Part shown: positions 1 through 64,000 of the stretch, piece after piece
Position numbering within the stretch: position 1 is the first letter of the stretch
Layout of the letters: each line of letters starts with the position of its first letter
From: Lachnospiraceae bacterium A4
Lineage (GTDB): Bacteria > Bacillota > Clostridia > Lachnospirales > Lachnospiraceae
Length of the DNA stretch: 64,000 nt
NCBI GenBank assembly: GCA_000403215.2
Contig: KE159565.1
Location: forward strand, 197,489-261,488
Direction of reading: 5' to 3'
Position numbers and translations under genes: made by a program
Notes under the pieces: generated by a model
The model's input: the letters and a program-made list of their open reading frames with translations, nothing else
What the model was told of the DNA's origin: nothing
Databases searched by the model: none

Positions 1-1272
<1,272 letters not shown>

Positions 1273-1366
1273 GAGAGGTATGGGAAGAAGATGTTGGAAG
1301 AGAATGGATGAATGATAGATAAGAGATAGATTTTTGTGTTCGGTTTTGAGGGAATACTCTCAGTTT

Positions 1367-1438
1367 TCCTCGATAGCTCAATGGTAGAGCACTCGGCTGT
1401 TAACCGAGTTGTTGTAGGTTCGAGCCCTACTCGGGGAG
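1367..1438 (+). tRNA. tRNA-Asn (GTT)
   Basis: A 72-nt cloverleaf. The acceptor stem TCCTCGA pairs with TCGGGGA, the anticodon loop is CTGTTAA with anticodon GTT, and the T arm contains GGTTCGAGCC. The CCA is not encoded. It lies about 95 nt after the 23S gene in the same direction, so it is probably cotranscribed with the rRNA operon. Confidence 0.96.
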
Positions 1439-1489
1439 TTTCTAAATTTGGTATATTTTTTTCTTTTCTGCATATATTAATATAAATAA

Positions 1490-1560
1490 GGCGACTTAGC
1501 CAAGTGGTAAGGCGTGGGACTGCAACTCCCTGATCATCGGTTCAAATCCGTTAGTCGCCT
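1490..1560 (+). tRNA. tRNA-Cys (GCA)
   Basis: A 71-nt cloverleaf. The acceptor stem GGCGACT pairs with AGTCGCC, the anticodon loop is CTGCAAC with anticodon GCA, the T loop is GGTTCAAATCC, and the discriminator is T as expected for tRNA-Cys. It follows tRNA-Asn by 51 nt and is the last gene of the rRNA-tRNA operon, just ahead of a terminator. Confidence 0.96.
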
Positions 1561-1563
1561 TTT

Positions 1564-1595
1564 AAAATCCCTGAAGTGTTTTAGGGATTTTTTGT
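1564..1595 (+). terminator. Rho-independent terminator of rrn-tRNA operon
   Basis: The inverted repeat AAAATCCCT / AGGGATTTT is followed by a T-rich run, immediately after tRNA-Cys. Confidence 0.85.
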
Positions 1596-1621
1596 TTTGT
1601 ATAGATTCGTACGTGTTATGC

Positions 1622-1663
1622 ATGTCAAAAAGCCTCGCAGTAGCCCACTGCGCCTTTTGACAT
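1622..1663. repeat. Short imperfect palindrome between tRNA operon and cyclophilin gene
   Basis: ATGTCAAAA (1622-1630) is inverted at 1655-1663, with inner arms CGCAG / CTGCG. It lies just beyond the stop of the minus-strand cyclophilin gene. It could form a transcript-end hairpin or be a degenerate copy of the larger palindromic repeats seen later in the window. The flanking text (AAGGAATTGTTC on the minus strand) resembles the end of the 19046-19202 element. Confidence 0.5.
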
Positions 1664-1681
1664 ACATTCTCGAACAATTCC

Positions 1682-2203
1682 TTAGCACTTCTCCGGCTCA
1701 GGATAGTCCACCCCAAACGTATCCACCGTAACACTCTTCATCACCTGATCTTCGAGTGGTCTGTCGGCGTAATCGGTGTTTGTGGTCGCAATCTTGTCCA
1801 CGATATCTAGTCCTTCTGTCACCTTTCCGAATGCTGCATAAGCGCCGTCTAAATGCGGGCTTGTCTTGTGCATAATGAAGAATTGGCTTCCTGCGGAGTC
1901 CGGCATCATGCTTCTGGCCATGGAAAGCACGCCGGGCGTGTGCTTTAATTCGTTCTCAAAACCGTTCTGTGCAAATTCCCCGGCAATCGAGTAGCCCGGG
2001 CCGCCCATTCCAGTGCCGTCAGGACAGCCGCCTTGGATCATAAAGCCATTGATCACTCGGTGGAAAATCAGACCATTGTAGTAGCCTTTTTGAATCAGGC
2101 TGATAAAATTATTGACCGTATTCGGTGCGATTTCGGGATAAAGTTCTGCTTTGATGAGATCGCCGTTTTTCATTTCGATTGTGATAACTGGATTCTGTGC
2201 CAT
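1682..2203 (-). CDS. Peptidyl-prolyl cis-trans isomerase, cyclophilin type
   Basis: A 173-residue cytoplasmic cyclophilin (PpiB type) that interconverts cis and trans prolyl bonds during protein folding. Family motifs are clear: FHRVINGFMIQGG, with the catalytic Arg, then GTGMGGPGY, the LSMAR segment, GSQFFI and HLDGAYAAFGKV. No signal peptide is seen. The start was moved nine codons downstream of the longest frame, to the ATG at 2203, because an AAGGAGA ribosome site lies just ahead of it. A TATAAT-like box sits at about 2238-2243 on the minus strand. It is downstream of the AraC-type gene on the same strand but separated by a terminator, so it is probably monocistronic. Confidence 0.95.
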   Translation of the reverse strand: MAQNPVITIEMKNGDLIKAELYPEIAPNTVNNFISLIQKGYYNGLIFHRVINGFMIQGGCPDGTGMGGPGYSIAGEFAQNGFENELKHTPGVLSMARSMMPDSAGSQFFIMHKTSPHLDGAYAAFGKVTEGLDIVDKIATTNTDYADRPLEDQVMKSVTVDTFGVDYPEPEKC

Positions 2204-2285
2204 AATATCATTGTCTCCTTTTTCTTTCATTTAGGTCATTATACAATGAAACAGACAAAATTGGTAGTGTTAGAACCAAAGTTCC

Positions 2286-2320
2286 ATAAAAAATAATCAG
2301 GGACAGGACAGAACCTGATG
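2286..2320 (-). terminator. Rho-independent terminator after AraC-type regulator
   Basis: On the minus strand ATCAGG and CCTGAT form a stem (2296-2301 with 2314-2319), followed by TATTTTTT. It is placed just after the regulator stop codon. Confidence 0.65.
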
Positions 2321-2331
2321 ATGTATTTTGT

Positions 2332-3222
2332 TCAAAGCGGCGAACGATGTTCCGCGCGTTTTGGCAGGCTGTCCTGAAATGCTTTCGGTGAGATGCCATA
2401 TTGCTTCTTGAAGGCGCGGTAAAAGCTGGAGTAGTCTTTGAAGCCGAAGGAGGCAATTGTTTCAGCGATTTTTTGGTGTCCTAGAAGGGCTTCCCGACAG
2501 AGGGCAAGCCTTTTTTTGGTGATATACTGATGTACGGAAACGCCCAAATTCTCACGAAAGGTATGGGCAATGTGGTATTTGCTCACATAAAAGACCGCTG
2601 CGAGCTGGTCGAGCGATAAATCCTCCTCGATATGTTCTTCAATATAGTGCAGCACATTTTGGTACAGAGACAGACCAGTGCTTTTGGCTTTGGGATGCGT
2701 TTGGTCGTAGAGCACGCGGCTGATCTGGAGCAGCAGGTTCTGGATACACAGTGCGGCCTGTGTCCTGCACCCAAACTGGTCTGCGTGCAGTTCTTCGAGC
2801 AGGCGCAGGAGCAGGGATTGGAGCGTGTTAAAGGTATAGCGGTCGTGGTGGAGAATGTAGTTGTTGTGCGACGCCATATACTGTGGCAGAAACCTGTAAT
2901 CTGGGGACAGGGACAGGATTTGTCTGAAATAGGCGTCGCTCAGCCACAGCACAAAGCGCCGGTAAGGGAGTTCTCTGCTGTGCAGAATGGGGCGGTGTGC
3001 AATTTTCGGGGGAATAAAGATCACATCGCCAAAGGACAGCGGATAGCGCGTATGGTCAATCTCAATATGCACCATACCTTCGAGGAAAAAATAAAATTCG
3101 TAAAAGTCGTGTGCGTGCAGTGCGACCTGCGGCAGATCACGGTCGCAGTAGTAATAGATTTCATAATCTTTTGTCAACATGTACTGTCGGGTCTGGAAGG
3201 CAGTCTGCAGATTTTTTTTCAT
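2332..3222 (-). CDS. AraC family transcriptional regulator (probable uxu regulator)
   Basis: A 296-residue regulator. The N-terminal cupin sensor half (about residues 20-120) includes HAHDFYEFYFF and FGDVIFIPP, typical of sugar-sensing AraC proteins. The C-terminal half holds two helix-turn-helix motifs, with the signatures LDQLAAVFYVSKYHIAHTF and the closing GFKDYSSFYRAFKKQYGISP. The chosen start is the ATG at 3222, preceded by AAGGAC; the longer open frame has no ribosome site. It is divergent from uxuA-uxuB across 160 bp, so it probably controls that operon in response to a hexuronate or its breakdown product. The ligand is an inference from position only. Confidence 0.9.
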   Translation of the reverse strand: MKKNLQTAFQTRQYMLTKDYEIYYYCDRDLPQVALHAHDFYEFYFFLEGMVHIEIDHTRYPLSFGDVIFIPPKIAHRPILHSRELPYRRFVLWLSDAYFRQILSLSPDYRFLPQYMASHNNYILHHDRYTFNTLQSLLLRLLEELHADQFGCRTQAALCIQNLLLQISRVLYDQTHPKAKSTGLSLYQNVLHYIEEHIEEDLSLDQLAAVFYVSKYHIAHTFRENLGVSVHQYITKKRLALCREALLGHQKIAETIASFGFKDYSSFYRAFKKQYGISPKAFQDSLPKRAEHRSPL

Positions 3223-3381
3223 TGGTAAAAGTCCTTTCTGAAGTTTGATTACAGAATAGCATAATACCGCAACTTTTGCAATGTATTGGGCAAGTGCTTC
3301 AATGGCAATCGCAGGACAGACTTTATATAATAGAAGAAACTGTTGGAATGACTTTTTCAAACGGAAAGCGGGGATAAGACA

Positions 3382-4455
3382 ATGGAAATGACACTCAGAT
3401 GGTATGGCAGTAAATTTGACACCGTAACACTCAAACAGATTCGCCAGATTCCGGGCGTGACGGGCGTGATCACGACGCTGTATGACACGGCGCCGGGGGA
3501 GGTGTGGAGCAGGGAGCGTATACGCGCATTGAAGGAGGAGGTTCAGGCGGCGGGGCTGCATATAGCGGGAATCGAGAGCGTGAATATTCACGATGCGATC
3601 AAGACAGGCGTGCCTGAGCGTGAGCAGTATATAGCCAATTACATTGAGACATTAGAGAACTTAGGCAAAGAGGATATTCACCTTGTATGCTATAACTTTA
3701 TGCCTGTGTTTGACTGGACAAGGACTGAGCTTGCGAGGGTGCGGCAGGACGGGTCTACCGTGCTTGCCTACACGCAGGAGGCAGTCGATGCGCTGAACCC
3801 GGAGAAGATGTTTGCCTCGATTGCAGGGGATACGAACGGCACTGTGATGCCGGGCTGGGAACCGGAGAGAATGGCACATGTCAAAGAGCTGTTTGCGCAG
3901 TATGAGGACATAGATGATGAAAAGCTGTTTGCGAACCTAAAGTATTTTTTGGAACAGATCATGCCGGTCTGTGATCAGTATGGGATCAATATGGCAATCC
4001 ACCCAGATGACCCGGCTTGGAGTGTGTTTGGGCTGCCGCGCATCATCATCAACAAGAAAAATATCCTTCGCATGATGCAGATGGTAGACAATCCGCATAA
4101 CGGCGTGACGTTCTGTTCCGGCTCTTACGGCACAAATCTGGAGAATGATCTGCCCGATATGATTCGGTCTCTGGAAGGAAGGATACACTTTGCACATGTG
4201 CGGAACCTGAAATTTATCTCGCCGACAAACTTTGAGGAGGCGGCGCACCTGTCATCGGACGGGACCTTTGACATGTATGAGATTATGAGGGCGCTGTACG
4301 AGATTGGCTTTGATGGTCCCATACGTCCCGACCACGGACGCATGATCTGGGACGAGGTGGCTATGCCGGGATATGGTCTCTATGACAGAGCGCTCGGCGC
4401 AGCGTATTTAAACGGTTTGTGGGAGGCAATTGAGAAGGGGGCAAAGAGATTATGA
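3382..4455 (+). CDS. uxuA: Mannonate dehydratase
   Basis: A 357-residue enzyme that dehydrates D-mannonate to 2-keto-3-deoxygluconate, a step of glucuronate degradation. It is recognised as UxuA from its opening (LRWYG, then ITTLYDTAPGEVW), the internal CYNFMPVFDW segment, the metal-ligand region MAIHPDDP, and HVRNLKF followed by RPDHGR. The fold is a TIM barrel and the family is Mn/Fe dependent. The start follows a GGGATAAG purine tract. Its stop overlaps the next gene's start by four bases (ATGA), indicating translational coupling. A TATAAT box at about 3326-3331 may belong to its promoter. Confidence 0.96.
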   Translation: MEMTLRWYGSKFDTVTLKQIRQIPGVTGVITTLYDTAPGEVWSRERIRALKEEVQAAGLHIAGIESVNIHDAIKTGVPEREQYIANYIETLENLGKEDIHLVCYNFMPVFDWTRTELARVRQDGSTVLAYTQEAVDALNPEKMFASIAGDTNGTVMPGWEPERMAHVKELFAQYEDIDDEKLFANLKYFLEQIMPVCDQYGINMAIHPDDPAWSVFGLPRIIINKKNILRMMQMVDNPHNGVTFCSGSYGTNLENDLPDMIRSLEGRIHFAHVRNLKFISPTNFEEAAHLSSDGTFDMYEIMRALYEIGFDGPIRPDHGRMIWDEVAMPGYGLYDRALGAAYLNGLWEAIEKGAKRL

Positions 4456-6071
4456 TCACATTCGATCAGACAGGAATCAAAAACCGCTCGGCGTGGGAGG
4501 AGAAAGGATATCTGCTTCCGCAATTTGACCGCGAGAAGGTGGCGGCGGCAACAATGGAAAATCCGTTTTGGGTGCATTTCGGCGCAGGCAATCTGTTTCG
4601 CGCCTTTCAGGCAAATGTGGTGCAGCGCCTGCTCAATGACGGCGTCTTAGACCGCGGGCTTGTTGTCGTGGAGGGATTTGACTATGAAATCATCGAGAAA
4701 ATGTACCAGCCGCATGATAACCTGAGTATTTTAGCGACCCTAAAGGCGGATGGCAGTGTGGAAAAGACGGTGATTGGCAGTATCGTGGAGACGCTGGTGC
4801 TCGACAGGGAACAGGAAGCTGCCTTTGACCGGTTAAGGGAGATCTTTGCAAAAGATTCGCTGCAAATGGTGTCATTTACAATCACGGAAAAAGGGTACAG
4901 CCTTGTAGATGGCAAGGGTATGGTGCTTGCGTCCGTTGCCGCGGACTTCGAGGCGGGACCGCAGGCGGCAGTAAGTACGCTTGGAAAGGTGACAGCATTA
5001 TTGTATGACCGGTATTTGTCTGGAAAAAAGCCCCTAGCCATGGTGAGTATGGACAATTGTTCGCATAATAGCGATAAACTGCGTGATGCAATAGCTGCCT
5101 TTGCTGAAAAATGGACTCAAAATCATTTGGTGGACGAAGGCTTTTTGCGTTATGTCCAGTCAAAAGACAAGGTAGCTTTCCCGTGGACCATGATTGACAA
5201 AATTACGCCCAGACCTGATGCCTGCGTGGAGGAGATGCTGAAAAAAGACGGCATTGAGGGGCTTGAACCCGTCATTACCTCCAAGAATACCTATGTGGCG
5301 CCGTTTGTCAATGCCGAGGAGTGCGAGTATTTAGTGATAGAGGATACATTTCCAAATGGCCGTCCGGCGCTGGACAAGGGCGGTCTGATTTTCACGGAGC
5401 GGGAGACTGTTGACAAGGTGGAAAAGATGAAGGTCTGTACTTGCCTGAACCCGCTGCACACGACACTTGCCATTTTTGGCTGCCTGCTTGGATATCAGAA
5501 AATCTCTGACGAGATGAAGGATACAGAGCTGAGTAAGCTCGTAGCAATCATTGGTTACGAGGAGGGGCTGCCCGTTGTGACAGACCCGGAAATATTGAAT
5601 CCGCGGGAGTTCTTGAACACGGTGTTGAACGTTCGCATTCCAAATCCATTTATGCCGGATACGCCGCAGCGAATCGCGACAGATACCTCGCAGAAGCTGG
5701 CAATCCGCTTTGGGGAGACAATCAAGGCATACCATGCCTCCAAACAACATCAGGTGTCGGACTTAAAGATGATACCGCTTGTGTTTGCGGGGTGGCTGAG
5801 GTATCTGATGGCGGTGGATGATGCGGGCAGGCCTTTTGCGCTCAGCCCGGACCCGCTGTTAGAGACGTTTTGCCCGTATGTGGCAGGAATCCAGTTGGGG
5901 GAGACGGCAGACGTGGAGGCGCTGCTTCGCCCAGTTCTGCAAAATAAGGCTGTCTTTGGTGTGGATTTATATGAGGTTGGCATGGCGGAAACCGTGTGCG
6001 GCTATTTTCGGGAACTGACGGCTGGGACAGGAGCAGTCAGGAAGGTATTAAAAAATGTATTGAAGGGATAA
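4452..6071 (+). CDS. uxuB: Mannitol dehydrogenase family oxidoreductase, probable fructuronate reductase
   Basis: A 539-residue NAD-dependent polyol dehydrogenase family protein. The N-terminal Rossmann start is FGAGNLFRAF, later motifs include VSMDNCSHN and the catalytic region WTMIDKITPRP, and the C-terminal domain contains LNPLHT. Next to uxuA, the likely reaction is reduction of D-fructuronate to D-mannonate, so the two genes convert fructuronate to 2-keto-3-deoxygluconate. A mannitol or tagaturonate substrate cannot be excluded from sequence. It is translationally coupled to uxuA through an ATGA overlap and ends at a strong terminator. No isomerase (uxaC) or transporter is adjacent. Confidence 0.9.
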   Translation: MITFDQTGIKNRSAWEEKGYLLPQFDREKVAAATMENPFWVHFGAGNLFRAFQANVVQRLLNDGVLDRGLVVVEGFDYEIIEKMYQPHDNLSILATLKADGSVEKTVIGSIVETLVLDREQEAAFDRLREIFAKDSLQMVSFTITEKGYSLVDGKGMVLASVAADFEAGPQAAVSTLGKVTALLYDRYLSGKKPLAMVSMDNCSHNSDKLRDAIAAFAEKWTQNHLVDEGFLRYVQSKDKVAFPWTMIDKITPRPDACVEEMLKKDGIEGLEPVITSKNTYVAPFVNAEECEYLVIEDTFPNGRPALDKGGLIFTERETVDKVEKMKVCTCLNPLHTTLAIFGCLLGYQKISDEMKDTELSKLVAIIGYEEGLPVVTDPEILNPREFLNTVLNVRIPNPFMPDTPQRIATDTSQKLAIRFGETIKAYHASKQHQVSDLKMIPLVFAGWLRYLMAVDDAGRPFALSPDPLLETFCPYVAGIQLGETADVEALLRPVLQNKAVFGVDLYEVGMAETVCGYFRELTAGTGAVRKVLKNVLKG

Positions 6072-6077
6072 CAAGGT

Positions 6078-6118
6078 GCCAACGCGGTGAGAGACTGCGT
6101 TGGCGCTTTTTGTTTTTG
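6078..6118 (+). terminator. Rho-independent terminator of uxuAB
   Basis: The perfect stem GCCAACGC / GCGTTGGC is followed by GCTTTTTGTTTTT, seven bases after the uxuB stop. Confidence 0.9.
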
Positions 6119-6136
6119 GCTTATTTTGTTAAAGTG

Positions 6137-6165
6137 TTGACGAACTTGGCATTTTCTTATATAAT
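6137..6165 (+). promoter_or_regulatory. Probable sigma-A promoter for ispE-gntR
   Basis: A -35 TTGACG at 6137-6142 and a -10 TATAAT at 6160-6165 are separated by exactly 17 bp, 50 bp before the ispE start. Confidence 0.75.
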
Positions 6166-6215
6166 GAAGAAAATTGTACGAGAAAAAATACAAAGTCGGT
6201 CAGAAGGGGAATTGG

Positions 6216-7103
6216 ATGGAGAAACAAAGTTACAAGGCAAGAGCAAAGATCAATCTGGCGCTCGATGTGTGCCGGCGTCTCGAAAATGGGTATCATGAAG
6301 TCAAGATGGTCATGCAGACGGTGGACCTTTATGATGAGCTGGAATTTAAGAAGAGAACGGACCCGGATATCATTCTGTCTGTCAACAGCAGAGACTATCT
6401 GGGGGATTTGGAGAACAATCTGGTATTTCAGGCGGCAAAGCTGATGCGGCAGCAGTACGGGATACGGCAGGGCGTGGAGATCAAGCTCAAAAAAAATATT
6501 CCTGTGGCGGCAGGAATGGCAGGGGGGAGTACAGACGCAGCAGTCACAATGCTTGCTATGAATGACCTGTACGAGCTGGGGCTCACCAAAGAAGAACTGA
6601 TGCAGCAGGCAGTTCAGCTCGGCGCGGACATACCGTTTTGCATATTGGGAGGCACTGCGCTGGCGGAGGGAATCGGCGAGAGGCTCACGCCGCTGCCAGC
6701 GCCGCCGCAGGCATCGCTTCTGATCGTGAAGCCGCCGATTATGGTGCCGACCAAATGGGTCTATGAGAATCTTCATGCGAACGCGCTTGAGCGGCATCCT
6801 GACATTGACGGGATGGTGGAGGCGCTGGGGCAGGGCGACTTGAAGCGCATGACGCAGCATATGGAGAATGTGATGGAGACCGTCACAGAGCGCGCGTATC
6901 CAATCATTACAGACATCAAGAAAATGATGTGCGGCAGCGGTGCGATGAATGCGCTGATGAGCGGCAGTGGTCCAAGTATTTTCGGTGTTTTTCTGGAGGA
7001 GGAGACAGCGCGTGCGGCGGCAGTGTATGTTGACCAGACGCTCAGGACAAAGGGAATCGAGGCACAGGTAAATGTAACGGGATTTTACAATACAGAATCG
7101 TGA
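6216..7103 (+). CDS. ispE: 4-diphosphocytidyl-2-C-methyl-D-erythritol kinase
   Basis: A 295-residue GHMP-family kinase that phosphorylates CDP-methylerythritol using ATP in the non-mevalonate (MEP) isoprenoid pathway. Seen directly: an N-terminal AKINLALDV motif, the glycine-rich ATP loop PVAAGMAGGSTDAA at about residues 97-110, LGADIPFC, and the C-terminal MSGSGPSIFG loop. The start at 6216 was chosen over the in-frame ATG at 6174 because AAGGGG lies just upstream. The next gene begins 13 nt after its stop, so ispE and the GntR regulator are likely cotranscribed. Confidence 0.96.
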   Translation: MEKQSYKARAKINLALDVCRRLENGYHEVKMVMQTVDLYDELEFKKRTDPDIILSVNSRDYLGDLENNLVFQAAKLMRQQYGIRQGVEIKLKKNIPVAAGMAGGSTDAAVTMLAMNDLYELGLTKEELMQQAVQLGADIPFCILGGTALAEGIGERLTPLPAPPQASLLIVKPPIMVPTKWVYENLHANALERHPDIDGMVEALGQGDLKRMTQHMENVMETVTERAYPIITDIKKMMCGSGAMNALMSGSGPSIFGVFLEEETARAAAVYVDQTLRTKGIEAQVNVTGFYNTES

Positions 7104-7116
7104 TTGGAGGGCAGAT

Positions 7117-7803
7117 ATGAGTATGATGAATGATGACGAATATTTACCGCTCAGAGATGTGGTATTCAACACGTTAAGACAGGAAATACTTACAGGGAAG
7201 CTCAAGCCCGGAGAACGGCTGATGGAGATTCATCTGGCAAATAAGCTCGGCGTGAGCCGCACTCCGATTCGAGAGGCAATCAGGAAACTAGAGCTTGAGG
7301 GTCTTGTGATCATGATACCGCGGCGCGGAGCGGAGGTGGCGCAGATTACCTTAAAGAATTTAAAGGATGTCATGGAGGTGCGGCGCGCGCTGGATGTGCT
7401 TGCGATCGAGCTTGCCTGTGAGCGCATGGGACAGGAGGCGTTAGAGGCGCTCTTTCAGGCGTGTGAGCATTTTTCCGATGCGGTCAAGACCAACGATACA
7501 CGAATGCTCGCGGAGGCAGATGTGGCGTTTCACGATCAGATTGTACTGTCTACAGGCAATGCCAGACTGATACAGTTGGTCAGTAATTTGTCCGAACAGA
7601 TGTACAGATACCGCTTTGAGTATCTCAAAGATGCTTCCTCCCATGAGATGCTGCGGCAGGAGCATTTGGAAATGTATCAGTGTATTTTGAAAAAAGATAA
7701 GGTAACGGCGGCGGAGATTGTGCGCAAGCATATTAACAATCAGGAGGAAGCGATTATCGAGCAGCTTCAGCTCGAGAAGAACGACTGCAGAAAAAGTGTA
7801 TAA
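7117..7803 (+). CDS. GntR family regulator, FadR/FCD type
   Basis: A 228-residue transcription factor. The winged helix-turn-helix covers about residues 10-75 and includes LGVSRTPIREAIRKLELEGLV. The C-terminal all-helical FCD ligand domain shows metal-ligand type residues in DVAFHDQI and further His residues (EHLEMY, RKHIN). FCD proteins usually bind small organic acids through a metal ion; the ligand here is unknown. The ribosome site is GGAGGG. It probably shares a transcript with ispE, an arrangement I recall from related Clostridia, and it could be autoregulatory. No sugar-acid gene lies directly downstream to suggest a target. Confidence 0.93.
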   Translation: MSMMNDDEYLPLRDVVFNTLRQEILTGKLKPGERLMEIHLANKLGVSRTPIREAIRKLELEGLVIMIPRRGAEVAQITLKNLKDVMEVRRALDVLAIELACERMGQEALEALFQACEHFSDAVKTNDTRMLAEADVAFHDQIVLSTGNARLIQLVSNLSEQMYRYRFEYLKDASSHEMLRQEHLEMYQCILKKDKVTAAEIVRKHINNQEEAIIEQLQLEKNDCRKSV

Positions 7804-7815
7804 ACATTACTATTA

Positions 7816-7862
7816 TGTCCATACTTACTGATAGAAAATAGTGTTACAGGAGGGTATGGACA
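7816..7862 (+). promoter_or_regulatory. Inverted repeat enclosing the ribosome binding site of the 7864 gene
   Basis: TGTCCATAC (7816-7824) is perfectly inverted at 7854-7862. The 3' arm abuts the AGGAGG at 7848-7853 and ends one base before the ATG. In RNA this could fold and hide the ribosome site, or in DNA serve as an operator, possibly for the GntR protein encoded just upstream. Its function is inferred only from geometry. Confidence 0.45.
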
Positions 7863-7863
7863 G

Positions 7864-8115
7864 ATGAAATCTATCAATAAATATTTGAAAAAAACATTGG
7901 CGGCACTCGGCGTAATCTTGTGGGTTGGTGCACTTTCACCGGAGATTTTTATCAGTTCGGGGCTGAATTGTATCTTAGATGAGAATGGGGAAGAGCTGAC
8001 ACAGGAGGACGCGGCAGAATTTATGGAAACTTATTTCTATGGCGGTCAGGACAAAGACGGCGAAAACACAGTTGAGCTTCAGTTTAAGTTTGCATTGCTG
8101 GAATATTTTCAATAA
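7864..8115 (+). CDS. Small membrane-anchored or secreted protein of unknown function
   Basis: An 83-residue protein with a basic start (KSINKYLKK) and one hydrophobic stretch at about residues 11-34, resembling an uncleaved signal or single membrane anchor. An acidic, probably extracytoplasmic tail follows (NGEELTQEDAAEFMETYFYGG). An AGGAGG ribosome site is present and supports it as a real gene. No family is recognised. It lies 60 nt after the GntR gene and 30 nt before the DUF1934 gene, all on the plus strand. Confidence 0.65.
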   Translation: MKSINKYLKKTLAALGVILWVGALSPEIFISSGLNCILDENGEELTQEDAAEFMETYFYGGQDKDGENTVELQFKFALLEYFQ

Positions 8116-8145
8116 GACCTATGATGATAAAAGAAGGAGGCATCT

Positions 8146-8601
8146 ATGACAAAGGAAGTACTGGTATCTGTGCGCGGGCTTCAATTTGTGGACAGTGAGG
8201 TCAGTCAGGCGGCTTCCGATGAGGAGCTTGACCAGATTGAGACAATCTGTCCCGGAGAGTACTATTATCGAAACAATGCGCATTATATATTGTATGAGGA
8301 GAATATGGAGGAGGTAGATGAGCCGGTATCGAATATGATCAAGCTTCGGGACAAGGAGTTCTGTCTCTGGAAAAAGGGGCCTGTAAATGTGCAGATGGTG
8401 TTTTCCGAGGGGAAAAAAACCATGACGGATTATTTTACCCCGTTCGGAAATATTCTAATCGCGATGGATACCCGCGAAGTCTGCGTGACAGAGAGCGAGG
8501 ACTGCATAAAAATACATATTTCCTACGGACTCGAAGCGAATTACCAGTTCATCGCAGACTGTAGTATCACTATTGAAATCAAAAGTCTGGCACAAAAATA
8601 A
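8146..8601 (+). CDS. DUF1934 (YwiB-like) beta-barrel protein
   Basis: A 151-residue protein matching the pattern of the DUF1934 family, small calycin-like beta-barrels of unknown function common in Firmicutes. It has no signal peptide or membrane segment, so it is probably cytoplasmic. Seen: an alternating beta pattern, an opening VLVSVRGLQ, a YYRNNAHYILYEE segment, and the characteristic MTDYFTPFGN turn in the middle. A GGAGG site lies six bases before the ATG. It ends three bases from the converging alarmone synthetase gene, with no obvious terminator between. Confidence 0.8.
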   Translation: MTKEVLVSVRGLQFVDSEVSQAASDEELDQIETICPGEYYYRNNAHYILYEENMEEVDEPVSNMIKLRDKEFCLWKKGPVNVQMVFSEGKKTMTDYFTPFGNILIAMDTREVCVTESEDCIKIHISYGLEANYQFIADCSITIEIKSLAQK

Positions 8602-8604
8602 AAG

Positions 8605-9345
8605 TCACTGCATGGGCTCCTGCGGGTTATCCCGCCGGATTTCATCGAGCAGGTGCTTCATGCGGCGCTCCATCTCGGAGAGCTCGCCAGAGTACAGGCG
8701 GAACGCGTCTGTCGTCTCGTCCGGCGTCTCACCCTTGTAGCAGATGCGGTGCTCCATGCTTGCCCACAAATCCATAGCAAGCGTGCGAAATTGTATTTCG
8801 ACAGGATAGTACTGCATGCCCTCAATACGGTACACAGGAATGCCCAGCACCATATGATAGCTCTTGTAGCCACTCTCTTTCGGATAGTGGATATAGTCGC
8901 TTTCCTTTAAGATTAAGAGGTCTGTCTGTGCCTTTACCAGTGAGAGAATACTGAAAATATCCTCCACAAAATAACAGATGACGCGGATTCCGGCGATATC
9001 GGTCAAATTGTCCTTGGCAGTGTAGGCTGTAATCGGGAGACTTTTGCTGTCAAGTTTTTTCTCGATGCTCTTTCTGCTCTTGATGCGTGCCTGTATATTG
9101 TGAATCGGATAATCCCTGTATTTTTTCCGATAATCTTCATTCAGTCCGTTCATGCGGACTTCGAGCCTTGTCATGGCTTCACGGTAGGGTTCTACCAATT
9201 GATCATACTCTTCCTGAGGGATATGGTTTATTTTGGAAGGTGATACAAAAGAGAGCGTTTTCGGCGGTTCGTATATACCTTCACTGTTCATTTCTTTGAG
9301 TATATCATTTTTATAATCATTCTTAAAATCCTTTTTTGCTATCAA
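8605..9345 (-). CDS. Small alarmone synthetase (RelA/SpoT synthetase domain only)
   Basis: A 246-residue GTP pyrophosphokinase of the RelQ/RelP class that makes (p)ppGpp from GTP or GDP plus ATP. The synthetase core is complete: ARIKSRKSIEKKL (ATP-binding basic motif), DIAGIRVICYF, PKESGYKSYH (G loop) and VEIQFRT, then WASMEHRICYK. There is no hydrolase, TGS or ACT domain, so it is not the long bifunctional Rel. The annotated start is a TTG at 9345 behind a G-rich tract; an ATG at 9291 would remove 18 poorly conserved residues and is an alternative. It is the only gene on this strand here, and its 235-bp leader is AT-rich. Confidence 0.92.
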   Translation of the reverse strand: MIAKKDFKNDYKNDILKEMNSEGIYEPPKTLSFVSPSKINHIPQEEYDQLVEPYREAMTRLEVRMNGLNEDYRKKYRDYPIHNIQARIKSRKSIEKKLDSKSLPITAYTAKDNLTDIAGIRVICYFVEDIFSILSLVKAQTDLLILKESDYIHYPKESGYKSYHMVLGIPVYRIEGMQYYPVEIQFRTLAMDLWASMEHRICYKGETPDETTDAFRLYSGELSEMERRMKHLLDEIRRDNPQEPMQ

Positions 9346-9578
9346 AATTTCCGCCCCCCGACGTGTGTTTCTTCTATATATTCAATATAGCTCAAAAAGG
9401 CAATGAAAGCAATGAGAAATGTATAAAATTAACAAAAAAATTATAAAATAAACAATGATTTTGTTAAATATGTGTTGCCGTCGAAAAAGGGTAGAAAAAG
9501 AGTCGGAAAAAGTGTTATACTGTACGTATATGAGGACAAAACAGGAACGGCAGAATATAATAATTTTTTACAGAAAGG

Positions 9579-9770
9579 ATGGAACTGGCTTCAATGTTGT
9601 TAGAGCAGATTTATTACACCGTAAACAGTCTTGAGGGAGATTACGCATATCTGAAAAAAGAGGAGGACGCATCAGAAGATCTAAAGTGCGTGGCGCGCGC
9701 CCTGCTGCCGCCGGAGATTACAGAGGGGACAAGACTTGTGTACGAAATGATGGAGTACAGTATAGTATGA
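9579..9770 (+). CDS. Small acidic protein of unknown function
   Basis: A 63-residue (or 58-residue) acidic soluble protein with no recognised family. An AGAAAGG lies directly against the first ATG, so the second ATG at 9594 may be the true start. It ends 13 nt before the GH27 gene and may be cotranscribed with it. Predicted to be mostly helical (LLEQIYYTVNSLEGDYAYLK). Confidence 0.55.
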   Translation: MELASMLLEQIYYTVNSLEGDYAYLKKEEDASEDLKCVARALLPPEITEGTRLVYEMMEYSIV

Positions 9771-9783
9771 GAGGAGACTGATC

Positions 9784-11106
9784 ATGAAATTTCGAATGGA
9801 CAAAGCACCGATGGGGTGGAACAGTTATGACTATTATGACACGACGGTCAATGAAGCGCAGGTGAAGGCAAATGCGGATTTTATGGCGGCACATCTAAAG
9901 GAGGCTGGCTGGGAGTACATTGTCGTGGATATTGAGTGGTATGCAAAGGACTCGGGGACGATGCGGGATCAATATCAATATATTCCGTTTGGCGATGAGG
10001 CGATCGACGCGTATGGCAGACTGCTGCCGGCAGAGAACAAGTTTCCCTCTGCCGCCGGCGGGAAAGGGTTTGCGCCGCTGGCAGAATATATACATCATCT
10101 CGGCTTAAAGTTTGGCATTCACATTATGCGCGGGATTCCTAGAATCGCAGCACACAAGCATCTGCCGGTACTGGGTACAGATGTCACGGCAAATCAGATT
10201 GCAGACCCGTCCTCGATCTGCGGCTGGAATCCGGACATGTACGGCGTGCGGAAGGATGTGGCAGGCGCGCAGGAGTACTATGATTCTATCATTAATTTAT
10301 ACGCGCAGTGGGGTGTTGACTATATCAAGTGTGATGATATCTGCAATACAAACCTGTATCCGCACAATCCGTATTCGGCGGCGCATGAGGTTGAGATGCT
10401 GCACCGCGCGATTGAGAAGTGCGGGCGCGACATCGTGCTGTCGCTCTCGCCGGGACCGGCATTGATCGAAAAGGCATGGCACTATGAAAAATATGCAAAT
10501 CTTTGGCGTATCACAGATGACTTCTGGGACAAGTGGGAGCTGCTCAGAAATATGTTCGACCGCTGTGAACTGTGGCAGAACCATGTGGCGCAGGGGTGTT
10601 ATCCAGATTGTGACATGCTGCCGCTAGGCAGGCTGGGCAAAGGCTTTGGCAGGGAATGGGAGACGAATTTCACCAAGGACGAGCAGCGCACCATGATGAC
10701 GCTGTGGTGTGTCTTTGGGTCGCCGCTCATGATTGGGGCAGAGCTGACAAAACTGGACGCGTGGACAATAGAACTGCTGACCAGAAAAGAAATCCTAAAG
10801 CTTGTCTCGAATGATTACGCCGGCAGGCAGTTTGAGAAAAATGAGGCGTATGCGGTATGGAGCTGCCTCAATGACAAGACAGGGGAGAAATATCTGGCAA
10901 TGTTTAATTTTCTGGAAACCGATAAAGTACTCACCTGCTGTCTGAACGAGGTAGAGCAGTTTGCGGGACAGGCAGGAGGCGTGTGCGGCGCCACCGAGCT
11001 TTGGAGTGGGGAACGGCTTGTTTTCGAGGGCGTGCTGGTGGACACGGTGCCCGCACATGGGGCGAGGCTGTATTTGCTAGATGAAATCCCGCAGCAGGAA
11101 TCATAG
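9784..11106 (+). CDS. Glycoside hydrolase family 27, probable alpha-galactosidase
   Basis: A 440-residue retaining glycosidase. The GH27 pattern is clear: PMGWNSYDYY at the start, VVDIEWY, the nucleophile motif YIKCDD (Asp184) and the acid/base region WRITDDFWD (about Asp245/246). A C-terminal beta-sandwich follows from about residue 340. There is no signal peptide, so it acts inside the cell on imported alpha-galactosides such as melibiose or raffinose breakdown products. Alpha-N-acetylgalactosaminidase or beta-L-arabinopyranosidase activity is also known in this family. No sugar transporter is adjacent. The ribosome site is GAGGAG. Confidence 0.9.
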   Translation: MKFRMDKAPMGWNSYDYYDTTVNEAQVKANADFMAAHLKEAGWEYIVVDIEWYAKDSGTMRDQYQYIPFGDEAIDAYGRLLPAENKFPSAAGGKGFAPLAEYIHHLGLKFGIHIMRGIPRIAAHKHLPVLGTDVTANQIADPSSICGWNPDMYGVRKDVAGAQEYYDSIINLYAQWGVDYIKCDDICNTNLYPHNPYSAAHEVEMLHRAIEKCGRDIVLSLSPGPALIEKAWHYEKYANLWRITDDFWDKWELLRNMFDRCELWQNHVAQGCYPDCDMLPLGRLGKGFGREWETNFTKDEQRTMMTLWCVFGSPLMIGAELTKLDAWTIELLTRKEILKLVSNDYAGRQFEKNEAYAVWSCLNDKTGEKYLAMFNFLETDKVLTCCLNEVEQFAGQAGGVCGATELWSGERLVFEGVLVDTVPAHGARLYLLDEIPQQES

Positions 11107-11144
11107 AAGCGTATGATGTGCGGCATTAGTGCGCCGCGCAAACC

Positions 11145-11173
11145 TTGACGATAATAGTAGTATGGCGTACAAT
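11145..11173 (+). promoter_or_regulatory. Probable promoter of the VWA / ankyrin-LRR / MoxR operon
   Basis: A -35 TTGACG at 11145-11150 and a -10 TACAAT at 11168-11173 have a 17-bp spacer and lie 37 bp ahead of the first gene. No other convincing promoter is seen before 19046, supporting a single transcript of about 7.8 kb. Confidence 0.7.
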
Positions 11174-11209
11174 AAAATAAAAATCTTTTTTCCGAGGTAA
11201 AGAACAAAA

Positions 11210-12568
11210 ATGGAGCAGGAGAAGCAGATAAAAACTGAAAAAGTAGCAGCCGAAATCATTCAGATGTCAAAGAACAAGCTGTTAGTCAATATGCGGTTTA
11301 TGGACATGGCGCTAAACCAGTTCAGAATGTCGCCCAGACCCGATCTGACACCCTTTAGCGCCTGTGACGGGGACGTGTATGTCTATGATCCGGTACATAT
11401 TTTAAAGGCGTATATGCTCGATGAAAATCTGCCCATACGCAACTTTCTTCACAGTGTGCTGCACTGTGTCTTTAAACATTTTTATGTGAATACGCTGGTC
11501 GATCAGACAATGTGGGATCTGGCGTGTGATATTGCGGTGGAGAGCGCGATCAATGATCTGGAGCTGAGCTTTCTGAATATCACAAAGGCAAAAGAGCAAG
11601 TCCAGTTTTTCGATCTCTTTAAAAATAAAGTCAAAAACGTTTCGGCAGAAAAAATCTACAGATATTTTTTGGATGAAAAGCTTTCCGATCATTTGGTGGA
11701 AAAGCTGTCTTTGCTGTTCAAAGGAGACGACCATGTCCTGTGGTATCTCACGGAGACACAAAAGAAAAAGATGAACTTGTATGCCAGCCATGGTGAGGCT
11801 GTCAAACCGCTGTCAAACATGCTGCTGCTCTTGCAAGGCTGGGCGGATATTGCCCTGCGCATGCAGACCGAGCTGGAAGTGTTCATGTTGCAGGGAAAGG
11901 GTGCAGGACTGCTGACACAGAATTTGAGAGAGGTGAACCGGGAACGCTATGATTATTCAGAATTTCTCAAGAAGTTTGCAGTCAGGGCAGAGATGATGAA
12001 GCTCAACCCAGATGAATTTGATTATAATTTTTATACGTATGGTCTAGCGCTGTATGAGAACATGCCGTTAATAGAACCGCTAGAGTACAGGGAGGTGAAA
12101 CGCATTCGTGAATTTGTGATTGCGATTGACACCTCCGGCTCGACATCGGGCAGCTTGGTGCAGACGTTTGTCCAGAAAACCTACAATATCCTCAAAAGTA
12201 CGGAGAGCTTTTTTTCAAAGATTAATCTTCACATCATTCAGTGCGACGCAGAGATTCAGGAGGATGTGAAGATTACGACACAACAGGAGTTTGATGCGTA
12301 CCTAAAGCAGATGCAGCTTCATGGTCTGGGAGGAACGGATTTTCGCCCGGTGTTTGCGTATGTCAATCATCTGGTGGACAAGAAAGAATTTGACAATCTA
12401 AAAGGCTTGATTTATTTTACTGACGGATATGGAAGTTTTCCTCAGAAAACGCCGCCGTATGACACTGCATTTGTGTTTGTGGAGGACGAACAGAACCCGA
12501 GCACGTCGAATAATTATGAAGTTCCGTCGTGGGCGATGAAATTGGTGCTCAGGAAAGAGGAGCTGTGA
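11210..12568 (+). CDS. VWA-like domain protein, DUF2201 type with degenerate metallopeptidase domain
   Basis: A 452-residue cytoplasmic protein. The N-terminal half is the putative metallopeptidase domain that usually precedes a VWA-like domain (DUF2201 families), but the zinc motif is broken: HSVLHCVFKH from His81 replaces the catalytic HExxH. The C-terminal VWA domain has a complete metal-site opening DTSGST (Asp307), then a GLGGTDFRP loop and FTDGYG. VWA proteins of this type partner with MoxR AAA+ ATPases, as here at the far end of the operon. Together they are thought to remodel or insert cofactors into target proteins. It is first in the operon, 62 nt ahead of the first ankyrin-LRR gene. 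Confidence 0.85.
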   Translation: MEQEKQIKTEKVAAEIIQMSKNKLLVNMRFMDMALNQFRMSPRPDLTPFSACDGDVYVYDPVHILKAYMLDENLPIRNFLHSVLHCVFKHFYVNTLVDQTMWDLACDIAVESAINDLELSFLNITKAKEQVQFFDLFKNKVKNVSAEKIYRYFLDEKLSDHLVEKLSLLFKGDDHVLWYLTETQKKKMNLYASHGEAVKPLSNMLLLLQGWADIALRMQTELEVFMLQGKGAGLLTQNLREVNRERYDYSEFLKKFAVRAEMMKLNPDEFDYNFYTYGLALYENMPLIEPLEYREVKRIREFVIAIDTSGSTSGSLVQTFVQKTYNILKSTESFFSKINLHIIQCDAEIQEDVKITTQQEFDAYLKQMQLHGLGGTDFRPVFAYVNHLVDKKEFDNLKGLIYFTDGYGSFPQKTPPYDTAFVFVEDEQNPSTSNNYEVPSWAMKLVLRKEEL

Positions 12569-12629
12569 CAGAAGCAAAGGGGGAATGCAGGAAGAATGGA
12601 ACTGACGTTTGGAAAAAGGAGGAATCCAG

Positions 12630-14348
12630 ATGGAACTTGCACAGGAGGAGAGAGCCGCGCAATTACAGCGGGCGGTCATCAACGGCACTGTTCAGGAGAT
12701 CGTGGAGGTCTATGACGCGCTTGGATATGTGGAGATGTCCGCGCCGGCATTGGGGCTTGCCTGCCGTTTTCGCGGGTTGGAAGTGGTCAAAGTGTTGGTG
12801 GAAAAAGGTGCGACTTTTGATTTTCCTTCAACCGAAGAAATCGAGATCAAATATCACTGTCATATTGGTGAAAAACATGCGCAATATCGGGAGAATTACC
12901 GCACAAATTACGCGCTGTATTTCCTGAAATGTTATCGGGGCGGAGTGAAGGGAGCGCGCTGTCTGCAAGGAATGAAATTTTTCAAAAATCAAAAGCGGGA
13001 CGATGGAACGCTGCTGCCGTTTCTCGCAGACAGTGCGCGCAGCCCAGTGCTCGATTATCTGCTCCTAAATCAAAAGAAACTGGCTTTTCAGCCGGAGGAG
13101 CTGCTTTTTTATGCGATTTTTGCAAGGGATGATTTTCTTTACGAGGAACTAAAAAAGCGCAGGATATGTCTTGCGCCAAAGCGCATTCACGCGATGACCG
13201 AGGGCACGCTGGCAGACGGATACTGGTTTGAGTTTGGCACGCTGACAGGAAAACTTGCGGACCGGGATTTTGTCGGCGTTATGCAGCGGCTGTCTACAGA
13301 GCTTGATGGAAAGCCATTTCGTTTGACAGAAAAAACGTTTGACAGTATACAGAATCGTTTTCATGATTTCAGTATCTTTGAGTTTTTCCTCGAACATTTC
13401 AGGCGGGAAAAAATGCAGCCGGCGAAGATTATGCGCTGTGTGATCGACAGGAATCTGGTGGAAGCCATGCCGTTGATTGAGCGGGAGGGCTGGCTGGGTA
13501 CGCCCAGAAAGCGGGAGGAGATGATCGCCTATGCGGCAGAGCAGGAACGGACGGAGCTGCTTGCGTGGCTGCTTGATTTCAAGAACCGCACCGCCGATTT
13601 TGCGGCAGAGCAGGAAAAGGCTGACAAAAAGCTGATGCGAAAACTCAATGCTGCGCCGGACTCGGTTATGGCGTTAAGCCAGTTGTGGAGTTATAAAAAG
13701 ACAGCGGATGGCACGATCACGATCACCAACTACAAAGGGAGCGCGACGGGGGTCACAGTGCCGGAAAAAATTGGGAAAAGTATTGTTACTGCCATTGGAA
13801 AAGGGACATTTACGGGCGAGGAAAATCAGCGCAGAAACAACGAGACGATGAATCGCGGTGCCACGAAAGAGCAGATCAGACAGCACAAGAAAATCACAAA
13901 GATCGTGCTGCCAGATACAATTCAATTGATTGGCGCAGGAGCCTTTCAATGTATGGAGGAATTGCGTGAGATCAACATTCCCGCAGGGGTGAGGGAGATC
14001 GGTGAAGCTGCATTTGCTGCGTGCGCTGCGTTGAGAACCCTCACGATTCCGCCAAACGTGAAGCGCATTGGCAAGAAAGCGTTTTTGGGCTGTGCTGCAC
14101 TAGAAACGGTGTATATCAGCGAGGGTGTGGAGGAACTTGGAGCGAGGGTATTTGCCAAATGTTCGAAGTTGCGAAAGGTTTATATGCCCGCGTCGATTCA
14201 GTGTATTCGGGAGAAAGAGGAAAACAGTCTGGATTTTGAGCTATTTGCAGCGTGTCCAGATGTGACAGTCATCTGCCCGAAACAGAGTGTGGCGGAGTCA
14301 TATTGCAGGGAAAAGGGAGTCCGGTATCAGTATTGTGGGGAGGAATAA
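12630..14348 (+). CDS. Ankyrin-like / BspA-type leucine-rich repeat protein, paralogue 1
   Basis: A 572-residue protein with no signal peptide or membrane segment. The N-terminal part (about residues 1-60) reads as ankyrin-like helices ending GLEVVKVLVEKGATFDFPS. A long helical middle follows, including DFKNRTADFAAEQEKA. From about residue 345 there is a beta-rich start (TVPEKIGKSIVTAIGKGTF) and then four to five LRR_5 (BspA-like) repeats with the I-G-xx-AF-xx-C pattern. BspA LRRs are usually surface proteins, so a cytoplasmic ankyrin-LRR fusion is unusual. The start at 12630 is set by GGAGGAATCCAG. The next paralogue begins two bases after its stop. Likely a binding or adaptor protein; its target is unknown. 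Confidence 0.85.
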   Translation: MELAQEERAAQLQRAVINGTVQEIVEVYDALGYVEMSAPALGLACRFRGLEVVKVLVEKGATFDFPSTEEIEIKYHCHIGEKHAQYRENYRTNYALYFLKCYRGGVKGARCLQGMKFFKNQKRDDGTLLPFLADSARSPVLDYLLLNQKKLAFQPEELLFYAIFARDDFLYEELKKRRICLAPKRIHAMTEGTLADGYWFEFGTLTGKLADRDFVGVMQRLSTELDGKPFRLTEKTFDSIQNRFHDFSIFEFFLEHFRREKMQPAKIMRCVIDRNLVEAMPLIEREGWLGTPRKREEMIAYAAEQERTELLAWLLDFKNRTADFAAEQEKADKKLMRKLNAAPDSVMALSQLWSYKKTADGTITITNYKGSATGVTVPEKIGKSIVTAIGKGTFTGEENQRRNNETMNRGATKEQIRQHKKITKIVLPDTIQLIGAGAFQCMEELREINIPAGVREIGEAAFAACAALRTLTIPPNVKRIGKKAFLGCAALETVYISEGVEELGARVFAKCSKLRKVYMPASIQCIREKEENSLDFELFAACPDVTVICPKQSVAESYCREKGVRYQYCGEE

Positions 14349-14350
14349 AG

Positions 14351-15925
14351 ATGGAACTTGCACAGGAGGAGAGGGCCGAACGGCTGCAATGGGCAGTGCT
14401 CAACTGTTCTATTGACGAGCTGGTAACTATATATGAGGAACTTGGCGATGTGGAGATGTCCGCGCCTGCGCTGGGGCTTGCCTGCCGCTTTCGCGGCGTA
14501 GATGTGGTGCGGGCGCTGGTCGAGAAGGGTGCGACTTTTGATTTTCCTTCCACGGGGGAAACCGAGGAAAAATATCGCTGTTATATCGGTCAGAAATACG
14601 CAAATTACCGCACCAACTATTCGTTGTATTTGCTCAAACTATTCCGCGGAGGGTTAAAGGGCGCCTGTAGTATGAAGGGCATGAAATTCACACAGAGCGC
14701 AAAGCGGGAAAAAGGAAAGCCGCTGCCGTTTCTGGCGGACGATGAGCGCATCGCAGTGCTTGCGTATCTTTACCAATATCGGGAAAAAATATCCTTTCAG
14801 CCGGAGGAGATGCTGTTCTACGCGATCTTTGCCATGGACACTGTTATTTATGAGGCGCTGAAAAAATTAGGTGTCGCACTTGCCGAAATCCGCGTGCACA
14901 CGATGACAGAAGGCGGTATGGCAGGCGACGGATACTGGTATGAATTTGGCGCCCTGACCGGAAAACTCCCAGATGAGACATACATACAAGTCATGGACCA
15001 GCTTGCGTCAGAGCTTGGTCAAACACCATTTTATTTTACAGAGAAGATGTATGATATTACCAAGAAGCGGTTTGGCGATCTCAGCGTCTTTGCATATTTT
15101 CTGTCGCATTTCAGGCAGGACAAGATGAAGAAGTATCAGATAATACGCAGTCTGATCGACGAGAATACCTTGGAGGCGCTGCCTGTCATTGAGCAGATGG
15201 GCTGGCTATCTGTGCCGAGAAAGCGCGATGAAATGATCGAGTATGCCATGAACCAGAAAAAGACAGAGGCGCTCGCGTGGCTGCTGGATTATAAAAACCG
15301 CACGGCGGATTTGGCAGCAGAGCAAAAAAAGGCTGAGCAAAAGCTGAGGCGGGAGATCTTCATGTCGCCTGCTTCCGTGGCGGCAATGCGAAAAATATGG
15401 CGCTATAAAAAGCGGGAGGATGGCACGCTGGTCATTTACGGCTATATGGGAGAGGCAAGCGATGTGACGGTGCCGGAGAAGATTGGCAAAGCCGTTGTCA
15501 CAGAGATCAGCAAACTGGCATTCAACGGCTGCAATACCATAAGGCAGGTAATCGTTCCCGGAACAGTCAAAAGTATCGGAAAATGCGCATTTTTTCATTG
15601 CAGTGCGCTGGAAAAAGTAACGCTTTGCGAGGGCGTAGTGGAAATCGGAACGCAGGCGTTTGGCGCCTGTGACAATTTAGTGGAGCTCAGAATACCGCAG
15701 TCTGTCGAGCGTTTGCTGACAGCGGAGGAGGAAACGGGGAAATGTAATCCTGCAAAGTGCGACACGTATTATAGCTGTAAAAACCGTTCCCACGAGATTT
15801 TCCCCAGAAATCCCAAGCTGACGATATACTGTCCGAAAGAGAGCAAAACAGAAGCGTTTTGTATCGAAAAGAAGTTTGCGTACAAGTACAGTGAGGCAGA
15901 AGAGGCAAAGGAGAATACGAAATGA
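14351..15925 (+). CDS. Ankyrin-like / BspA-type leucine-rich repeat protein, paralogue 2
   Basis: A 524-residue paralogue of the preceding protein, nearly identical over the first residues (MELAQEERA) and over ALGLACRFRG and EKGATFDFPS. It keeps the same order: ankyrin-like N-terminus, helical middle with the shared YKNRTADLAAEQ segment, then VTVPEKIGKAVVTEI and about three LRR_5 repeats (fewer than in paralogue 1). The longer open frame begins at 14252, but the ATG at 14351 has GGAGGAATAAAG just ahead and matches the paralogue start. The stop overlaps the next start by ATGA, so translation is coupled. Confidence 0.85.
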   Translation: MELAQEERAERLQWAVLNCSIDELVTIYEELGDVEMSAPALGLACRFRGVDVVRALVEKGATFDFPSTGETEEKYRCYIGQKYANYRTNYSLYLLKLFRGGLKGACSMKGMKFTQSAKREKGKPLPFLADDERIAVLAYLYQYREKISFQPEEMLFYAIFAMDTVIYEALKKLGVALAEIRVHTMTEGGMAGDGYWYEFGALTGKLPDETYIQVMDQLASELGQTPFYFTEKMYDITKKRFGDLSVFAYFLSHFRQDKMKKYQIIRSLIDENTLEALPVIEQMGWLSVPRKRDEMIEYAMNQKKTEALAWLLDYKNRTADLAAEQKKAEQKLRREIFMSPASVAAMRKIWRYKKREDGTLVIYGYMGEASDVTVPEKIGKAVVTEISKLAFNGCNTIRQVIVPGTVKSIGKCAFFHCSALEKVTLCEGVVEIGTQAFGACDNLVELRIPQSVERLLTAEEETGKCNPAKCDTYYSCKNRSHEIFPRNPKLTIYCPKESKTEAFCIEKKFAYKYSEAEEAKENTK

Positions 15926-17538
15926 AAATAAAACTGGATGTGAATGAGGACGCCAAGATCACTGCACTGGAAGAGGCGGTGCGAAGTGATACGCCAAACG
16001 AAGTTTCAGCGCTGTATAAGAAGCTGGGAAATGTCCTCTTAACCGCCCATATTTTAGGGATTGCCTGTCGCTTCCGCGGTTTGGAAATGGTGAAGGTGCT
16101 AATCGAAAATGGTGCGACCTTCCGCTGCGACAGGGAGACAGTCCGATATAGGTCCTATGAGTTATTTGGATATACAGCGTATGATCTGGACTTTTTCCTC
16201 CTGTTTTTATTTAGCGAGATCAATAAAATTCACGAGCATCAGCTAAGAGTGTATCTGAGCACACTGAGGGACAGGGAGGGGCATCTGCTTGAGCCCATTT
16301 CAAAGGAACAGCTTATGGAGGTCATCATATATCTTTGTGACAATGGTCAGAATACAGGATTTTGTCCGGGTGAGCTGTTGTGTCTGGCACTCTTTGCAGG
16401 GGAGAAGGAGATCGCTGCCGCATTAAAAGACAGAGGTATTTCTATCTCAGATAACAAGAAAAGGATGCTGACAGAGGGCCATGGGCGCACGGTATGGTAT
16501 ATTTACATTGATTGTATCAGAACGATGAATGACGAGCGCTTTTTGCAGGTTATGTCCGAGGTGGTTCATGATGTTGGTGAAGATAAAAAGCTGCATTTTA
16601 CCAATGGGATGGAATATGCCTTGCAGGACCGGTTCTATCACCCGGAAATTTTTTCGTTTTTCATGAAACATTTTGATCATTCAAAGATGAAGAAAAAATA
16701 TCTGCTTCAACACTTGATTGCGGATGAAAATACCGAATGTCTCAAGCTTGCTGCAAATCAGGGTTGGCTCAAACGCCCACAGTTGCGCGATGAGATGATA
16801 CAGTACGCCTCAGAGAATCACAAGACGGAATGTACAGCATTTTTGCTGGATTATAAAAACCGCACGGCGGACTTTGCTGCGGAGGCAGAGAGGGCAGAGC
16901 GAAAGATGAGACGTGAGTTGAATGCCAACCCCAATTCCATGACCCAGCTCAAGAAAACGTGGGCTTTTCGAGAGAAGGAGGATGGAACACTGGTGATCAC
17001 TGGATACAAGGGCAGCAGCACAGAGATTACGGTGCCAGAGATGATCGGAAAATGCAGAGTAACAGAAATCGGACCTCTTGCATTCGCGCCCTATGGTCCC
17101 CGCGTGAAGGAATCGGTGCGTGCGTTTCGACGGACCATCACAAAGATTATACTGCCCGCGGGCATTCGGGTGATCGGCGTCAGTGCGTTTCGAGACTTGC
17201 CGGCATTGCAGGAGATTGTGCTTGCGGCGGGCGTGGAAGTGATAGGAGAGTATGCTTTCAGCGACTGTAATCAGTTGAAGGAGGTTGTCATTCCCGAGGG
17301 TGTGCGCATCGTGGGAGACGGGGTGTTCAGCAGCTGGCACCGAGCGGGGATGGCGCTTCAACAGGTGGTGCTGCCAAGTACGCTTGATATATTCAAGGAT
17401 GCCCAGTGTGCAGAAAACGCACCAGCGCTTTTTCTGAACTGTGACAATGTCACTGTGCGGATTCCGGCGCTCTTGCCGGCAAGAATTTACTGTGAAAAAT
17501 TTGGTTTACATTATGAGTACAATGGAGGAGAACAATGA
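15922..17538 (+). CDS. Ankyrin-like / BspA-type leucine-rich repeat protein, paralogue 3
   Basis: A 538-residue third paralogue, more diverged than the first two. The N-terminal ankyrin-like block is recognisable (ILGIACRFRGLEMVKVLIE), as is the shared LLDYKNRTADFAAEAE segment. The tail again carries ITVPEMIGKCRVTEIG and four LRR_5 repeats such as IPEGVRIVGDGVF. No transport signal is seen. It overlaps both neighbours by four bases (ATGA at each end), coupling it to paralogue 2 and to the MoxR ATPase. The differing repeat number and sequence between the three suggest distinct targets rather than recent copies. Confidence 0.85.
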   Translation: MKIKLDVNEDAKITALEEAVRSDTPNEVSALYKKLGNVLLTAHILGIACRFRGLEMVKVLIENGATFRCDRETVRYRSYELFGYTAYDLDFFLLFLFSEINKIHEHQLRVYLSTLRDREGHLLEPISKEQLMEVIIYLCDNGQNTGFCPGELLCLALFAGEKEIAAALKDRGISISDNKKRMLTEGHGRTVWYIYIDCIRTMNDERFLQVMSEVVHDVGEDKKLHFTNGMEYALQDRFYHPEIFSFFMKHFDHSKMKKKYLLQHLIADENTECLKLAANQGWLKRPQLRDEMIQYASENHKTECTAFLLDYKNRTADFAAEAERAERKMRRELNANPNSMTQLKKTWAFREKEDGTLVITGYKGSSTEITVPEMIGKCRVTEIGPLAFAPYGPRVKESVRAFRRTITKIILPAGIRVIGVSAFRDLPALQEIVLAAGVEVIGEYAFSDCNQLKEVVIPEGVRIVGDGVFSSWHRAGMALQQVVLPSTLDIFKDAQCAENAPALFLNCDNVTVRIPALLPARIYCEKFGLHYEYNGGEQ

Positions 17539-19046
17539 ACATTAAGCAGGCAAAGGAAGATATCAAGAATGCAGTGTCCGCCTATTTGACGAAGGATCAG
17601 TTTGGAAATTATGTGATTCCTGTTGAGCGGCAGCGCCCTGTCTTTTTGATGGGGGCGCCGGGAATCGGCAAGACAGCGATTATGGAACAGATTGCGCAGG
17701 AGCTGCAGATTGGTCTGATCAGTTATTCTATGACGCATCATACGAGGCAGTCGGCGCTGGGACTTCCGTTTATTGTCAGGAAAAACTATGGCGGTGTGGA
17801 GTACAGCATCAGCGAGTACACGATGAGCGAGATCATCGCGTCAGTTTATGATTTGATGGAGGAGACCGGCTTGAAGGAGGGGATTTTGTTTCTGGACGAG
17901 ATCAACTGTGTGTCAGAGACACTTGCGCCCTCAATGCTGCAATTTTTGCAGTACAAGACCTTTGGACGCCACTGTGTTCCGAGCGGCTGGATTGTCGTCA
18001 CTGCGGGCAATCCGCCAGAGTATAACAATTCTGTGCGCGAGTTTGACATCGTGACTTGGGATCGTCTAAAGAGGATTGATGTAGAGCCAGACTATGAGGT
18101 CTGGAAGGAATACGCATATAGCAAAGGCACGCATCCTGCGATCACGACGTATTTAGATGTAAAAAAGGACAATTTTTATAAGATCGAAACCACTGTTGAC
18201 GGCAAAAGTTTTGTGACAGCCCGCGGCTGGAGTGACCTTTCTGATATGATAAAGCTGTATGAGCAAAAGGATATTTTGATTACAGAGCAGCTTGTCATAC
18301 AATATTTGCAGAATAAAAAAATCGCGAAGGGATTTGCAGTGTACTATGATTTGTTCAAAAAATACAGATCTGATTATCAGATTGACAAGATCATGGCAGG
18401 CAAGGCGGGCAAGGAGATTGTCAAGCGTGCAAAGGCGGCAAGGTTTGACGAGCGCTTGTCGCTGTTAGGGTTGCTGATCGACGGTTTGGTCAGTGGTATC
18501 CGCGAAGCTTCCGCGCAGGAGGGGGCTGTCTTAGAGCTGGTGAACTGCCTGAAACTGATGCGGGCAGACTTTGTCGTGGAGAAGGACTTCACGGAGGTCG
18601 TCAGGCGGCGCACCGAGGCAGCGCAAAAGGAGATCGCTGTCGGCAAGAAGGCAGGAAATCTTTCCGCAGACCGCGAGTATGTGCTGAATCTCACGATTGC
18701 CGCGCTGGACGAGCAGATCAAATTGATCGTTGAGAAGGCGCCGGCGAGCGCAGACGCCGCCTTCAAACTCCTGAAATCAGACTTTGACAAGCGCAAAAAA
18801 GCGCTGGCGAAGATGGTTTCTCAGTTAGACGGGAATCTGACAAATGTGTTTCAATTCTGTGAGGAGGCATTTGGGGAGGGCAGCCAAGAACTTCTGATTT
18901 TGGTGACAGAGCTTACCATCAACACCTACTCGGCACATTTTATCAGTAAATATGGATGCGAGGCGTATTTCAGGCACAACAAGGATATGCTGTTCACGGA
19001 GCGGAAGAAGGATATTCTGGCAGAGATTGATTCGCTGATGAAATAA
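17535..19046 (+). CDS. MoxR family AAA+ ATPase
   Basis: A 503-residue AAA+ protein. The P-loop is GAPGIGKTA at about residues 40-48, Walker B is FLDEIN near residue 120, and sensor 1 lies in VVTAGNPPEYN, followed by a MoxR-type lid. The C-terminal 200 residues form a long helical region (many Lys/Glu/Ala) absent from minimal MoxR proteins. MoxR ATPases act as chaperones with VWA-domain partners; here the partner would be the product of the first gene of the operon (11210). It is coupled to the LRR genes by an ATGA overlap. Its last base is also the first base of a 157-bp palindromic repeat. Confidence 0.9.
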   Translation: MNIKQAKEDIKNAVSAYLTKDQFGNYVIPVERQRPVFLMGAPGIGKTAIMEQIAQELQIGLISYSMTHHTRQSALGLPFIVRKNYGGVEYSISEYTMSEIIASVYDLMEETGLKEGILFLDEINCVSETLAPSMLQFLQYKTFGRHCVPSGWIVVTAGNPPEYNNSVREFDIVTWDRLKRIDVEPDYEVWKEYAYSKGTHPAITTYLDVKKDNFYKIETTVDGKSFVTARGWSDLSDMIKLYEQKDILITEQLVIQYLQNKKIAKGFAVYYDLFKKYRSDYQIDKIMAGKAGKEIVKRAKAARFDERLSLLGLLIDGLVSGIREASAQEGAVLELVNCLKLMRADFVVEKDFTEVVRRRTEAAQKEIAVGKKAGNLSADREYVLNLTIAALDEQIKLIVEKAPASADAAFKLLKSDFDKRKKALAKMVSQLDGNLTNVFQFCEEAFGEGSQELLILVTELTINTYSAHFISKYGCEAYFRHNKDMLFTERKKDILAEIDSLMK

Positions 19047-19202
19047 GGAACTGTTCAGAAATTACTCATGACAATTACTTGTCTAAATGTCCATCTGCGT
19101 CATCAGAAAATCTTGACATAGCCCGCTATGCCTGCGATTTTCTTCTTTGCAGCTGAACATTTATACGGCGTACTTGTCACAAGTAATTTCATCACAGTTC
19201 CT
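19046..19202. repeat. 157-bp imperfect palindromic (MITE-like) element
   Basis: The left end AGGAACTGTTCAGAAATTACT is matched in inverted form at the right end (AGTAATTTCATCACAGTTCCT). Inner arms (GAAAATC / GATTTTC) and a central hairpin (CATAG / CTATG) also pair. It starts at the last base of the MoxR gene stop codon and is non-coding. It could act as a transcript-end structure for the operon or be a small non-autonomous mobile repeat. Confidence 0.65.
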
Positions 19203-19291
19203 AAGGAACTGCCTGCAAGCACAAGATGACGAAGTTTCAGATGTGAGGATTTGTATTAGAAAGAAGTATGATAGAATATATATAGAATACC

Positions 19292-19320
19292 TTGTGATAG
19301 AAACTGAATCGTGCTAGAAT
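19292..19320 (+). promoter_or_regulatory. Probable promoter of the hybrid sensor kinase gene
   Basis: TTGTGA at 19292-19297 and TAGAAT at 19315-19320 have a 17-bp spacer, 74 bp before the start codon. Between the palindromic element and this promoter nothing else is seen. Confidence 0.55.
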
Positions 19321-19393
19321 ATAGTGAAAGTGAAAATTGTTGTACGAATATGCTGCAGTGCGAAAGCGTGTAGCATACCATAGGGGAATTAGT

Positions 19394-22300
19394 ATGAAGA
19401 GAAAGAAGTTGTTACAGGATATCTTAATTGTTGTATTTCTATTGATAGCAGTGGTCGTTTTATTCTGCTGGTTTACGGCAAAGAACAGTGTCCGAATGGA
19501 GGAGCAGAATAAAAGATATGCGTCAGATTCAGCGCGCCAGACCATGACGCGCATCAATGAGGAAATGAACAATGGACTGGCACTCATCACGACATATGCG
19601 TACTTTGTCGGTGAGGGGCTTAGTGCTCCAGTGATTGACAAACAACTTTTACAGGAAATAGAACATAATGCACTGTTTGATGCAGTGCTGTTTACAGATC
19701 CTTCCGGGATCAATCACACTTCCGACGGGCGCACTTCCGATGCGTCGGACAGAGATTATTATCAGAAAGGAATGCGCGGAGAAAGTGGGATTGCGGTCAT
19801 TCTTGACTCCTTCTTTTTCAATGAGACGATGGTGAGCTTCTATGCGCCCGTCCGCTATCAGGGCGAGATTATCGGCGTGCTACGGGGTTCTTATCTGGCG
19901 GAGGAATATCTGAAAGACATGCTGACCACCAGCTATTTTGGTGAGGCTGCAGATGTGTATCTGTGCATGGAAAACGGCAGGGCGATTGCAAGCTCTGAAG
20001 GTGATATCTACGAGGAGGATTTAATAGATAAATTGGTGGAAACCAATGTGATTGACGCTCAGGCAGCCAGGGAGGCAAAGGGGATCTTTGTGCACGGCGG
20101 CGAGGGCTCGTTTATCTGCGAGCAGGGCTATAAGACCGACAATATCTGTGCGACACACCTCCTGGACCATGATTTTGTTCTGGTGCAGACCTTTCCAAAG
20201 AGCGTGACACAGCGTATGATTCGGGATGAAAATATTGTCGGCATCCAGTTGGAGGTGATGCTGGTTATCCTGTTTGCAATCTATATCGTCACACTGATTA
20301 TCCGTGCTGGCAGGGAGAAGAAGCTGCTTGAGCGTGAAAACAGGGAGATGGGATATATCATCAAGGGTATTACCACCTTATTTGCCCGTTTTGCGATGGT
20401 CGATCTGGAGGCTGGCACCTATCAGTACCTTGCTGGAACGAGGGCTGAGGACAGTTCATTGGACACCTTTGGCCCATATGAAAATTTGACACAGTATTTG
20501 TGCTCTATCATCATTGATGAGGAGGACCGCAAGGAATTTGGCGACATGATTGACAGGGAAACACTTGTACAGGTGCTGACAGAGCAGAGTGATATGCGTT
20601 TTGAGCGTCATGTGCTGCGCGGCGGCCAGCCAGAGTGGGAGCACATGAATGTTATCTGTCTGGAGAGAAAGGACGGCAAGGCGGTTAAGGCGCTGATTAT
20701 CCGTCAGAATATCACAGAGATCAAGGAGAAAGAGCTGGAGATACAGGAGCAAATGTTTTTGGCGAGCCGCAAAGAACGTCAGTATCAGCTTGCGATTATG
20801 TCGAACTCGATCTATACATTTGAGTTTAATCTGTCAAAGGATTTAATAGAGCAGGATATCCTGCGCACGGTGGACGGACAACAGATGTCCATGCTGGAAC
20901 TGACTGGGCTGAGTGCGCCATGCAGGGCTTCGGAGTGGTTTGAGCGCCGCAGAAAGTATGTTGCGCAGGAATCCATTGAAGATTATAAGTCGATTGTAAA
21001 CATAGACTATTTAAAGGAATGCTTTGAAGCCGGTGAGGCGGAAGTGAGCGTCGAGTATTGGGGCAAAGATTTCGATGATCAGGAGATTTGTGTGCGCCAG
21101 TCCTTCCTCATGACACAGGACGACAGAACGGGCGATATCGTGGTTATGGTGGTGAAAAAGGAGATTACGGAGAGCGTCAAGAAGCAGCGCGAGCAGACGC
21201 AGGCATTGCAGGATGCCTTGATGCAGGCGCAGCATGCCAATCGGGCAAAGACGACCTTCCTGTCAAATATGTCGCATGATATCCGCACGCCGATGAACGC
21301 TATCATTGGGTTTACCACCATTGCGGTGAGCCATATTGACAATAAGGACCAAGTGAGGGACTGCCTGCAGAAGGTGCTTTCCTCCAGCAATCACTTGCTC
21401 AGCCTGATCAATGATATCCTTGACATGAGCAGGATTGAGAGCGGCAAGGTGCAGATCAAGGAGCAGGAGTGCAATATTTCTGAATTGATGCACAATCTGG
21501 TCAACATTATCCAGCCACAGGTGAAGGCGAAGCAGCTTGAGCTGTTTATTGATACCTTTGAGATTGTCAATGAGGACGTGATCGCAGATGCGTTGAAGCT
21601 TAATCAGGTATTTATCAATCTCCTCAGCAATGCTGTGAAATATACACCGGCGGGAGGGAGCATCGCATTTCGAATCATGCAGAAAACAACCTTCCGTCAC
21701 GGATACGGCGATTACATATTTATCATCAAAGATAATGGAATTGGTATGTCAGCGGAATTTGTCGAGCATATCTTTGAGCCGTTTGAGCGTGAATCTACAG
21801 TGACGCAGTCTGGTATTCAGGGAACGGGTCTTGGCATGGCGATCACGAGGAATATTGTGGAGATGATGGGCGGTACGATCAACGTCGAGAGTGAGGTCGG
21901 CAAGGGCAGCACCTTTACGGTAGAGATTTCGCTAAAGCTTCAGGACATTGAGAAGAATGCGGCGCAGATTCAGGAGCTTGATGGCTTGCGGGCGCTGGTG
22001 GTCGATGATGATTTCCATATCTGTGACAGTGTGAGCAAGATGCTCAAACAGATCGGTATGCGCTCTGAGTGGACAACATCCGGCAGGGAAGCGGCGTACC
22101 GTGCCCAGATGGCATATGAGGAGGGGGATGCCTTCCATACTTACATTATTGACTGGCAGATGCCCGAGACAAGCGGCGTGGAGACTGCCAGAAAGATTCG
22201 AAGCGTGGCAGGAAACGATGTGCCGATCATCATTTTGACGGCGTATGACTGGTCCGATATCGAGGAGGAGGCAAAAGCTGCGGGAGTGACGGCATTCTGT

Positions 22301-22783
22301 GCCAAGCCGCTCTTTATGTCCGACTTAAAATCCGCATTGCTTGCCGCAAATAATCTGCTTGATAAGGAAGATGAAGCCGCCGCGTGGACATTGGCGGATT
22401 TCAGTGGGAAACGTGTCCTGCTGGTGGAGGACATTGAGCTGAACCGAGAAATTGCACAGGTGATTTTGGAGGAGGCTGGATTTGTTGTAGAGTCAGCGCC
22501 TGACGGAACCGACGCTGTCGCGATGGTGGAGAAGGCTGAGGAAAATTATTATGATGTTGTATTGATGGATGTACAGATGCCTATTATGAACGGTTATGAG
22601 GCGACAAGGACGATTCGAAACATGCCGAGAAAGGATGTCAAGACGCTCCCGATTATAGCGATGACTGCAAATGCCTTGGAGGAGGATAAGGAGGCAGCAT
22701 TGAAAAATGGTATGAATGCCCATATCTCCAAGCCGCTCAATATGGATATCTTTATCTCTGTGCTCAAGCAGTTTGTAAAATAA
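19394..22783 (+). CDS. Membrane hybrid sensor histidine kinase with two receiver domains
   Basis: A 1129-residue membrane protein. Order: membrane segment at about residues 7-27, an extracytoplasmic Cache-like sensor (about 35-280), a second membrane segment (about 287-307), a cytoplasmic PAS-like region, HisKA with the phospho-His in SNMSHDIRTP (His628), a HATPase domain (DNGIGMS, GTGLGMA), then two receivers. Receiver 1 starts ALVVDDD with phospho-Asp920 in IIDWQMP; receiver 2 has phospho-Asp1059 in LMDVQMP. There is no DNA-binding output, so it probably relays phosphate or controls a partner. The start at 19394 follows AGGGGAATTAGT. The ligand is unknown. Confidence 0.93.
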   Translation: MKRKKLLQDILIVVFLLIAVVVLFCWFTAKNSVRMEEQNKRYASDSARQTMTRINEEMNNGLALITTYAYFVGEGLSAPVIDKQLLQEIEHNALFDAVLFTDPSGINHTSDGRTSDASDRDYYQKGMRGESGIAVILDSFFFNETMVSFYAPVRYQGEIIGVLRGSYLAEEYLKDMLTTSYFGEAADVYLCMENGRAIASSEGDIYEEDLIDKLVETNVIDAQAAREAKGIFVHGGEGSFICEQGYKTDNICATHLLDHDFVLVQTFPKSVTQRMIRDENIVGIQLEVMLVILFAIYIVTLIIRAGREKKLLERENREMGYIIKGITTLFARFAMVDLEAGTYQYLAGTRAEDSSLDTFGPYENLTQYLCSIIIDEEDRKEFGDMIDRETLVQVLTEQSDMRFERHVLRGGQPEWEHMNVICLERKDGKAVKALIIRQNITEIKEKELEIQEQMFLASRKERQYQLAIMSNSIYTFEFNLSKDLIEQDILRTVDGQQMSMLELTGLSAPCRASEWFERRRKYVAQESIEDYKSIVNIDYLKECFEAGEAEVSVEYWGKDFDDQEICVRQSFLMTQDDRTGDIVVMVVKKEITESVKKQREQTQALQDALMQAQHANRAKTTFLSNMSHDIRTPMNAIIGFTTIAVSHIDNKDQVRDCLQKVLSSSNHLLSLINDILDMSRIESGKVQIKEQECNISELMHNLVNIIQPQVKAKQLELFIDTFEIVNEDVIADALKLNQVFINLLSNAVKYTPAGGSIAFRIMQKTTFRHGYGDYIFIIKDNGIGMSAEFVEHIFEPFERESTVTQSGIQGTGLGMAITRNIVEMMGGTINVESEVGKGSTFTVEISLKLQDIEKNAAQIQELDGLRALVVDDDFHICDSVSKMLKQIGMRSEWTTSGREAAYRAQMAYEEGDAFHTYIIDWQMPETSGVETARKIRSVAGNDVPIIILTAYDWSDIEEEAKAAGVTAFCAKPLFMSDLKSALLAANNLLDKEDEAAAWTLADFSGKRVLLVEDIELNREIAQVILEEAGFVVESAPDGTDAVAMVEKAEENYYDVVLMDVQMPIMNGYEATRTIRNMPRKDVKTLPIIAMTANALEEDKEAALKNGMNAHISKPLNMDIFISVLKQFVK

Positions 22784-22893
22784 TGCAGCGTTTCTGATGG
22801 GGGAGTAGCGCATCCAATACAGTAAAGTCATAATCCATGATTGTTTTAGAATATCATAGCGGCAATATCTGTGCCAAGATTTACGACAAAAGA

Positions 22894-22923
22894 AAAACCG
22901 AGGGCAAATCGCTCCTCGGTTTT
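22894..22923. terminator. Bidirectional terminator between sensor kinase and ABC permease genes
   Basis: AAAACCGAG / CTCGGTTTT form a perfect stem with A-rich and T-rich flanks, between two converging genes. Confidence 0.8.
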
Positions 22924-22935
22924 AGACAGATAAAT

Positions 22936-25506
22936 TTAGTTTTGACGCAGGCGATCTATAATACTCGCCTTACTTATCTGCTTATAAAGCAATGCAGGTA
23001 TTAAGACTGTCAGAATGATAAGGCATGGATATATAACCAGCATAGGCCACATCACAAAGCGGTAGGTAAAGAACCAGATACCGTCAGAAATGCCTTTCAC
23101 AATTATGACTGAAAATAGCGTTCCAAATACAACAGATGCAAGAATTGTTCCTGCTGAATAATACAAACCCTCATAGGAAAGCAGCTTTTTCAACTGTTTT
23201 CCCGTCATGCCGATGCTCTGCAGCATGGCAAACTCTTTCCTGCGGGCAATAATGCTTGTCAGGACGGAGTTTACAAAATTTACAATTCCAATAAAGCCAA
23301 TCACGATACTCAAAGTCCCGCCGATTGTCACAATTAACGAAGTCAGATTTTCAAAGGAGCTTACATAGGTTTCCCTGCAGTCAAAATCCATGTATGGCTC
23401 TATATCTTTTACATAACCCTCTAAAAGTTCTTTCATCTGTGCGTCTGTCCCGCTCTTTACATTAAAAGGAAAGCTGACAAGGTGCGGCGAAGCGCAAAGC
23501 GGCAAAAAATTTTCAGTCGGCATATAAAACCGAGTTCCGCCAGTATTTCGGGTAGTAGCCGTATTCTCATTTGCACAGACTTTTGCCATGACGGTAAGGT
23601 CAAAACGATTATCGGTAACGCTTGAAAGACCGTCCATTGAAACATGATTGAAACGGACGGTATCGCCCGCTTTCACATCTGGATTGTCAATCATATTTCC
23701 GTTATCGTCACATTCCACATTAAGCAAAACATATTTTCCTGTTTTAAGAGCCTGCCAGTCTATCTCTCCTTCCACAACTTCCATATTTTTTAGCAGGAAG
23801 TCATCTGCCCCATACAAATCCACAAGCGGGTTGCCATTTTCATCGGTATTGTAATTTGAAAAAGCGCTGCTTTCAGCAGAAAAGTTTTCTTCCAATATAC
23901 GGGCTGTATATAATCTCCCGCCCGCTTCAAAACAGTCGCTTTCCATAACTGTTTCTATAAAGGATTCCGACAAATCATTGCTGCTCGTTTCATACCGAAA
24001 TTGAAAATAATCCGCAGTCGAAATCACAAAATCAGTATTGACAAATTTTGCTATATATTTATCAATATCAAAGCCGCTGGAAAAGGTAAATACGGTATTA
24101 AACAACACCAACGATAGTGTCATGGAAACGATTACAAGCACGGTACGCTTACGGTTTCGTCCTAAATTTGCCAGTGCCATTCGATAGATTTTTGCTCTGT
24201 GCGCAGAATTTTTATGTGTATGTTTCTTTCCGCTAAATGCAGACGAATCATTTTCCGTATATTTGATTGCCTCAATTGGCGATACCGTTCCTGCAATTTT
24301 GGCAGGCTTTTGCACGCTAATCAAGACGGTAAAGACTGCAAACGCAGCAGCCCCTATAAAAATTAGCGGGTTGGCGGTTACGGTTATGCCAGCCTCCGCA
24401 GTATAAATAGTCCCATTCATTAGGAATGGCACTAATGCACGTCCCAGAAAGAATCCAATCAGCAGACCAATGGGAACTCCTGTCAAAGAAAGATTGGCAG
24501 CCTGACGGTGAATCATCTTTTTTATCTGCCGCTTTGTTGTTCCTAAAGTCTTTAACTGCCCATAAGCCTGAATATCCTGTATTACGGATATCTGAAAAAT
24601 ATTATAGATAATCAGATATCCAGTGACTATTATGAAAAGGATACCTGCCGCGCCAGAAATGAGCAAGGTAGGATTTTCAAACAGGTCAGAGCTCTGATAT
24701 GCAGGGCTGACACGGGCAATTATATAGTTTTCTTCCTTCGGGCTTCCGCCCATTATGTCACAGGTATAGCCTGTTTCAGAAAGCAGCCTGCTTATCTTCG
24801 ATTCTATGTCCCCTTTGCCATGAAACATGATATAAGCGGTCACAACACCCGAATAATCATTATCTTCCCGGTATGTGTATTCCAGAATATCTGAATGGCT
24901 GTCAATAAAGGATTTGGAAACAATCATCCGTCCAATATTACTCAGGCTGTCTGTTTCCCAAAAACCACAAAGAACAAAATCCGTCTCATATTCCGTCCCT
25001 TTGATTTCATATTTTAAGGAAACTGTTTCACCAATCCCCGCTTTTATGCCTAATGCGTCCAATGTCTTTGTGTCCGCAATAATCTCATTTTCAGCTTCTG
25101 GTCTGCGGCCTGTCGTCGGTTCATAGCGGGCAAACGCTAAGGCCGTATCGTCCATATACCACAGATCAGAACGCCACTTTTCCAATCCTTCGTTCTTTAT
25201 GCGATAGGAAACTGCTTTCGTGTAGGCAATCTTTTCGATAAGGGAATTGCCCTCTATGTCATTATAAATATCATCACTGATATAGCTTAAAACCGCCTGC
25301 CCATCCCCGCCCGCTTTTCTGATATTCTGCTCCTGAACGGTGTCAATCAATCCAGAGCCTAATGTGAAAATAGCAGTAAACAATACAGCGGTTAAGACAA
25401 TGGCAATAACGGCAATAATATTTCTGCTCTTGTTTGATTTAAAATAACGGTCTGACAACTTTTTGACGGCATGGCGGTTATTATTGCCAAATAGAATATC
25501 GCTCAT
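22936..25506 (-). CDS. FtsX-like ABC transporter permease
   Basis: An 856-residue membrane protein. One hydrophobic segment lies at about 30-50, followed by a large extracytoplasmic region. Then come an FtsX-type three-helix block (about 285-405), a second single segment near 450 with another extracytoplasmic domain, and a C-terminal three-helix FtsX block ending near 845. This duplicated MacB/FtsX layout is typical of Firmicute transporters that expel or sense antimicrobial peptides or act on lipids. It overlaps the ATPase gene by four bases and lies downstream of a two-component system on the same strand, which probably induces it. Confidence 0.9.
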   Translation of the reverse strand: MSDILFGNNNRHAVKKLSDRYFKSNKSRNIIAVIAIVLTAVLFTAIFTLGSGLIDTVQEQNIRKAGGDGQAVLSYISDDIYNDIEGNSLIEKIAYTKAVSYRIKNEGLEKWRSDLWYMDDTALAFARYEPTTGRRPEAENEIIADTKTLDALGIKAGIGETVSLKYEIKGTEYETDFVLCGFWETDSLSNIGRMIVSKSFIDSHSDILEYTYREDNDYSGVVTAYIMFHGKGDIESKISRLLSETGYTCDIMGGSPKEENYIIARVSPAYQSSDLFENPTLLISGAAGILFIIVTGYLIIYNIFQISVIQDIQAYGQLKTLGTTKRQIKKMIHRQAANLSLTGVPIGLLIGFFLGRALVPFLMNGTIYTAEAGITVTANPLIFIGAAAFAVFTVLISVQKPAKIAGTVSPIEAIKYTENDSSAFSGKKHTHKNSAHRAKIYRMALANLGRNRKRTVLVIVSMTLSLVLFNTVFTFSSGFDIDKYIAKFVNTDFVISTADYFQFRYETSSNDLSESFIETVMESDCFEAGGRLYTARILEENFSAESSAFSNYNTDENGNPLVDLYGADDFLLKNMEVVEGEIDWQALKTGKYVLLNVECDDNGNMIDNPDVKAGDTVRFNHVSMDGLSSVTDNRFDLTVMAKVCANENTATTRNTGGTRFYMPTENFLPLCASPHLVSFPFNVKSGTDAQMKELLEGYVKDIEPYMDFDCRETYVSSFENLTSLIVTIGGTLSIVIGFIGIVNFVNSVLTSIIARRKEFAMLQSIGMTGKQLKKLLSYEGLYYSAGTILASVVFGTLFSVIIVKGISDGIWFFTYRFVMWPMLVIYPCLIILTVLIPALLYKQISKASIIDRLRQN

Positions 25507-26186
25507 GCGGATACCTCCCCTTGCTGTGAAATTCTGCCATCTTCAATACGGATGATACGGTCAGCAAGCTGGGCAATTTCGCTGTTATGGGTAATCATTA
25601 CAATTGTCTGGCTGAATTTATCTGTAGTGACTTTCAGAAGCCCCAAAACATCGCTGCTCGTCCTGCTGTCAAGGTTTCCTGTCGGCTCGTCCGCCAAAAT
25701 GATTGCCGGTTTGGAAACCAAGGCTCTGGCAATCGCCACACGCTGCTGCTGCCCCCCGGACAGATTGTTCGGCATATGATTCAGCTTATCCTTTAGCGCC
25801 AGCATCCCCACAACCTCATCCATGAACTTCTGGTCTACGCTGTCCCCATCTAATTCCACGGGCAGTACAATATTTTCATATACATTTAGGACAGGAACAA
25901 GGTTATAATTCTGAAATATAAATCCGATATTCCGCCTGCGGAAAATTGTGAGCTGTTCGTCTTTCATCTCTGACAGTTCTTTTCCCCTGACCTTGACCTT
26001 GCCAGAAGTTGGAATATCCAGACCGCCCATCATGTTCAGTAAAGTTGATTTGCCGCTGCCTGACGTTCCGACAATGGCAGCAAACTCCCCCTCGTTAATC
26101 GCAAGCGTCACGCCATCCAACGCTTTCGTGATGTTCGGCTCTGTCCCATAGTATTTCTTGAGCTCTGTCACTTGTAAAATGCTCAT
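25503..26186 (-). CDS. ABC transporter ATP-binding protein, MacB/LolD type
   Basis: A 227-residue nucleotide-binding subunit. Walker A is GTSGSGKST, the Q loop is in FIFQNYNLVP, the signature is LSGGQQQRVAIARAL, Walker B is ILADEPTGNLD and the switch His is in MITHN. It belongs to the family that pairs with FtsX-like permeases, here the overlapping gene downstream. The ATG at 26186 is preferred: the ATG four codons upstream directly touches the AAAGG ribosome site. The complex would sit at the inner face of the membrane and power the FtsX permease. Confidence 0.93.
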   Translation of the reverse strand: MSILQVTELKKYYGTEPNITKALDGVTLAINEGEFAAIVGTSGSGKSTLLNMMGGLDIPTSGKVKVRGKELSEMKDEQLTIFRRRNIGFIFQNYNLVPVLNVYENIVLPVELDGDSVDQKFMDEVVGMLALKDKLNHMPNNLSGGQQQRVAIARALVSKPAIILADEPTGNLDSRTSSDVLGLLKVTTDKFSQTIVMITHNSEIAQLADRIIRIEDGRISQQGEVSA

Positions 26187-26302
26187 AAAGAACACCATCC
26201 TTTCGTTTTGATGGCTATATTATAGAATTCAATCCTCGCAGAAATGTCACGGTATCAGGGAAATTTACGTTTTAATTCTCGCAGTCTGGCGACATTTCGC
26301 TT

Positions 26303-27334
26303 TCAGTCAGCAGGAAGAAATACGGAAAAAGTTGCGCCCATTTGAGAACTGGAGGTTACTTTTACATATCCGCTCTGCATTGTGATGATTTCTCTGGTTA
26401 GATACAGACCGATACCTATCCCGTCCATATCGTGGACTTCGCTTTCACGGTAAAAACGTTTAAAGATTTCCGCATGATGTTTTTCTGGAATCCCTTTTCC
26501 GTTATCAGAGATGTCGATTTTCAAATACATTTCCAATTTTTCTGCGTTGACACGGATTTTCCCGCCTTCTGGCGTATATTTTACCGCATTGTCCAAAATA
26601 TTGAACAGGGCTTCGCCCGTCCATTTTTTATCATGCGTAACCTCTATGCTTTCTGGACAATGCACCAAAACTTCAATGTTTTTCTTTTCAGCGTTTAATA
26701 GTATCCCGCCCAATGCGGACGCAAGCGTATCATAAATCGGCTGCTTTTTCTTTTCCAGAGAGATAATGCCTGTTTCCAATCGGGATGTCTTTATAAGCGC
26801 CTGCATAAGGAAATCAAGTTTGTCAAGCTGCCCGCCCATCGCAGAAAGAAATTCTCTCTGTTTTTGCCTTTGTATATCCCTTTCCAACAAAGTTGTCGCT
26901 ATCATTTTCAGATTGGCAATCGGCGTTTTAACCTGATGCGATACATCAGATATCAATTCCTGCAAGTCCTCCCGTTCTCTGGCTATGCTCTGGCGGTTTG
27001 CACGCATGATGTCATATAATCGGGAGAGTCGGTGGCTGATTTTATAAAACAGGCTTTCTTCTTCTGCAAACTCCAAATCCGCTGCATTTCCCTGTATCAT
27101 CCCGTCAAGCTGTCTGCACAGCATATCGGAAAAAGCAGTCAGCTTTTTGCGGACAATGGCAATAAAAGAAAATATGCCGGCATAAACAAGAACGGCTAAA
27201 AACAAGATGGCATAAACGGCAGCGGAATTATCCGTCAACAGATAAAGAAAAGCAGCGGCTGCTGCAAATAGGAAAGCCAATAAAGTACTTATGACTGCAC
27301 AAATCCTGTTAATGGAGAATTTTACCTTTTTCAT
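26303..27334 (-). CDS. Membrane sensor histidine kinase
   Basis: A 343-residue kinase with two adjacent membrane segments near the N-terminus (about residues 12-32 and 38-58) and almost no extracytoplasmic loop. This resembles intramembrane-sensing kinases that monitor a partner transporter. HisKA carries the phospho-His in DVSHQVKTPIANL; the HATPase has NILDNAVKYTP, DNGKGIP and GIGIGLYL. The start at 27334 follows GGAGGGCTGAAAAA and overlaps the response regulator stop by four bases. The order regulator-kinase-ATPase-permease suggests a detoxification module controlled by its own transporter. Confidence 0.92.
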   Translation of the reverse strand: MKKVKFSINRICAVISTLLAFLFAAAAAFLYLLTDNSAAVYAILFLAVLVYAGIFSFIAIVRKKLTAFSDMLCRQLDGMIQGNAADLEFAEEESLFYKISHRLSRLYDIMRANRQSIAREREDLQELISDVSHQVKTPIANLKMIATTLLERDIQRQKQREFLSAMGGQLDKLDFLMQALIKTSRLETGIISLEKKKQPIYDTLASALGGILLNAEKKNIEVLVHCPESIEVTHDKKWTGEALFNILDNAVKYTPEGGKIRVNAEKLEMYLKIDISDNGKGIPEKHHAEIFKRFYRESEVHDMDGIGIGLYLTREIITMQSGYVKVTSSSQMGATFSVFLPAD

Positions 27335-28014
27335 TTTTTCAGCCCTCCAACCCACATATAACCCATTCCGTAAACCGTTTTGATATATTGGAAACTTCCC
27401 GCTTCGATTTTTGCCCTGATGCGGCTGATGGCACAAGTCAATGCGTGTTCGTCAACAAAATTCCCATCGGTATCCCATAGCTTTTCCAATAAGATACGCC
27501 TTGTCAAAACAGTCTGCATATTTGCCGTCAGTATTTTTAAGATACGGTATTCCATAGCTGTGAATGAAATATCTTCTCCTGCAAGCGCAGCGCTCATCTC
27601 CGAAAAATTGATGACCAGATTCCCGTCATCATAACAGTCTATGGCGCTTTGCTTTTGAATGCGGGAGAGCAGGGCTGACACTTTTTTCTGAAAAACACTT
27701 ATAGGGAAAGGCTTTATCACATAGTCGTCAGCACCCAATTCAAATCCCCTTAACTGGTCGCTTTCCAAGTCTCGGGCAGTCAAAAAAATCACGGCGGTAT
27801 CAGGATTTTTCTTTTTCATCGCACAGCATAAATCAAAACCATTTCCATCTGGCAGATTCACATCAAGCACAGCAAGACCATATGTTTGTTCTGCAAAAAA
27901 CCTCATCGCTGCTCCTTTTGACAAAGCACTGTCCACATCGTAACCTGACATGGACAGGTTGTAACACAATGTACTATTCAAAAGTTTGTCATCTTCAACA
28001 ACAAGTATCCGCAT
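27331..28014 (-). CDS. OmpR family response regulator
   Basis: A 227-residue DNA-binding response regulator. The receiver opens MRILVVEDD, with phospho-Asp in AVLDVNLPDG and the conserved Lys in DDYVIKPF. The C-terminal winged helix contains LTRRILLEKLW and ends TVYGMGYMW. The start at 28014 is set by AAGGAGTGGTTTT; the longest frame begins 11 codons earlier without a ribosome site. It is translationally coupled to the histidine kinase and is the first gene of a four-gene minus-strand operon with the ABC transporter, which it most likely activates. Confidence 0.94.
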   Translation of the reverse strand: MRILVVEDDKLLNSTLCYNLSMSGYDVDSALSKGAAMRFFAEQTYGLAVLDVNLPDGNGFDLCCAMKKKNPDTAVIFLTARDLESDQLRGFELGADDYVIKPFPISVFQKKVSALLSRIQKQSAIDCYDDGNLVINFSEMSAALAGEDISFTAMEYRILKILTANMQTVLTRRILLEKLWDTDGNFVDEHALTCAISRIRAKIEAGSFQYIKTVYGMGYMWVGGLKK

Positions 28015-28310
28015 AAAACCACTCCTTGTTTTTCGCCATTCTATCACTCAAATATCGCAGAAACCTCACAAGACATAATTTTTTAATATCCCACGCTCTG
28101 TATATAGTATAGCTGTTTCAACAAACCATATCAATAAATTACATAAAGTATTATCACAAATAAAGACAAAACCAGTGAAAAATATCAACTTTATACCACA
28201 AGTATAATGACATTTGCCGTAAATTGTGATATAGTATGATAAAAGTAAATTTTTATAAGCAATAAACGAATAAGAACCAATAAAAATATACAGAAAGGAA
28301 CTGCACAACG
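28015..28310. other. AT-rich intergenic region upstream of the regulator operon
   Basis: About 300 bp of AT-rich sequence. It must hold the promoter of the minus-strand regulator-kinase-transporter operon, but no box pair with good spacing stands out. No RNA gene or riboswitch is recognised. Confidence 0.4.
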
Positions 28311-28463
28311 ATGAAGAGAACAGTATCAATCAACGGAATAAATAGCCCGATTAGTAGAGCATTTGAACAGGCGCTGGATTCAAAACAGAGTCTATATTTT
28401 GCGTGTCCATATAAGAGGGGAAAAAGTTGGTTGAGTCGTAGGAATTTCAGGCTTGCAGTTTAA
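28311..28463 (+). CDS. Possible small basic protein, unknown
   Basis: A 50-codon open frame beginning MKRTVSINGI and ending with a basic tail (RGKSWLSRRNFRLAV). AGAAAGGA lies about 11 bases before the ATG, and a strong terminator follows 18 bases after the stop, so this stretch is probably transcribed on the plus strand. No family is recognised, and it may be a remnant or a non-coding transcript. It would be missed by a 60-codon cut-off. Confidence 0.3.
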   Translation: MKRTVSINGINSPISRAFEQALDSKQSLYFACPYKRGKSWLSRRNFRLAV

Positions 28464-28480
28464 GGCGTTACATCAATTCC

Positions 28481-28538
28481 AAACCGCTTATCTTGTATGG
28501 AGAAAATCTCACAGACAAGATAGGCGGTTTTCTTTTTT
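28481..28538 (+). terminator. Strong Rho-independent terminator
   Basis: The long stem AAACCGCTTATCTTGT / ACAAGATAGGCGGTTT (one mismatch) is followed by TCTTTTTT. It implies plus-strand transcription through the preceding small open frame. Confidence 0.85.
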
Positions 28539-28604
28539 GGCATGGGTAGTTTGTAGTATAAATGCAGTACAGACTTGCATTATTTAATATAGAAGGGAGA
28601 AAAA

Positions 28605-29822
28605 ATGACAGCACAGGATGTATTAGAGATCAAGGGAAAGGTCAGCACAGCCCTCTGTTATGCAAAAGTCGTGGAGGAGGAGGCAGTCGAGCAGATTCGC
28701 AGAATGTGTGATTATGAGTTTACACAGGGAAGCAGAATCCGCATTATGCCCGATGTCCATGCGGGAAAAGGCTGTACCATCGGCACGACCATGACGATTG
28801 CCGACAAGGCAGTGCCAAACATTGTCGGCGTGGATATTGGCTGCGGCATGTACACCGTGAAGCTCGGCAGGGAGGAGATTGATTTTGAGAAACTGGACGC
28901 GGCAGCGCATTATATCCCATCGGGGAAGAATGTCTGGGAAGGAAGGCAGGAGAGATTCGATTTGTTGCAGCTTCGCTGTTACCGCAGCTTAAAGGACGCA
29001 AGACGCCTAGAGCGCAGCCTTGGCACCTTAGGCGGCGGCAATCATTTTATCGAGGTGGATTTGGCGCAGGACGGGACGAAATACCTCGTCATTCATTCTG
29101 GCAGCAGAAACCTTGGAAAACAAGTCGCGGACTACTATCAACAACTGGCAATTGAACTCCACACCGGCAAGGAGGAGTATTTCAGGCAAAGAGATGCCCT
29201 GATTGCCGAGTACAAAGCGGCGGGGCGCAGAAAGGAAATTCAGAAAGCCTTGAAGGAACTCAAGTGGGAGCACAAGGATTGCCTCATTCCAGAGGATTTG
29301 CGCTACCTGTATGGAACATTTCTGGAGGATTATCTGCATGATGTAGAGCTTTGCCAGCAGTTCGCGAAGCGAAACCGTGAGAAGATGGCAGAGGTGATTT
29401 TAGAGAGAACAGGAATGACAGGCACAGACGCTTTTCACACAATCCATAACTATATTGATACCGATGAAATGATACTGCGCAAGGGCGCCATCGCCGCCCA
29501 TGAGGGCGAGAAAGTGTTAATTCCAATCAATATGAGAGATGGCAGCGTGCTCGCCGTCGGCAGAGGCAATCCAGAGTGGAACTACTCTGCGCCGCATGGC
29601 GCCGGACGGCTGATGTCGCGCACCAAAGCAAAAGAAAGTCTGTCCATGGAGGACTACCGCAGCATGATGGAGGGCATCTATACCACCTCTGTGAACGAGG
29701 CGACACTCGACGAGGCGCCAATGGCGTACAAGTCGCTTGCGGATATTATTGATGTGATCAGGGAGTCCGTGGACGTGATTGATATTATGAAACCAATTTA
29801 TAATTTTAAGGCATCTGACTAG
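28605..29822 (+). CDS. rtcB: RtcB family RNA ligase
   Basis: A 405-residue protein of the RtcB family, which joins RNA 2',3'-cyclic phosphate or 3'-phosphate ends to 5'-hydroxyl ends using GTP and Mn. Seen: MPDVHAGKGCTIGTT, the metal-ligand motif VGVDIGCGM, LGTLGGGNHFIEV, VIHSGSRNLG, and the C-terminal guanylylation region APHGAGR (His) with later DEAPMAYK. The length agrees with short bacterial RtcB. The ribosome site is AGAAGGGAG. A small XRE regulator follows 57 nt downstream. No archease or RtcA gene is near. A role in RNA repair after toxin or stress cleavage is plausible. Confidence 0.95.
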   Translation: MTAQDVLEIKGKVSTALCYAKVVEEEAVEQIRRMCDYEFTQGSRIRIMPDVHAGKGCTIGTTMTIADKAVPNIVGVDIGCGMYTVKLGREEIDFEKLDAAAHYIPSGKNVWEGRQERFDLLQLRCYRSLKDARRLERSLGTLGGGNHFIEVDLAQDGTKYLVIHSGSRNLGKQVADYYQQLAIELHTGKEEYFRQRDALIAEYKAAGRRKEIQKALKELKWEHKDCLIPEDLRYLYGTFLEDYLHDVELCQQFAKRNREKMAEVILERTGMTGTDAFHTIHNYIDTDEMILRKGAIAAHEGEKVLIPINMRDGSVLAVGRGNPEWNYSAPHGAGRLMSRTKAKESLSMEDYRSMMEGIYTTSVNEATLDEAPMAYKSLADIIDVIRESVDVIDIMKPIYNFKASD

Positions 29823-29879
29823 CGCAGGCTGGAAAAAGGACTCCTGTACTGGCAGACGCCAGAACAGGAGGAATAGAAA

Positions 29880-30131
29880 ATGGTTACGATACCGACAATC
29901 GACATGGTAAAGACAGGGCAGCACATTACGGAGCTACGGGTTCAGGCGGGGCTGTCTGTGCGGCAGCTGCAGGATATCTTTGGATTTTCCACACCGCAGG
30001 CGCTGTACAAGTGGCAGCATGGAACGGCGCTGCCGACAATCGACAATCTGGTCGTGCTGGCAGCAGTGCTCGGCGTGAAGGTCGATGACATACTGGTCAC
30101 GACGGACAGTTCCATGCAGGTCAGTGCATAA
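29880..30131 (+). CDS. Small XRE-type helix-turn-helix regulator
   Basis: An 83-residue protein that is almost only an HTH_3/XRE domain (ITELRVQAGLSVRQLQDIFG, then ALYKWQHGTALPTIDNLVVLA). A clear AGGAGGAATAGAAA ribosome site precedes it. It begins 57 nt after rtcB in the same direction and has no terminator between, so it may be cotranscribed with and regulate rtcB. No toxin partner is adjacent. Confidence 0.85.
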   Translation: MVTIPTIDMVKTGQHITELRVQAGLSVRQLQDIFGFSTPQALYKWQHGTALPTIDNLVVLAAVLGVKVDDILVTTDSSMQVSA

Positions 30132-30162
30132 GACCAGGATCCAAAAATATATTGTTCTACGA

Positions 30163-30191
30163 TTGATATTACGGCGCAAAGCAAGTATAAT
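30163..30191 (+). promoter_or_regulatory. Probable promoter of the bile salt hydrolase gene
   Basis: A -35 TTGATA at 30163-30168 and a -10 TATAAT at 30186-30191 have a 17-bp spacer, 77 bp before the start codon. Confidence 0.7.
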
Positions 30192-30268
30192 AAGAATAGA
30201 CCTGTTTTGCGTCAGCGCAGCATTATAGAGCTGACACAGAACATAAATCGAGGAATGGAGAGATTCGT

Positions 30269-31252
30269 ATGTGTACAGCAGCCGCTTATAGGACAGAAGA
30301 TTTCTATTTTGGACGCACACTGGATAATGAATTTTCTTACGGTGACGAGGTTACAGTCACACCCAGAAACTACACATTTCATTTTCGGGAGAAAGAGGAT
30401 ATCAAGACACATTATGCAATCATTGGCATGGCGTATGTAGCGGAGGAGTATCCGCTGTATTATGATGCTGTAAATGAAAAAGGGCTGGCGATGGCAGGAC
30501 TTAATTTCGTGGGAAACGCAGTCTACGGCGACTATGATCAGGGCAGGGACAACATCGCGCAGTTTGAGTTGATTCCGTGGATTCTAGGGCAGTGCGCCAC
30601 AGTTGCGCAGGCGCGTGCGCTCATCGAAAACATCAATATACGCAGCACAAAATTTACTGACAGCCTTCCGCCAGCGCAGCTGCATTGGATGATTGCGGAC
30701 AGTGAGGCGGCTGTCACCGTCGAAGCGGTCGCAGACGGCGTGAAGATTTATGACAATCCGGTGGGGGTGCTGACAAACAATCCACCGTTTATGGAGCAGA
30801 TGTTTGCGCTGAATAACTACATGCATCTGTCTGCAAAGCCGCCGATAAACACATTTGCACCAGGACTTGCGCTGCACCAGTACTGTCTCGGAATGGGGGC
30901 GATCGGACTGCCGGGTGATTTGTCGTCCCAGTCGCGGTTTGTGCGTGCGGTATTTACCAAGATGAACGCTGTCTGCGGCAAGAGCGAGCAGGAGAGTGTC
31001 AGCCAGTTTTTTCATATATTAGGCGCTGTTGACCAGCAGCGTGGATGCTGTGTTCTGGAAAACGGAAATTACGAGGTCACTCTTTATACCTCCTGCTGCA
31101 ATGCGAGCAAAGGAATCTATTATTATACGACTTATGATAATCACCAGATCACGGCGGTTGATCTGCACAGGGAAAATCTGGACGGCGAGAAGCTGGTCCG
31201 GTATCCGGCGGTCAAGGAAGAACAGATTTGGGTACAGAATGCGAAATCATGA
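30269..31252 (+). CDS. Choloylglycine hydrolase family protein, probable bile salt hydrolase
   Basis: A 327-residue Ntn-hydrolase. Met removal exposes the catalytic Cys2. Other active-site residues of bile salt hydrolases are present in order: Arg16 and Asp19 (GRTLDN), Asn79 (GLNF), the TNNP motif at about 169-172, and Arg223 (SSQSRFVRA). It would cleave glycine or taurine from conjugated bile acids in the cytoplasm, a trait of gut bacteria. Penicillin V acylases share the fold, but the GLNF and SSQSRF context favours bile salts. Its own promoter precedes it, and a lone receiver protein follows 26 nt later. Confidence 0.9.
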   Translation: MCTAAAYRTEDFYFGRTLDNEFSYGDEVTVTPRNYTFHFREKEDIKTHYAIIGMAYVAEEYPLYYDAVNEKGLAMAGLNFVGNAVYGDYDQGRDNIAQFELIPWILGQCATVAQARALIENINIRSTKFTDSLPPAQLHWMIADSEAAVTVEAVADGVKIYDNPVGVLTNNPPFMEQMFALNNYMHLSAKPPINTFAPGLALHQYCLGMGAIGLPGDLSSQSRFVRAVFTKMNAVCGKSEQESVSQFFHILGAVDQQRGCCVLENGNYEVTLYTSCCNASKGIYYYTTYDNHQITAVDLHRENLDGEKLVRYPAVKEEQIWVQNAKS

Positions 31253-31278
31253 TAAAAAGGATAGGATGAGGCGCTGAT

Positions 31279-31728
31279 ATGGAAAGAGATAAAGAGCTGT
31301 CAATGAATATTTCAAATACTGTGGAGGATGTTTTAGACCCTCTTATTGGAATGAGGATTTTAGTCGTTGAGGACAATGAGTTGAATCTGGAGATTGTGAC
31401 AGAGGTTTTGAGGGAGCGCGGGCTGGTTGTCACCACAGCCGAGAATGGACAGATTGCGGTCGAGTTGTTTCAAAACAGCATGCCGGGGACATTTGACGTG
31501 ATTTTGATGGATATGCACATGCCTGTCATGGGTGGTGTGGAGGCGACGAAAAGAATCCGTTCGATGAATCATGCCGATGCACAGTCAATACCAATACTGG
31601 CACTGACTGCAAATGACTTTGAGGAGGATGTCCGACAGACAAGGGAGGCCGGCATGAATGACCATCTGACCAAGCCTTTTGACATGGAGAAAATATTTGG
31701 TGCGCTTGCGATCTATGCCAAAAACTGA
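31279..31728 (+). CDS. Single-domain response regulator (receiver only)
   Basis: A 149-residue protein: a 25-residue leader and one receiver domain. It opens RILVVEDNELNLEIV, with the phospho-Asp in VILMDMHMPVMGG, the Thr/Ser in LALTAN and the Lys in HLTKPF. There is no output domain. It closely resembles the second receiver of hybrid kinases, including the one at 19394-22783, and may be its detached relay partner. It follows the bile salt hydrolase gene by 26 nt and ends at a terminator. Confidence 0.88.
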   Translation: MERDKELSMNISNTVEDVLDPLIGMRILVVEDNELNLEIVTEVLRERGLVVTTAENGQIAVELFQNSMPGTFDVILMDMHMPVMGGVEATKRIRSMNHADAQSIPILALTANDFEEDVRQTREAGMNDHLTKPFDMEKIFGALAIYAKN

Positions 31729-31734
31729 GAAGAA

Positions 31735-31757
31735 AGAGCATTGTGCTCTTTTTTTTG
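31735..31757 (+). terminator. Rho-independent terminator
   Basis: AGAGCA / TGCTCT stem with a three-base loop and a run of T residues, six bases after the receiver gene. Confidence 0.85.
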
Positions 31758-31784
31758 TGCCGTGATATGAATGAAAAATACTAG

Positions 31785-31813
31785 TTGACAAAATAATTTC
31801 TAAGTGATATTAT
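31785..31813 (+). promoter_or_regulatory. Probable promoter of the SPFH gene cluster
   Basis: A perfect -35 TTGACA at 31785-31790 and a TATTAT at 31808-31813 with a 17-bp spacer; a TATAAT overlaps slightly downstream. Confidence 0.65.
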
Positions 31814-31877
31814 AATGATATCAAAAGAAATTAAAAAGAAACAAGTAAACCCAAATATATATCCAGGAGGGGCTACG

Positions 31878-32882
31878 ATGGAGGAGAAGGTATTATCTAA
31901 GAAAAAGAACGGAATGGCTGCATTGCTCGGCATACTGGTATTGTATGCAGCCGCAATTGTGGGAATTGTCTTTGGCGCGAGGAACGAATACGTCACAGTC
32001 ATCATTGTCAGCGTGATCATAGCGGTGGTGGCAACGATACTGCTGGCGGGACTCAAAGTCCTAAAGCCGCAGGAGGCGTTAGTGCTCACCTTGTTTGGCA
32101 AATATATAGGCACATTGAAGGAGGACGGTTTTTATTTTGTGAATCCGTTCTGTGCCAGTGTCAACCCGGCAGCGCGGACGAAGCTGAACCAGAGCGGGGA
32201 TGTGAATGACTCCGTTGCGCTGATGGCAATTGCAAACAAGACAGCAGGTACAACCGTTGAGGCTTACAACAACAAAATCTCGCTGAAAATCATGACCTTG
32301 AACAACAACAAACAGAAGATTAATGACTGTCTTGGCAATCCGATTGAAATTGGGATTGCTGTCACATGGAAAGTGGTTGATACGGCAAAAGCAGTGTTCA
32401 ACGTAGATAATTACAAAGAATTTCTGTCCTTGCAGTGTGACAGTGCACTCCGCGATATCGTGCGAATCTATCCCTATGATGTGGCGCCGAACGTCGATAC
32501 GACAGGAGACGGACTTTCAGATGAGGGAAGTCTGCGCGGCTCAAGTGAGATTGTTGCGGGCAGAATCCGCGACGAGATACAAAAAAGGGTCGAGGAGGCA
32601 GGAATCGAGGTTGTTGAGGCGCGCATTACATATCTTGCCTACGCGCCGGAAATCGCAGCAGTCATGCTTCAGCGCCAGCAGGCATCCGCAATTATTGATG
32701 CGCGGAAAATGATTGTGGACGGCGCGGTCGGCATGGTCGAGATGGCATTAGAGCGCCTGAGCGAAAATCATACCGTCGAGCTGGACGAGGAGCGCAAGGC
32801 CGCGATGGTGTCAAACCTGTTAGTCGTTCTCTGCGGAAACCGAGATGCACAGCCAATTGTAAATTCAGGCAGCTTATATTAA
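31878..32882 (+). CDS. SPFH/Band 7 domain membrane protein
   Basis: A 334-residue protein with two hydrophobic segments near the N-terminus (about residues 12-34 and 40-60). A stomatin/prohibitin (SPFH) domain follows (VLKPQEALVLTLFGKYIGTL, then DGFYFVNPF) with a helical C-terminal region (EIAAVMLQRQQASAIIDAR). Such proteins form membrane microdomain scaffolds or cages with flotillin-like oligomerisation. The start at 31878 follows AGGAGGGGCTACG; the track-long start at 31815 lacks a ribosome site. It heads a cluster with a ribbon-helix-helix protein, a small membrane protein and a YbjQ-family protein. Confidence 0.92.
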   Translation: MEEKVLSKKKNGMAALLGILVLYAAAIVGIVFGARNEYVTVIIVSVIIAVVATILLAGLKVLKPQEALVLTLFGKYIGTLKEDGFYFVNPFCASVNPAARTKLNQSGDVNDSVALMAIANKTAGTTVEAYNNKISLKIMTLNNNKQKINDCLGNPIEIGIAVTWKVVDTAKAVFNVDNYKEFLSLQCDSALRDIVRIYPYDVAPNVDTTGDGLSDEGSLRGSSEIVAGRIRDEIQKRVEEAGIEVVEARITYLAYAPEIAAVMLQRQQASAIIDARKMIVDGAVGMVEMALERLSENHTVELDEERKAAMVSNLLVVLCGNRDAQPIVNSGSLY

Positions 32883-32935
32883 ACACATAAGACCGATATA
32901 GAACTTGCGTTCTAATACAAAAAAGGAATGATGGT

Positions 32936-33136
32936 ATGGGTGATTCTGGAAAAAAACAAGTGCCGCTCAGGCTGTCGGCAAAGCTGTATGAGGCAATTGC
33001 CGCATGGGCGGACGATGATTTCCGCTCCGTCAATGGACAGATTGAGTACTTGCTGACAGAGTGCGTCCGGCAGCGGAAGAAAAACGGGAAGTACGTTTCC
33101 GATGAGATCGACAAGCCGCTGGAAATTGACATTTGA
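32936..33136 (+). CDS. Arc-like ribbon-helix-helix small protein
   Basis: A 66-residue protein matching the ribbon-helix-helix pattern: a beta strand ([14 protein letters not shown]) then two helices ([19 protein letters not shown]). This is the Arc/MetJ DNA-binding fold. In this family it is often located next to SPFH genes, as here (53 nt downstream). It is probably cotranscribed and may be a repressor of the cluster. Confidence 0.75.
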
Positions 33137-33218
33137 AACAGGCTGCGGACAACGAAGGCATACGATAACGGTGCTGGTAATGCGGGTGCACAGCAAAAAG
33201 AGAAGGGGCGTGAGATAG

Positions 33219-33446
33219 ATGAAGCATTGGAAGAAAATGGTTGCGCCAATTGTGATTGCTTCCATTATGATTGTATACTATACTGGAATAATAATATTTT
33301 TTATGGCAGTACCCGGCATCCCGGCTGCTCTCAAGATTTTCATGATAGTGGTGCCGCTGGTTCTGGCGGCGGTGATGCTCGGTGTGTTGATAAACAGAAT
33401 AAAAGAGATTCAAGGAGGAGAAGAAGATGATCTTAGTCAATACTGA
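33219..33446 (+). CDS. Small two-helix membrane protein, unknown
   Basis: A 75-residue protein with two strongly hydrophobic segments (about residues 8-30 and 38-59) and an acidic C-terminus (GGEEDDLSQY). No family is recognised. It overlaps the YbjQ gene by 20 bases, so the two are translated from one transcript. It probably resides in the same membrane zone as the SPFH protein. Confidence 0.7.
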   Translation: MKHWKKMVAPIVIASIMIVYYTGIIIFFMAVPGIPAALKIFMIVVPLVLAAVMLGVLINRIKEIQGGEEDDLSQY

Positions 33447-33738
33447 TTACATTTCTGGAAAAGAGCTCGAAATGCTTGGCATGGTGAAAGGGAGTACCAT
33501 TCAGTCAAAAAATGTCGGAAAGGACATCACGCAGAGCTTTAAGACACTGGTGGGCGGTGAGCTGACAGCCTACACAGAGATGATGAATGAGGCGCGTGCG
33601 CTCGCTACGAAGCGCATGACACAGGAGGCTGAAAAGCTTGGCGCCGACGCAATTGTGAATATCCGCTATGCGTCCGCGGCAGTCATGCAGGGCGCCGCAG
33701 AGGTGATGGCATACGGTACTGCTGTGAAATTCAGATAA
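33427..33738 (+). CDS. YbjQ/UPF0145 family protein
   Basis: A 103-residue protein with the UPF0145 (YbjQ) pattern: a beta-strand start GKELEMLGMVKGSTIQ, the middle LVGGELTAYTEMMNEAR, and the C-terminal GADAIVNIRYASA. The fold is a small beta-rich domain that often forms pentamers; a heavy-metal binding role has been suggested but is unproven. The ribosome site AAGGAGGAGAAG lies within the upstream gene it overlaps. Confidence 0.88.
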   Translation: MILVNTDYISGKELEMLGMVKGSTIQSKNVGKDITQSFKTLVGGELTAYTEMMNEARALATKRMTQEAEKLGADAIVNIRYASAAVMQGAAEVMAYGTAVKFR

Positions 33739-33792
33739 TCAACATGGTAAAAATGTCCGCGGTGAACGCCGCGGGCATTTTGGAGGAAAATT

Positions 33793-34743
33793 ATGTTTGC
33801 ATTAAAAAGTGTTTTATTGATGGTGGCTGGCTTCTTTATTTTAATAAAGGGGGCAGATTTCTTTGTGGACGGCGCGTCGGGCATCGCGGAGAAGTTCCAT
33901 ATACCGCAGATTGTCATCGGGCTGACCATTGTGGCATTCGGGACGAGTGCGCCAGAGGCGGCAATCAGCATCTCGGCGGCATTTGCGGGGACGACGGGCA
34001 TCGCAATCGGCAACATTCTTGGCAGTAATCTGCTGAATATTTTGATTATACTTGGCATTTCCGCGTGTATCGTACCGCTGCATATCGGAAAATCCAGTAT
34101 TAAATTTGATATTCCGTTTAATTTGGCCATAACGTTTGCGCTTGTTCTGTTTGGTGTTGTTTTTGGCGAACTGAATGTTTATTCCGGCGTGGTATTCTGG
34201 CTTCTGATGATTGCCTTTCTGGTGCATCTTTTTCGCGCGGCAAAGAGTGAAATGAGCCAAGGCAGTCCAGAGGAGTCCAAGAAGCAGAGGAATATCTTTC
34301 TACTGATTCTGTATATTGCGGGCGGCATTGCGGCAATTATTTTTGGAAGTGATCTTGCCGTGGACCATGCGACGGTCATTGCATCAGAGCTGCTGCACAT
34401 TGATGACCGGCTGATTGGACTGACGATTATTGCCTTTGGGACTTCGCTGCCGGAACTTATGACTTCTGTGATGGCGGCGAGAAAGGGAAATGCGGATATC
34501 GCAGTCGGAAATATTCTGGGAAGCAATATTTTCAACATTTTATTTGTGCTGGGGACGGTATCGCTGATTGCGCCGGTGCCGTTTTCGTTGTCGTTTGTCA
34601 TTGACGGCATCATCGGCATTGCGGCAGTGGTGCTTTTGTATTTTCTGTCAAAAGATGATGATACGCTGTCGAGACGTGACGGGGTGATATTTTTGGCAGG
34701 GTACGCAGTCTATTTTGGATACCTGCTTATGACAAATCTTTGA
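33793..34743 (+). CDS. Calcium/sodium antiporter (CaCA family, YrbG type)
   Basis: A 316-residue membrane protein with about ten membrane segments in two inverted halves. Each half carries the alpha-repeat ion-binding motif: AFGTSAPEAAISI and AFGTSLPELMTSV, with glutamates in the pore. It would exchange Ca2+ for Na+ (or K+). The ribosome site is GGAGGAAAATT. It lies 54 nt after the YbjQ gene and could be the last gene of that transcript. Confidence 0.93.
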   Translation: MFALKSVLLMVAGFFILIKGADFFVDGASGIAEKFHIPQIVIGLTIVAFGTSAPEAAISISAAFAGTTGIAIGNILGSNLLNILIILGISACIVPLHIGKSSIKFDIPFNLAITFALVLFGVVFGELNVYSGVVFWLLMIAFLVHLFRAAKSEMSQGSPEESKKQRNIFLLILYIAGGIAAIIFGSDLAVDHATVIASELLHIDDRLIGLTIIAFGTSLPELMTSVMAARKGNADIAVGNILGSNIFNILFVLGTVSLIAPVPFSLSFVIDGIIGIAAVVLLYFLSKDDDTLSRRDGVIFLAGYAVYFGYLLMTNL

Positions 34744-34825
34744 AAAAAGTTACTGGCAGCAGTTGCCAAAGGCATTCTTACTTTAGACGGGTAGGGGGGC
34801 CTTTTTTGATACACACCAAAAAAGA

Positions 34826-34877
34826 TTGCAATGAAAATACACCTATGGTAAAATAACTATATTCATAGGTAACTATA
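34826..34877 (+). promoter_or_regulatory. Promoter with overlapping dyad, probable BlaI-type operator
   Basis: A -35 TTGCAA at 34826-34831 and a -10 TAAAAT at 34849-34854 have a 17-bp spacer. The inverted pair ACCTATG (34841-34847) / CATAGGT (34864-34870) straddles the -10, and TAACTATA is repeated directly at 34854-34861 and 34870-34877. A repressor bound here would block the promoter, consistent with autoregulation by the BlaI-like product encoded downstream. Confidence 0.6.
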
Positions 34878-34916
34878 AATATAATTATATCTCAAGAAAA
34901 GGGCAGGAGGATGCAT

Positions 34917-35315
34917 ATGGAACAAAATACACCGTTTATAACGCAGGAGGAACTGACAGACTGTGAAGTGCTGGTCATGAAGGTGATCTGGCAGAGCGAT
35001 ACTGTGATGTCCATACAGGAGATTATCACCCGAATCAATCAGCAGTACCAAAAAGACTGGAAGCTTCAGACTGTCTCCACTTTTCTCAGCCGCGCTGTCA
35101 AGAAGGGGTATCTGGAAATGAAGCGCCGCGGCAGGTCCTTTGATTATTATCCGCTGGTGACAGAGGAACAGTACGGCAGGCGCGAGATCGCAAAGTGTGT
35201 CGAGAATTGGGGAGATGGGAAGCTTGGAAATCTGATTGCTTCGTTTGCGGAGACGAAGCATTTATCAGCACAGGAAAAGGAAGAGATCAAGGGATTGCTA
35301 GATGGTATGGATTAG
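34917..35315 (+). CDS. BlaI/MecI/CopY family repressor
   Basis: A 132-residue winged-helix repressor. Seen: LTDCEVLVMKVIW at the start of the DNA-binding domain, the recognition helix region WKLQTVSTFLSRAVKKGYL, and a short helical dimer or cleavage region. Two ATGs occur; the one at 34917 is preferred because AGGAGG lies against the first (34911). It overlaps the M56 peptidase gene by 14 bases. In the known system the peptidase inactivates the repressor after sensing a beta-lactam; here the signal may differ. Confidence 0.92.
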   Translation: MEQNTPFITQEELTDCEVLVMKVIWQSDTVMSIQEIITRINQQYQKDWKLQTVSTFLSRAVKKGYLEMKRRGRSFDYYPLVTEEQYGRREIAKCVENWGDGKLGNLIASFAETKHLSAQEKEEIKGLLDGMD

Positions 35316-36681
35316 GCTGTGGCTCTCCTGTGCCGCTTTCCTCTCCGCAGCGGGCGGCATTTCATATGGACTGGTAAGGCTGTCAGAACGTCTATGGAAG
35401 CCGGCAAATCCAGTGCTGCTGCTGACACTGCAAAAACTGGTGCTGGTGCTGTACTGGGTGCCAGTGTCGTTTGCGTGGATTTGCCTCAAGAGAATTTCGT
35501 ATGAAAATAAGATTTTATCCTATAAGGGCGAGTTTGTGTGCTCGACAGTGCCCTCAATGACAGACGCCTTTTATCTGCTGGGAATACTTTGGCTGGCAGG
35601 ATTTGTGCTCTCTATTGTGTGCTTTGCTGTCAGGCAGCACAGACTGTCAGTACTGATGAGGGGGAATGTGCCTGTAGAGCAGCCGCGCTATCTTGCTGTT
35701 TTTGAGGAGTGCAGGCGGCAGGCTGGGCTCGGTGCAGTAGTGCTTTGCCAGAATGACCGGCTTTCGTCCCCCATCACAGCGGGATTTTTCAGACAGCAGG
35801 TAATCCTTCCGTTCGCAGCATATACGGACGCAGAACTTCGAATGATTTATGAGCATGAGCTGACCCATATTCAGCACAGAGATCTGTTCTGGCGGCTGTT
35901 TGCGCTCGCAACCTCGTGGGTGCACTGGTTTAATCCAGTGATTTATCTACAGCAGGGAGAGCTGGACTGCCTGCAGGAGATGGTGTGTGATTTGAGCATC
36001 GCAGTCAAAAATGAATATTATACCAAAAAGGAGTATGCGGCATTTCTCGTAAAGCTCACAGAACCGGAAACTGTCAATGCCTGTACAACAGCGTTGATCA
36101 AAAATAAAAGTCAAACAGTAAGGAGGATTCATAAGATGGCAAAAACAAAAGAACTAAGAAAACCAAAGAAATTCGTTGCAGGGATTAGCTGTGCAGCTCT
36201 TGCAGTGCTTACACTGATTCCAGCAACAGCAGTGTCTGCCAAGGCGGCGAAGTTACAGGAGGACTGGATACGGGCGGAGGAGACTTCTATAGAGGTAGAA
36301 CCACCAGTTTACTTTGATTTATCTATGGTAGAATGTGGATATGATGATGGGAGTGTAGTCGAGACTAATGGAAGTCAGGAGATAGAGATATATTCGTCCA
36401 CAGATGATTTGAGTAAGACAATTGAAGCAAATACCAGACATATATATCAATATCGAAGTATGTCTGTGGGAGATTCTGTATCTATATCAACAAAGTGTGA
36501 TGATAGCTCAGTTACATATAAAATAGGTGTTAAATGTAAAGAAACCGGAAAAATGGAGTGGATATCTGGAGAAGGCAGATTATATTATGTATATGATGTA
36601 ACTGAGAAAGGAAGTTATTCAGTATTTGTTGAGAACAATAATAATTTTTCGATAAAAGTTACAGGGACAGCAATGTATTAA
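35302..36681 (+). CDS. BlaR1/MecR1-like M56 membrane metallopeptidase with atypical sensor tail
   Basis: A 459-residue membrane protein. The N-terminal half has four membrane segments and the gluzincin motif HELTH (near residue 190) with the M56 context ARMIYEHEL-like and WWHWFNP-like (here SWVHWFNPVIY). After a further membrane segment (about residues 287-307, VSAKA end), an extracytoplasmic tail of about 150 residues follows. This tail is not a penicillin-binding domain: it is short, acidic and beta-rich and has no SxxK motif. It therefore probably senses something other than a beta-lactam and then cleaves the co-encoded repressor. Confidence 0.85.
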   Translation: MVWIRLWLSCAAFLSAAGGISYGLVRLSERLWKPANPVLLLTLQKLVLVLYWVPVSFAWICLKRISYENKILSYKGEFVCSTVPSMTDAFYLLGILWLAGFVLSIVCFAVRQHRLSVLMRGNVPVEQPRYLAVFEECRRQAGLGAVVLCQNDRLSSPITAGFFRQQVILPFAAYTDAELRMIYEHELTHIQHRDLFWRLFALATSWVHWFNPVIYLQQGELDCLQEMVCDLSIAVKNEYYTKKEYAAFLVKLTEPETVNACTTALIKNKSQTVRRIHKMAKTKELRKPKKFVAGISCAALAVLTLIPATAVSAKAAKLQEDWIRAEETSIEVEPPVYFDLSMVECGYDDGSVVETNGSQEIEIYSSTDDLSKTIEANTRHIYQYRSMSVGDSVSISTKCDDSSVTYKIGVKCKETGKMEWISGEGRLYYVYDVTEKGSYSVFVENNNNFSIKVTGTAMY

Positions 36682-36687
36682 TCAAGC

Positions 36688-36713
36688 TTTAAAGGGACAT
36701 TAGTCCCTTTAAA
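36688..36713 (+). terminator. Hairpin after the M56 gene
   Basis: TTTAAAGGGAC and GTCCCTTTAAA form a perfect 11-bp stem with a four-base loop, just after the M56 stop. There is no T run beyond the stem, so termination is likely but not certain. Confidence 0.6.
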
Positions 36714-37525
36714 TACACACAATTCAACTACAAAATTAGTAAAGGCGGTGATGGATATGAAAACATAGATACAGTAAAACAGAGTAATTTGCAAACCAAA
36801 GTAAAGAAAGTTCACAAAAGAAAGAACAAAAGAAAGGTGAAACATATGAAGAGAAAAATTTTATCAACAATTGTGGCATGAGCAGTAGCCTTTACCTGTC
36901 TGGGTGATATGAGCGTCAATGCTGCGACACCGGAAGCGATATCCGAACCTGTAATATCTGGTGACAATGGACAAATGGAGTTTTTGGAAATTTCAGAAGA
37001 GGAAGTTGCAGTGGAGGAGGTTCCTGAGACAAGACTGAATGCCACAGACAGAGAATATGCAGATGAACAGTTTACGGTATCTGAGGAGGGTGTGCCATAT
37101 AGCCAGCGTGATACTGTCCCAAATACAGACCCCAATCATGCATATCTTGCTCAAAATGATGTGGTTTATCAAGGAGCGATAGAAACAGAGAAAGAATTTC
37201 GGTGGTATGCTTTCGAAATTAAAGAAAAAAGCAAAATAACTATTTTATTGCAGATGGTAGAGACGTTAGATGCTGATTTGATAATGTTTTCATTAGATAC
37301 AGAAACATCTACTTTGAATGCAATTAATGGAAGTGCAGCAGGCGGGGCTGGCGTAACTGAATATTATGCAAATGTGCTGGAACCGGGGATTTATTATTTT
37401 ACAGTAACTGGCTATGAAGGGACAGGACAGTTTGCATTTGCTTTCTTCCAGAGTTCATTGGATGCAAATTATGAAGTAAATGATACCTCAGCAACAGCAA
37501 CAAGTGTTGCACTGGATTCAAGTTA

Positions 37526-38686
37526 TAGTAAACGACGTTAATTCTTTCTGTTTGACTCTAGGAAAAAGAGCATAGAGCAGCAAGCTTGGCATTTGGCTTC
37601 TGAAAAGTCGAAAACCAATCATCAAGAACTCCAACTAACTTTTCAAGAGTCTCCCAGAATCGGTTATGTGTTTTCTCACGACGGGTAACCCTCCATACCT
37701 GTTCAATTGGATTAAAATCAGGTGAATATGGCGGAAGGGAAATTATGGTTGCGGTTTTTTTAATGTCTGCATACTGCTCGTCTTCATTGATAAGACGTTT
37801 TGCTTTTTTGTGCCAGGGAGCATTGTCCATCACGATGTAAAGGTGTTTGCCAACCTCTACAGGATGTGATGTGAGGAATTCACGTATACATGTTATCGTG
37901 GTCTCATAGTTGAACCAGTCCGGCTTCGTGACGAAGAGTTCGCCCGTTTCTGGAATCACAAAACCGCTATAAGCAACGGATTTATGCCCGGGATATGACT
38001 TGACCTTAGGACAGCTGCCTTTCGGATACCATGCGCGGGTAACTGTGGATTCTGCCATGAAGTGAACCTCGTCCTGGTAGCATATGATTGCGTCCGGGTC
38101 GTTTTCTAGCTCTGAGATGTTTTTTTAAATTCATCACGCAATGGGTTCTCTTCATTGCCTTTAGAAGGAAACGTCTGTGGGCGTATCAAAGAGAATCCAA
38201 GTTCATGCAGTAACCGCTGGCATTGCCTTACACACAGGGAGATATCATACTGCGAAGCAATATAGTTCGATAAGGATGGCCCATCCCAGACAGTATATCC
38301 AAAAGCATTGGGGTCAGAAGCTACGGCGACTTTAATATTTTCTTTTTGAGATTTAGTGAGGGATTGCGGACGCCCAGGCTGTTTACGTGGACGGAGAGAC
38401 TCAAACCCATACTCATCAACGGATCTGACCCAGTTAGAAAGAGTCCGGTCGGTTTCGCCAGAGGCATCGGCGAGCAATTTAGCGCTCATACCACGGAGCA
38501 GGAGATTAACAATAGTCACTTTTCTTATGAATCTGGCATCATCTGAGGATGAAACAATCCGATTACCCTCTGCTATCAAAGCGTTTTTGTCCGATTTAAA
38601 CTTTCTAATATTCATACTATCACCTCAGTATTATTTTACTAAGGAATACTTGGAAAGTAAATAGAAAATATTTATGTCGTTTACTA
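37526..38686 (-). mobile_element. IS630-family insertion sequence, 1161 bp
   Basis: The ends TAGTAAACGAC (37526-37536) and GTCGTTTACTA (38676-38686) are perfect inverted repeats with further partial match inward. The element is flanked by a TA duplication (37524-37525 and 38687-38688), the hallmark of IS630/Tc1 elements. Deleting it restores the host reading frame exactly, which fixes the boundaries. Confidence 0.93.
37558..38615 (-). CDS. IS630-type DDE transposase in two frames (probable programmed slippage)
   Basis: The first frame (38615-38106, 169 residues) holds the helix-turn-helix part (RGMSAKLLADASGETDRTLSNWV) and a second winged motif near YTVWDGPSLSNYI. The second frame (to 37558) holds the catalytic part: YQDEVHF (first Asp), IVMDNAPWH (second Asp) and NPIEQVWR (Glu). 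The two frames meet at a run of seven A residues on the coding strand (38120-38126). In the second frame a stop lies immediately before this run, so ribosomal or transcriptional slippage on it must produce the full transposase of about 340 residues. Confidence 0.88.
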
Positions 38687-39499
38687 TACATGGGCATAAT
38701 TGATAGTCCTTTTGATGTTGATTATTATAAGCTGTCTGTAGAGCGGGCTTACATTATGAATTATTCTATAACATCAACAAATGGATATTCGATGCTTTTA
38801 GCTGGAAAGTCAGGAGACAATGCCGGAATATTTAAAGTGGCTGATGGAAGCGGCAATATGTTGATTATGCCGGGTACATATTATTTTGCAGTGTTGAGTC
38901 AGGATGACAAATATTCTGTTACATCTACATATAACATCAATTTTAGAACTGTATATACATTGGCTGCTGACAGTTCTGCAAATTTAATTGGTATTTGTAG
39001 TGAAGCAGGAATCGTATTCCAGACGAACAGCGCGGGTTCAGTATATTATGTGAATGGAAATCCCATTAATATAAATTATTCATATTCTAACAGTTCCAGC
39101 AATTCAGGCGGCTCCCAGTCCTATAATATATCCATAACGGACAGGAGTGATGTATATGTATACCTGTTGGACGATGTACCAGCACCTTCTGTTATATATT
39201 ATAGAAACTCAACAAGACCAGCTATGAACGTAGGTAGTAAGGCAGCATTAGAGTTAACATTTTACTCACAAAATGAATTTTATAATGTTCATTGTAGATG
39301 TACTGGCGCATATGCAGAAAATAACCTGTGGAAAGAGTTTAAGGCTGTGACAGTGATAATTGACCCGGCGACAGGCAGGTTGATAGACATTGAGCAATTT
39401 AATTATTTTTATGATTTTGCTCAGGGGTCAAATTCTTTGTCATTTACCAGACCTTATTCAGATTTAAAGTTATATAAATATGGAAATTGAGGTGACATT

Positions 39500-40249
39500 A
39501 TGAACATATCAAGTACAATTAATTTACAATCTCCACTTATTTCACAAAATCAAAACAAGAATCAGAAAAATATGATGCAACCCAAAATGAACCGCATCAC
39601 AGAAAGCCCTGTCAAGGTATCCATTTCTAACGAAGGATTGGAACGCAGTAGCAGTTTACAGCAAAACAAAGAGGAAACCTATGAGAGTATGATGCAGCGG
39701 AGAGAAATGTTAAAAAAGACCAGAGTCATGAGCTATGGCTATGATCTTTCCATGAAGGCAGTAGAGTTCAACGATGCTGCTTCAGAGAATGGAGCGAAAA
39801 CGCTGAGCGTCACGGACAGGGCAAATGGTTATATTAGCGCATATGCATCAATGTATGACGAGATTGTGAGAGGGTATGAAAATGGTACGCGGGAAATTTA
39901 CGTGGAAGATGAATTTGGAATGCACCGGCTCACAAAAGAGGAGGAGCTGAAGGCATTAGAAGAAGCATACAAAAGAGAAGTAGATGATTTTGTAACGATG
40001 GAGAAGGCAAATGAGCAAGCCTACGCGATTGTCAGTCAGGAGATGATAAAAATTGCCAGCGTTAGTGCGAGGTCAGGCGTTGCCGTGAGTGAGGCGAACG
40101 ATTCAAAAGCAATGGAACAGCATAAAGTACCAGAGAATCTAAATGGCAAAATGCTGAGTGCGGCTGATATATTCAAACAAAATTATGCTGCATTCAACCC
40201 GGATACAGACAGTTTATCACAGGTTTTAAGCCGAGTTAAGATTTCATAA
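39500..40249 (+). CDS. Unknown protein A1 (first copy of a duplicated pair)
   Basis: A 249-residue protein of no recognised family. The N-terminal 55 residues are rich in Asn/Gln and probably unstructured, with a conserved PVKVSISNEGLERS motif. A helical core follows (QRREMLKKTRVMSYGYDLS, ANGYISAYASMYDEIV, then FGMHRLTKEEELKALEEAYKREVDDF). The C-terminal block is MLSAADIFKQNYAAFNPDTDSL. No signal peptide, membrane segment or catalytic motif is visible. Its start (GAGGTGACATT) is 10 nt after the interrupted secreted-protein gene, so the two were probably cotranscribed. A2 at 41906 is a close paralogue. Confidence 0.8.
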   Translation: MNISSTINLQSPLISQNQNKNQKNMMQPKMNRITESPVKVSISNEGLERSSSLQQNKEETYESMMQRREMLKKTRVMSYGYDLSMKAVEFNDAASENGAKTLSVTDRANGYISAYASMYDEIVRGYENGTREIYVEDEFGMHRLTKEEELKALEEAYKREVDDFVTMEKANEQAYAIVSQEMIKIASVSARSGVAVSEANDSKAMEQHKVPENLNGKMLSAADIFKQNYAAFNPDTDSLSQVLSRVKIS

Positions 40250-40255
40250 TCAAAT

Positions 40256-40287
40256 AAAGAGGCTGTCTATCGGCAGCTTCTTTATTT
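40256..40287 (+). terminator. Probable terminator after A1
   Basis: AAAGAGGCTG / CAGCTTCTTT stem followed by ATTTTT, directly after the A1 stop. The equivalent site after A2 (near 42655) keeps only part of the stem. Confidence 0.6.
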
Positions 40288-40485
40288 TTGACAAACAAAC
40301 ATTCGAATGAGAAGTGTCAGTAAATGCTAACGGAGAAAATCGCTCTCATGCCCAGTTGGAAAAACATAGATTATAAACAAAAAATATTATAACAAACCCG
40401 ATTTTGTCCGATATAATTTTAGAATACAGAAAGATAAAGACACATGTAAAAGGATTTACATTCATTACAACAAGGAGGTTGAAAG

Positions 40486-41835
40486 ATGAGGCTACAACTC
40501 AATCAAGCAAATCAATGTCATCAATTAAACAGACGTTTTGCTGGCAAAATGGGCAAATCAGACAAAGACACATCTTTGCATGCGCGCCGCCGTATGATCG
40601 AATCGCAGGAAAAGGCGCGGGCGTCCGAGTCCGTGAGAGTTACGCTCTCCGGTGAGGCGATGTCGCTCGCCAGACAGGTGAAGGCGATGGAGCGGCTCGA
40701 CCAGTATATGAATACCCAAAAGGAGAAAACCGAGGAAGGTAAGGAGTCCGTGGAACTGACGGACGAAGAATTATATGAGGAGCTCTGGGCGCAGGTCAAA
40801 ATGTGGGGAGACAAAACCGCGGATATTCTGCATGACTATAACCATAGAGAGACAAAGGAGATGGCTGGCGAACGGGCGGCAGCGCTGACACAGATGATGA
40901 AACTCGAAGAACTGCAAAAATCCGAGATCAGCAAAATGCAGAGAGATGCGCAGAAAGACATGGTGACGGCTTCCATGCAGCAGGAGGAGATCAGCCGGAA
41001 AAATTCGGAGCTGATTATGATGATCGAAAGCTTTGAGGAGCAGGACAAAGATGACGAGCAAATGTCAGAGGACGAGGAGCAGTCGGAGGAGAAGGAAAAC
41101 AGCGGTGAGCAGCCAGAAGGAAGTCTGATGGAAGGGCAGCTTGGCGCAGGTGCGGTAAAGAGAGAGATGGGAATGCTGTACACGATGAATATGATGGACG
41201 CGTCAAGTACATACCGGATTGCTGCCAATGACCACTCTGTCAAGGGAATTGAAACGGAACGGAAAAATATCCATCGCGCGGATAAGGCGGAAAATTTTAA
41301 TATCAAAGAAAAAATTGCGGCGATGTCGGACTTTGTCGCAAACCTTGTAAACAATAAAATAATGAAAGACTTGTTTGAAAAAAGGATAGAAGTTGCAAAG
41401 GATGCAGGCGACGAAATCAAGCAGAAGAAACTGGAGGCGATGAAAGATTACTTCTTAGGATTAAAATACAAGAACCAGCTTCATGATTTGACAGAGGAGC
41501 GGGAGTTTGCGTTGCAGGAGCGGATTACAGCGAGGGATTTGCGCATAGCGCACCTTGGAGATAATCATTTTTCCATGGCAGCGCACCAGAAGAAAGAATT
41601 ACAAGCCCTCTTTGACGAGGACGATATTATGAGACTGCGCGGGCAGAGCAGCGTTTTAAACCGCATGGAAGATATCTCAGAACGTCTGCAGGAGAAGCTT
41701 GACGAGCGCGGCCAGATCGACGAGGATACCACACCAGACGAGGAAATCCGCGACAAAGAAGCTCAGGAGAAAGAGGAAGCACACAACCAAGAAGCTCAGG
41801 ACGAGATGTTTGAAAAAAATTCTAATGAGGATTGA
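40486..41835 (+). CDS. Unknown coiled-coil protein B1 (first copy of a duplicated pair)
   Basis: A 449-residue highly charged protein of no recognised family. The N-terminus has ARRRMIESQEKA and a VRVTLSGEAMSLARQ motif similar in layout to the motif in A1. A long coiled coil lies at about residues 130-190 (EISKMQRDAQKDMVTASMQQ region), then an acidic low-complexity segment. A conserved C-terminal helical block follows (ALQERITARDLRIAHLGDNHF, SVLNRMEDISERLQEKLDERG) and an acidic tail. It has no signal peptide. The ribosome site is AAGGAGG. It is 71 nt ahead of A2 and probably cotranscribed with it. Confidence 0.8.
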   Translation: MRLQLNQANQCHQLNRRFAGKMGKSDKDTSLHARRRMIESQEKARASESVRVTLSGEAMSLARQVKAMERLDQYMNTQKEKTEEGKESVELTDEELYEELWAQVKMWGDKTADILHDYNHRETKEMAGERAAALTQMMKLEELQKSEISKMQRDAQKDMVTASMQQEEISRKNSELIMMIESFEEQDKDDEQMSEDEEQSEEKENSGEQPEGSLMEGQLGAGAVKREMGMLYTMNMMDASSTYRIAANDHSVKGIETERKNIHRADKAENFNIKEKIAAMSDFVANLVNNKIMKDLFEKRIEVAKDAGDEIKQKKLEAMKDYFLGLKYKNQLHDLTEEREFALQERITARDLRIAHLGDNHFSMAAHQKKELQALFDEDDIMRLRGQSSVLNRMEDISERLQEKLDERGQIDEDTTPDEEIRDKEAQEKEEAHNQEAQDEMFEKNSNED

Positions 41836-41905
41836 TTATCAATATACACGAAGTCCAAAGCATAGAAAAAAAGGAATTTTTTTAATTAACAAGGAGGTTA
41901 AACAA

Positions 41906-42652
41906 ATGAGAGTTACCAGTCAGATGAACAATCCAATGTTGATGATGCCCCAAAACAGCATCATGAACCAAAAAGAACCTGCACAAATGAATAACAACCG
42001 CGTCACAGAAAACCCCGTCAAGGTATCCATTTCCCAAGAAGGAATTGACCGCAGCCGTATACAGCAAAACGGGCAGGAAACTTTTGAGTCTGTAATGCAG
42101 CGGAGAGAAATGTTAAAAAAGACCAGAGTCATGAATTATGGCTATGACCTTTCCATGAAGGCAGTAGAGCTCAACGAAGCTGCTTCGGAGAATGGAACGA
42201 AGGCGCTGAGTGTCGCAGACAGGGCAAATGGTTATATTAGCGCATATGCATCAATGTATGACGAGATTGTGAAAGGGTATGAAAATGGTACGCGGGAAAT
42301 CTACATGGAAGACGAATTTGGAATACATCGACTCACAAAAGAGGAGGAACTAAAGGCATTAGATGAAGCATACAAAAGAGAAGTAGATGATTTTGTGGCG
42401 ATGGAGAAGGCAAATGAACAGGCCTACGCGATTGTCACTGAAGCGGTGAAAAAGATTGCCAGTATAAAATCAGGGTCAGGAGCTAGCGTGAGTGAAACCG
42501 ACAATTCAAAAGCAATGGAACAGCATAAAGTGCCAGAGAATCTAAAAGGCAGAATGCTGAGTGCGGCTGATATATTCAAACAAAATTATGCTGCATTCAA
42601 CCCGGATACAGACAGTTTATCACAGATATTGAGCCGAGTTAAGATTTCATAA
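41906..42652 (+). CDS. Unknown protein A2 (second copy)
   Basis: A 248-residue paralogue of A1. Most of the core is identical (ANGYISAYASMYDEIV, LTKEEELKALDEAYKREVDDF, AADIFKQNYAAFNPDTDS), while the first 30 residues and the linker near residue 200 differ. The start at 41906 is set by AAGGAGGTTAAACAA; the longer frame runs back into B1. Close identity suggests a recent duplication or conversion. Function is unknown. Confidence 0.8.
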   Translation: MRVTSQMNNPMLMMPQNSIMNQKEPAQMNNNRVTENPVKVSISQEGIDRSRIQQNGQETFESVMQRREMLKKTRVMNYGYDLSMKAVELNEAASENGTKALSVADRANGYISAYASMYDEIVKGYENGTREIYMEDEFGIHRLTKEEELKALDEAYKREVDDFVAMEKANEQAYAIVTEAVKKIASIKSGSGASVSETDNSKAMEQHKVPENLKGRMLSAADIFKQNYAAFNPDTDSLSQILSRVKIS

Positions 42653-42759
42653 TCAAATAAAGGGGCTGTCGCAGGCATTGCGGATTCAGTCCAATAGAAT
42701 ACAGAAAGATAAAGGCACATGTAAAAGGATTTACTAGAATCAACAAGGAGGTTGGAAAC

Positions 42760-44118
42760 ATGCAGATGCAAATCAATCAGGCTCATCAATTCAATCATTT
42801 TAACAACCATTCTGTGAAAAATGCATACAAGACAGACACAACGGTGTCAGTGTATTCGCGCCGCCGTATGATAGAATCGCAGGAAAAAGCGCAGAAGATG
42901 GAGGCAGCGACCATGACGCTGTCGGCTGAGGCGATGGCGCTCATCAGACAGGAAAAGGCGGCGTGGCGGCTCGAATTTGCACGCTCAAACGCACCTGAAA
43001 CGGAGGCGGCTGGCACATCTGAGAAGAATGCAGGGGAACAGGAAACCGTTTCGCTCACAGACGAAGAATTATATGACGAACTGTTAAATCAGGTCAAAAT
43101 ATGGGGAGATAAGTCCGATGACCTGCTTCATGACTATAATCATAAAGAAAACGCAGAAATGGTTGAGAAAAGGCTGGCAGCATTAAACGAAATACGGCAG
43201 CTTGCTGAAATGCAGAAATCAGAGATGAGTAAATTACAGCAGGAGGCGCAGAAAGCGGCAGAGACAGCATCTATGCAGCAGGAGGAAATCAGCAGGAAAA
43301 ATTCGGAGCTGCTTATGATGATTGAAAGTTTTGAAGAACAGGACGAGGAGGAAATCAAAGGAGCAGACCGCGGCGAGGACACTGACAAGGAGGATATTGA
43401 GCCTGCGGACAACATGGCGGAGGGCAGGTTTGGCGCGGTGGCAGTGAGGGGAGAGCTTGGAATCCTCGACACAATCAACGCAATAGATCAGTCAAGTACT
43501 GACCGGATTGAAGCGAGTGATCATTCCATCAAAGGCGTTGAATTGGAACGAAAAAATATATATCGGGCAAACGCAGCAGAAAATTTCACCATGAAGGAAA
43601 AAATTACGGCGATGGAGGACTTTGTCTGCGCACTTGCAAATAATGCAGAGATGAAAACTTCTTTTGAACAACGAATCAGTGCCGAGGAAGATCCAGCGGT
43701 ACGTGAAAAACTTGAAGCGAAGATGAGGTACTTTAATTCGCTGCCAATGAAAGGTGGACTGTATGCCCTCAAGGAAGACAGAGAGTATGCATTGCAGGAG
43801 CGCATCACTGCAAGGGATTTGCGCATCGCACATCTTGGGGACAATCATTTTGGAATGGCAGAACGCCAAAAAAGTGAACTGCAATCAGTCTTTGAAGCGA
43901 ATATACTAAAGTCACAGGGACAAAACAGCGTCCTCAACCGCATGGAGGATATCTCAGCGCGCTTGCAGGAGAAACTTGACGAGCGCGGCCAGATCGACAA
44001 AGATACCGCACCGGACGAGGAAATCCGCGACAAAGAGCAACAGGAAGCGCTAGAACAGGAAGAAGCGAAAAAAGAAGAACTTGAAAAAGAAGAACTTGAA
44101 AAAGAAGGATTTGAATAA
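42760..44118 (+). CDS. Unknown coiled-coil protein B2 (second copy)
   Basis: A 452-residue paralogue of B1 with the same order: SRRRMIESQEKAQ, the MTLSAEAMALIRQ motif, the coiled coil around QQEEISRKNSELLMMIESFEEQ, the acidic linker, ALQERITARDLRIAHLGDNHF, NRMEDISARLQEKLDERGQID and an acidic Glu/Lys tail. It is more diverged from B1 than A2 is from A1. The 60 bp before its start match those before B1 closely, so the duplication unit included the intergenic leader. A strong terminator follows. Confidence 0.8.
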   Translation: MQMQINQAHQFNHFNNHSVKNAYKTDTTVSVYSRRRMIESQEKAQKMEAATMTLSAEAMALIRQEKAAWRLEFARSNAPETEAAGTSEKNAGEQETVSLTDEELYDELLNQVKIWGDKSDDLLHDYNHKENAEMVEKRLAALNEIRQLAEMQKSEMSKLQQEAQKAAETASMQQEEISRKNSELLMMIESFEEQDEEEIKGADRGEDTDKEDIEPADNMAEGRFGAVAVRGELGILDTINAIDQSSTDRIEASDHSIKGVELERKNIYRANAAENFTMKEKITAMEDFVCALANNAEMKTSFEQRISAEEDPAVREKLEAKMRYFNSLPMKGGLYALKEDREYALQERITARDLRIAHLGDNHFGMAERQKSELQSVFEANILKSQGQNSVLNRMEDISARLQEKLDERGQIDKDTAPDEEIRDKEQQEALEQEEAKKEELEKEELEKEGFE

Positions 44119-44125
44119 TCAAGAC

Positions 44126-44164
44126 AACAAACAGGGCTGCCCAAAAAGGACAGCCCTGTTTGTT
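44126..44164. terminator. Bidirectional terminator between B2 and the lipoprotein gene
   Basis: AACAAACAGGGCTG and CAGCCCTGTTTGTT pair around a short loop, between converging genes. Confidence 0.85.
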
Positions 44165-44819
44165 AACGCAGATTAAATGCAACAGTATCATTGCCAGATG
44201 AAAACTGTAGGAGTAATGGCTCCTCAGAATTGACGACTTCGCTTGGAATCTCATAGACAATCTCACCTGTTTTTGACGACAAAGGATTGATAGTTGAATC
44301 ATGCAGGTCATTTGTGTAACCAAGAAGATTTGACGCAGTAAATTCATATCCATCAGAATAAAGGACTTTTGCGTTCACATCATCACCGATACAGAAGCTG
44401 GGAAGAAAGCTGTCTGCCGTTTTCCCAGTATTTTTAACAGTGACAAACACCTGTACGTATGTATTGCCTTCTTCTTTAGGAGAAAAAGAGCCGAGACTGC
44501 CAGCGATGGAATCCACGATTTTAACATCGGTTACATTGATAGACCAGTCTTTTAAGTCAGCGCTGTTCCCAAGTGCATAAGGGGCTCCCTCCTCCCCAGC
44601 GGCGGAAGTTTCCTCGGCAGTAGTGGTTTCTTCGATCGAAGCGCTTTCTTCAATCCAAGTGCTTTCTTCGGCAGTAGTGGGCACCTCAGCGGCGTTGCTC
44701 TCTGTGACAGACGGTTCATTTGGCGTTGCAGGCTCAGATGCCTTTTTCGTGCTGCCACAGGCAGTTATGCTGATTGTCAGTGTACACAAAAGTAAAGTAG
44801 TCAATAATTTTTGTTTCAT
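44163..44819 (-). CDS. Lipoprotein with DUF4352-like domain
   Basis: A 218-residue lipoprotein. The signal peptide (KQKLLTTLLLCTLTI) ends in a lipobox ITAC-G, so it is anchored to the outer face of the membrane. A Glu/Thr/Ser-rich linker of about 60 residues follows, then an immunoglobulin-like DUF4352/telokin-like domain (WSINVTDVKIVD, YVQVFVTVKNTGKTADSF, IVYEIPSE). Such proteins are common in Firmicutes, and their role is unclear. The start at 44819 follows GAAAGGGAAACTACA. Confidence 0.88.
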   Translation of the reverse strand: MKQKLLTTLLLCTLTISITACGSTKKASEPATPNEPSVTESNAAEVPTTAEESTWIEESASIEETTTAEETSAAGEEGAPYALGNSADLKDWSINVTDVKIVDSIAGSLGSFSPKEEGNTYVQVFVTVKNTGKTADSFLPSFCIGDDVNAKVLYSDGYEFTASNLLGYTNDLHDSTINPLSSKTGEIVYEIPSEVVNSEEPLLLQFSSGNDTVAFNLR

Positions 44820-44935
44820 TGTAGTTTCCCTTTCTTGAAAATATCGTTTTTCGCTTCTCTTCAACAGAAATAGTAACACAATGAATATTTTTTGAAAATG
44901 ACAAAAATATGGAAATAAACCGCGTGGCTGCAGCT

Positions 44936-46513
44936 TCAGGCAAGCGTCCGGTCGCCAAGTATCATCTGGTGGTCATGAATCCACAGGATACCGTCAGCGA
45001 AATCATCGAGTTCATCGCTGTGCATGATCACAAGTATTGTCTTTTTGCCTTTGAGCGATTTGATGTATTGAATCAGGTGCTGCTGCGTCTCGGTGTCTAG
45101 GTTTGACAGCGGTTCATCGAGAAACAGCGTCGGCTCGTCTGTGCCAAACAGGCGCATCAGGGCAAGCTTTTGCTGCTGTCCATAGCTGAGATTGACAGGA
45201 TTGCTTGTGATCTCTTTGTCCGCAAAATCGACGTTGAGAAGCGCAAGCAGTTCTTCATTCCTTGCGATGCCAAACAGATTGTCGTCAAAGCTGCCGTCAA
45301 TGGCAAAGAACGGGTACGTGAGAAAAGCGGTGTCATTAATCTTTTGGGACACAGAGAAGTTTCCTTTGGAGTATTCCGAGCTGATATTTCCGAGCATTAA
45401 ATTCATCAGCATACTTTTCCCGCTGCCGTTCTCGCCCTTGATTACATACAGACCATTCTTTTTCAGGGTGAGCTGTCCAATATGATAGAGGAAATCCTCT
45501 GGCGCTTCTCCCTTGTAAAAGTCAAACGATTCCGTCTGAAAGAGTGCGTCCTGATCAGCCTTGTGCTGTTCGATCTCGCATTCCTTGGCGGCATCTTCGG
45601 AGAGCTGGTCAACGCGGTCCACATGGACTTTGTTTGACTTGTAGCGCGTCAGGATATTGCACACGAGGGTGATCGGGTCCGCGAAGCATTCCAGATACTG
45701 ATAGCCCATCATCAGGACACCGACGGTAATCTGCCCGCGAAAGACCAGAAATGCCGCGATAAAAAGGTATACAATGCTAAAGATTTTGTTGATCACAACG
45801 GGGGCATAGACACACATATAGTACCAGAATTTGTATTTCAGAAGATACTTGGTGAAGTTGCCGCAGCATTTGTCAAACTCTTTTTGAAAAAATGCCTCTG
45901 TGTGCAGTGCGTTGATGCCCAGTTTGTTTTCGATGATGTTTCTGTTCTCGGACAGAAAAGTATCCTGTTTCGTCAGGACTGTGCTCTGTATATCAAACAG
46001 CGGTTTAGAGCCATACAGGGAAAACAGACCCAGCAGGAAGCCATAGATCAGAAAGAAGATGCCAAAGACCCAGTTGGTGTAGGTGATGACGGCAAGCAGC
46101 GCAATGATATACAGCAGATTGCCGATCAGGTTGCAGTACACTTCCTCATGTACTTCGGCGTAGCACATACTGCTGTTGGCGCAGAGATTATAGTAATATC
46201 CTTTATCTTTCTTGGAAAAGAGGGACGGATTCATGTGCAGGATATCGTTCACCGCTTTTTGCTGTAGTTTCTGGTTGTTGATAATAACATATTTGTTAAG
46301 GTTGTAGTTACAGAAAAAGAACGAGAAGCTCATGCTGACGACAGCGACAAGGAAGGTGACACCAAACCAGCCCCACAGCTTCTGCTCGTCGTAGGAGGCG
46401 AGCACGTTGTCGACCAGGTAGCCGGACAGATAGGGCAGCAGCAGCGTCAGACCGAACGTGATTGCCATCATCAGGACAGGGATGGGGTATTTTTTGAGTT
46501 GCTTGGTTTTCAT
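44936..46513 (-). CDS. ABC exporter, fused membrane and ATPase domains
   Basis: A 525-residue type I ABC exporter half-transporter. Five to six membrane segments occupy residues 1-300 (LLLPYLSGYLVDNVLASY at the start). The ATPase domain has Walker A GENGSGKSM, a signature LSYGQQQKLALMRLF (variant of LSGGQ), Walker B TLFLDEPLSNLD and the switch His in VIMHSDEL. The start at 46513 follows AAAGGAGGACTCCAACC. It lacks a peptidase domain. Substrate unknown; the TPR regulator encoded upstream on the same strand suggests an exported peptide or a peptide-responsive system. Confidence 0.88.
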   Translation of the reverse strand: MKTKQLKKYPIPVLMMAITFGLTLLLPYLSGYLVDNVLASYDEQKLWGWFGVTFLVAVVSMSFSFFFCNYNLNKYVIINNQKLQQKAVNDILHMNPSLFSKKDKGYYYNLCANSSMCYAEVHEEVYCNLIGNLLYIIALLAVITYTNWVFGIFFLIYGFLLGLFSLYGSKPLFDIQSTVLTKQDTFLSENRNIIENKLGINALHTEAFFQKEFDKCCGNFTKYLLKYKFWYYMCVYAPVVINKIFSIVYLFIAAFLVFRGQITVGVLMMGYQYLECFADPITLVCNILTRYKSNKVHVDRVDQLSEDAAKECEIEQHKADQDALFQTESFDFYKGEAPEDFLYHIGQLTLKKNGLYVIKGENGSGKSMLMNLMLGNISSEYSKGNFSVSQKINDTAFLTYPFFAIDGSFDDNLFGIARNEELLALLNVDFADKEITSNPVNLSYGQQQKLALMRLFGTDEPTLFLDEPLSNLDTETQQHLIQYIKSLKGKKTILVIMHSDELDDFADGILWIHDHQMILGDRTLA

Positions 46514-46846
46514 GGTTGGAGTCCTCCTTTGATTGAGTGTTATACGGGTTGTGTAATATCGGTATCTGTAAACTTTGTTTTTCAGTTTGGATAGTACTGC
46601 TGCAAAAATCACGATATTTCTCTGGACGGATGGCATAAATATTTCCATCAAGAAGATAGTTTTCATTATATGCTTTTTGTGAAGGTTGTACATAACTTTT
46701 CGCTTTAATTTTTTGGTCGATTTTCTTAAAATGAAAAGTTATGTACAATCCTTTAAAAGAAGGTTATGATCATGAGGAGTCGGTTGCTGTTTGCGCTGAA
46801 CAATCCGAATCTGCCACGCAACCCAGTCCCTTTCTTGTTGATGAAA
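46514..46846 (-). other. 333-bp intergenic region with degraded or cryptic open frame
   Basis: Between the TPR regulator and the ABC exporter on the minus strand. One frame reads like protein for about 55 codons (KSYVQPSQKAYNENYLL, then DGNIYAIRPEKYRDFCSS). It has no good start codon or ribosome site and runs into the exporter gene out of frame. It may be a remnant or an unusual peptide gene. A TATAAT sits within it at about 46668-46673 on the minus strand. Confidence 0.35.
46686..46748. promoter_or_regulatory. 16-bp perfect inverted repeat upstream of the ABC exporter
   Basis: TTGTACATAACTTTTC (46686-46701) is perfectly inverted at 46733-46748 with a 31-bp spacer. It lies between the TPR regulator and the exporter and is a candidate binding site for that regulator or a stem in the leader RNA. 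Confidence 0.5.
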
Positions 46847-48637
46847 TTATATGATATTTATATCTTCCGATTTAAGAAATGTGCTAAATTTTTCCTTTTG
46901 TTGCATAAAATTATATAAATCACTCATATAATAAACACATTCTGCATACCACATCCAAATTTCCCTTGGCTCTCCTCGATTCTCTAAAATTAAGGATATA
47001 ATATGCAAACATAACGGTAATACAGAAGCCTTTCCGCAATACAATTCGTTTTTAAGTGTTTCACATGCAGTCAAGTAATTTTGTGTTATATGTATATAAT
47101 TATATAGAAGTAGCGAATAGGAACGATATCTGTATTGAGCGTTCATACGGCTTCTTCGTATTTTTTCAATCGCCTGTACATATAAATTCACTGCGTCACT
47201 TTTTTGTCCCAGTTCTAAAAGAATAATACAGTAATGATTGATAATCAGTACCTCATTGCGCATTGGAATATGACGCAGATTTTTTTTATCTGCATCAAGA
47301 AGGCTTTCATACAGCTTTTTCTGCCGTTCACAGGCCTCTTCTATCGTAATTTTATGCAGTTTTCTGTGGATGAGGATTTCTGAATCTTCCACGAAATGCT
47401 GGTTTTCTGTGAACGACATATCCAGTTGTGACTTTAAATTTTCTAACAGATATTCAGCTTTTTCGTAATCATTGTGTGTAATTTTAATGTTCAGCTGATA
47501 CCGCAGTTCCATCGTCTCAAAGGAATCTGTGGCGACAAATCCATTGTACCGCCCTATCTCAAGGTCGAGTTTCTCCATCATTTTCTCAAAGGTTTTCTTG
47601 TTGGGAGAGACCTTTGCGTTCTCAAAGTTGGAGAGGGAGGAGGCGTTTTTATAGATGCCTTCGCACAGCTCCTCCTGCTGAAGGTGCTGTGCGATGCGCT
47701 CGGATTTCACCAGCTCATAGTCTAGGTGATACTCTTTTTGGCAGCAGTTGTGAAAGAGCATATCCGTGGGATACCATTTTTGGGCGTAGGAGTCCCACAG
47801 GAAGCGCAGGGTTTCGTCGTATTTTACATATTTATTCTGCTCGGGTGCGATGCCCAGACGGTTTCCGACTTCAAGCATCAGTTCCAGCAACGGGAGCATG
47901 AAGTAGATCATGGTATTCTGCCGCAGCGCATTGATGCCCTTTTCACATGTCACCATTGCCTGTGTGGTCTGATTCTGGTTTAGGTAGGCTTTGGCGAGCA
48001 GCCATGCGCATTTGGCGCAGATTTTGGCGTGTTCTTCTCCGTCTGTAAAGTGCCTGTCGATGTAGCGCATACATTGTTCCAGATGTTCGATATGCAGTGA
48101 CAGGTCTGTATGCGCGTCAGATTCAGACTCCACGCGCTCGAGCGCAAGCAGGTTTTCCATTTCGATTGTCGAGATCAGATAGTGCTCCATCACTTCATAG
48201 GAAAAGCCGGGTATGGTCAGCTCGACTGCCTGCCGCAGCAGTGAGACGGCAAGTTCATAATCCTTGTCAATGCGGTAGGACAGACACGCCTGCATTCTTT
48301 TGTGATACATCTGGCTGACACTGTTTTGTGCGGGGTGGGCGGCAAGCGCTGACAGGGCAAGTTCTTTTCTGCCGCGCAGGATAGCTTTCTCGATCAGGTC
48401 TCGTAAGCGGACAAGCTGGTACGCCTCTTGCGACAGCACGATTTCGAGCTTGTCGGGCGAGATGCCAAGACGCTGGAGCAGTATGTCGATCATCAGCGTA
48501 TCGGTCTTGTACTGGTTTTCTTCGAGTGCGTAGAGCGTTTGTTCTGTACAGATGCCGCGGATGAGATCTTTTCTTGGAATTTTGTTTTGATTGATTCTGG
48601 CGTGCGCGATGACGCTTCCGATTGTAATAAAATGCAT
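46847..48637 (-). CDS. HTH-TPR transcriptional regulator (RRNPP-like)
   Basis: A 596-residue cytoplasmic regulator. The N-terminus is an XRE-type helix-turn-helix (IGSVIAHARINQ, then CTEQTLYALEENQYKTDTLMI). A TPR-like helical array follows, typical of peptide-sensing regulators such as PlcR or Rgg. A second helix-turn-helix-like unit lies in the middle (ELCEGIYKNASSLSNFENAK, KKTFEKMMEKL), dividing the protein into two similar halves. The start at 48637 follows AAGGAGAAAAAC. Its promoter is clear (48658-48686). It is upstream of an ABC exporter on the same strand and next to a truncated copy of its own promoter and start. Confidence 0.8.
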   Translation of the reverse strand: MHFITIGSVIAHARINQNKIPRKDLIRGICTEQTLYALEENQYKTDTLMIDILLQRLGISPDKLEIVLSQEAYQLVRLRDLIEKAILRGRKELALSALAAHPAQNSVSQMYHKRMQACLSYRIDKDYELAVSLLRQAVELTIPGFSYEVMEHYLISTIEMENLLALERVESESDAHTDLSLHIEHLEQCMRYIDRHFTDGEEHAKICAKCAWLLAKAYLNQNQTTQAMVTCEKGINALRQNTMIYFMLPLLELMLEVGNRLGIAPEQNKYVKYDETLRFLWDSYAQKWYPTDMLFHNCCQKEYHLDYELVKSERIAQHLQQEELCEGIYKNASSLSNFENAKVSPNKKTFEKMMEKLDLEIGRYNGFVATDSFETMELRYQLNIKITHNDYEKAEYLLENLKSQLDMSFTENQHFVEDSEILIHRKLHKITIEEACERQKKLYESLLDADKKNLRHIPMRNEVLIINHYCIILLELGQKSDAVNLYVQAIEKIRRSRMNAQYRYRSYSLLLYNYIHITQNYLTACETLKNELYCGKASVLPLCLHIISLILENRGEPREIWMWYAECVYYMSDLYNFMQQKEKFSTFLKSEDINII

Positions 48638-48657
48638 GTTTTTCTCCTTGTTCGAGC

Positions 48658-48686
48658 AGTATAGCATATGGGGAGTATTCGGTCAA
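48658..48686 (-). promoter_or_regulatory. Promoter of the HTH-TPR regulator
   Basis: Minus strand: -35 TTGACC (48681-48686), 17-bp spacer, -10 TATACT (48658-48663), about 20 bp ahead of the start codon. Confidence 0.75.
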
Positions 48687-48699
48687 ATTTTTGTAAATT

Positions 48700-48866
48700 C
48701 CTAGTACAGCGTTTTCTTAATCCCCATATACTTAGTGCTTGATATTTTCGTCAGCGCAAGGCGGAGGAAGGAGGCAATGCGGTGGCATTGTTGACTGACG
48801 ACAACGTGGCGATGGCGTAAATAGCGAGTGCTAAGTGTATGAGGGATTAGGAAATGCTGTACTAGG
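48700..48866. repeat. 167-bp imperfect palindromic (MITE-like) element
   Basis: The left end CCTAGTACAGCGTTTTCTTA and the right end (read inverted, CCTAGTACAGCATTTCCTAA) match closely, and the match continues through ATACACTTAGCACT-like inner arms to a small central hairpin (CAATGC / GCATTG). It is non-coding. It sits exactly between the promoter of the TPR regulator and the promoter of the type I toxin, 14 bp and 21 bp away. Confidence 0.75.
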
Positions 48867-48887
48867 GACGTCAGAAATATTATTTTA

Positions 48888-48916
48888 TTGTCATACCTTG
48901 TCGGATATGCTACAAT
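48888..48916 (+). promoter_or_regulatory. Promoter of type I toxin locus 1
   Basis: A -35 TTGTCA (48888-48893) and -10 TACAAT (48911-48916) with a 17-bp spacer. This gives a leader of about 65 nt before the small toxin-like gene. Confidence 0.7.
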
Positions 48917-48989
48917 ATCTTCGATCAGATTAGAACAACGTAGGGATAGTCTGGTGATTGTTTTATCCGGGAACGGAAAGGAATTACAT

Positions 48990-49070
48990 ATGAATACGTT
49001 AGAAATTTTGACGTTGCTGTTAGTCATTTTTGCAGCTTTATCATATCTTGACAATCACCACAAAAAGTAA
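48990..49070 (+). CDS. 26-residue membrane peptide, probable type I toxin (locus 1)
   Basis: A 26-residue peptide: acidic N-terminus, one hydrophobic helix (LTLLLVIFAAL) and a charged tail (DNHHKK). GGAAAGGAATTACAT precedes the ATG. This is the layout of TxpA/BsrG/holin-like type I toxins, which insert in the membrane and depolarise it. A convergent antisense RNA with its own promoter covers the 3' end. A second locus at 59012 encodes a peptide identical at 19 of 26 positions, with the same promoter and antisense arrangement, which strongly supports it as a real gene. Confidence 0.75.
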   Translation: MNTLEILTLLLVIFAALSYLDNHHKK

Positions 49071-49179
49071 GGCGGCTACCTCCTACGTCACTAGGAGATA
49101 GCCTGTGCAACTCGTAAACTCGATTTATTAGTTTCCGATAGGAATCATCGGACACAGCAAATATCCTTTGATTGTTTCT
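49062..49179 (-). ncRNA. Predicted antisense antitoxin RNA (locus 1)
   Basis: On the minus strand: -35 TTGAAA (49209-49214), exactly 17 bp, -10 TATAAT (49186-49191). A terminator-like stem (GGCTATCTCCT / AGGAGGTAGCC, 49074-49103) is followed by TTACTTTTT. The predicted RNA of about 118 nt converges on and overlaps the end of the toxin message. It also contains the stem TCCGAT / ATCGGA near 49135. It would block toxin translation or trigger message decay. Confidence 0.65.
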
Positions 49180-49291
49180 ACTCTGATTATAAACGATTCA
49201 CTGGGTAATTTCAAGTGAAAAGTTTAGGAAATGGGGATGCTTCGGTGTTCCCATTTTTGTTAGACTGATTTGATTGAATGGTGTTGATCTG

Positions 49292-49456
49292 TTATTTCGC
49301 CTTTTCATATGATAATATATTTTTATTATTCATTAGGAACAGTTTCTTAGTAAGTTGAAGGGTATCTTCTGCCAACATGACGATTTTCCGTAAGGTGTAT
49401 AATGAGCAGAGAAAGATACGTGAAATCTTCTCGCTTCCGATTGTAATAAAATGCAT
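49292..49456 (-). pseudogene. Truncated copy of the HTH-TPR regulator start with its promoter
   Basis: Bases 49432-49490 are identical to 48613-48671, covering the -10 box, ribosome site, ATG and first eight codons (MHFITIGS) of the regulator; a matching -35 (TTGACC) follows at the right distance. After that the frame diverges (EKISRIFLC) and ends at 49292. The start and promoter look functional, but the regulator body is gone. The stretch from here to 49680 holds nothing else recognisable. Confidence 0.75.
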
Positions 49457-50121
49457 GTTTTTCTCCTTGTTCGAGCAGTATAGCATATGGAGGACGTCTG
49501 GTCAATACATAGCAAAAGGGTATTTGGGAAATAAAGAGCTGTGCAGGAAAATTGATTTGTACGTTTGTCATAGAATGAAATAAGTTCGGGTTGTATTAAA
49601 AATACTGTTATTATATAATGTCAATATGGTCATATTCCTTTTGAAAATGACTATTTTGCAGGAAAAGAGGAGGAGGCCAATGAATACAGAAGTAAAAAAT
49701 GCAATAAAGGCAGCAGATCGGGAGGCACAGTATGATGACTGTGCCAAGCGCCTGTTAGGACAGAAAATTATACTGGCGCATATACTTGTAAAGACAGTCG
49801 ATGAATTTAAGGGTATGGATCCCAAAGAAGTTGTTCCTTTTATTGAAGGAAAGCCTTATATTAGTAGTGTGCCAGTGGAACCGGGACTTACGAATAAGAG
49901 AAGCGAGAAGAGCGGACAGAAAATTGTTGGTTTGAATACAGAAAATTCAGAGATTAACGAAGGACTGGTGCGGTTTAATATTGTTTTTTATGTCCGCATG
50001 AAAGATGGTCTTTCACAGATTATCCTGAATGTGGATTATTCCGATTTCCGGCTTATTCCGATAAATCTATTTTGGGGGCTGTATTTCAGCCCCTTTAGAT
50101 ATATTTATCGGAATAAGTTTT

Positions 50122-51150
50122 TCAGTAGCCTCTGATTAACTGTTCAATAATGTTCTGCGATTCCCATATCGGAGAATTATCTTTTAAGGCAAAAGCAAGC
50201 GAATCCTGTGAGGCCTTTTCCACCGCCTGACGTTTCATCTCTGTATCTGCATATGCGTAAATTAACGTTGTTTCCGGATCTTCATGTCCAAGGAATTCCG
50301 ATAAGACCGCAAGCGGCATCCCGCCCTGATATAAGTGCATTGCCCGCGAATGGCGGAACATATGCGGATGTACATGCTCCGGCACATGCGGATTGCCTAT
50401 ACGGGCCTGTGCGGCATATTTTTTCAGAAACCTCGATACATTATCGTCCGACATTGGCGTTTTTTCCCCGCAGTGTTTCGTATAAAACAAATGGACATCC
50501 TTTCTGCTGTCATGGTGGAATGATGATTTATAAAGCTCAAACAAATGGAGTGTTTCTTTTGAAACAGGCACAAGCCTGGGTTTGGAACCCTTTCCGAATA
50601 AATATACCGTTTTGTTTTCCGGATTTATATCAGACAGCTTCATTTTCAGCATTTCCCCGTCACGTGCCGCTGTATCATACATCAGTGCCAGAAAGAACCG
50701 GTCGCGCAGCCCCTTGGGAGAGCCTGTGTCAATGCATCCGATGATTGCAGCAACAGCGTCTTTTGACATATGGCTTACAACGCGCGAATTATCGGTTCCC
50801 TTTTTCAGCGGTATTGTGCAAAGATCCGCATATACCGTATATACTTCGGGAGAGGTGTACGCCGCAAATTTGAAGAATGACCGTATACAGCTCAGCCTGT
50901 TGTTGCGTGTGGATTCCTTCCAGCCTTTCTGTGACTCTGTTGTATCCAGAAACTCTGTAAGCAGGTCAGACGTAAAGGTTTCAAACCCCAGTCCGGAAGC
51001 GGGAATCCCTTTCTCCTGTAGTAAAAAACGGAGCAGGATATTCCAGGCCATGCGGCAGGAATCAATTGTTTTCTCGCTGCTGTTGCGCTGCTTTGGCAGA
51101 TAGATCCCAAAATATTCCCGTAGTTTCTTCCAAAAAGCGTTGCTTTTCAT
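50122..51150 (-). CDS. RIT element tyrosine recombinase, third gene
   Basis: A 342-residue site-specific tyrosine recombinase. The N-terminal SAM-like core-binding domain is followed by the catalytic domain with DTAARDGEML (first Arg), HPHMFRHSRAMHL (His-x-x-Arg), LGHEDPETTLIYAY (His and nucleophile Tyr). All catalytic residues appear present. The start at 51150 gives an ATGA overlap with the second recombinase gene, replacing a much longer frame without ribosome site. The three proteins are expected to act together on the element ends. Confidence 0.9.
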   Translation of the reverse strand: MKSNAFWKKLREYFGIYLPKQRNSSEKTIDSCRMAWNILLRFLLQEKGIPASGLGFETFTSDLLTEFLDTTESQKGWKESTRNNRLSCIRSFFKFAAYTSPEVYTVYADLCTIPLKKGTDNSRVVSHMSKDAVAAIIGCIDTGSPKGLRDRFFLALMYDTAARDGEMLKMKLSDINPENKTVYLFGKGSKPRLVPVSKETLHLFELYKSSFHHDSRKDVHLFYTKHCGEKTPMSDDNVSRFLKKYAAQARIGNPHVPEHVHPHMFRHSRAMHLYQGGMPLAVLSEFLGHEDPETTLIYAYADTEMKRQAVEKASQDSLAFALKDNSPIWESQNIIEQLIRGY

Positions 51151-52088
51151 GGGGCACCTCCGATCATGCCTGAGATGTCCATGTATTCCATCTTTGACAG
51201 GCGCTCCGGCAGGAGATGCAGGTAATAACAGGTTTCCCGGAAAGTCTGATGCCCCATATAGGCACTCAGATATGGCAGGAACTGCCCGAAATCCCGGCCC
51301 TCTTCCATCCACCGTGTCAATGTTTGTGTCGCAAAGTTGTGCCTCAGGATATATGGCGTACAATAACGCCCAAGGACATCAGGGTTCCCAGCCATTTCCC
51401 AGCACTTGTGGAAGAGGGTGCTGATGGCCTGCGCCCCATGCCTGTTCCCGTTCCGATTGGGAAAGAATATCTCTGTCCCAGGGTACATTCCCCGCGCAAT
51501 CCTATCATAATTGCGGCACATTTCCATCACGCCCGGCTCCACCGCTATACACCTGTCCTTATGTCTTTTCGAGTCTGCGATGTATATCGTGCAATGGGAA
51601 AAATCAAGATCCTGCCTTCGGAGAAGCCTGGCTTCCTGTGGGCGCATTCCGGTAGAATACTGGAGCCGGAAGATAACGGCGGCCGTATATTCAATGAGCG
51701 GGTTCGCCGGATTATGGGGATACCTGTCAGCTGCCTGAAAAAAACGGCGGCATTCTCCCGCGCTCATGATATATGGCAGCTGCCTTTTCTTATAGCTGAA
51801 ATAATCCACAGGGAATACGCATGCTTCTTTCCCCAGAAGGACCTGATACCTGCCAAGATTCCTCAGGGCTATCACATCCACATAGGCATCACAGTGTTCA
51901 CGTTTTGTTTGTAAGTAGGACAGGGCAATGTCCCATGTCAGGATGTCGGCATCAGGGAAAAACGCCCCGCAGTAACGGTCAAACTGCACCAGATACCCGT
52001 CGTAACTATCGACAGCATACCCAAGAGTTTCCCGCCACTCCCGCATTTTCTCTATGTCGTGCGCAAATTTGCTCTGGAAAGAGACCAT
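51147..52088 (-). CDS. RIT element tyrosine recombinase, second gene
   Basis: A 313-residue tyrosine recombinase. The first catalytic Arg lies in STGMRPQEARLL. Box II reads TPYILRHNFATQ, where the usual His before the xxR is Tyr. A late GHQTF and CYYLHL supply the second His and the nucleophile Tyr. The atypical box II may reflect a specialised role in the trio. The start at 52088 shares one base with the stop of the first gene (TAATG), and its own stop overlaps the third gene. Confidence 0.88.
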   Translation of the reverse strand: MVSFQSKFAHDIEKMREWRETLGYAVDSYDGYLVQFDRYCGAFFPDADILTWDIALSYLQTKREHCDAYVDVIALRNLGRYQVLLGKEACVFPVDYFSYKKRQLPYIMSAGECRRFFQAADRYPHNPANPLIEYTAAVIFRLQYSTGMRPQEARLLRRQDLDFSHCTIYIADSKRHKDRCIAVEPGVMEMCRNYDRIARGMYPGTEIFFPNRNGNRHGAQAISTLFHKCWEMAGNPDVLGRYCTPYILRHNFATQTLTRWMEEGRDFGQFLPYLSAYMGHQTFRETCYYLHLLPERLSKMEYMDISGMIGGAP

Positions 52089-53320
52089 TATACCAAGCCC
52101 TCCTTCCGTGTATGCAGAGGCCCGAGGTCCAGGCAGCATGTCCTCATAGTTCCGCTGTCCAGTGAGATATAGCGTTTGGAGGACTCAATGTTTCCATGTC
52201 CGAGGATCTGGGCAACAGTGGATACGGGAACCCCGGAGGAAACCATTTTTGTTCCCGCCGTCCTCCGTAATGCATGAAAAGATTTGCCATCCCAGCCGGA
52301 ACGCCCGATGCCTGCAGCTTCGATGTATCCACGCAGGGCAGCATTAAAAAGCGTCGGACTGACAGGACTAGAAAAAACAGGCGGAAGCAGGCGGACGAAA
52401 ACATACGGGTTATCCGTCCGCGGCCTGGAATGGAGGATGTAATCCGCAATGGCATTTCCGGCATCAATGGGAAGCGGCAGCAACAGTGTCACTTTTGTTT
52501 TTTTCTGTACAACACGGATGGTCTTTTCTGTCCAGCAGATATCGGAAAGTTTCAATCCGGATATATCAGAAGCCCTCATTCCTGTCCTCACGGCAAGAAG
52601 AAATATGGCATAATCCCGGCGGCCTTTGTCGGTCGAACGGTCTATTTTTGAAAAGATCAGCTGAAGTTCCTCATCTGTAAAACAGGGAAGGGCTTTCTGC
52701 CTGCACCTGCCAGCCGTACCGAGGAAACGGTCCGCATCCAGGTCAACAATCCCTTTGTCCCGCAGAAACTGTACAAAATTTCTTAAAGTACGCAACAGTC
52801 TCGGCATACTGCCTTTATGGTTTGGGGCTTCCTGACGGACAAAATCTAGGACATTTTCAGATACCATGGAATGGGCATCCTCCACTCCTGCCTGTTCAAG
52901 GAAATACAGGAACTGCCGTATAATAATCATTTCAGGGCGGACAGTCCCCGGACTGAGCCGTTTTGAGAGTTCCTGCTGAAAACCGGACATCAGCTCCCTG
53001 TAAGCTCCGGAAGCAGGGGCGTTAGTCGTAAAAGTGACGGATCCCCAGCTGAATTCCCCGGTTTCAAAATATCTGGCAACAGTATAAGCTGCTTTTCTTA
53101 TGGGCTTAATGGTAGATTGTTTCAGTTCCGCCCTGCACTTAAGCGCACAGAACGCAGCCGCATCCTGATACATGAAAGTATCACGTCTGTTTTCCATACA
53201 ATACCGGAAAACGGCTTCATAATGCCTTGCATAGCCAGCGAAAGTTTTTGCAGAAAGGCCAAGTTCCTTTGTGCGTTGAAGCACGTAGTCAATGTGTTTC
53301 CTTAATTCAAAATTTTCCAT
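52088..53320 (-). CDS. RIT element tyrosine recombinase, first gene
   Basis: A 410-residue tyrosine recombinase. The N-terminal half has core-binding helices, and the catalytic half shows RTGMRASDISGL (Arg), SFHALRRTAGTKM (His-x-x-Arg), LGHGNIESSKRYISLD (His and Tyr). The active site is complete. It is first in the three-gene operon. AGGAGGG precedes the ATG, and start codon plus ribosome site lie inside an inverted repeat (53317-53352) that may limit its translation. Confidence 0.9.
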   Translation of the reverse strand: MENFELRKHIDYVLQRTKELGLSAKTFAGYARHYEAVFRYCMENRRDTFMYQDAAAFCALKCRAELKQSTIKPIRKAAYTVARYFETGEFSWGSVTFTTNAPASGAYRELMSGFQQELSKRLSPGTVRPEMIIIRQFLYFLEQAGVEDAHSMVSENVLDFVRQEAPNHKGSMPRLLRTLRNFVQFLRDKGIVDLDADRFLGTAGRCRQKALPCFTDEELQLIFSKIDRSTDKGRRDYAIFLLAVRTGMRASDISGLKLSDICWTEKTIRVVQKKTKVTLLLPLPIDAGNAIADYILHSRPRTDNPYVFVRLLPPVFSSPVSPTLFNAALRGYIEAAGIGRSGWDGKSFHALRRTAGTKMVSSGVPVSTVAQILGHGNIESSKRYISLDSGTMRTCCLDLGPLHTRKEGLV

Positions 53321-53352
53321 GTAAGGGCCCTCCTATTAACCCACTTACATGG
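53317..53352 (-). promoter_or_regulatory. Inverted repeat masking the start of the first RIT recombinase
   Basis: CCATGTAAG (53317-53325) is perfectly inverted at 53344-53352. In the message the start codon lies in one arm and AGGAGG in the loop, so folding would restrain translation of the recombinase operon. Confidence 0.5.
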
Positions 53353-54122
53353 AAACATAACTTCTTTTTATATACAATAATTATTCCGATTTTCCTGGCT
53401 AAAATATAGACGCAGAGCTAAAAAACATGATATAATCGGAATAATCCGGAAATCGGAATAATCCAAGAAATTCCGATATCGGAATTTTGTGGAAGCCCAG
53501 AAGAATGAACCAGTAGGATATGAGTTGCTGAACAGGGCAGTCTTTTATGTCAGCCGTCTTATTTCGTCTCAGAAGGAAAGAGATTTTGAGAGTACGAATT
53601 ATAATGATATAAAGCGTGTATACTCCATATGGGTATGTATGGGCATGGTAGAAAACAGTATGGCCCACATTCATCTTACGAGTGATAATTTGATAGGTTC
53701 CTATATTTGGAGGGGGAAGATGGATTTAATAAATATTGTTATGATTGGTCTGTCCAAACAGCTTCCAGAACATGATGAACAATATGAACTGCATCGTCTG
53801 TTAGGGGCTCTGTTATCAAGAGAACTTACTATAGATGAGAAATTAAATATTATAGGAAATGAGTACGATATTCCTGTTGAGGAGGATTTTAGAAAGGATG
53901 TGAATGTGATGTGTAACTTGAGTCAGGGAATTAAAGAAGATGGTATTGCAATTGGGGAGGCAAGATTTGTCATAAGAATGTATAAGAATGGTTTTACAGC
54001 AGAACAGATAGCTGCTGCTGTCGATATGGCTGTAAAAGATGTAGAAGCCATTATCAGGGAAAAGGAACAAATACATGTATAATTTATTAATATAGAAGAA
54101 ACAGGTTTGGAGGTGACAGACA

Positions 54123-55190
54123 ATGAATCTGCCCATATCGGTCACGCAGAGTGACCTTTTGGAAATATTGTTAAATATTGCCCCGGTGCGTCCTGTCTTT
54201 ATATGGGGAGCGCCGGGGATTGGCAAGTCTGCGCTGGTTGAGCAGTTTGCGGAGGAGGTAGGGCTGGACTGCGTGTCGCTGCTTGGCAGCCAGCTTGCGC
54301 CGGAGGACATTATCGGGATTCCGCAGATCAAGGGAGAGACTTCTGAATTTCTGCCGCCGAAGATGATTGCCAGAAAGGAGCCTTATGTATTGTTTCTCGA
54401 TGAACTGAACGCATGTTCGCAGGAGGTTCAGAAGGCTTTCTACAGCCTGATTCATGAGAAGCGCATCGGTGAGTATCATCTGCCAAAGGGCAGTGTCGTG
54501 ATCGGGGCAGGAAACCGGGCGCAGGATTCTGCGATTGTCAAGACCATGTCCTCGGCGCTTGTGAACCGAATGTTTCATGTACAGCTCAAAGCAGACCCGG
54601 CGCAGTGGCTTGCGTGGGCCTATCAGAACGGCATTCATCCGTGGATTACGGAGTATATCAGCCAGCGTCCCGATCATCTCTTTGCGCAGCCGCCAAAGAC
54701 CGAGGAGCCGTATTCGACGCCTCGTTCGTGGCACATGCTAAGCGATGCGTTAAGGGAGTACGGTGCGGGCAGCAGGGAGATCACAGAGGACATGCTGCGC
54801 GTCATTACATACGGCTGTGTGTCAGCGTCACACGGCGGCATGTTTCTGGCGTTTACCAGACAGCTTGGCAACACGCACCTTTTGTCAGATATCGTCAAGG
54901 GGGAGGCGCGGTGGCCGTCAAAGCCGGAGGAGAGAGATGTGCTCTATTTCTTGGCGCAGTCCTTCAGGGGGAGGCTGCTTCACGAACTGCCGCAGGACAA
55001 GCAGAAGCTCGGAAAGGACGGGCAGTTTCTGGCACACCGGGCAAAGGCGCTCATGAAGGATTTGTCCGCGATCAGCTACGAGATTGCGCAGATGGTGATC
55101 TCGGCGGAGGAGGACAAGGTGCTGCCGGAGTGGTTTATGCTGGAGATCGTGCGGGATTTGCCGCGGCTGGCGGAGGGCAGACATGGCTAA
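54123..55190 (+). CDS. MoxR-type AAA+ ATPase, second system
   Basis: A 355-residue AAA+ ATPase. The P-loop is GAPGIGKSA at about residues 30-38, Walker B is FLDELNA near 91-96, and sensor 1 is in VIGAGNRAQDS, followed by the small lid domain. It is shorter than the MoxR protein at 17535 and lacks its long C-terminal helical extension. The ribosome site is GGAGGTGACAGACA. It overlaps the VWA gene by eight bases, so the two form a coupled pair. MoxR-VWA pairs act as protein-remodelling chaperones; the client here is unknown. Confidence 0.9.
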   Translation: MNLPISVTQSDLLEILLNIAPVRPVFIWGAPGIGKSALVEQFAEEVGLDCVSLLGSQLAPEDIIGIPQIKGETSEFLPPKMIARKEPYVLFLDELNACSQEVQKAFYSLIHEKRIGEYHLPKGSVVIGAGNRAQDSAIVKTMSSALVNRMFHVQLKADPAQWLAWAYQNGIHPWITEYISQRPDHLFAQPPKTEEPYSTPRSWHMLSDALREYGAGSREITEDMLRVITYGCVSASHGGMFLAFTRQLGNTHLLSDIVKGEARWPSKPEERDVLYFLAQSFRGRLLHELPQDKQKLGKDGQFLAHRAKALMKDLSAISYEIAQMVISAEEDKVLPEWFMLEIVRDLPRLAEGRHG

Positions 55191-57024
55191 GCAGAAGCAG
55201 AAAAAGACAAATAAGAATGAGGAGAGCTTGGAGGCGGGCAGGGTATTTCTCAGCCGCAGTGCGCTTTTTGGTATGCTTGACAGGCGGATTTATGTCAGTG
55301 ACCGGAATATGCTTGGCAGGAACAGCTATGCCTGTGTGTACGCAAATGGCCAGATTTATCTGAACAAAGATGTGTATCTTGCCCCGAAGGAGTGGGCGTA
55401 TGTGATTGCACACTGTATGCTGCATCTCGCATTTGGGCATTTTGATGCGGAGCGTATGCCCGGCTATGCGGCGGAGCAGCCAGATGGTTCTTGTATATGG
55501 AAGGTACAGTGCAACAGAGCGATCTGGAATACCGCCTGCGATATTTATATTACCAAATTTTTGTGGGATATCAAGTTTGGCACGCCGGTGCATGAGAATC
55601 CGGTGAATCTTTTTCAGATGGCGTTAAACGACGAGCGAAAGATATACCAGTTTTTGATGGAACGCAGTTACCCGGAGGGGGACACACGCTTTAGCACCTT
55701 GGCGAGCGGGCAGTGTGATATGATCGGGCTGGACCAGCCGCTTGTTTATCCGCAGAAGCAGCAGAATCAGTACATTGCTGATTTTGCCTATGCGCTCGCC
55801 TACTCGGTCTCTGAGGCGGTCAGCGAGGCGGGCGGACATCATCAAAAAAGTAAGCCCAATACGCCCGCGAGACGGGCGGCGTCATGGTTTATCGACCATT
55901 ATCCGCTGCTCGGCGGGCTTGCTGCACATTTTCAGCTTGTGGAGGATTATCAATACTGCATTAAAAACGAGATTTCAGTCGCGGCAATCAGTGTCTATGA
56001 CGAGGAAATCTATCTCAATACTGCGGTGCGCTACACAGAGGAACAATGGCGGTTTGTGCTGGCGCACGAGTATCTTCATGCGGGGCTTGGGCATCATGAG
56101 CGGTGCCGCGGCAGAGACCCGTATCTGTGGAATATTGCCTGTGATTTTGTCATCAATGGCTGGCTGCGTGAGATGCAGATTGGTTCCATGCCGGAGGATG
56201 GACTGCTCTATGATGAGAAGTTATGCAATCTCTCGGCAGAATCTGTCTATGATGAGATTGTCGGAAACCTGCGCAAGTATTCAAAGATGGAAACGCTGCG
56301 CGGATATGGCAAGGGCGATATCATGGGCGGTTCTTTGAAAAAAGCAGGCGCAGCGGTGTCAATGGACGAGTTCTGCAAAAATGCGTTGCAGCAGGGACTA
56401 GAGTTTCATCAGGCACAGGGGCGTGGTCTGGTTCCAGCCGGTCTGATAGAAGAAATCCGTGCGCTTTCGATGCCGCCAATCCCGTGGGATGTCGAGCTTG
56501 CAAACTGGTTTGATATATATTTTGCGCCGCTAGAGCGGTACAGGAGTTATGCGAGGCCAAGCCGCAGGCAGGCATCTACGCCGGACATACCGCGCCCGCG
56601 GTATCAGACGTTTGATATTCTGACACAGAGCCGTACTTTCGGCGTGGTGATAGACACCTCCGGCTCGATGGAGGCGCAGATGATCGGGAAGGCGCTGGGC
56701 GCTGTGGCAAGCTATGCCGCGTCGCATGATGTTCCGTATGCGCGGGTGGTATTCTGCGACGCGCAGGCGTATGATGCCGGCTATGTCTCGCCGGAGGACA
56801 TCGCTGGGCGCGTTGCCGTGAAGGGCAGGGGCGGCACGGCGATGCAGCCCGGTATCGACTTATTAGAGCGGGCAAAGGATTTTCCAAAGGACGGACCGAT
56901 TCTGATCATCACGGACGGCATGATTGAGGAGCGTATTCAGATTCGGCATGAACATGCATGGCTGCTTCCGATGGGAGGGCGGCTGCCGTTTCGCACGAGA
57001 ATGCCAGTGTTTTATTTTGAGTAG
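55183..57024 (+). CDS. VWA-domain protein with DUF2201-type metallopeptidase domain, second system
   Basis: A 613-residue cytoplasmic protein. Two related metallopeptidase-like units are present: the first has a degenerate motif HCMLHLAFGH (from His77), the second an intact zinc motif HEYLHAGLGHH (from His295). A C-terminal VWA domain begins with a complete metal site DTSGSM (Asp491), followed by GRGGTAMQPG and ITDGM. It is longer than its counterpart at 11210, which keeps one degenerate unit only. The partner MoxR ATPase overlaps it upstream. Activity as a peptidase is possible but unproven. Confidence 0.87.
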   Translation: MAKQKQKKTNKNEESLEAGRVFLSRSALFGMLDRRIYVSDRNMLGRNSYACVYANGQIYLNKDVYLAPKEWAYVIAHCMLHLAFGHFDAERMPGYAAEQPDGSCIWKVQCNRAIWNTACDIYITKFLWDIKFGTPVHENPVNLFQMALNDERKIYQFLMERSYPEGDTRFSTLASGQCDMIGLDQPLVYPQKQQNQYIADFAYALAYSVSEAVSEAGGHHQKSKPNTPARRAASWFIDHYPLLGGLAAHFQLVEDYQYCIKNEISVAAISVYDEEIYLNTAVRYTEEQWRFVLAHEYLHAGLGHHERCRGRDPYLWNIACDFVINGWLREMQIGSMPEDGLLYDEKLCNLSAESVYDEIVGNLRKYSKMETLRGYGKGDIMGGSLKKAGAAVSMDEFCKNALQQGLEFHQAQGRGLVPAGLIEEIRALSMPPIPWDVELANWFDIYFAPLERYRSYARPSRRQASTPDIPRPRYQTFDILTQSRTFGVVIDTSGSMEAQMIGKALGAVASYAASHDVPYARVVFCDAQAYDAGYVSPEDIAGRVAVKGRGGTAMQPGIDLLERAKDFPKDGPILIITDGMIEERIQIRHEHAWLLPMGGRLPFRTRMPVFYFE

Positions 57025-57032
57025 GAATTAAC

Positions 57033-57061
57033 TTGACACGATTTTTTAATAATGCTAGTAT
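57033..57061 (+). promoter_or_regulatory. Promoter of aspS
   Basis: TTGACA (57033-57038), 17-bp spacer, TAGTAT (57056-57061), about 40 bp before the aspS start. Confidence 0.75.
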
Positions 57062-57101
57062 TAAAAACATCAGGAAATAAATAGAAAAGGACGATAGAAA
57101 A

Positions 57102-58889
57102 ATGCAGGGACGTACACATCATTGTAATCAGCTTCGGCTGGAAAATGTAGGAGAGGAAGTAACACTTGTCGGCTGGTATGACAATCTGCGCAAGGTCAGC
57201 AAAAATCTGGGCTTTTTGGTTTTGAGAGACTTTTATGGAAAGACGCAGATCGTGGTCGAGACAGAGGAGATCATGGAGCAGATAGACGCCGTCAACAATG
57301 AGTCCACACTGGAGATTGTCGGCACGGTGCGCGAGCGCAGCGCCAAGAATCCCAAGATGGAGACGGGCGATATCGAGATTGTGCCGTCAAAAGTCACCGT
57401 GTTAGGGAAGTGTCAGTATAATGAACTGCCCTTCCAGATTGACCACTCCAAGGAGGCGGACGAGAACACACGGTTAAAATACCGTTATTTGGATTTGCGC
57501 AATCCCGCAGTGAAGTCCAAGATCGTGCTCAGGAGTAAGATTGTCGCAGACCTTCGCGCGGCGATGATCGGCCACGACTTTATGGAAATCACCACGCCGA
57601 TTCTGACATGCTCATCACCGGAGGGCGCGCGTGATTATCTTGTGCCGTCAAGGAATCATCCGGGAAAATTTTATGCGCTGCCGCAGGCGCCGCAACAGTT
57701 CAAGCAGTTGCTGATGGCATCTGGATTTGACCGTTATTTCCAGATTGCGCCCTGCTTCCGTGATGAAGATGCGCGCGCGGACCGCTCGCCGGGTGAATTT
57801 TACCAGTTGGATATGGAGATGGCGTTTGCGAGCCAAGAGGATGTCTTTGCGATCTTGGAGGACGTGCTGCCGCCCATTTTTGCAAAATACGGCATTTATC
57901 ATGAGGCGTCCAAACCGCCCTTCATGAGAATCCCTTATCTGGAGGCGATGGAGAAATACGGTTCGGACAAGCCGGACCTGCGCATAGACCTTCTGGTGCA
58001 GGACGCGACGGCAGCGCTTGCAGACTGCGGCTTTGAGCCGTTTGCCGGCAGGACGGTGAAGGCAGTTGTCGCAGATCATTTCACAGGGACAAGGAAACAG
58101 ATCGACAAGATGTGCGCTGACATCGAGGTGGTGAGCGCGCAGAAAACGTATTGGTTCCGCTTAGATGAAAATGGAGAGCTTGTCGGCGGCATCTCCAAGT
58201 TTGTGCAGGAGAAGAAAGCGGCGGTGATCGAAGCCCTCGGATTAAAGAATGGCAGTTTTGTGGCACTTGCCGCAGGGGATTTAAAAACTGCGCAAAAGAC
58301 GTCTGGCGTCATCAGGAAAACGCTTGCAAACACCTTTGACGGCTATATGAATAAGGACAGCTACGAGTTCTGCTGGATTGTCGATTTCCCTATGTATGAG
58401 ATTGGCGAGGAGTCCGGCGAGCTGGAGTTCTGCCACAATCCGTTCTCCATGCCGCAGGGCGGCGCGCAAGCGCTTGCGACGAAGGAACCGCTGGACATTC
58501 TGGCGTATCAGTACGACCTTGTGTGCAACGGCGTCGAGCTGTCGTCGGGCGCGGTCCGCAATCACGACCCGGAGATCATGATCAAGGCGTTTGAGATTGT
58601 GGGACTTGGCGAGGAGGACGTGAAGGCGAAGTTCCCCGCGATGTACAATGCATTCTGCTATGGCGCGCCGCCACACGCAGGCATCGCGCCCGGTGTGGAC
58701 CGCATGGTCATGCTGATCGCAGGGGAGGAGAGTATCCGCGAGATTATTCCATTCCCGATGAACAAGACCGCGCAGGATGTCATGATGGGTGCGCCCGCGG
58801 CGGTGGACGAGCGGCAGCTAAGCGACGTGCATATCAGGATTGTGGAGGAGAACAAGGAAGCCTCACAGGTAATATCTTCTCATTTATGA
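57102..58889 (+). CDS. aspS: Aspartate--tRNA ligase
   Basis: A 595-residue class II aminoacyl-tRNA synthetase, normal length for bacterial AspRS. Order: N-terminal OB-fold anticodon-binding domain (LVGWYDNLRKVSKNLGF), class II motif 1 region (HDFMEITTPILT), motif 2 (FRDEDARADRSPGEFYQLDMEM), the bacterial GAD insertion (about 300-420), and motif 3 (GIAPGVDRMVML). The NPFSMP segment is also typical. It charges tRNA-Asp, and may also charge tRNA-Asn if the enzyme is non-discriminating. It has its own promoter and no T-box leader. The promoter of the second toxin locus begins one base after its stop. Confidence 0.97.
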   Translation: MQGRTHHCNQLRLENVGEEVTLVGWYDNLRKVSKNLGFLVLRDFYGKTQIVVETEEIMEQIDAVNNESTLEIVGTVRERSAKNPKMETGDIEIVPSKVTVLGKCQYNELPFQIDHSKEADENTRLKYRYLDLRNPAVKSKIVLRSKIVADLRAAMIGHDFMEITTPILTCSSPEGARDYLVPSRNHPGKFYALPQAPQQFKQLLMASGFDRYFQIAPCFRDEDARADRSPGEFYQLDMEMAFASQEDVFAILEDVLPPIFAKYGIYHEASKPPFMRIPYLEAMEKYGSDKPDLRIDLLVQDATAALADCGFEPFAGRTVKAVVADHFTGTRKQIDKMCADIEVVSAQKTYWFRLDENGELVGGISKFVQEKKAAVIEALGLKNGSFVALAAGDLKTAQKTSGVIRKTLANTFDGYMNKDSYEFCWIVDFPMYEIGEESGELEFCHNPFSMPQGGAQALATKEPLDILAYQYDLVCNGVELSSGAVRNHDPEIMIKAFEIVGLGEEDVKAKFPAMYNAFCYGAPPHAGIAPGVDRMVMLIAGEESIREIIPFPMNKTAQDVMMGAPAAVDERQLSDVHIRIVEENKEASQVISSHL

Positions 58890-58918
58890 TTGAGAAATAC
58901 ATGTGTTCATGATATAAT
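58890..58918 (+). promoter_or_regulatory. Promoter of type I toxin locus 2
   Basis: A -35 TTGAGA (58890-58895) and a perfect -10 TATAAT (58913-58918) with a 17-bp spacer, directly after the aspS stop codon. Confidence 0.75.
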
Positions 58919-59011
58919 GAAAATGTATAACAGAACAGAAAGCAGGATGCGATTTTTGAGAACGTTAGTTCTTTGTGATGCCCTCTAGTTTGACGAAAGA
59001 GGGTGGTGCCC

Positions 59012-59092
59012 ATGAGCATAATGGAAGTTTTAACGTTATTGCTTGTTATTTTTACAGCACTGTCTTACATAGACAATCATAAAAAGAAATAG
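59012..59092 (+). CDS. 26-residue membrane peptide, probable type I toxin (locus 2)
   Basis: A 26-residue peptide with a single membrane helix (LTLLLVIFTAL) and a charged tail (DNHKKK), 19 of 26 residues identical to the locus 1 peptide. The ribosome site is GAGGGTGGTGCCC; a second in-frame ATG lies three codons in. The message leader is about 85 nt. The last bases of the gene overlap the terminator stem of the convergent antisense RNA. Conservation of peptide, promoter spacing and antisense layout in two places supports a TxpA/BsrG-like type I toxin. Confidence 0.77.
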   Translation: MSIMEVLTLLLVIFTALSYIDNHKKK

Positions 59093-59182
59093 CATCCCAA
59101 CCGCCTAAAGTGTGGATGCTATTTCTTTATGAAACATTTTTACTGAGGGCATATCGGAACTTCGTGTCCGATAAACCTTTCT
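59080..59182 (-). ncRNA. Predicted antisense antitoxin RNA (locus 2)
   Basis: On the minus strand: -35 TTGCAA (59212-59217), 17-bp spacer, perfect -10 TATAAT (59189-59194). A 12-bp perfect terminator stem GAAATAGCATCC / GGATGCTATTTC (59086-59125) is followed by TTTTTAT. A second stem TATCGGA / TCCGATA lies near 59152-59173. The RNA of about 103 nt overlaps the 3' end of the toxin gene, as at locus 1. Confidence 0.7.
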
Positions 59183-59339
59183 GCTTTGATTATACACCTG
59201 AGCCGCTTGTTTTGCAAGTGGCTCTTTTACTATAATTAAACAGCACTGTTTTAAAGGTATCTTATTTATTTTCTGCTATACAACCCATCATGCCACGTGC
59301 TATAATTTAGAAAAATTAGAAGAAAAGGAGTTTGAGAAA

Positions 59340-59945
59340 ATGGACAAAAAAGCAATGTACAATCTAACCTATGGCTTATTTATTCTGACCGCAAAGGAGG
59401 GCGATAAGGACAATGGCTGCATCGTCAACACCGTCTCACAGGTGACGACGGAGCCAAACCGTATCGTGGTGGCAGTGAACAAGAAAAATTATACGCATGA
59501 CATGATCGTGCGCACAGGTGTGTTTAACGTGTCGATTCTGACTGAGAAATCCAAATTTGACACCTACAAGCACTGGGGATTCCAGAGCGGCGCAGACGTT
59601 GACAAGACAGAGGCAATCACCTACAGCCGCGCGGAAAACGGCGTTATCTACATTGCCGAGGAGACCAATGCATATCTTTCTGCAAAAGTCGTTTCTACGA
59701 CAGACCTTGGCACCCATACGCTGTTTCTGGCAGATGTGACAGATGGCGGCGTGCTCTCAGAGGAGGCGTCTGTCACCTATAGTTATTATCAGAACCATAT
59801 TAAGACAGCGCCCGCTGCTACGGAGAAGAAAAAGGGATTTATCTGTACTGTGTGCGGCTATGTCTATGAGGGCGATGTTCTTCCAGAAGATTTTGTGTGC
59901 CCATGGTGCAAGCATCCGGCATCGGATTTTAAGCGGATTGAGTAA
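59340..59945 (+). CDS. Flavin reductase-rubredoxin fusion (high-molecular-weight rubredoxin)
   Basis: A 201-residue fusion. Residues 1-150 are a flavin reductase-like FMN-binding split barrel (MYNLTYGLFILTA, NTVSQVTTEPNRIVVAV, SILTEKSKFDTYKHWGF). The C-terminal 40 residues are a rubredoxin with both iron-binding pairs, CTVCGYVY and CPWCKHP. Proteins of this layout (Hrb) pass electrons from NAD(P)H to flavodiiron proteins that reduce oxygen or nitric oxide in anaerobes. No flavodiiron gene is adjacent. AGGAG precedes the start. A palindromic terminator follows. Confidence 0.92.
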   Translation: MDKKAMYNLTYGLFILTAKEGDKDNGCIVNTVSQVTTEPNRIVVAVNKKNYTHDMIVRTGVFNVSILTEKSKFDTYKHWGFQSGADVDKTEAITYSRAENGVIYIAEETNAYLSAKVVSTTDLGTHTLFLADVTDGGVLSEEASVTYSYYQNHIKTAPAATEKKKGFICTVCGYVYEGDVLPEDFVCPWCKHPASDFKRIE

Positions 59946-59952
59946 GGGACAG

Positions 59953-59980
59953 CGGCAGGCATATGCCTGCCGATTTTAAA
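59953..59980 (+). terminator. Palindromic terminator-like hairpin
   Basis: CGGCAGGCAT / ATGCCTGCCG form a perfect 20-bp palindrome followed by ATTTTAAA, between the rubredoxin fusion and the ATPase gene. Confidence 0.6.
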
Positions 59981-60010
59981 GGTAATATCAAACAAAGGAG
60001 CGCTCAAACT

Positions 60011-60985
60011 ATGTACATTCAGATTTCGGAAACAGGGGTGATAAAAAGGCAGAAAGTGGATATCGACAGCGATGTTTCTATTATATATGGCTACAATAAT
60101 AGCGGAAAGACCACACTTTTAAAGGCACTTGACCAAGCATTTGCGAACAGGCAGATGGAGAAGTTTATCTTAGGGCAGTCTGGAGATCAGGCACTGTATA
60201 TTCCGACGAACAGAATTGTCGTTAGCGAACATAGTACGGAACAGCCCCAGTTAAAGGATTGTGAGGACTGGCTTCACTATCAGAAAGACAGCTATAAGGA
60301 TTACAGCCTTCATTTAAAGAGGCTTCGCGACCATATTCTTTCCAATGAGATTGTACATCAATTTATCTGTGGGGCAATTCATAAGATTTTTGATATAAAG
60401 GTAAACGAGCTGAACAGCAGATATAGCGACGGGATTGAAAATATTATCAATATTTACCTGAGCATTATATGGGCGATGATGTGGAATACTGATTTTTCAG
60501 TGCTGTCAGAGAAAGCATTTTTTGATGAACTTTCCCAAAAACAACTCTATGTAATGATAGATGAGATTGAAATGTATCTGCATGTGAATATTCAGTCGAA
60601 GTTAATAGGAAGTATTAAGCAGGATTTTCCAGCATGTCATTTGATTATGACGACCCATTCTCCACTCCTCCTGACAAGATACAAACAGTGCTTGATTTAT
60701 AAAATACAAGCAGGCAAGCTGAAGATGATTGAGGAAGATATGTATTATGAAGATTTAAACATCATTTACGATCAATTATTTGATGTGGATGAACTTCCGA
60801 AAAAATTTCAAAAGGATATCAATCTCTTGGGAAACGCTGTGATGAAAAACAGGGTGGACGATACAGAGAAGATACAATCTATGATAAAACATATGAGAGA
60901 GGAATACCCAAATTTATCCAGAAGATACAACGCTATTATAACGAAGGCAGAAAATATTGGAGATAAAAATGATCAAAATACATAG
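60011..60985 (+). CDS. AAA ATPase of Septu/PtuA-like type
   Basis: A 324-residue ABC-type/SMC-like ATPase. Walker A is YGYNNSGKTT at about residues 27-36. Walker B is LYVMIDEIEMYLH near 180-195, and a switch His lies in MTTHSPLLLTR, as in OLD/PtuA ATPases. There is no TOPRIM nuclease domain. The start at 60011 follows AAGGAGCGCTCAAACT. It overlaps the HNH gene by 17 bases. An ATPase directly coupled to a PtuB-like nuclease is the layout of the Septu anti-phage system, in which the ATPase senses infection and controls nuclease activity. Assignment is by motif and context. Confidence 0.8.
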   Translation: MYIQISETGVIKRQKVDIDSDVSIIYGYNNSGKTTLLKALDQAFANRQMEKFILGQSGDQALYIPTNRIVVSEHSTEQPQLKDCEDWLHYQKDSYKDYSLHLKRLRDHILSNEIVHQFICGAIHKIFDIKVNELNSRYSDGIENIINIYLSIIWAMMWNTDFSVLSEKAFFDELSQKQLYVMIDEIEMYLHVNIQSKLIGSIKQDFPACHLIMTTHSPLLLTRYKQCLIYKIQAGKLKMIEEDMYYEDLNIIYDQLFDVDELPKKFQKDINLLGNAVMKNRVDDTEKIQSMIKHMREEYPNLSRRYNAIITKAENIGDKNDQNT

Positions 60986-61613
60986 AACCCACAATCCGGC
61001 AGTATTGGAAAAGACGAATAAGACGTTTCAGACAGAAATCGCTGGAATGAATGAGAAAGAGGCATACGACTTTTATAAAAAGCATAGCCGCGTCTACCTG
61101 TATAATACAAATGAAACCAAAACGCATTTTAAGATAATGAATAAAGAGCGGTGTTCTTTTTGTACGAAATTCATACAGGATTTTGACGATGAAATGACAG
61201 TTGAGCATATCCAGTTAAAAAGAGACGCGCCGCAATTGATTTTTGAGTGGAATAATTTACTGTGTTCATGCAGGACCTGTAATACGAAAAGAAGTACAAA
61301 GGCCCATTCTTCTGAAAAGTATCTTGATCCAACAAATATTACAGATATTGAGAAATATTTCTGTTATGAGCTCGACGGAAAGGTTTATCCGAATCAGGAG
61401 CTGAGCCGGCAAGAACAGCAGCAGGCAGCGTATATGATCAAATTATACCAGTTAAATCGAAAGGGGCTGGTGTGTAAGAGACGTGAGTTCATGAAACAAA
61501 TCATGTCAGATGATGATTTTTACAATAGTTTGAAAACAATGGACGAAGCCAGTCAAAATATAATATTTTTATCCGTGTTTGCATACTATAAGAGGCAGAG
61601 AATGCCTTCATGA
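60969..61613 (+). CDS. PtuB-like HNH endonuclease
   Basis: A 214-residue nuclease. The N-terminus MIKIHRTHNPAVLEK matches the opening of the TIGR02646/PtuB group. The zinc-linked HNH core follows: CSFC, then VEHIQLKRDAP (catalytic His), WNNLLCSCRTCN (second Cys pair, Asn) and KRSTKAH. The C-terminal helical part has AAYMIKLYQLNRKGLVCKRREF, also typical of the group. The start at 60969 has GGAGATAAAA and lies inside the ATPase gene end. It would be the DNA- or RNA-cutting effector of the Septu-like pair. Confidence 0.85.
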   Translation: MIKIHRTHNPAVLEKTNKTFQTEIAGMNEKEAYDFYKKHSRVYLYNTNETKTHFKIMNKERCSFCTKFIQDFDDEMTVEHIQLKRDAPQLIFEWNNLLCSCRTCNTKRSTKAHSSEKYLDPTNITDIEKYFCYELDGKVYPNQELSRQEQQQAAYMIKLYQLNRKGLVCKRREFMKQIMSDDDFYNSLKTMDEASQNIIFLSVFAYYKRQRMPS

Positions 61614-61698
61614 GTGTATGTGGATTGCAGCAATAGGAAGATAGGACCGTCTCAAGCTGACAGACGGGAGTTCACATAAAAGGAGGTATTTATATAGT

Positions 61699-63342
61699 AT
61701 GGAGAGCAAGGTGTTTATTTTGGACCAGACTACAATCAAGAAGCTGCTGACAATATTTAAACTTGTCATACCAGACTTTCAGAGAAACTTTGTGTGGAAG
61801 AAGAAAAAGAAAGAGCAGCTATTGGCGTCCCTGTTTCGGGGATTTCCAATCGGTGCGATCACATTGTATCAGGACAAAAATGCGTATTATATTATAGATG
61901 GTTTGCAGCGGATTAATACGTTAAACCAGTATCTTGCGCGGCCGGGCACGATTATTTCTTTTGAAGCATTTTTTAAGAAGGCTGAACCAGAGCTTCGTGA
62001 ATACATGATAAAGAAACAACTGGATATAGAGCTTCCTCTCTTAAAAAAGAGTATTAGAACATGGTATGATAATTTGAACAACCTGTATGAATTTGAAAAG
62101 GTCAGTGTCTTTTACGGTGTGTTGAACAAGGGCAACGCAAAGCTTGCGCGGCTATTCTCCGATCTGGAGTTGGTGGAGGGGCTTCTTGACATACTGAAAT
62201 CAAAAATAGAAATCGTTCATGATGATATTGCGTTGATTATATACAAGGGAAGCAAGGAGGACTTGCCAGAATTATTTAAGAATATCAATACAGGTAGTGT
62301 GGCGCTGTCACAGTATGAGATTTTACAGTCTGTGTGGAACGACTATATTTTGGACAGCAGTCTGATTCAGGATACCAGAGAGGCATTTGGCAGAGAGCTG
62401 GAATTGATTCAGAATGAGTATGAGATTGATGCCATCAAAGAGGCGGGGACATTTGATATATTTAAAAATATAGTTGGATTAAACCACATGATCTGCTGTG
62501 AGGAGGAGTGCAGTGTGCTCTTTCCCGGCTTTAAGAAAGAACCGAAACCTTTTGAGAGTGGAATTGTCAAATATTACGACAATGACAGCATTGCGTTTGA
62601 GATTTATTCTACACTTTTGTGCAATGCGCCAAATCAGATTGTAAAGGCGATTGATCAGGTGTACAAACAGGAGGACAGCGCGAAAATCAGCCGCTTTATA
62701 AATCAGATCAATCAAGTGATTCTTGAAGCGCTGCATCAGGCAGTCCAAGAGCTGAAACGCAGAAATGCCGGGCTGCTGGAGAGCAAATACCATGCGCTTT
62801 ATATTTTGGCTGGTATCATCTTTTCAAAATATGATATCCATGTTGAAACCCTGACCGTGACGCAGACAGAAGAAAATAAAAAGATTTACAGTATCAGCCT
62901 TGATATAGAACAGCACAAAAAAGATAAATGGTTTGTGGGTGAAAAAAGGCAGGTAGGATTTTTAAATATTCAGTTAGAAAACCTTCTTGGCATGAAAAGT
63001 GACAGCAGTCATAATAAAAATAATACAGCTTCGCAGCCAGCAGGGCTGAGAATCAAAATCGAAAACCAGATTATCGCTGCCAATACAGTCAAGGGATTTT
63101 ACACAAAAATATTCCAGTATCTCGACGACCAGTTTGACTTAAAGGACTATGTTCCCTATGCGACTGGCAAAAAGAGATATCTTGTCAATCACACCATGCA
63201 TCATATTAATGGGGATATGTTTCTCGCCCCGATCAGGGTTGGAGACTATTATATCGAGACACACAAGAGCAGAAGCGGTGCATTGAGAGATGTATATAAC
63301 TATATGAAACACATTGGCGTCGATGTTGAATATATTGAATAA
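61699..63342 (+). CDS. DUF262 (ParB-like fold) protein
   Basis: A 547-residue protein. The DUF262 domain spans about residues 1-200, with IPDFQRNFVWKKKKKEQLL, SLFRGFPIGAITLY and the nucleotide-binding/hydrolysis motif IIDGLQRINTLNQYL (family consensus DGQQR). Later come FKNINTGSVALSQYEI and a C-terminal region ending VGDYYIETHKSRSGALRDVYNYM. No DUF1524/HNH domain is visible at the C-terminus, unlike GmrD-type enzymes. AAAGGAGG precedes the start by about 12 bases. It lies 85 nt after the HNH gene in the same direction, making it a probable third component of that defence locus. Confidence 0.82.
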   Translation: MESKVFILDQTTIKKLLTIFKLVIPDFQRNFVWKKKKKEQLLASLFRGFPIGAITLYQDKNAYYIIDGLQRINTLNQYLARPGTIISFEAFFKKAEPELREYMIKKQLDIELPLLKKSIRTWYDNLNNLYEFEKVSVFYGVLNKGNAKLARLFSDLELVEGLLDILKSKIEIVHDDIALIIYKGSKEDLPELFKNINTGSVALSQYEILQSVWNDYILDSSLIQDTREAFGRELELIQNEYEIDAIKEAGTFDIFKNIVGLNHMICCEEECSVLFPGFKKEPKPFESGIVKYYDNDSIAFEIYSTLLCNAPNQIVKAIDQVYKQEDSAKISRFINQINQVILEALHQAVQELKRRNAGLLESKYHALYILAGIIFSKYDIHVETLTVTQTEENKKIYSISLDIEQHKKDKWFVGEKRQVGFLNIQLENLLGMKSDSSHNKNNTASQPAGLRIKIENQIIAANTVKGFYTKIFQYLDDQFDLKDYVPYATGKKRYLVNHTMHHINGDMFLAPIRVGDYYIETHKSRSGALRDVYNYMKHIGVDVEYIE

Positions 63343-63387
63343 TGTGGCACCAAAGCCAGAAAATCTAGTATAAAAAGGGGCGGCACC

Positions 63388-64000
63388 ATGAAAATAGCAG
63401 ATCTGCACTGTGACACCATATCCGAGATCTGGAAGAGCCGGCGGGCGGGCAGACCGCAGCAGCTTTTCCAGAACAACTTGCATGTAGATATCCAGAAGAT
63501 GCAAAAAGCCGGCTATCTTCTGCAAAATTTTGCCATGTACATAGATTTGGAAAAAACATCAGACCCATTCGCAGCCGTGTCGGAACAAATTGATGTATTT
63601 TATGATGAGATGGAGAAAAACAAAGACTGTATCGGCATCGTAACATCTTATCATGAAATCCTCGCAAACGAAAAACAGGGCAAAATGTCCGCACTCATGA
63701 CTATCGAGGAGGGCGGCTGTTGCAAGGGGGAACTTGAAAACCTTGAGACGCTCTATCAGCGCGGTGCGCGCATGATGACTCTCACTTGGAATTATCCAAA
63801 CGAGTTAGCAAGCCCCAATCTCCCCGCAGACAGTTTTGGCGCATTTGACAGCACGAAAGGACTGACCCGCAAAGGTTTTGCCTTCATTCAGAGAATGGAG
63901 GAGATCGGCATGATTCTTGATGTTTCGCACTTGTCTGACGCAGGTTTCTGGGATATCGCAAAACACACCAAAAAGCCCTTTGCCGCAAGCCACTCAAACG
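63388..64000 (+). CDS. Membrane dipeptidase family (peptidase M19), 3' end outside window
   Basis: The first 204 codons of an M19 zinc dipeptidase. Seen: the zinc-ligand start KIADLHCDT (His-x-Asp), the bridging glutamate segment MTIEEGG, the LTWNYPNELA region and the later LDVSHLSDAGFWD with FAASHSN. It has no signal peptide. It would hydrolyse dipeptides or act on D-amino-acid peptides. The ribosome site is AAAGGGGCGGCACC, 45 nt after the DUF262 stop. Confidence 0.93.
   Translation, partial: MKIADLHCDTISEIWKSRRAGRPQQLFQNNLHVDIQKMQKAGYLLQNFAMYIDLEKTSDPFAAVSEQIDVFYDEMEKNKDCIGIVTSYHEILANEKQGKMSALMTIEEGGCCKGELENLETLYQRGARMMTLTWNYPNELASPNLPADSFGAFDSTKGLTRKGFAFIQRMEEIGMILDVSHLSDAGFWDIAKHTKKPFAASHSN

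Follow-up and report, generated by a model that had tools for sequence, protein, structure and literature searches.

The window, a stretch of 64,000 nucleotides from Lachnospiraceae bacterium A4, carries five genes in the order VWA (DUF2201), A1, A2, A3 and MoxR, all of which, like every feature of the window described below, lie on the plus strand. Between the VWA gene (11210..12568) and A1 (12630..14348) AAGGAGG stands just 5' of the A1 ATG, A1 is followed after 2 nt by A2 (14351..15925, likewise an ATG start), and A3 (15922..17538) overlaps both A2 and the MoxR gene (17535..19046) by 4 nt each; the program-derived ORF starts at 12609 (A1) and 14252 (A2) are upstream extensions of the ATG starts at 12630 and 14351. 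The open reading frames and the sequence of the window thus bore out the five-gene operon proposed in the initial annotation, with its order and spacing, the first gap being 61 nt. That annotation had also set the genes behind one good promoter, of which a sigma-70-like site, TTGACG-17-TACAAT (11145..11173), was found with 10 of 12 positions matched; however, promoter-like sites in the region numbered 21 in the same scan, where shuffled sequence gave a mean of 9.7, and five further ones matched 10/12, equally good matches lying within genes, so that this site is a plausible rather than a proven promoter of the operon. The scans for promoters and terminators gave weak evidence, whereas conservation across genomes shows a gene arrangement beyond chance.

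The first gene encodes a putative co-chaperone with a degenerate, zincin-like DUF2201_N part and a DUF2201 VWA domain (Pfam, 2.3e-5 and 4.5e-13 respectively), the AlphaFold2 model of which (pLDDT 85.5) consists of helices and one VWA domain. All 50 rows of alignment A6 share a His triad, H81-x3-H85-x4-H90 (11450..11479), and all lack the Glu of HExxH, on which ground an active metallopeptidase was rejected; HExxH was located anywhere in just 3 of 99 family VWA ORFs. The VWA domain (12116..12490; Pfam and alignment) retains the MIDAS residues D307, S309, S311, T376 and D405, both aspartates being invariant in the 50 aligned rows, and D-x-S-x-S occurs in 99 of 99 VWA proteins of the family. Pfam detected neither a beta-propeller family in this protein nor an effector domain C-terminal to the vWA, the chain stopping about 25 residues past DUF2201, and the VWA profile had no match among PDB sequences.

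The last gene encodes a MoxR-like AAA+ ATPase, assigned to the MoxR clade because of its AAA and AAA_5 matches (Pfam, 2.4e-7 and 2.6e-7), its VWA partner and a near-miss to the bpMoxR profile (25.4 bits, the cut-off being 27). Its Walker A motif GAPGIGKT (17652..17675) includes G40, P42, G43, G45, K46 and T47, each invariant in the alignment, and comparison with PDB sequences gave P-loop matches only. A paralogue 56% identical is present in the same genome on contig C23. As regards a possible phage origin, records of phages matching the protein numbered 8 of 50,697, with at least 80% of MoxR covered in six; all eight are short, unannotated and faecal, and may be bacterial DNA.

The three intervening proteins share a helical domain of about 135 residues, here named CT, which recurs in related loci as the fixed element of the usual third component. 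LRR_5 was matched in A1, A2 and A3 (Pfam, 4e-26, 6.5e-15 and 5.1e-13), while ankyrin repeats rose above the cut-off in A3 only (Ank_2, 2.7e-7), the matches in A1 and A2 being sub-threshold. In A1 the CT-like segment lies at 13281..13637 (profile E 1.2e-5; hhalign probability 96.6% for the A5 family) and the LRR_5 region at 13884..14213; the N-terminal 345 residues of A2 are 60% identical to A1, and the CT profile matched A3 at 2e-9. The AlphaFold2 model of A1 (pLDDT 88) matched PDB LRR folds, its LRR part finding its best matches in surface LRR structures; the helical N-terminal half had no match of its own among the 50 PDB matches listed, and CT gave one weak match, to a helical-repeat, among PDB sequences. 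The usual partner is a single LRR-CT protein of about 300 residues; A1-A3 are an unusual form, both permuted (Ank-CT-LRR) and triplicated. The genome holds four such A-type proteins, the fourth being unlinked on contig C12, together with many LRR matches elsewhere.

None of the five window proteins has a hydrophobic N-terminus, and a hydropathy test, which measures simple N-terminal hydrophobicity and differs from a signal-peptide predictor, was passed by none of 86 linked LRR proteins, A1-A3 among them, in keeping with the earlier description of these LRR proteins as cytoplasmic and devoid of signal peptides.

The initial annotation had made its reading conditional on LRR genes being kept beside MoxR/VWA in other genomes. 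An LRR gene was found beside the pair (same strand, at most four genes upstream or three downstream) at 83 of 102 MoxR loci of the family, and a third component, linked or fused, at 92 of the 102. The linkage is therefore conserved and the reading was not refuted on this count, but the position of the LRR genes between the pair is not the usual one, the common orders being LRR-VWA-MoxR (52 loci) and VWA-MoxR-LRR (26 loci). Gene order mostly follows MoxR clades, with two changes between these orders among 78 loci, which indicates few rearrangements and led to rejection of many independent shuffles. Third components made up 85 of 248 same-strand genes within two genes of MoxR as against 3 of 919 at least four genes away. 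Among the ten loci lacking one by the linked-or-fused criterion, three (L070, L094 and L119) have a CT gene elsewhere in the same stretch, and L112 has LRR and VWA genes separated from MoxR by two opposite-strand genes; of 80 named loci, nine had no third component in reach, several of them on short contigs. Conversely, 13 of 92 CT places had no MoxR match within 8 kb, some of them being in draft assemblies or at the end of a contig. Bystanders may be present among the linked LRR genes, as 27 of those in the named loci gave no CT match and one linked gene encodes an SLH domain.

Co-occurrence of CT with this MoxR is close to complete. Across 150 family genomes MoxR and CT were both present in 75, MoxR alone in two and CT alone in two, and among 199 genomes spanning the phylum both were found in the same three; the hosts are Clostridia, Coriobacteriia and Erysipelotrichia-type bacteria. 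CT is fused to VWA at four loci (L125, L130, L131 and L133), a single 935-residue ORF at L132 reads CT(15-116)-VWA(116-528)-MoxR(517-935), and a VWA-MoxR fusion adjoins an LRR-CT gene at L080.

By way of contrast with the other two proteins, the third component diverges rapidly: 250 pairs sampled among 78 loci gave median identities of 49% for MoxR, 40% for VWA and 28% for the third component; relative to loci L135 and L136, the window MoxR is 87-88% identical, whereas their A-type proteins reach at best 40-67% to A1-A3. Such divergence can also mean relaxed constraint. CT was encountered with LRR_5, DUF6273 (a C-type-lectin-like fold), DUF4132 or ankyrin repeats, fused to VWA, or, at five loci, alone without any recognition domain. 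The modules on 103 third components were LRR_5 (85), DUF6273 (8), Ank_2 (6) and DUF4132 (6), with DUF4132 in 7 of 104 third components of relatives across all scans; an SLH domain was carried by one of 103 linked LRR proteins, and arrays of two to eight third-component genes were recorded at 18 of the 80 named loci. An FxL motif at the very end characterised 48 of 80 linked LRR-CT proteins compared with 3 of 1045 non-overlapping control genes (16 of 1045 carry it within the last six residues) and 9 of 1708 when all six-frame ORFs longer than 150 residues served as the control; in the named loci the contrast was weak (15 of 48 terminal-CT proteins against 30 of 967 control ORFs). This C-terminus, common in relatives, is absent from A1-A3.

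With moderate confidence, and as the most likely reading, these loci are considered to encode a ternary system in which a MoxR-VWA remodelling motor is served by interchangeable cytoplasmic recognition subunits, both the contacts and the clients being presumed. We infer that MoxR would assemble into an ATP-driven AAA+ ring, with the VWA protein as a co-chaperone whose intact MIDAS could grip a peptide and whose metallopeptidase-like part, though degenerate, retains the His triad. Docking of the third component on MoxR-VWA would proceed via CT, in many relatives perhaps via the FxL C-terminus, while its LRR_5, ankyrin, DUF6273 or DUF4132 module would offer an exchangeable surface for recognition; each kind of third component would bring its own targets, or states of a target, to a common motor for remodelling or release, and the four A-type proteins of the present genome could share that motor. 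The gene sets, co-occurrence, fusions, motifs and relative divergence given above are observations in favour of this reading, the natural fusions being also indirect evidence of a complex of the three proteins. Swapped domains, arrays and rapid divergence agree with the proposal in the initial annotation that the LRR/Ank proteins are adaptors or sensors.

A possible, if less than probable, alternative is that the third component is itself the client, MoxR-VWA serving to assemble, activate or disassemble LRR/Ank proteins which work elsewhere. Maturation of dedicated partner complexes is a known task of MoxR-VWA pairs (PMC3893208), the motor could use the conserved C-terminal FxL as a handle, and the unlinked CT genes would suit proteins of this kind; however, CT stands in cis with VWA or VWA-MoxR at five loci and alone at five, arrangements explained more easily by a docking or regulatory part than by a client. 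That the LRR genes encode ordinary BspA-like surface proteins near MoxR-VWA by chance is very improbable: LRR_5 is common in such genomes and the best structural matches are surface LRRs, but the MoxR-CT co-occurrence, the adjacency, the fusions and the uniform want of a hydrophobic start rule out a surface adhesin as the general case, while individual genes, for instance the one encoding an SLH domain, may be of that type.

The phage-conflict role suggested in the initial annotation found no direct support. An anti-phage or self-nonself system built as a MoxR-vWA ternary one, in which the LRR/Ank parts sense invaders, is judged unlikely, even though presence is patchy (130 of 250 family genomes), the third component is fast, modular and arrayed, and the ternary systems described in the searched text of Kaur et al. 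2020 (PMC7159879) show a general likeness. PADLOC 2023 gave the window proteins weak AAA matches only (the best, to IetA, has E 1.2e-5 and spans residues 5-62), so that a catalogued defence system has no support, and Pfam detected no effector domain in any of the five. Of 171 eligible immediate neighbours 135 were scanned, and of 290 eligible genes four to five away 134; the neighbours were not clearly richer in PADLOC defence models, as judged from the first 25 of 29 families listed, and a defence island was accordingly rejected. Neither VMAP nor the N-terminal features that MoxR has in the published systems were present, as described below.

A broader version of the favoured motor-and-adaptor reading, put forward tentatively, is that many receptors feed one motor: LRR, ankyrin, DUF6273 and DUF4132 modules would plug into MoxR-VWA by a shared CT and diversify by tandem duplication and repeat-number change, providing gut Clostridia and their relatives with a means to recognise foreign or damaged proteins inside the cell, NLR-like in logic. 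If true, about half of the sampled family genomes would possess an undescribed chaperone-like machine with plug-in receptors, many LRR and ankyrin proteins devoid of signal peptides would gain a cellular role, and DUF2201, DUF4132 and DUF6273, all domains of unknown function, would be tied to one process. How MoxR-VWA machines choose their clients, a matter still unsettled throughout the MoxR family, could then be tested in the simple setting that the CT-VWA-MoxR single proteins, fixed motor and fast receptors would offer.

A literature search returned no printed description of a MoxR-vWA ternary system of this CT type. The VWA model matched the MIDAS of midasin (MDN1/Rea1) bound to UBL (8ql1; E 3.6e-4, query TM 0.25) at rank 41 among many VWA/I domains, a likeness of the generic VWA fold; MDN1 is one giant eukaryotic protein. 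The E. coli operon yehFHIKLMPQ similarly unites MoxR (YehL), VWA (YehP) and DUF4132 (YehI), but YehL gave no meaningful BLASTP alignment with the window MoxR, YehP is VWA_CoxE rather than DUF2201, YehI lacks the FxL end of many LRR-CT relatives, and DUF4132, which occurs in some third components of relatives, is absent from the window proteins. RavA-ViaA of E. coli, compared by description (PMC3893208, in part), also pairs a MoxR-family ATPase with a VWA partner, as a two-part rather than a three-part system.

A further close comparison is with the MoxR-vWA ternary systems of VMAP, iSTAND, FtsH and beta-propeller types (PMC7159879), the searched text of which makes no mention of ankyrin, leucine-rich or DUF2201. 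VMAP had no Pfam match in the five window proteins and one weak match (VMAP-M1, E 5.8e-4) among 103 third components of relatives, and the Trp-bearing N-terminal motif region on MoxR, described there as a feature of MoxR-vWA-VMAP systems, has no counterpart in 25 of 26 MoxR rows, which lack Trp in residues 1-38. Relative to the systems in that text, the present one differs in a DUF2201 VWA protein whose N-terminus is zincin-like and which lacks an effector, and in a third component built of CT with LRR_5, Ank, DUF6273 or DUF4132; in common with them, it links the genes for an AAA+ MoxR, a vWA protein with MIDAS aspartates and a fast-evolving third component.

The five plus-strand genes at 11210-19046, which from open reading frames and sequence follow the order VWA-A1-A2-A3-MoxR, are separated first by 61 nt and next by 2 nt and then overlap twice by 4 nt, bearing out the tightly coupled operon of the initial annotation. 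The single good promoter proposed there stood in part: the sigma-70-like site at 11145-11173 is a good match, but is not unique. Each of A1, A2 and A3 combines an ankyrin-like N-terminal part with a C-terminal LRR_5 part, A1 and A2 being 60% identical across the first 345 residues and A3 35% identical to either; a hydrophobic N-terminus is absent from all five operon proteins, in agreement with the earlier statement that the LRR proteins carry no signal peptide. Directly after the MoxR stop lies an imperfect palindrome of ~160 bp (19045-19205; arms of 33 nt, 82% complementary), a MITE-like element with more than 20 near-full-length copies in the same genome (88-100% identity, among 71 match rows). 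Since the downstream gene for a large hybrid histidine kinase (19337-22783; Cache, HisKA, HATPase and two receiver domains) stands behind this palindrome, it is probably a separate unit.

MoxR matches at E 1e-60 or better were recorded in 130 of 250 same-family genomes (150 places in total), and 102 family loci were studied, comprising 100 retrieved from among the 148 places in other genomes, the own paralogue and the window. The association of VWA, LRR and MoxR genes that had been anticipated across Lachnospiraceae was recovered: an LRR gene was present on MoxR's strand, at most four genes upstream or three downstream, in 83 of the 102, and an LRR/CT-type partner of the pair (the third component; CT-only and fused forms included) was linked or fused in 92. 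Third components accounted for 85 of 248 genes no more than two from MoxR on its strand (VWA excluded), as against 3 of 919 genes at least four away. The predominant orders were LRR-VWA-MoxR (52 loci) and VWA-MoxR-LRR (26), with five others seen once each, including the window's VWA-LRR-LRR-LRR-MoxR; gene order is mostly predicted by MoxR clade, and many independent rearrangements are therefore not claimed.

The usual partner has ~300 residues and carries, behind its LRRs, a helical domain that is about 135 residues long and is here termed CT. Profile comparison (hhalign probability 96.6%) placed CT in A1-A3 after the ankyrin-like part and before the LRRs, so that on sequence grounds these are Ank-CT-LRR proteins, whereas their relatives are LRR-CT. 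The CT profile also identified small CT-only proteins of 102-143 residues, lacking LRRs and adjoining VWA (loci L109, L110, L117, L118 and L134), and N-terminal fusions of CT to VWA (L125, L130, L131 and L133); a single 935-residue frame in L132 joins CT (15-116), VWA (116-528) and MoxR (517-935), and in L080 a VWA-MoxR fusion adjoins an LRR-CT gene. The profile was positive in 77 of 150 family genomes and, taking these by inferred correspondence as G000-G149, CT and MoxR occurred together in 75, MoxR only in 2 and CT only in 2; in one MoxR-only genome (G021) the MoxR contig stops within the LRR gene. Within 8 kb, 79 of 92 CT places had a MoxR match and 77 of 89 MoxR places had CT. Phylum-wide, the identical 3 of 199 genomes held both, positives being few.

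With the window left aside, 48 of the 80 linked LRR-CT proteins had an exact F-x-L end, compared with 3 of 1045 control genes from the same loci, and F-x-L lay within the final six residues in 55 and 16, respectively; its F was the sole column at least 90% conserved in a 31-row CT alignment. The motif was weaker in a separate scan of named genomes, from which the best 80 of 584 confirmed loci were taken, a choice that biases them towards the window: it was present in 15 of 48 proteins with terminal CT, 0 of 32 with internal CT, 2 of 27 without CT and 30 of 967 control ORFs. Inspection of C-termini found no F-x-L end in A1-A3 or in an unlinked Ank-CT-LRR protein of 606 residues encoded elsewhere in the genome (G000:C12:645141-646841; L223 9133-10953), among whose listed neighbours neither MoxR nor VWA was found.

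These best 80 of 584 loci include Lachnospiraceae bacterium IMSAGC_011, Ruminococcus flavefaciens, Pseudoflavonifractor capillosus, Parablautia intestinalis and Solobacterium sp., together with Paraeggerthella, Gordonibacter, Senegalimassilia and Slackia, which we take to be Eggerthellaceae. Third-component genes within 7 kb numbered 0 in 9 of them, 1 in 53, 2 in 9, 3 in 2, 4 in 6 and 8 in 1, and some LRR-only genes near the pair may be bystanders. A domain scan covering 103 of 109 third components returned LRR_5 (85), DUF6273 (8), DUF4132 (6), Ank_2 (6), BRCT (3), SLH (1) and one VMAP-M1 match (E 5.8e-4); with a seventh DUF4132 protein in L155, six of seven such proteins have F-x-L in their last six residues. 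In the nearest relatives, L135 and L136 (MoxR 87-88% identical to that of the window), the arrays are likewise of Ank-CT-LRR type, their six long third components reaching at best 40-67% identity to A1, A2 or A3, with varying LRR numbers. For 250 pairs drawn at random from the 78 loci with a single LRR gene, median identity was 49% for MoxR, 40% for VWA and 28% for the third component, which was less identical than VWA in 248.

Across 50 rows, the MIDAS residues of the VWA protein are invariant, as is its His triad (H81, H85, H90); the Glu of HExxH is lost, and E111, in the helix that follows, is invariant. We infer from these residues a metal-binding, probably non-peptidase N-terminal part, a displaced catalytic Glu being conceivable. 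The model of the VWA protein (pLDDT 85.5) matches VWA/I domains, including the MDN1 MIDAS, and that of A1 (pLDDT 88, pTM 0.60) comprises one helical and one LRR half, the latter matching bacterial LRR structures. A second, distant MoxR gene in the window is paired (54123-57024) with a 613-residue DUF2201 protein (55183-57024) carrying two DUF2201_N-like His motifs, one copy retaining HEYLH, and a VWA domain; beside this pair are two adjoining minus-strand genes (51147-53320), presumably tyrosine recombinases judging by motif. The genome also holds a paralogous VWA-MoxR-LRR set (L005; G000:C23:310000-329900; MoxR 56% identical) with one LRR-CT protein only, of 311 residues and ending FELDW. Eight unannotated faecal 'Bacteriophage sp.' records, including MT837836.1 and MT835935.1, match the window MoxR, six covering at least 80%; they are either phage-borne copies or bacterial contamination.

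Because CT is constant while the repeat domains change, and because CT is fused to VWA in some genomes, the simplest reading is that CT would serve as a docking domain and the repeat domains as replaceable recognition surfaces. The main rival holds that the third component is instead the client of the MoxR-VWA pair. A role in conflict, which the initial annotation had cited as proposed for ternary MoxR-VWA systems, is possible but received no direct support: PADLOC models gave no difference in the expected direction between 135 neighbour genes close to the pair and 134 farther away. By analogy with known MoxR-VWA pairs, whose features are taken from the portions available of PMC3893208 and PMC7159879, a peptide would be expected to be held by VWA, and the bound protein would then be altered by the ATPase.

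The mostly open-access papers searched, including the accessible parts of PMC8195603 and PMC3893208, yielded no account of a MoxR-VWA-LRR/CT system. Kaur et al. (PMC7159879), in the sections available, list four MoxR-VWA ternary types, none of which has the third component described here, and the present system is filed as a MoxR-VWA ternary kind outside the published subtypes.
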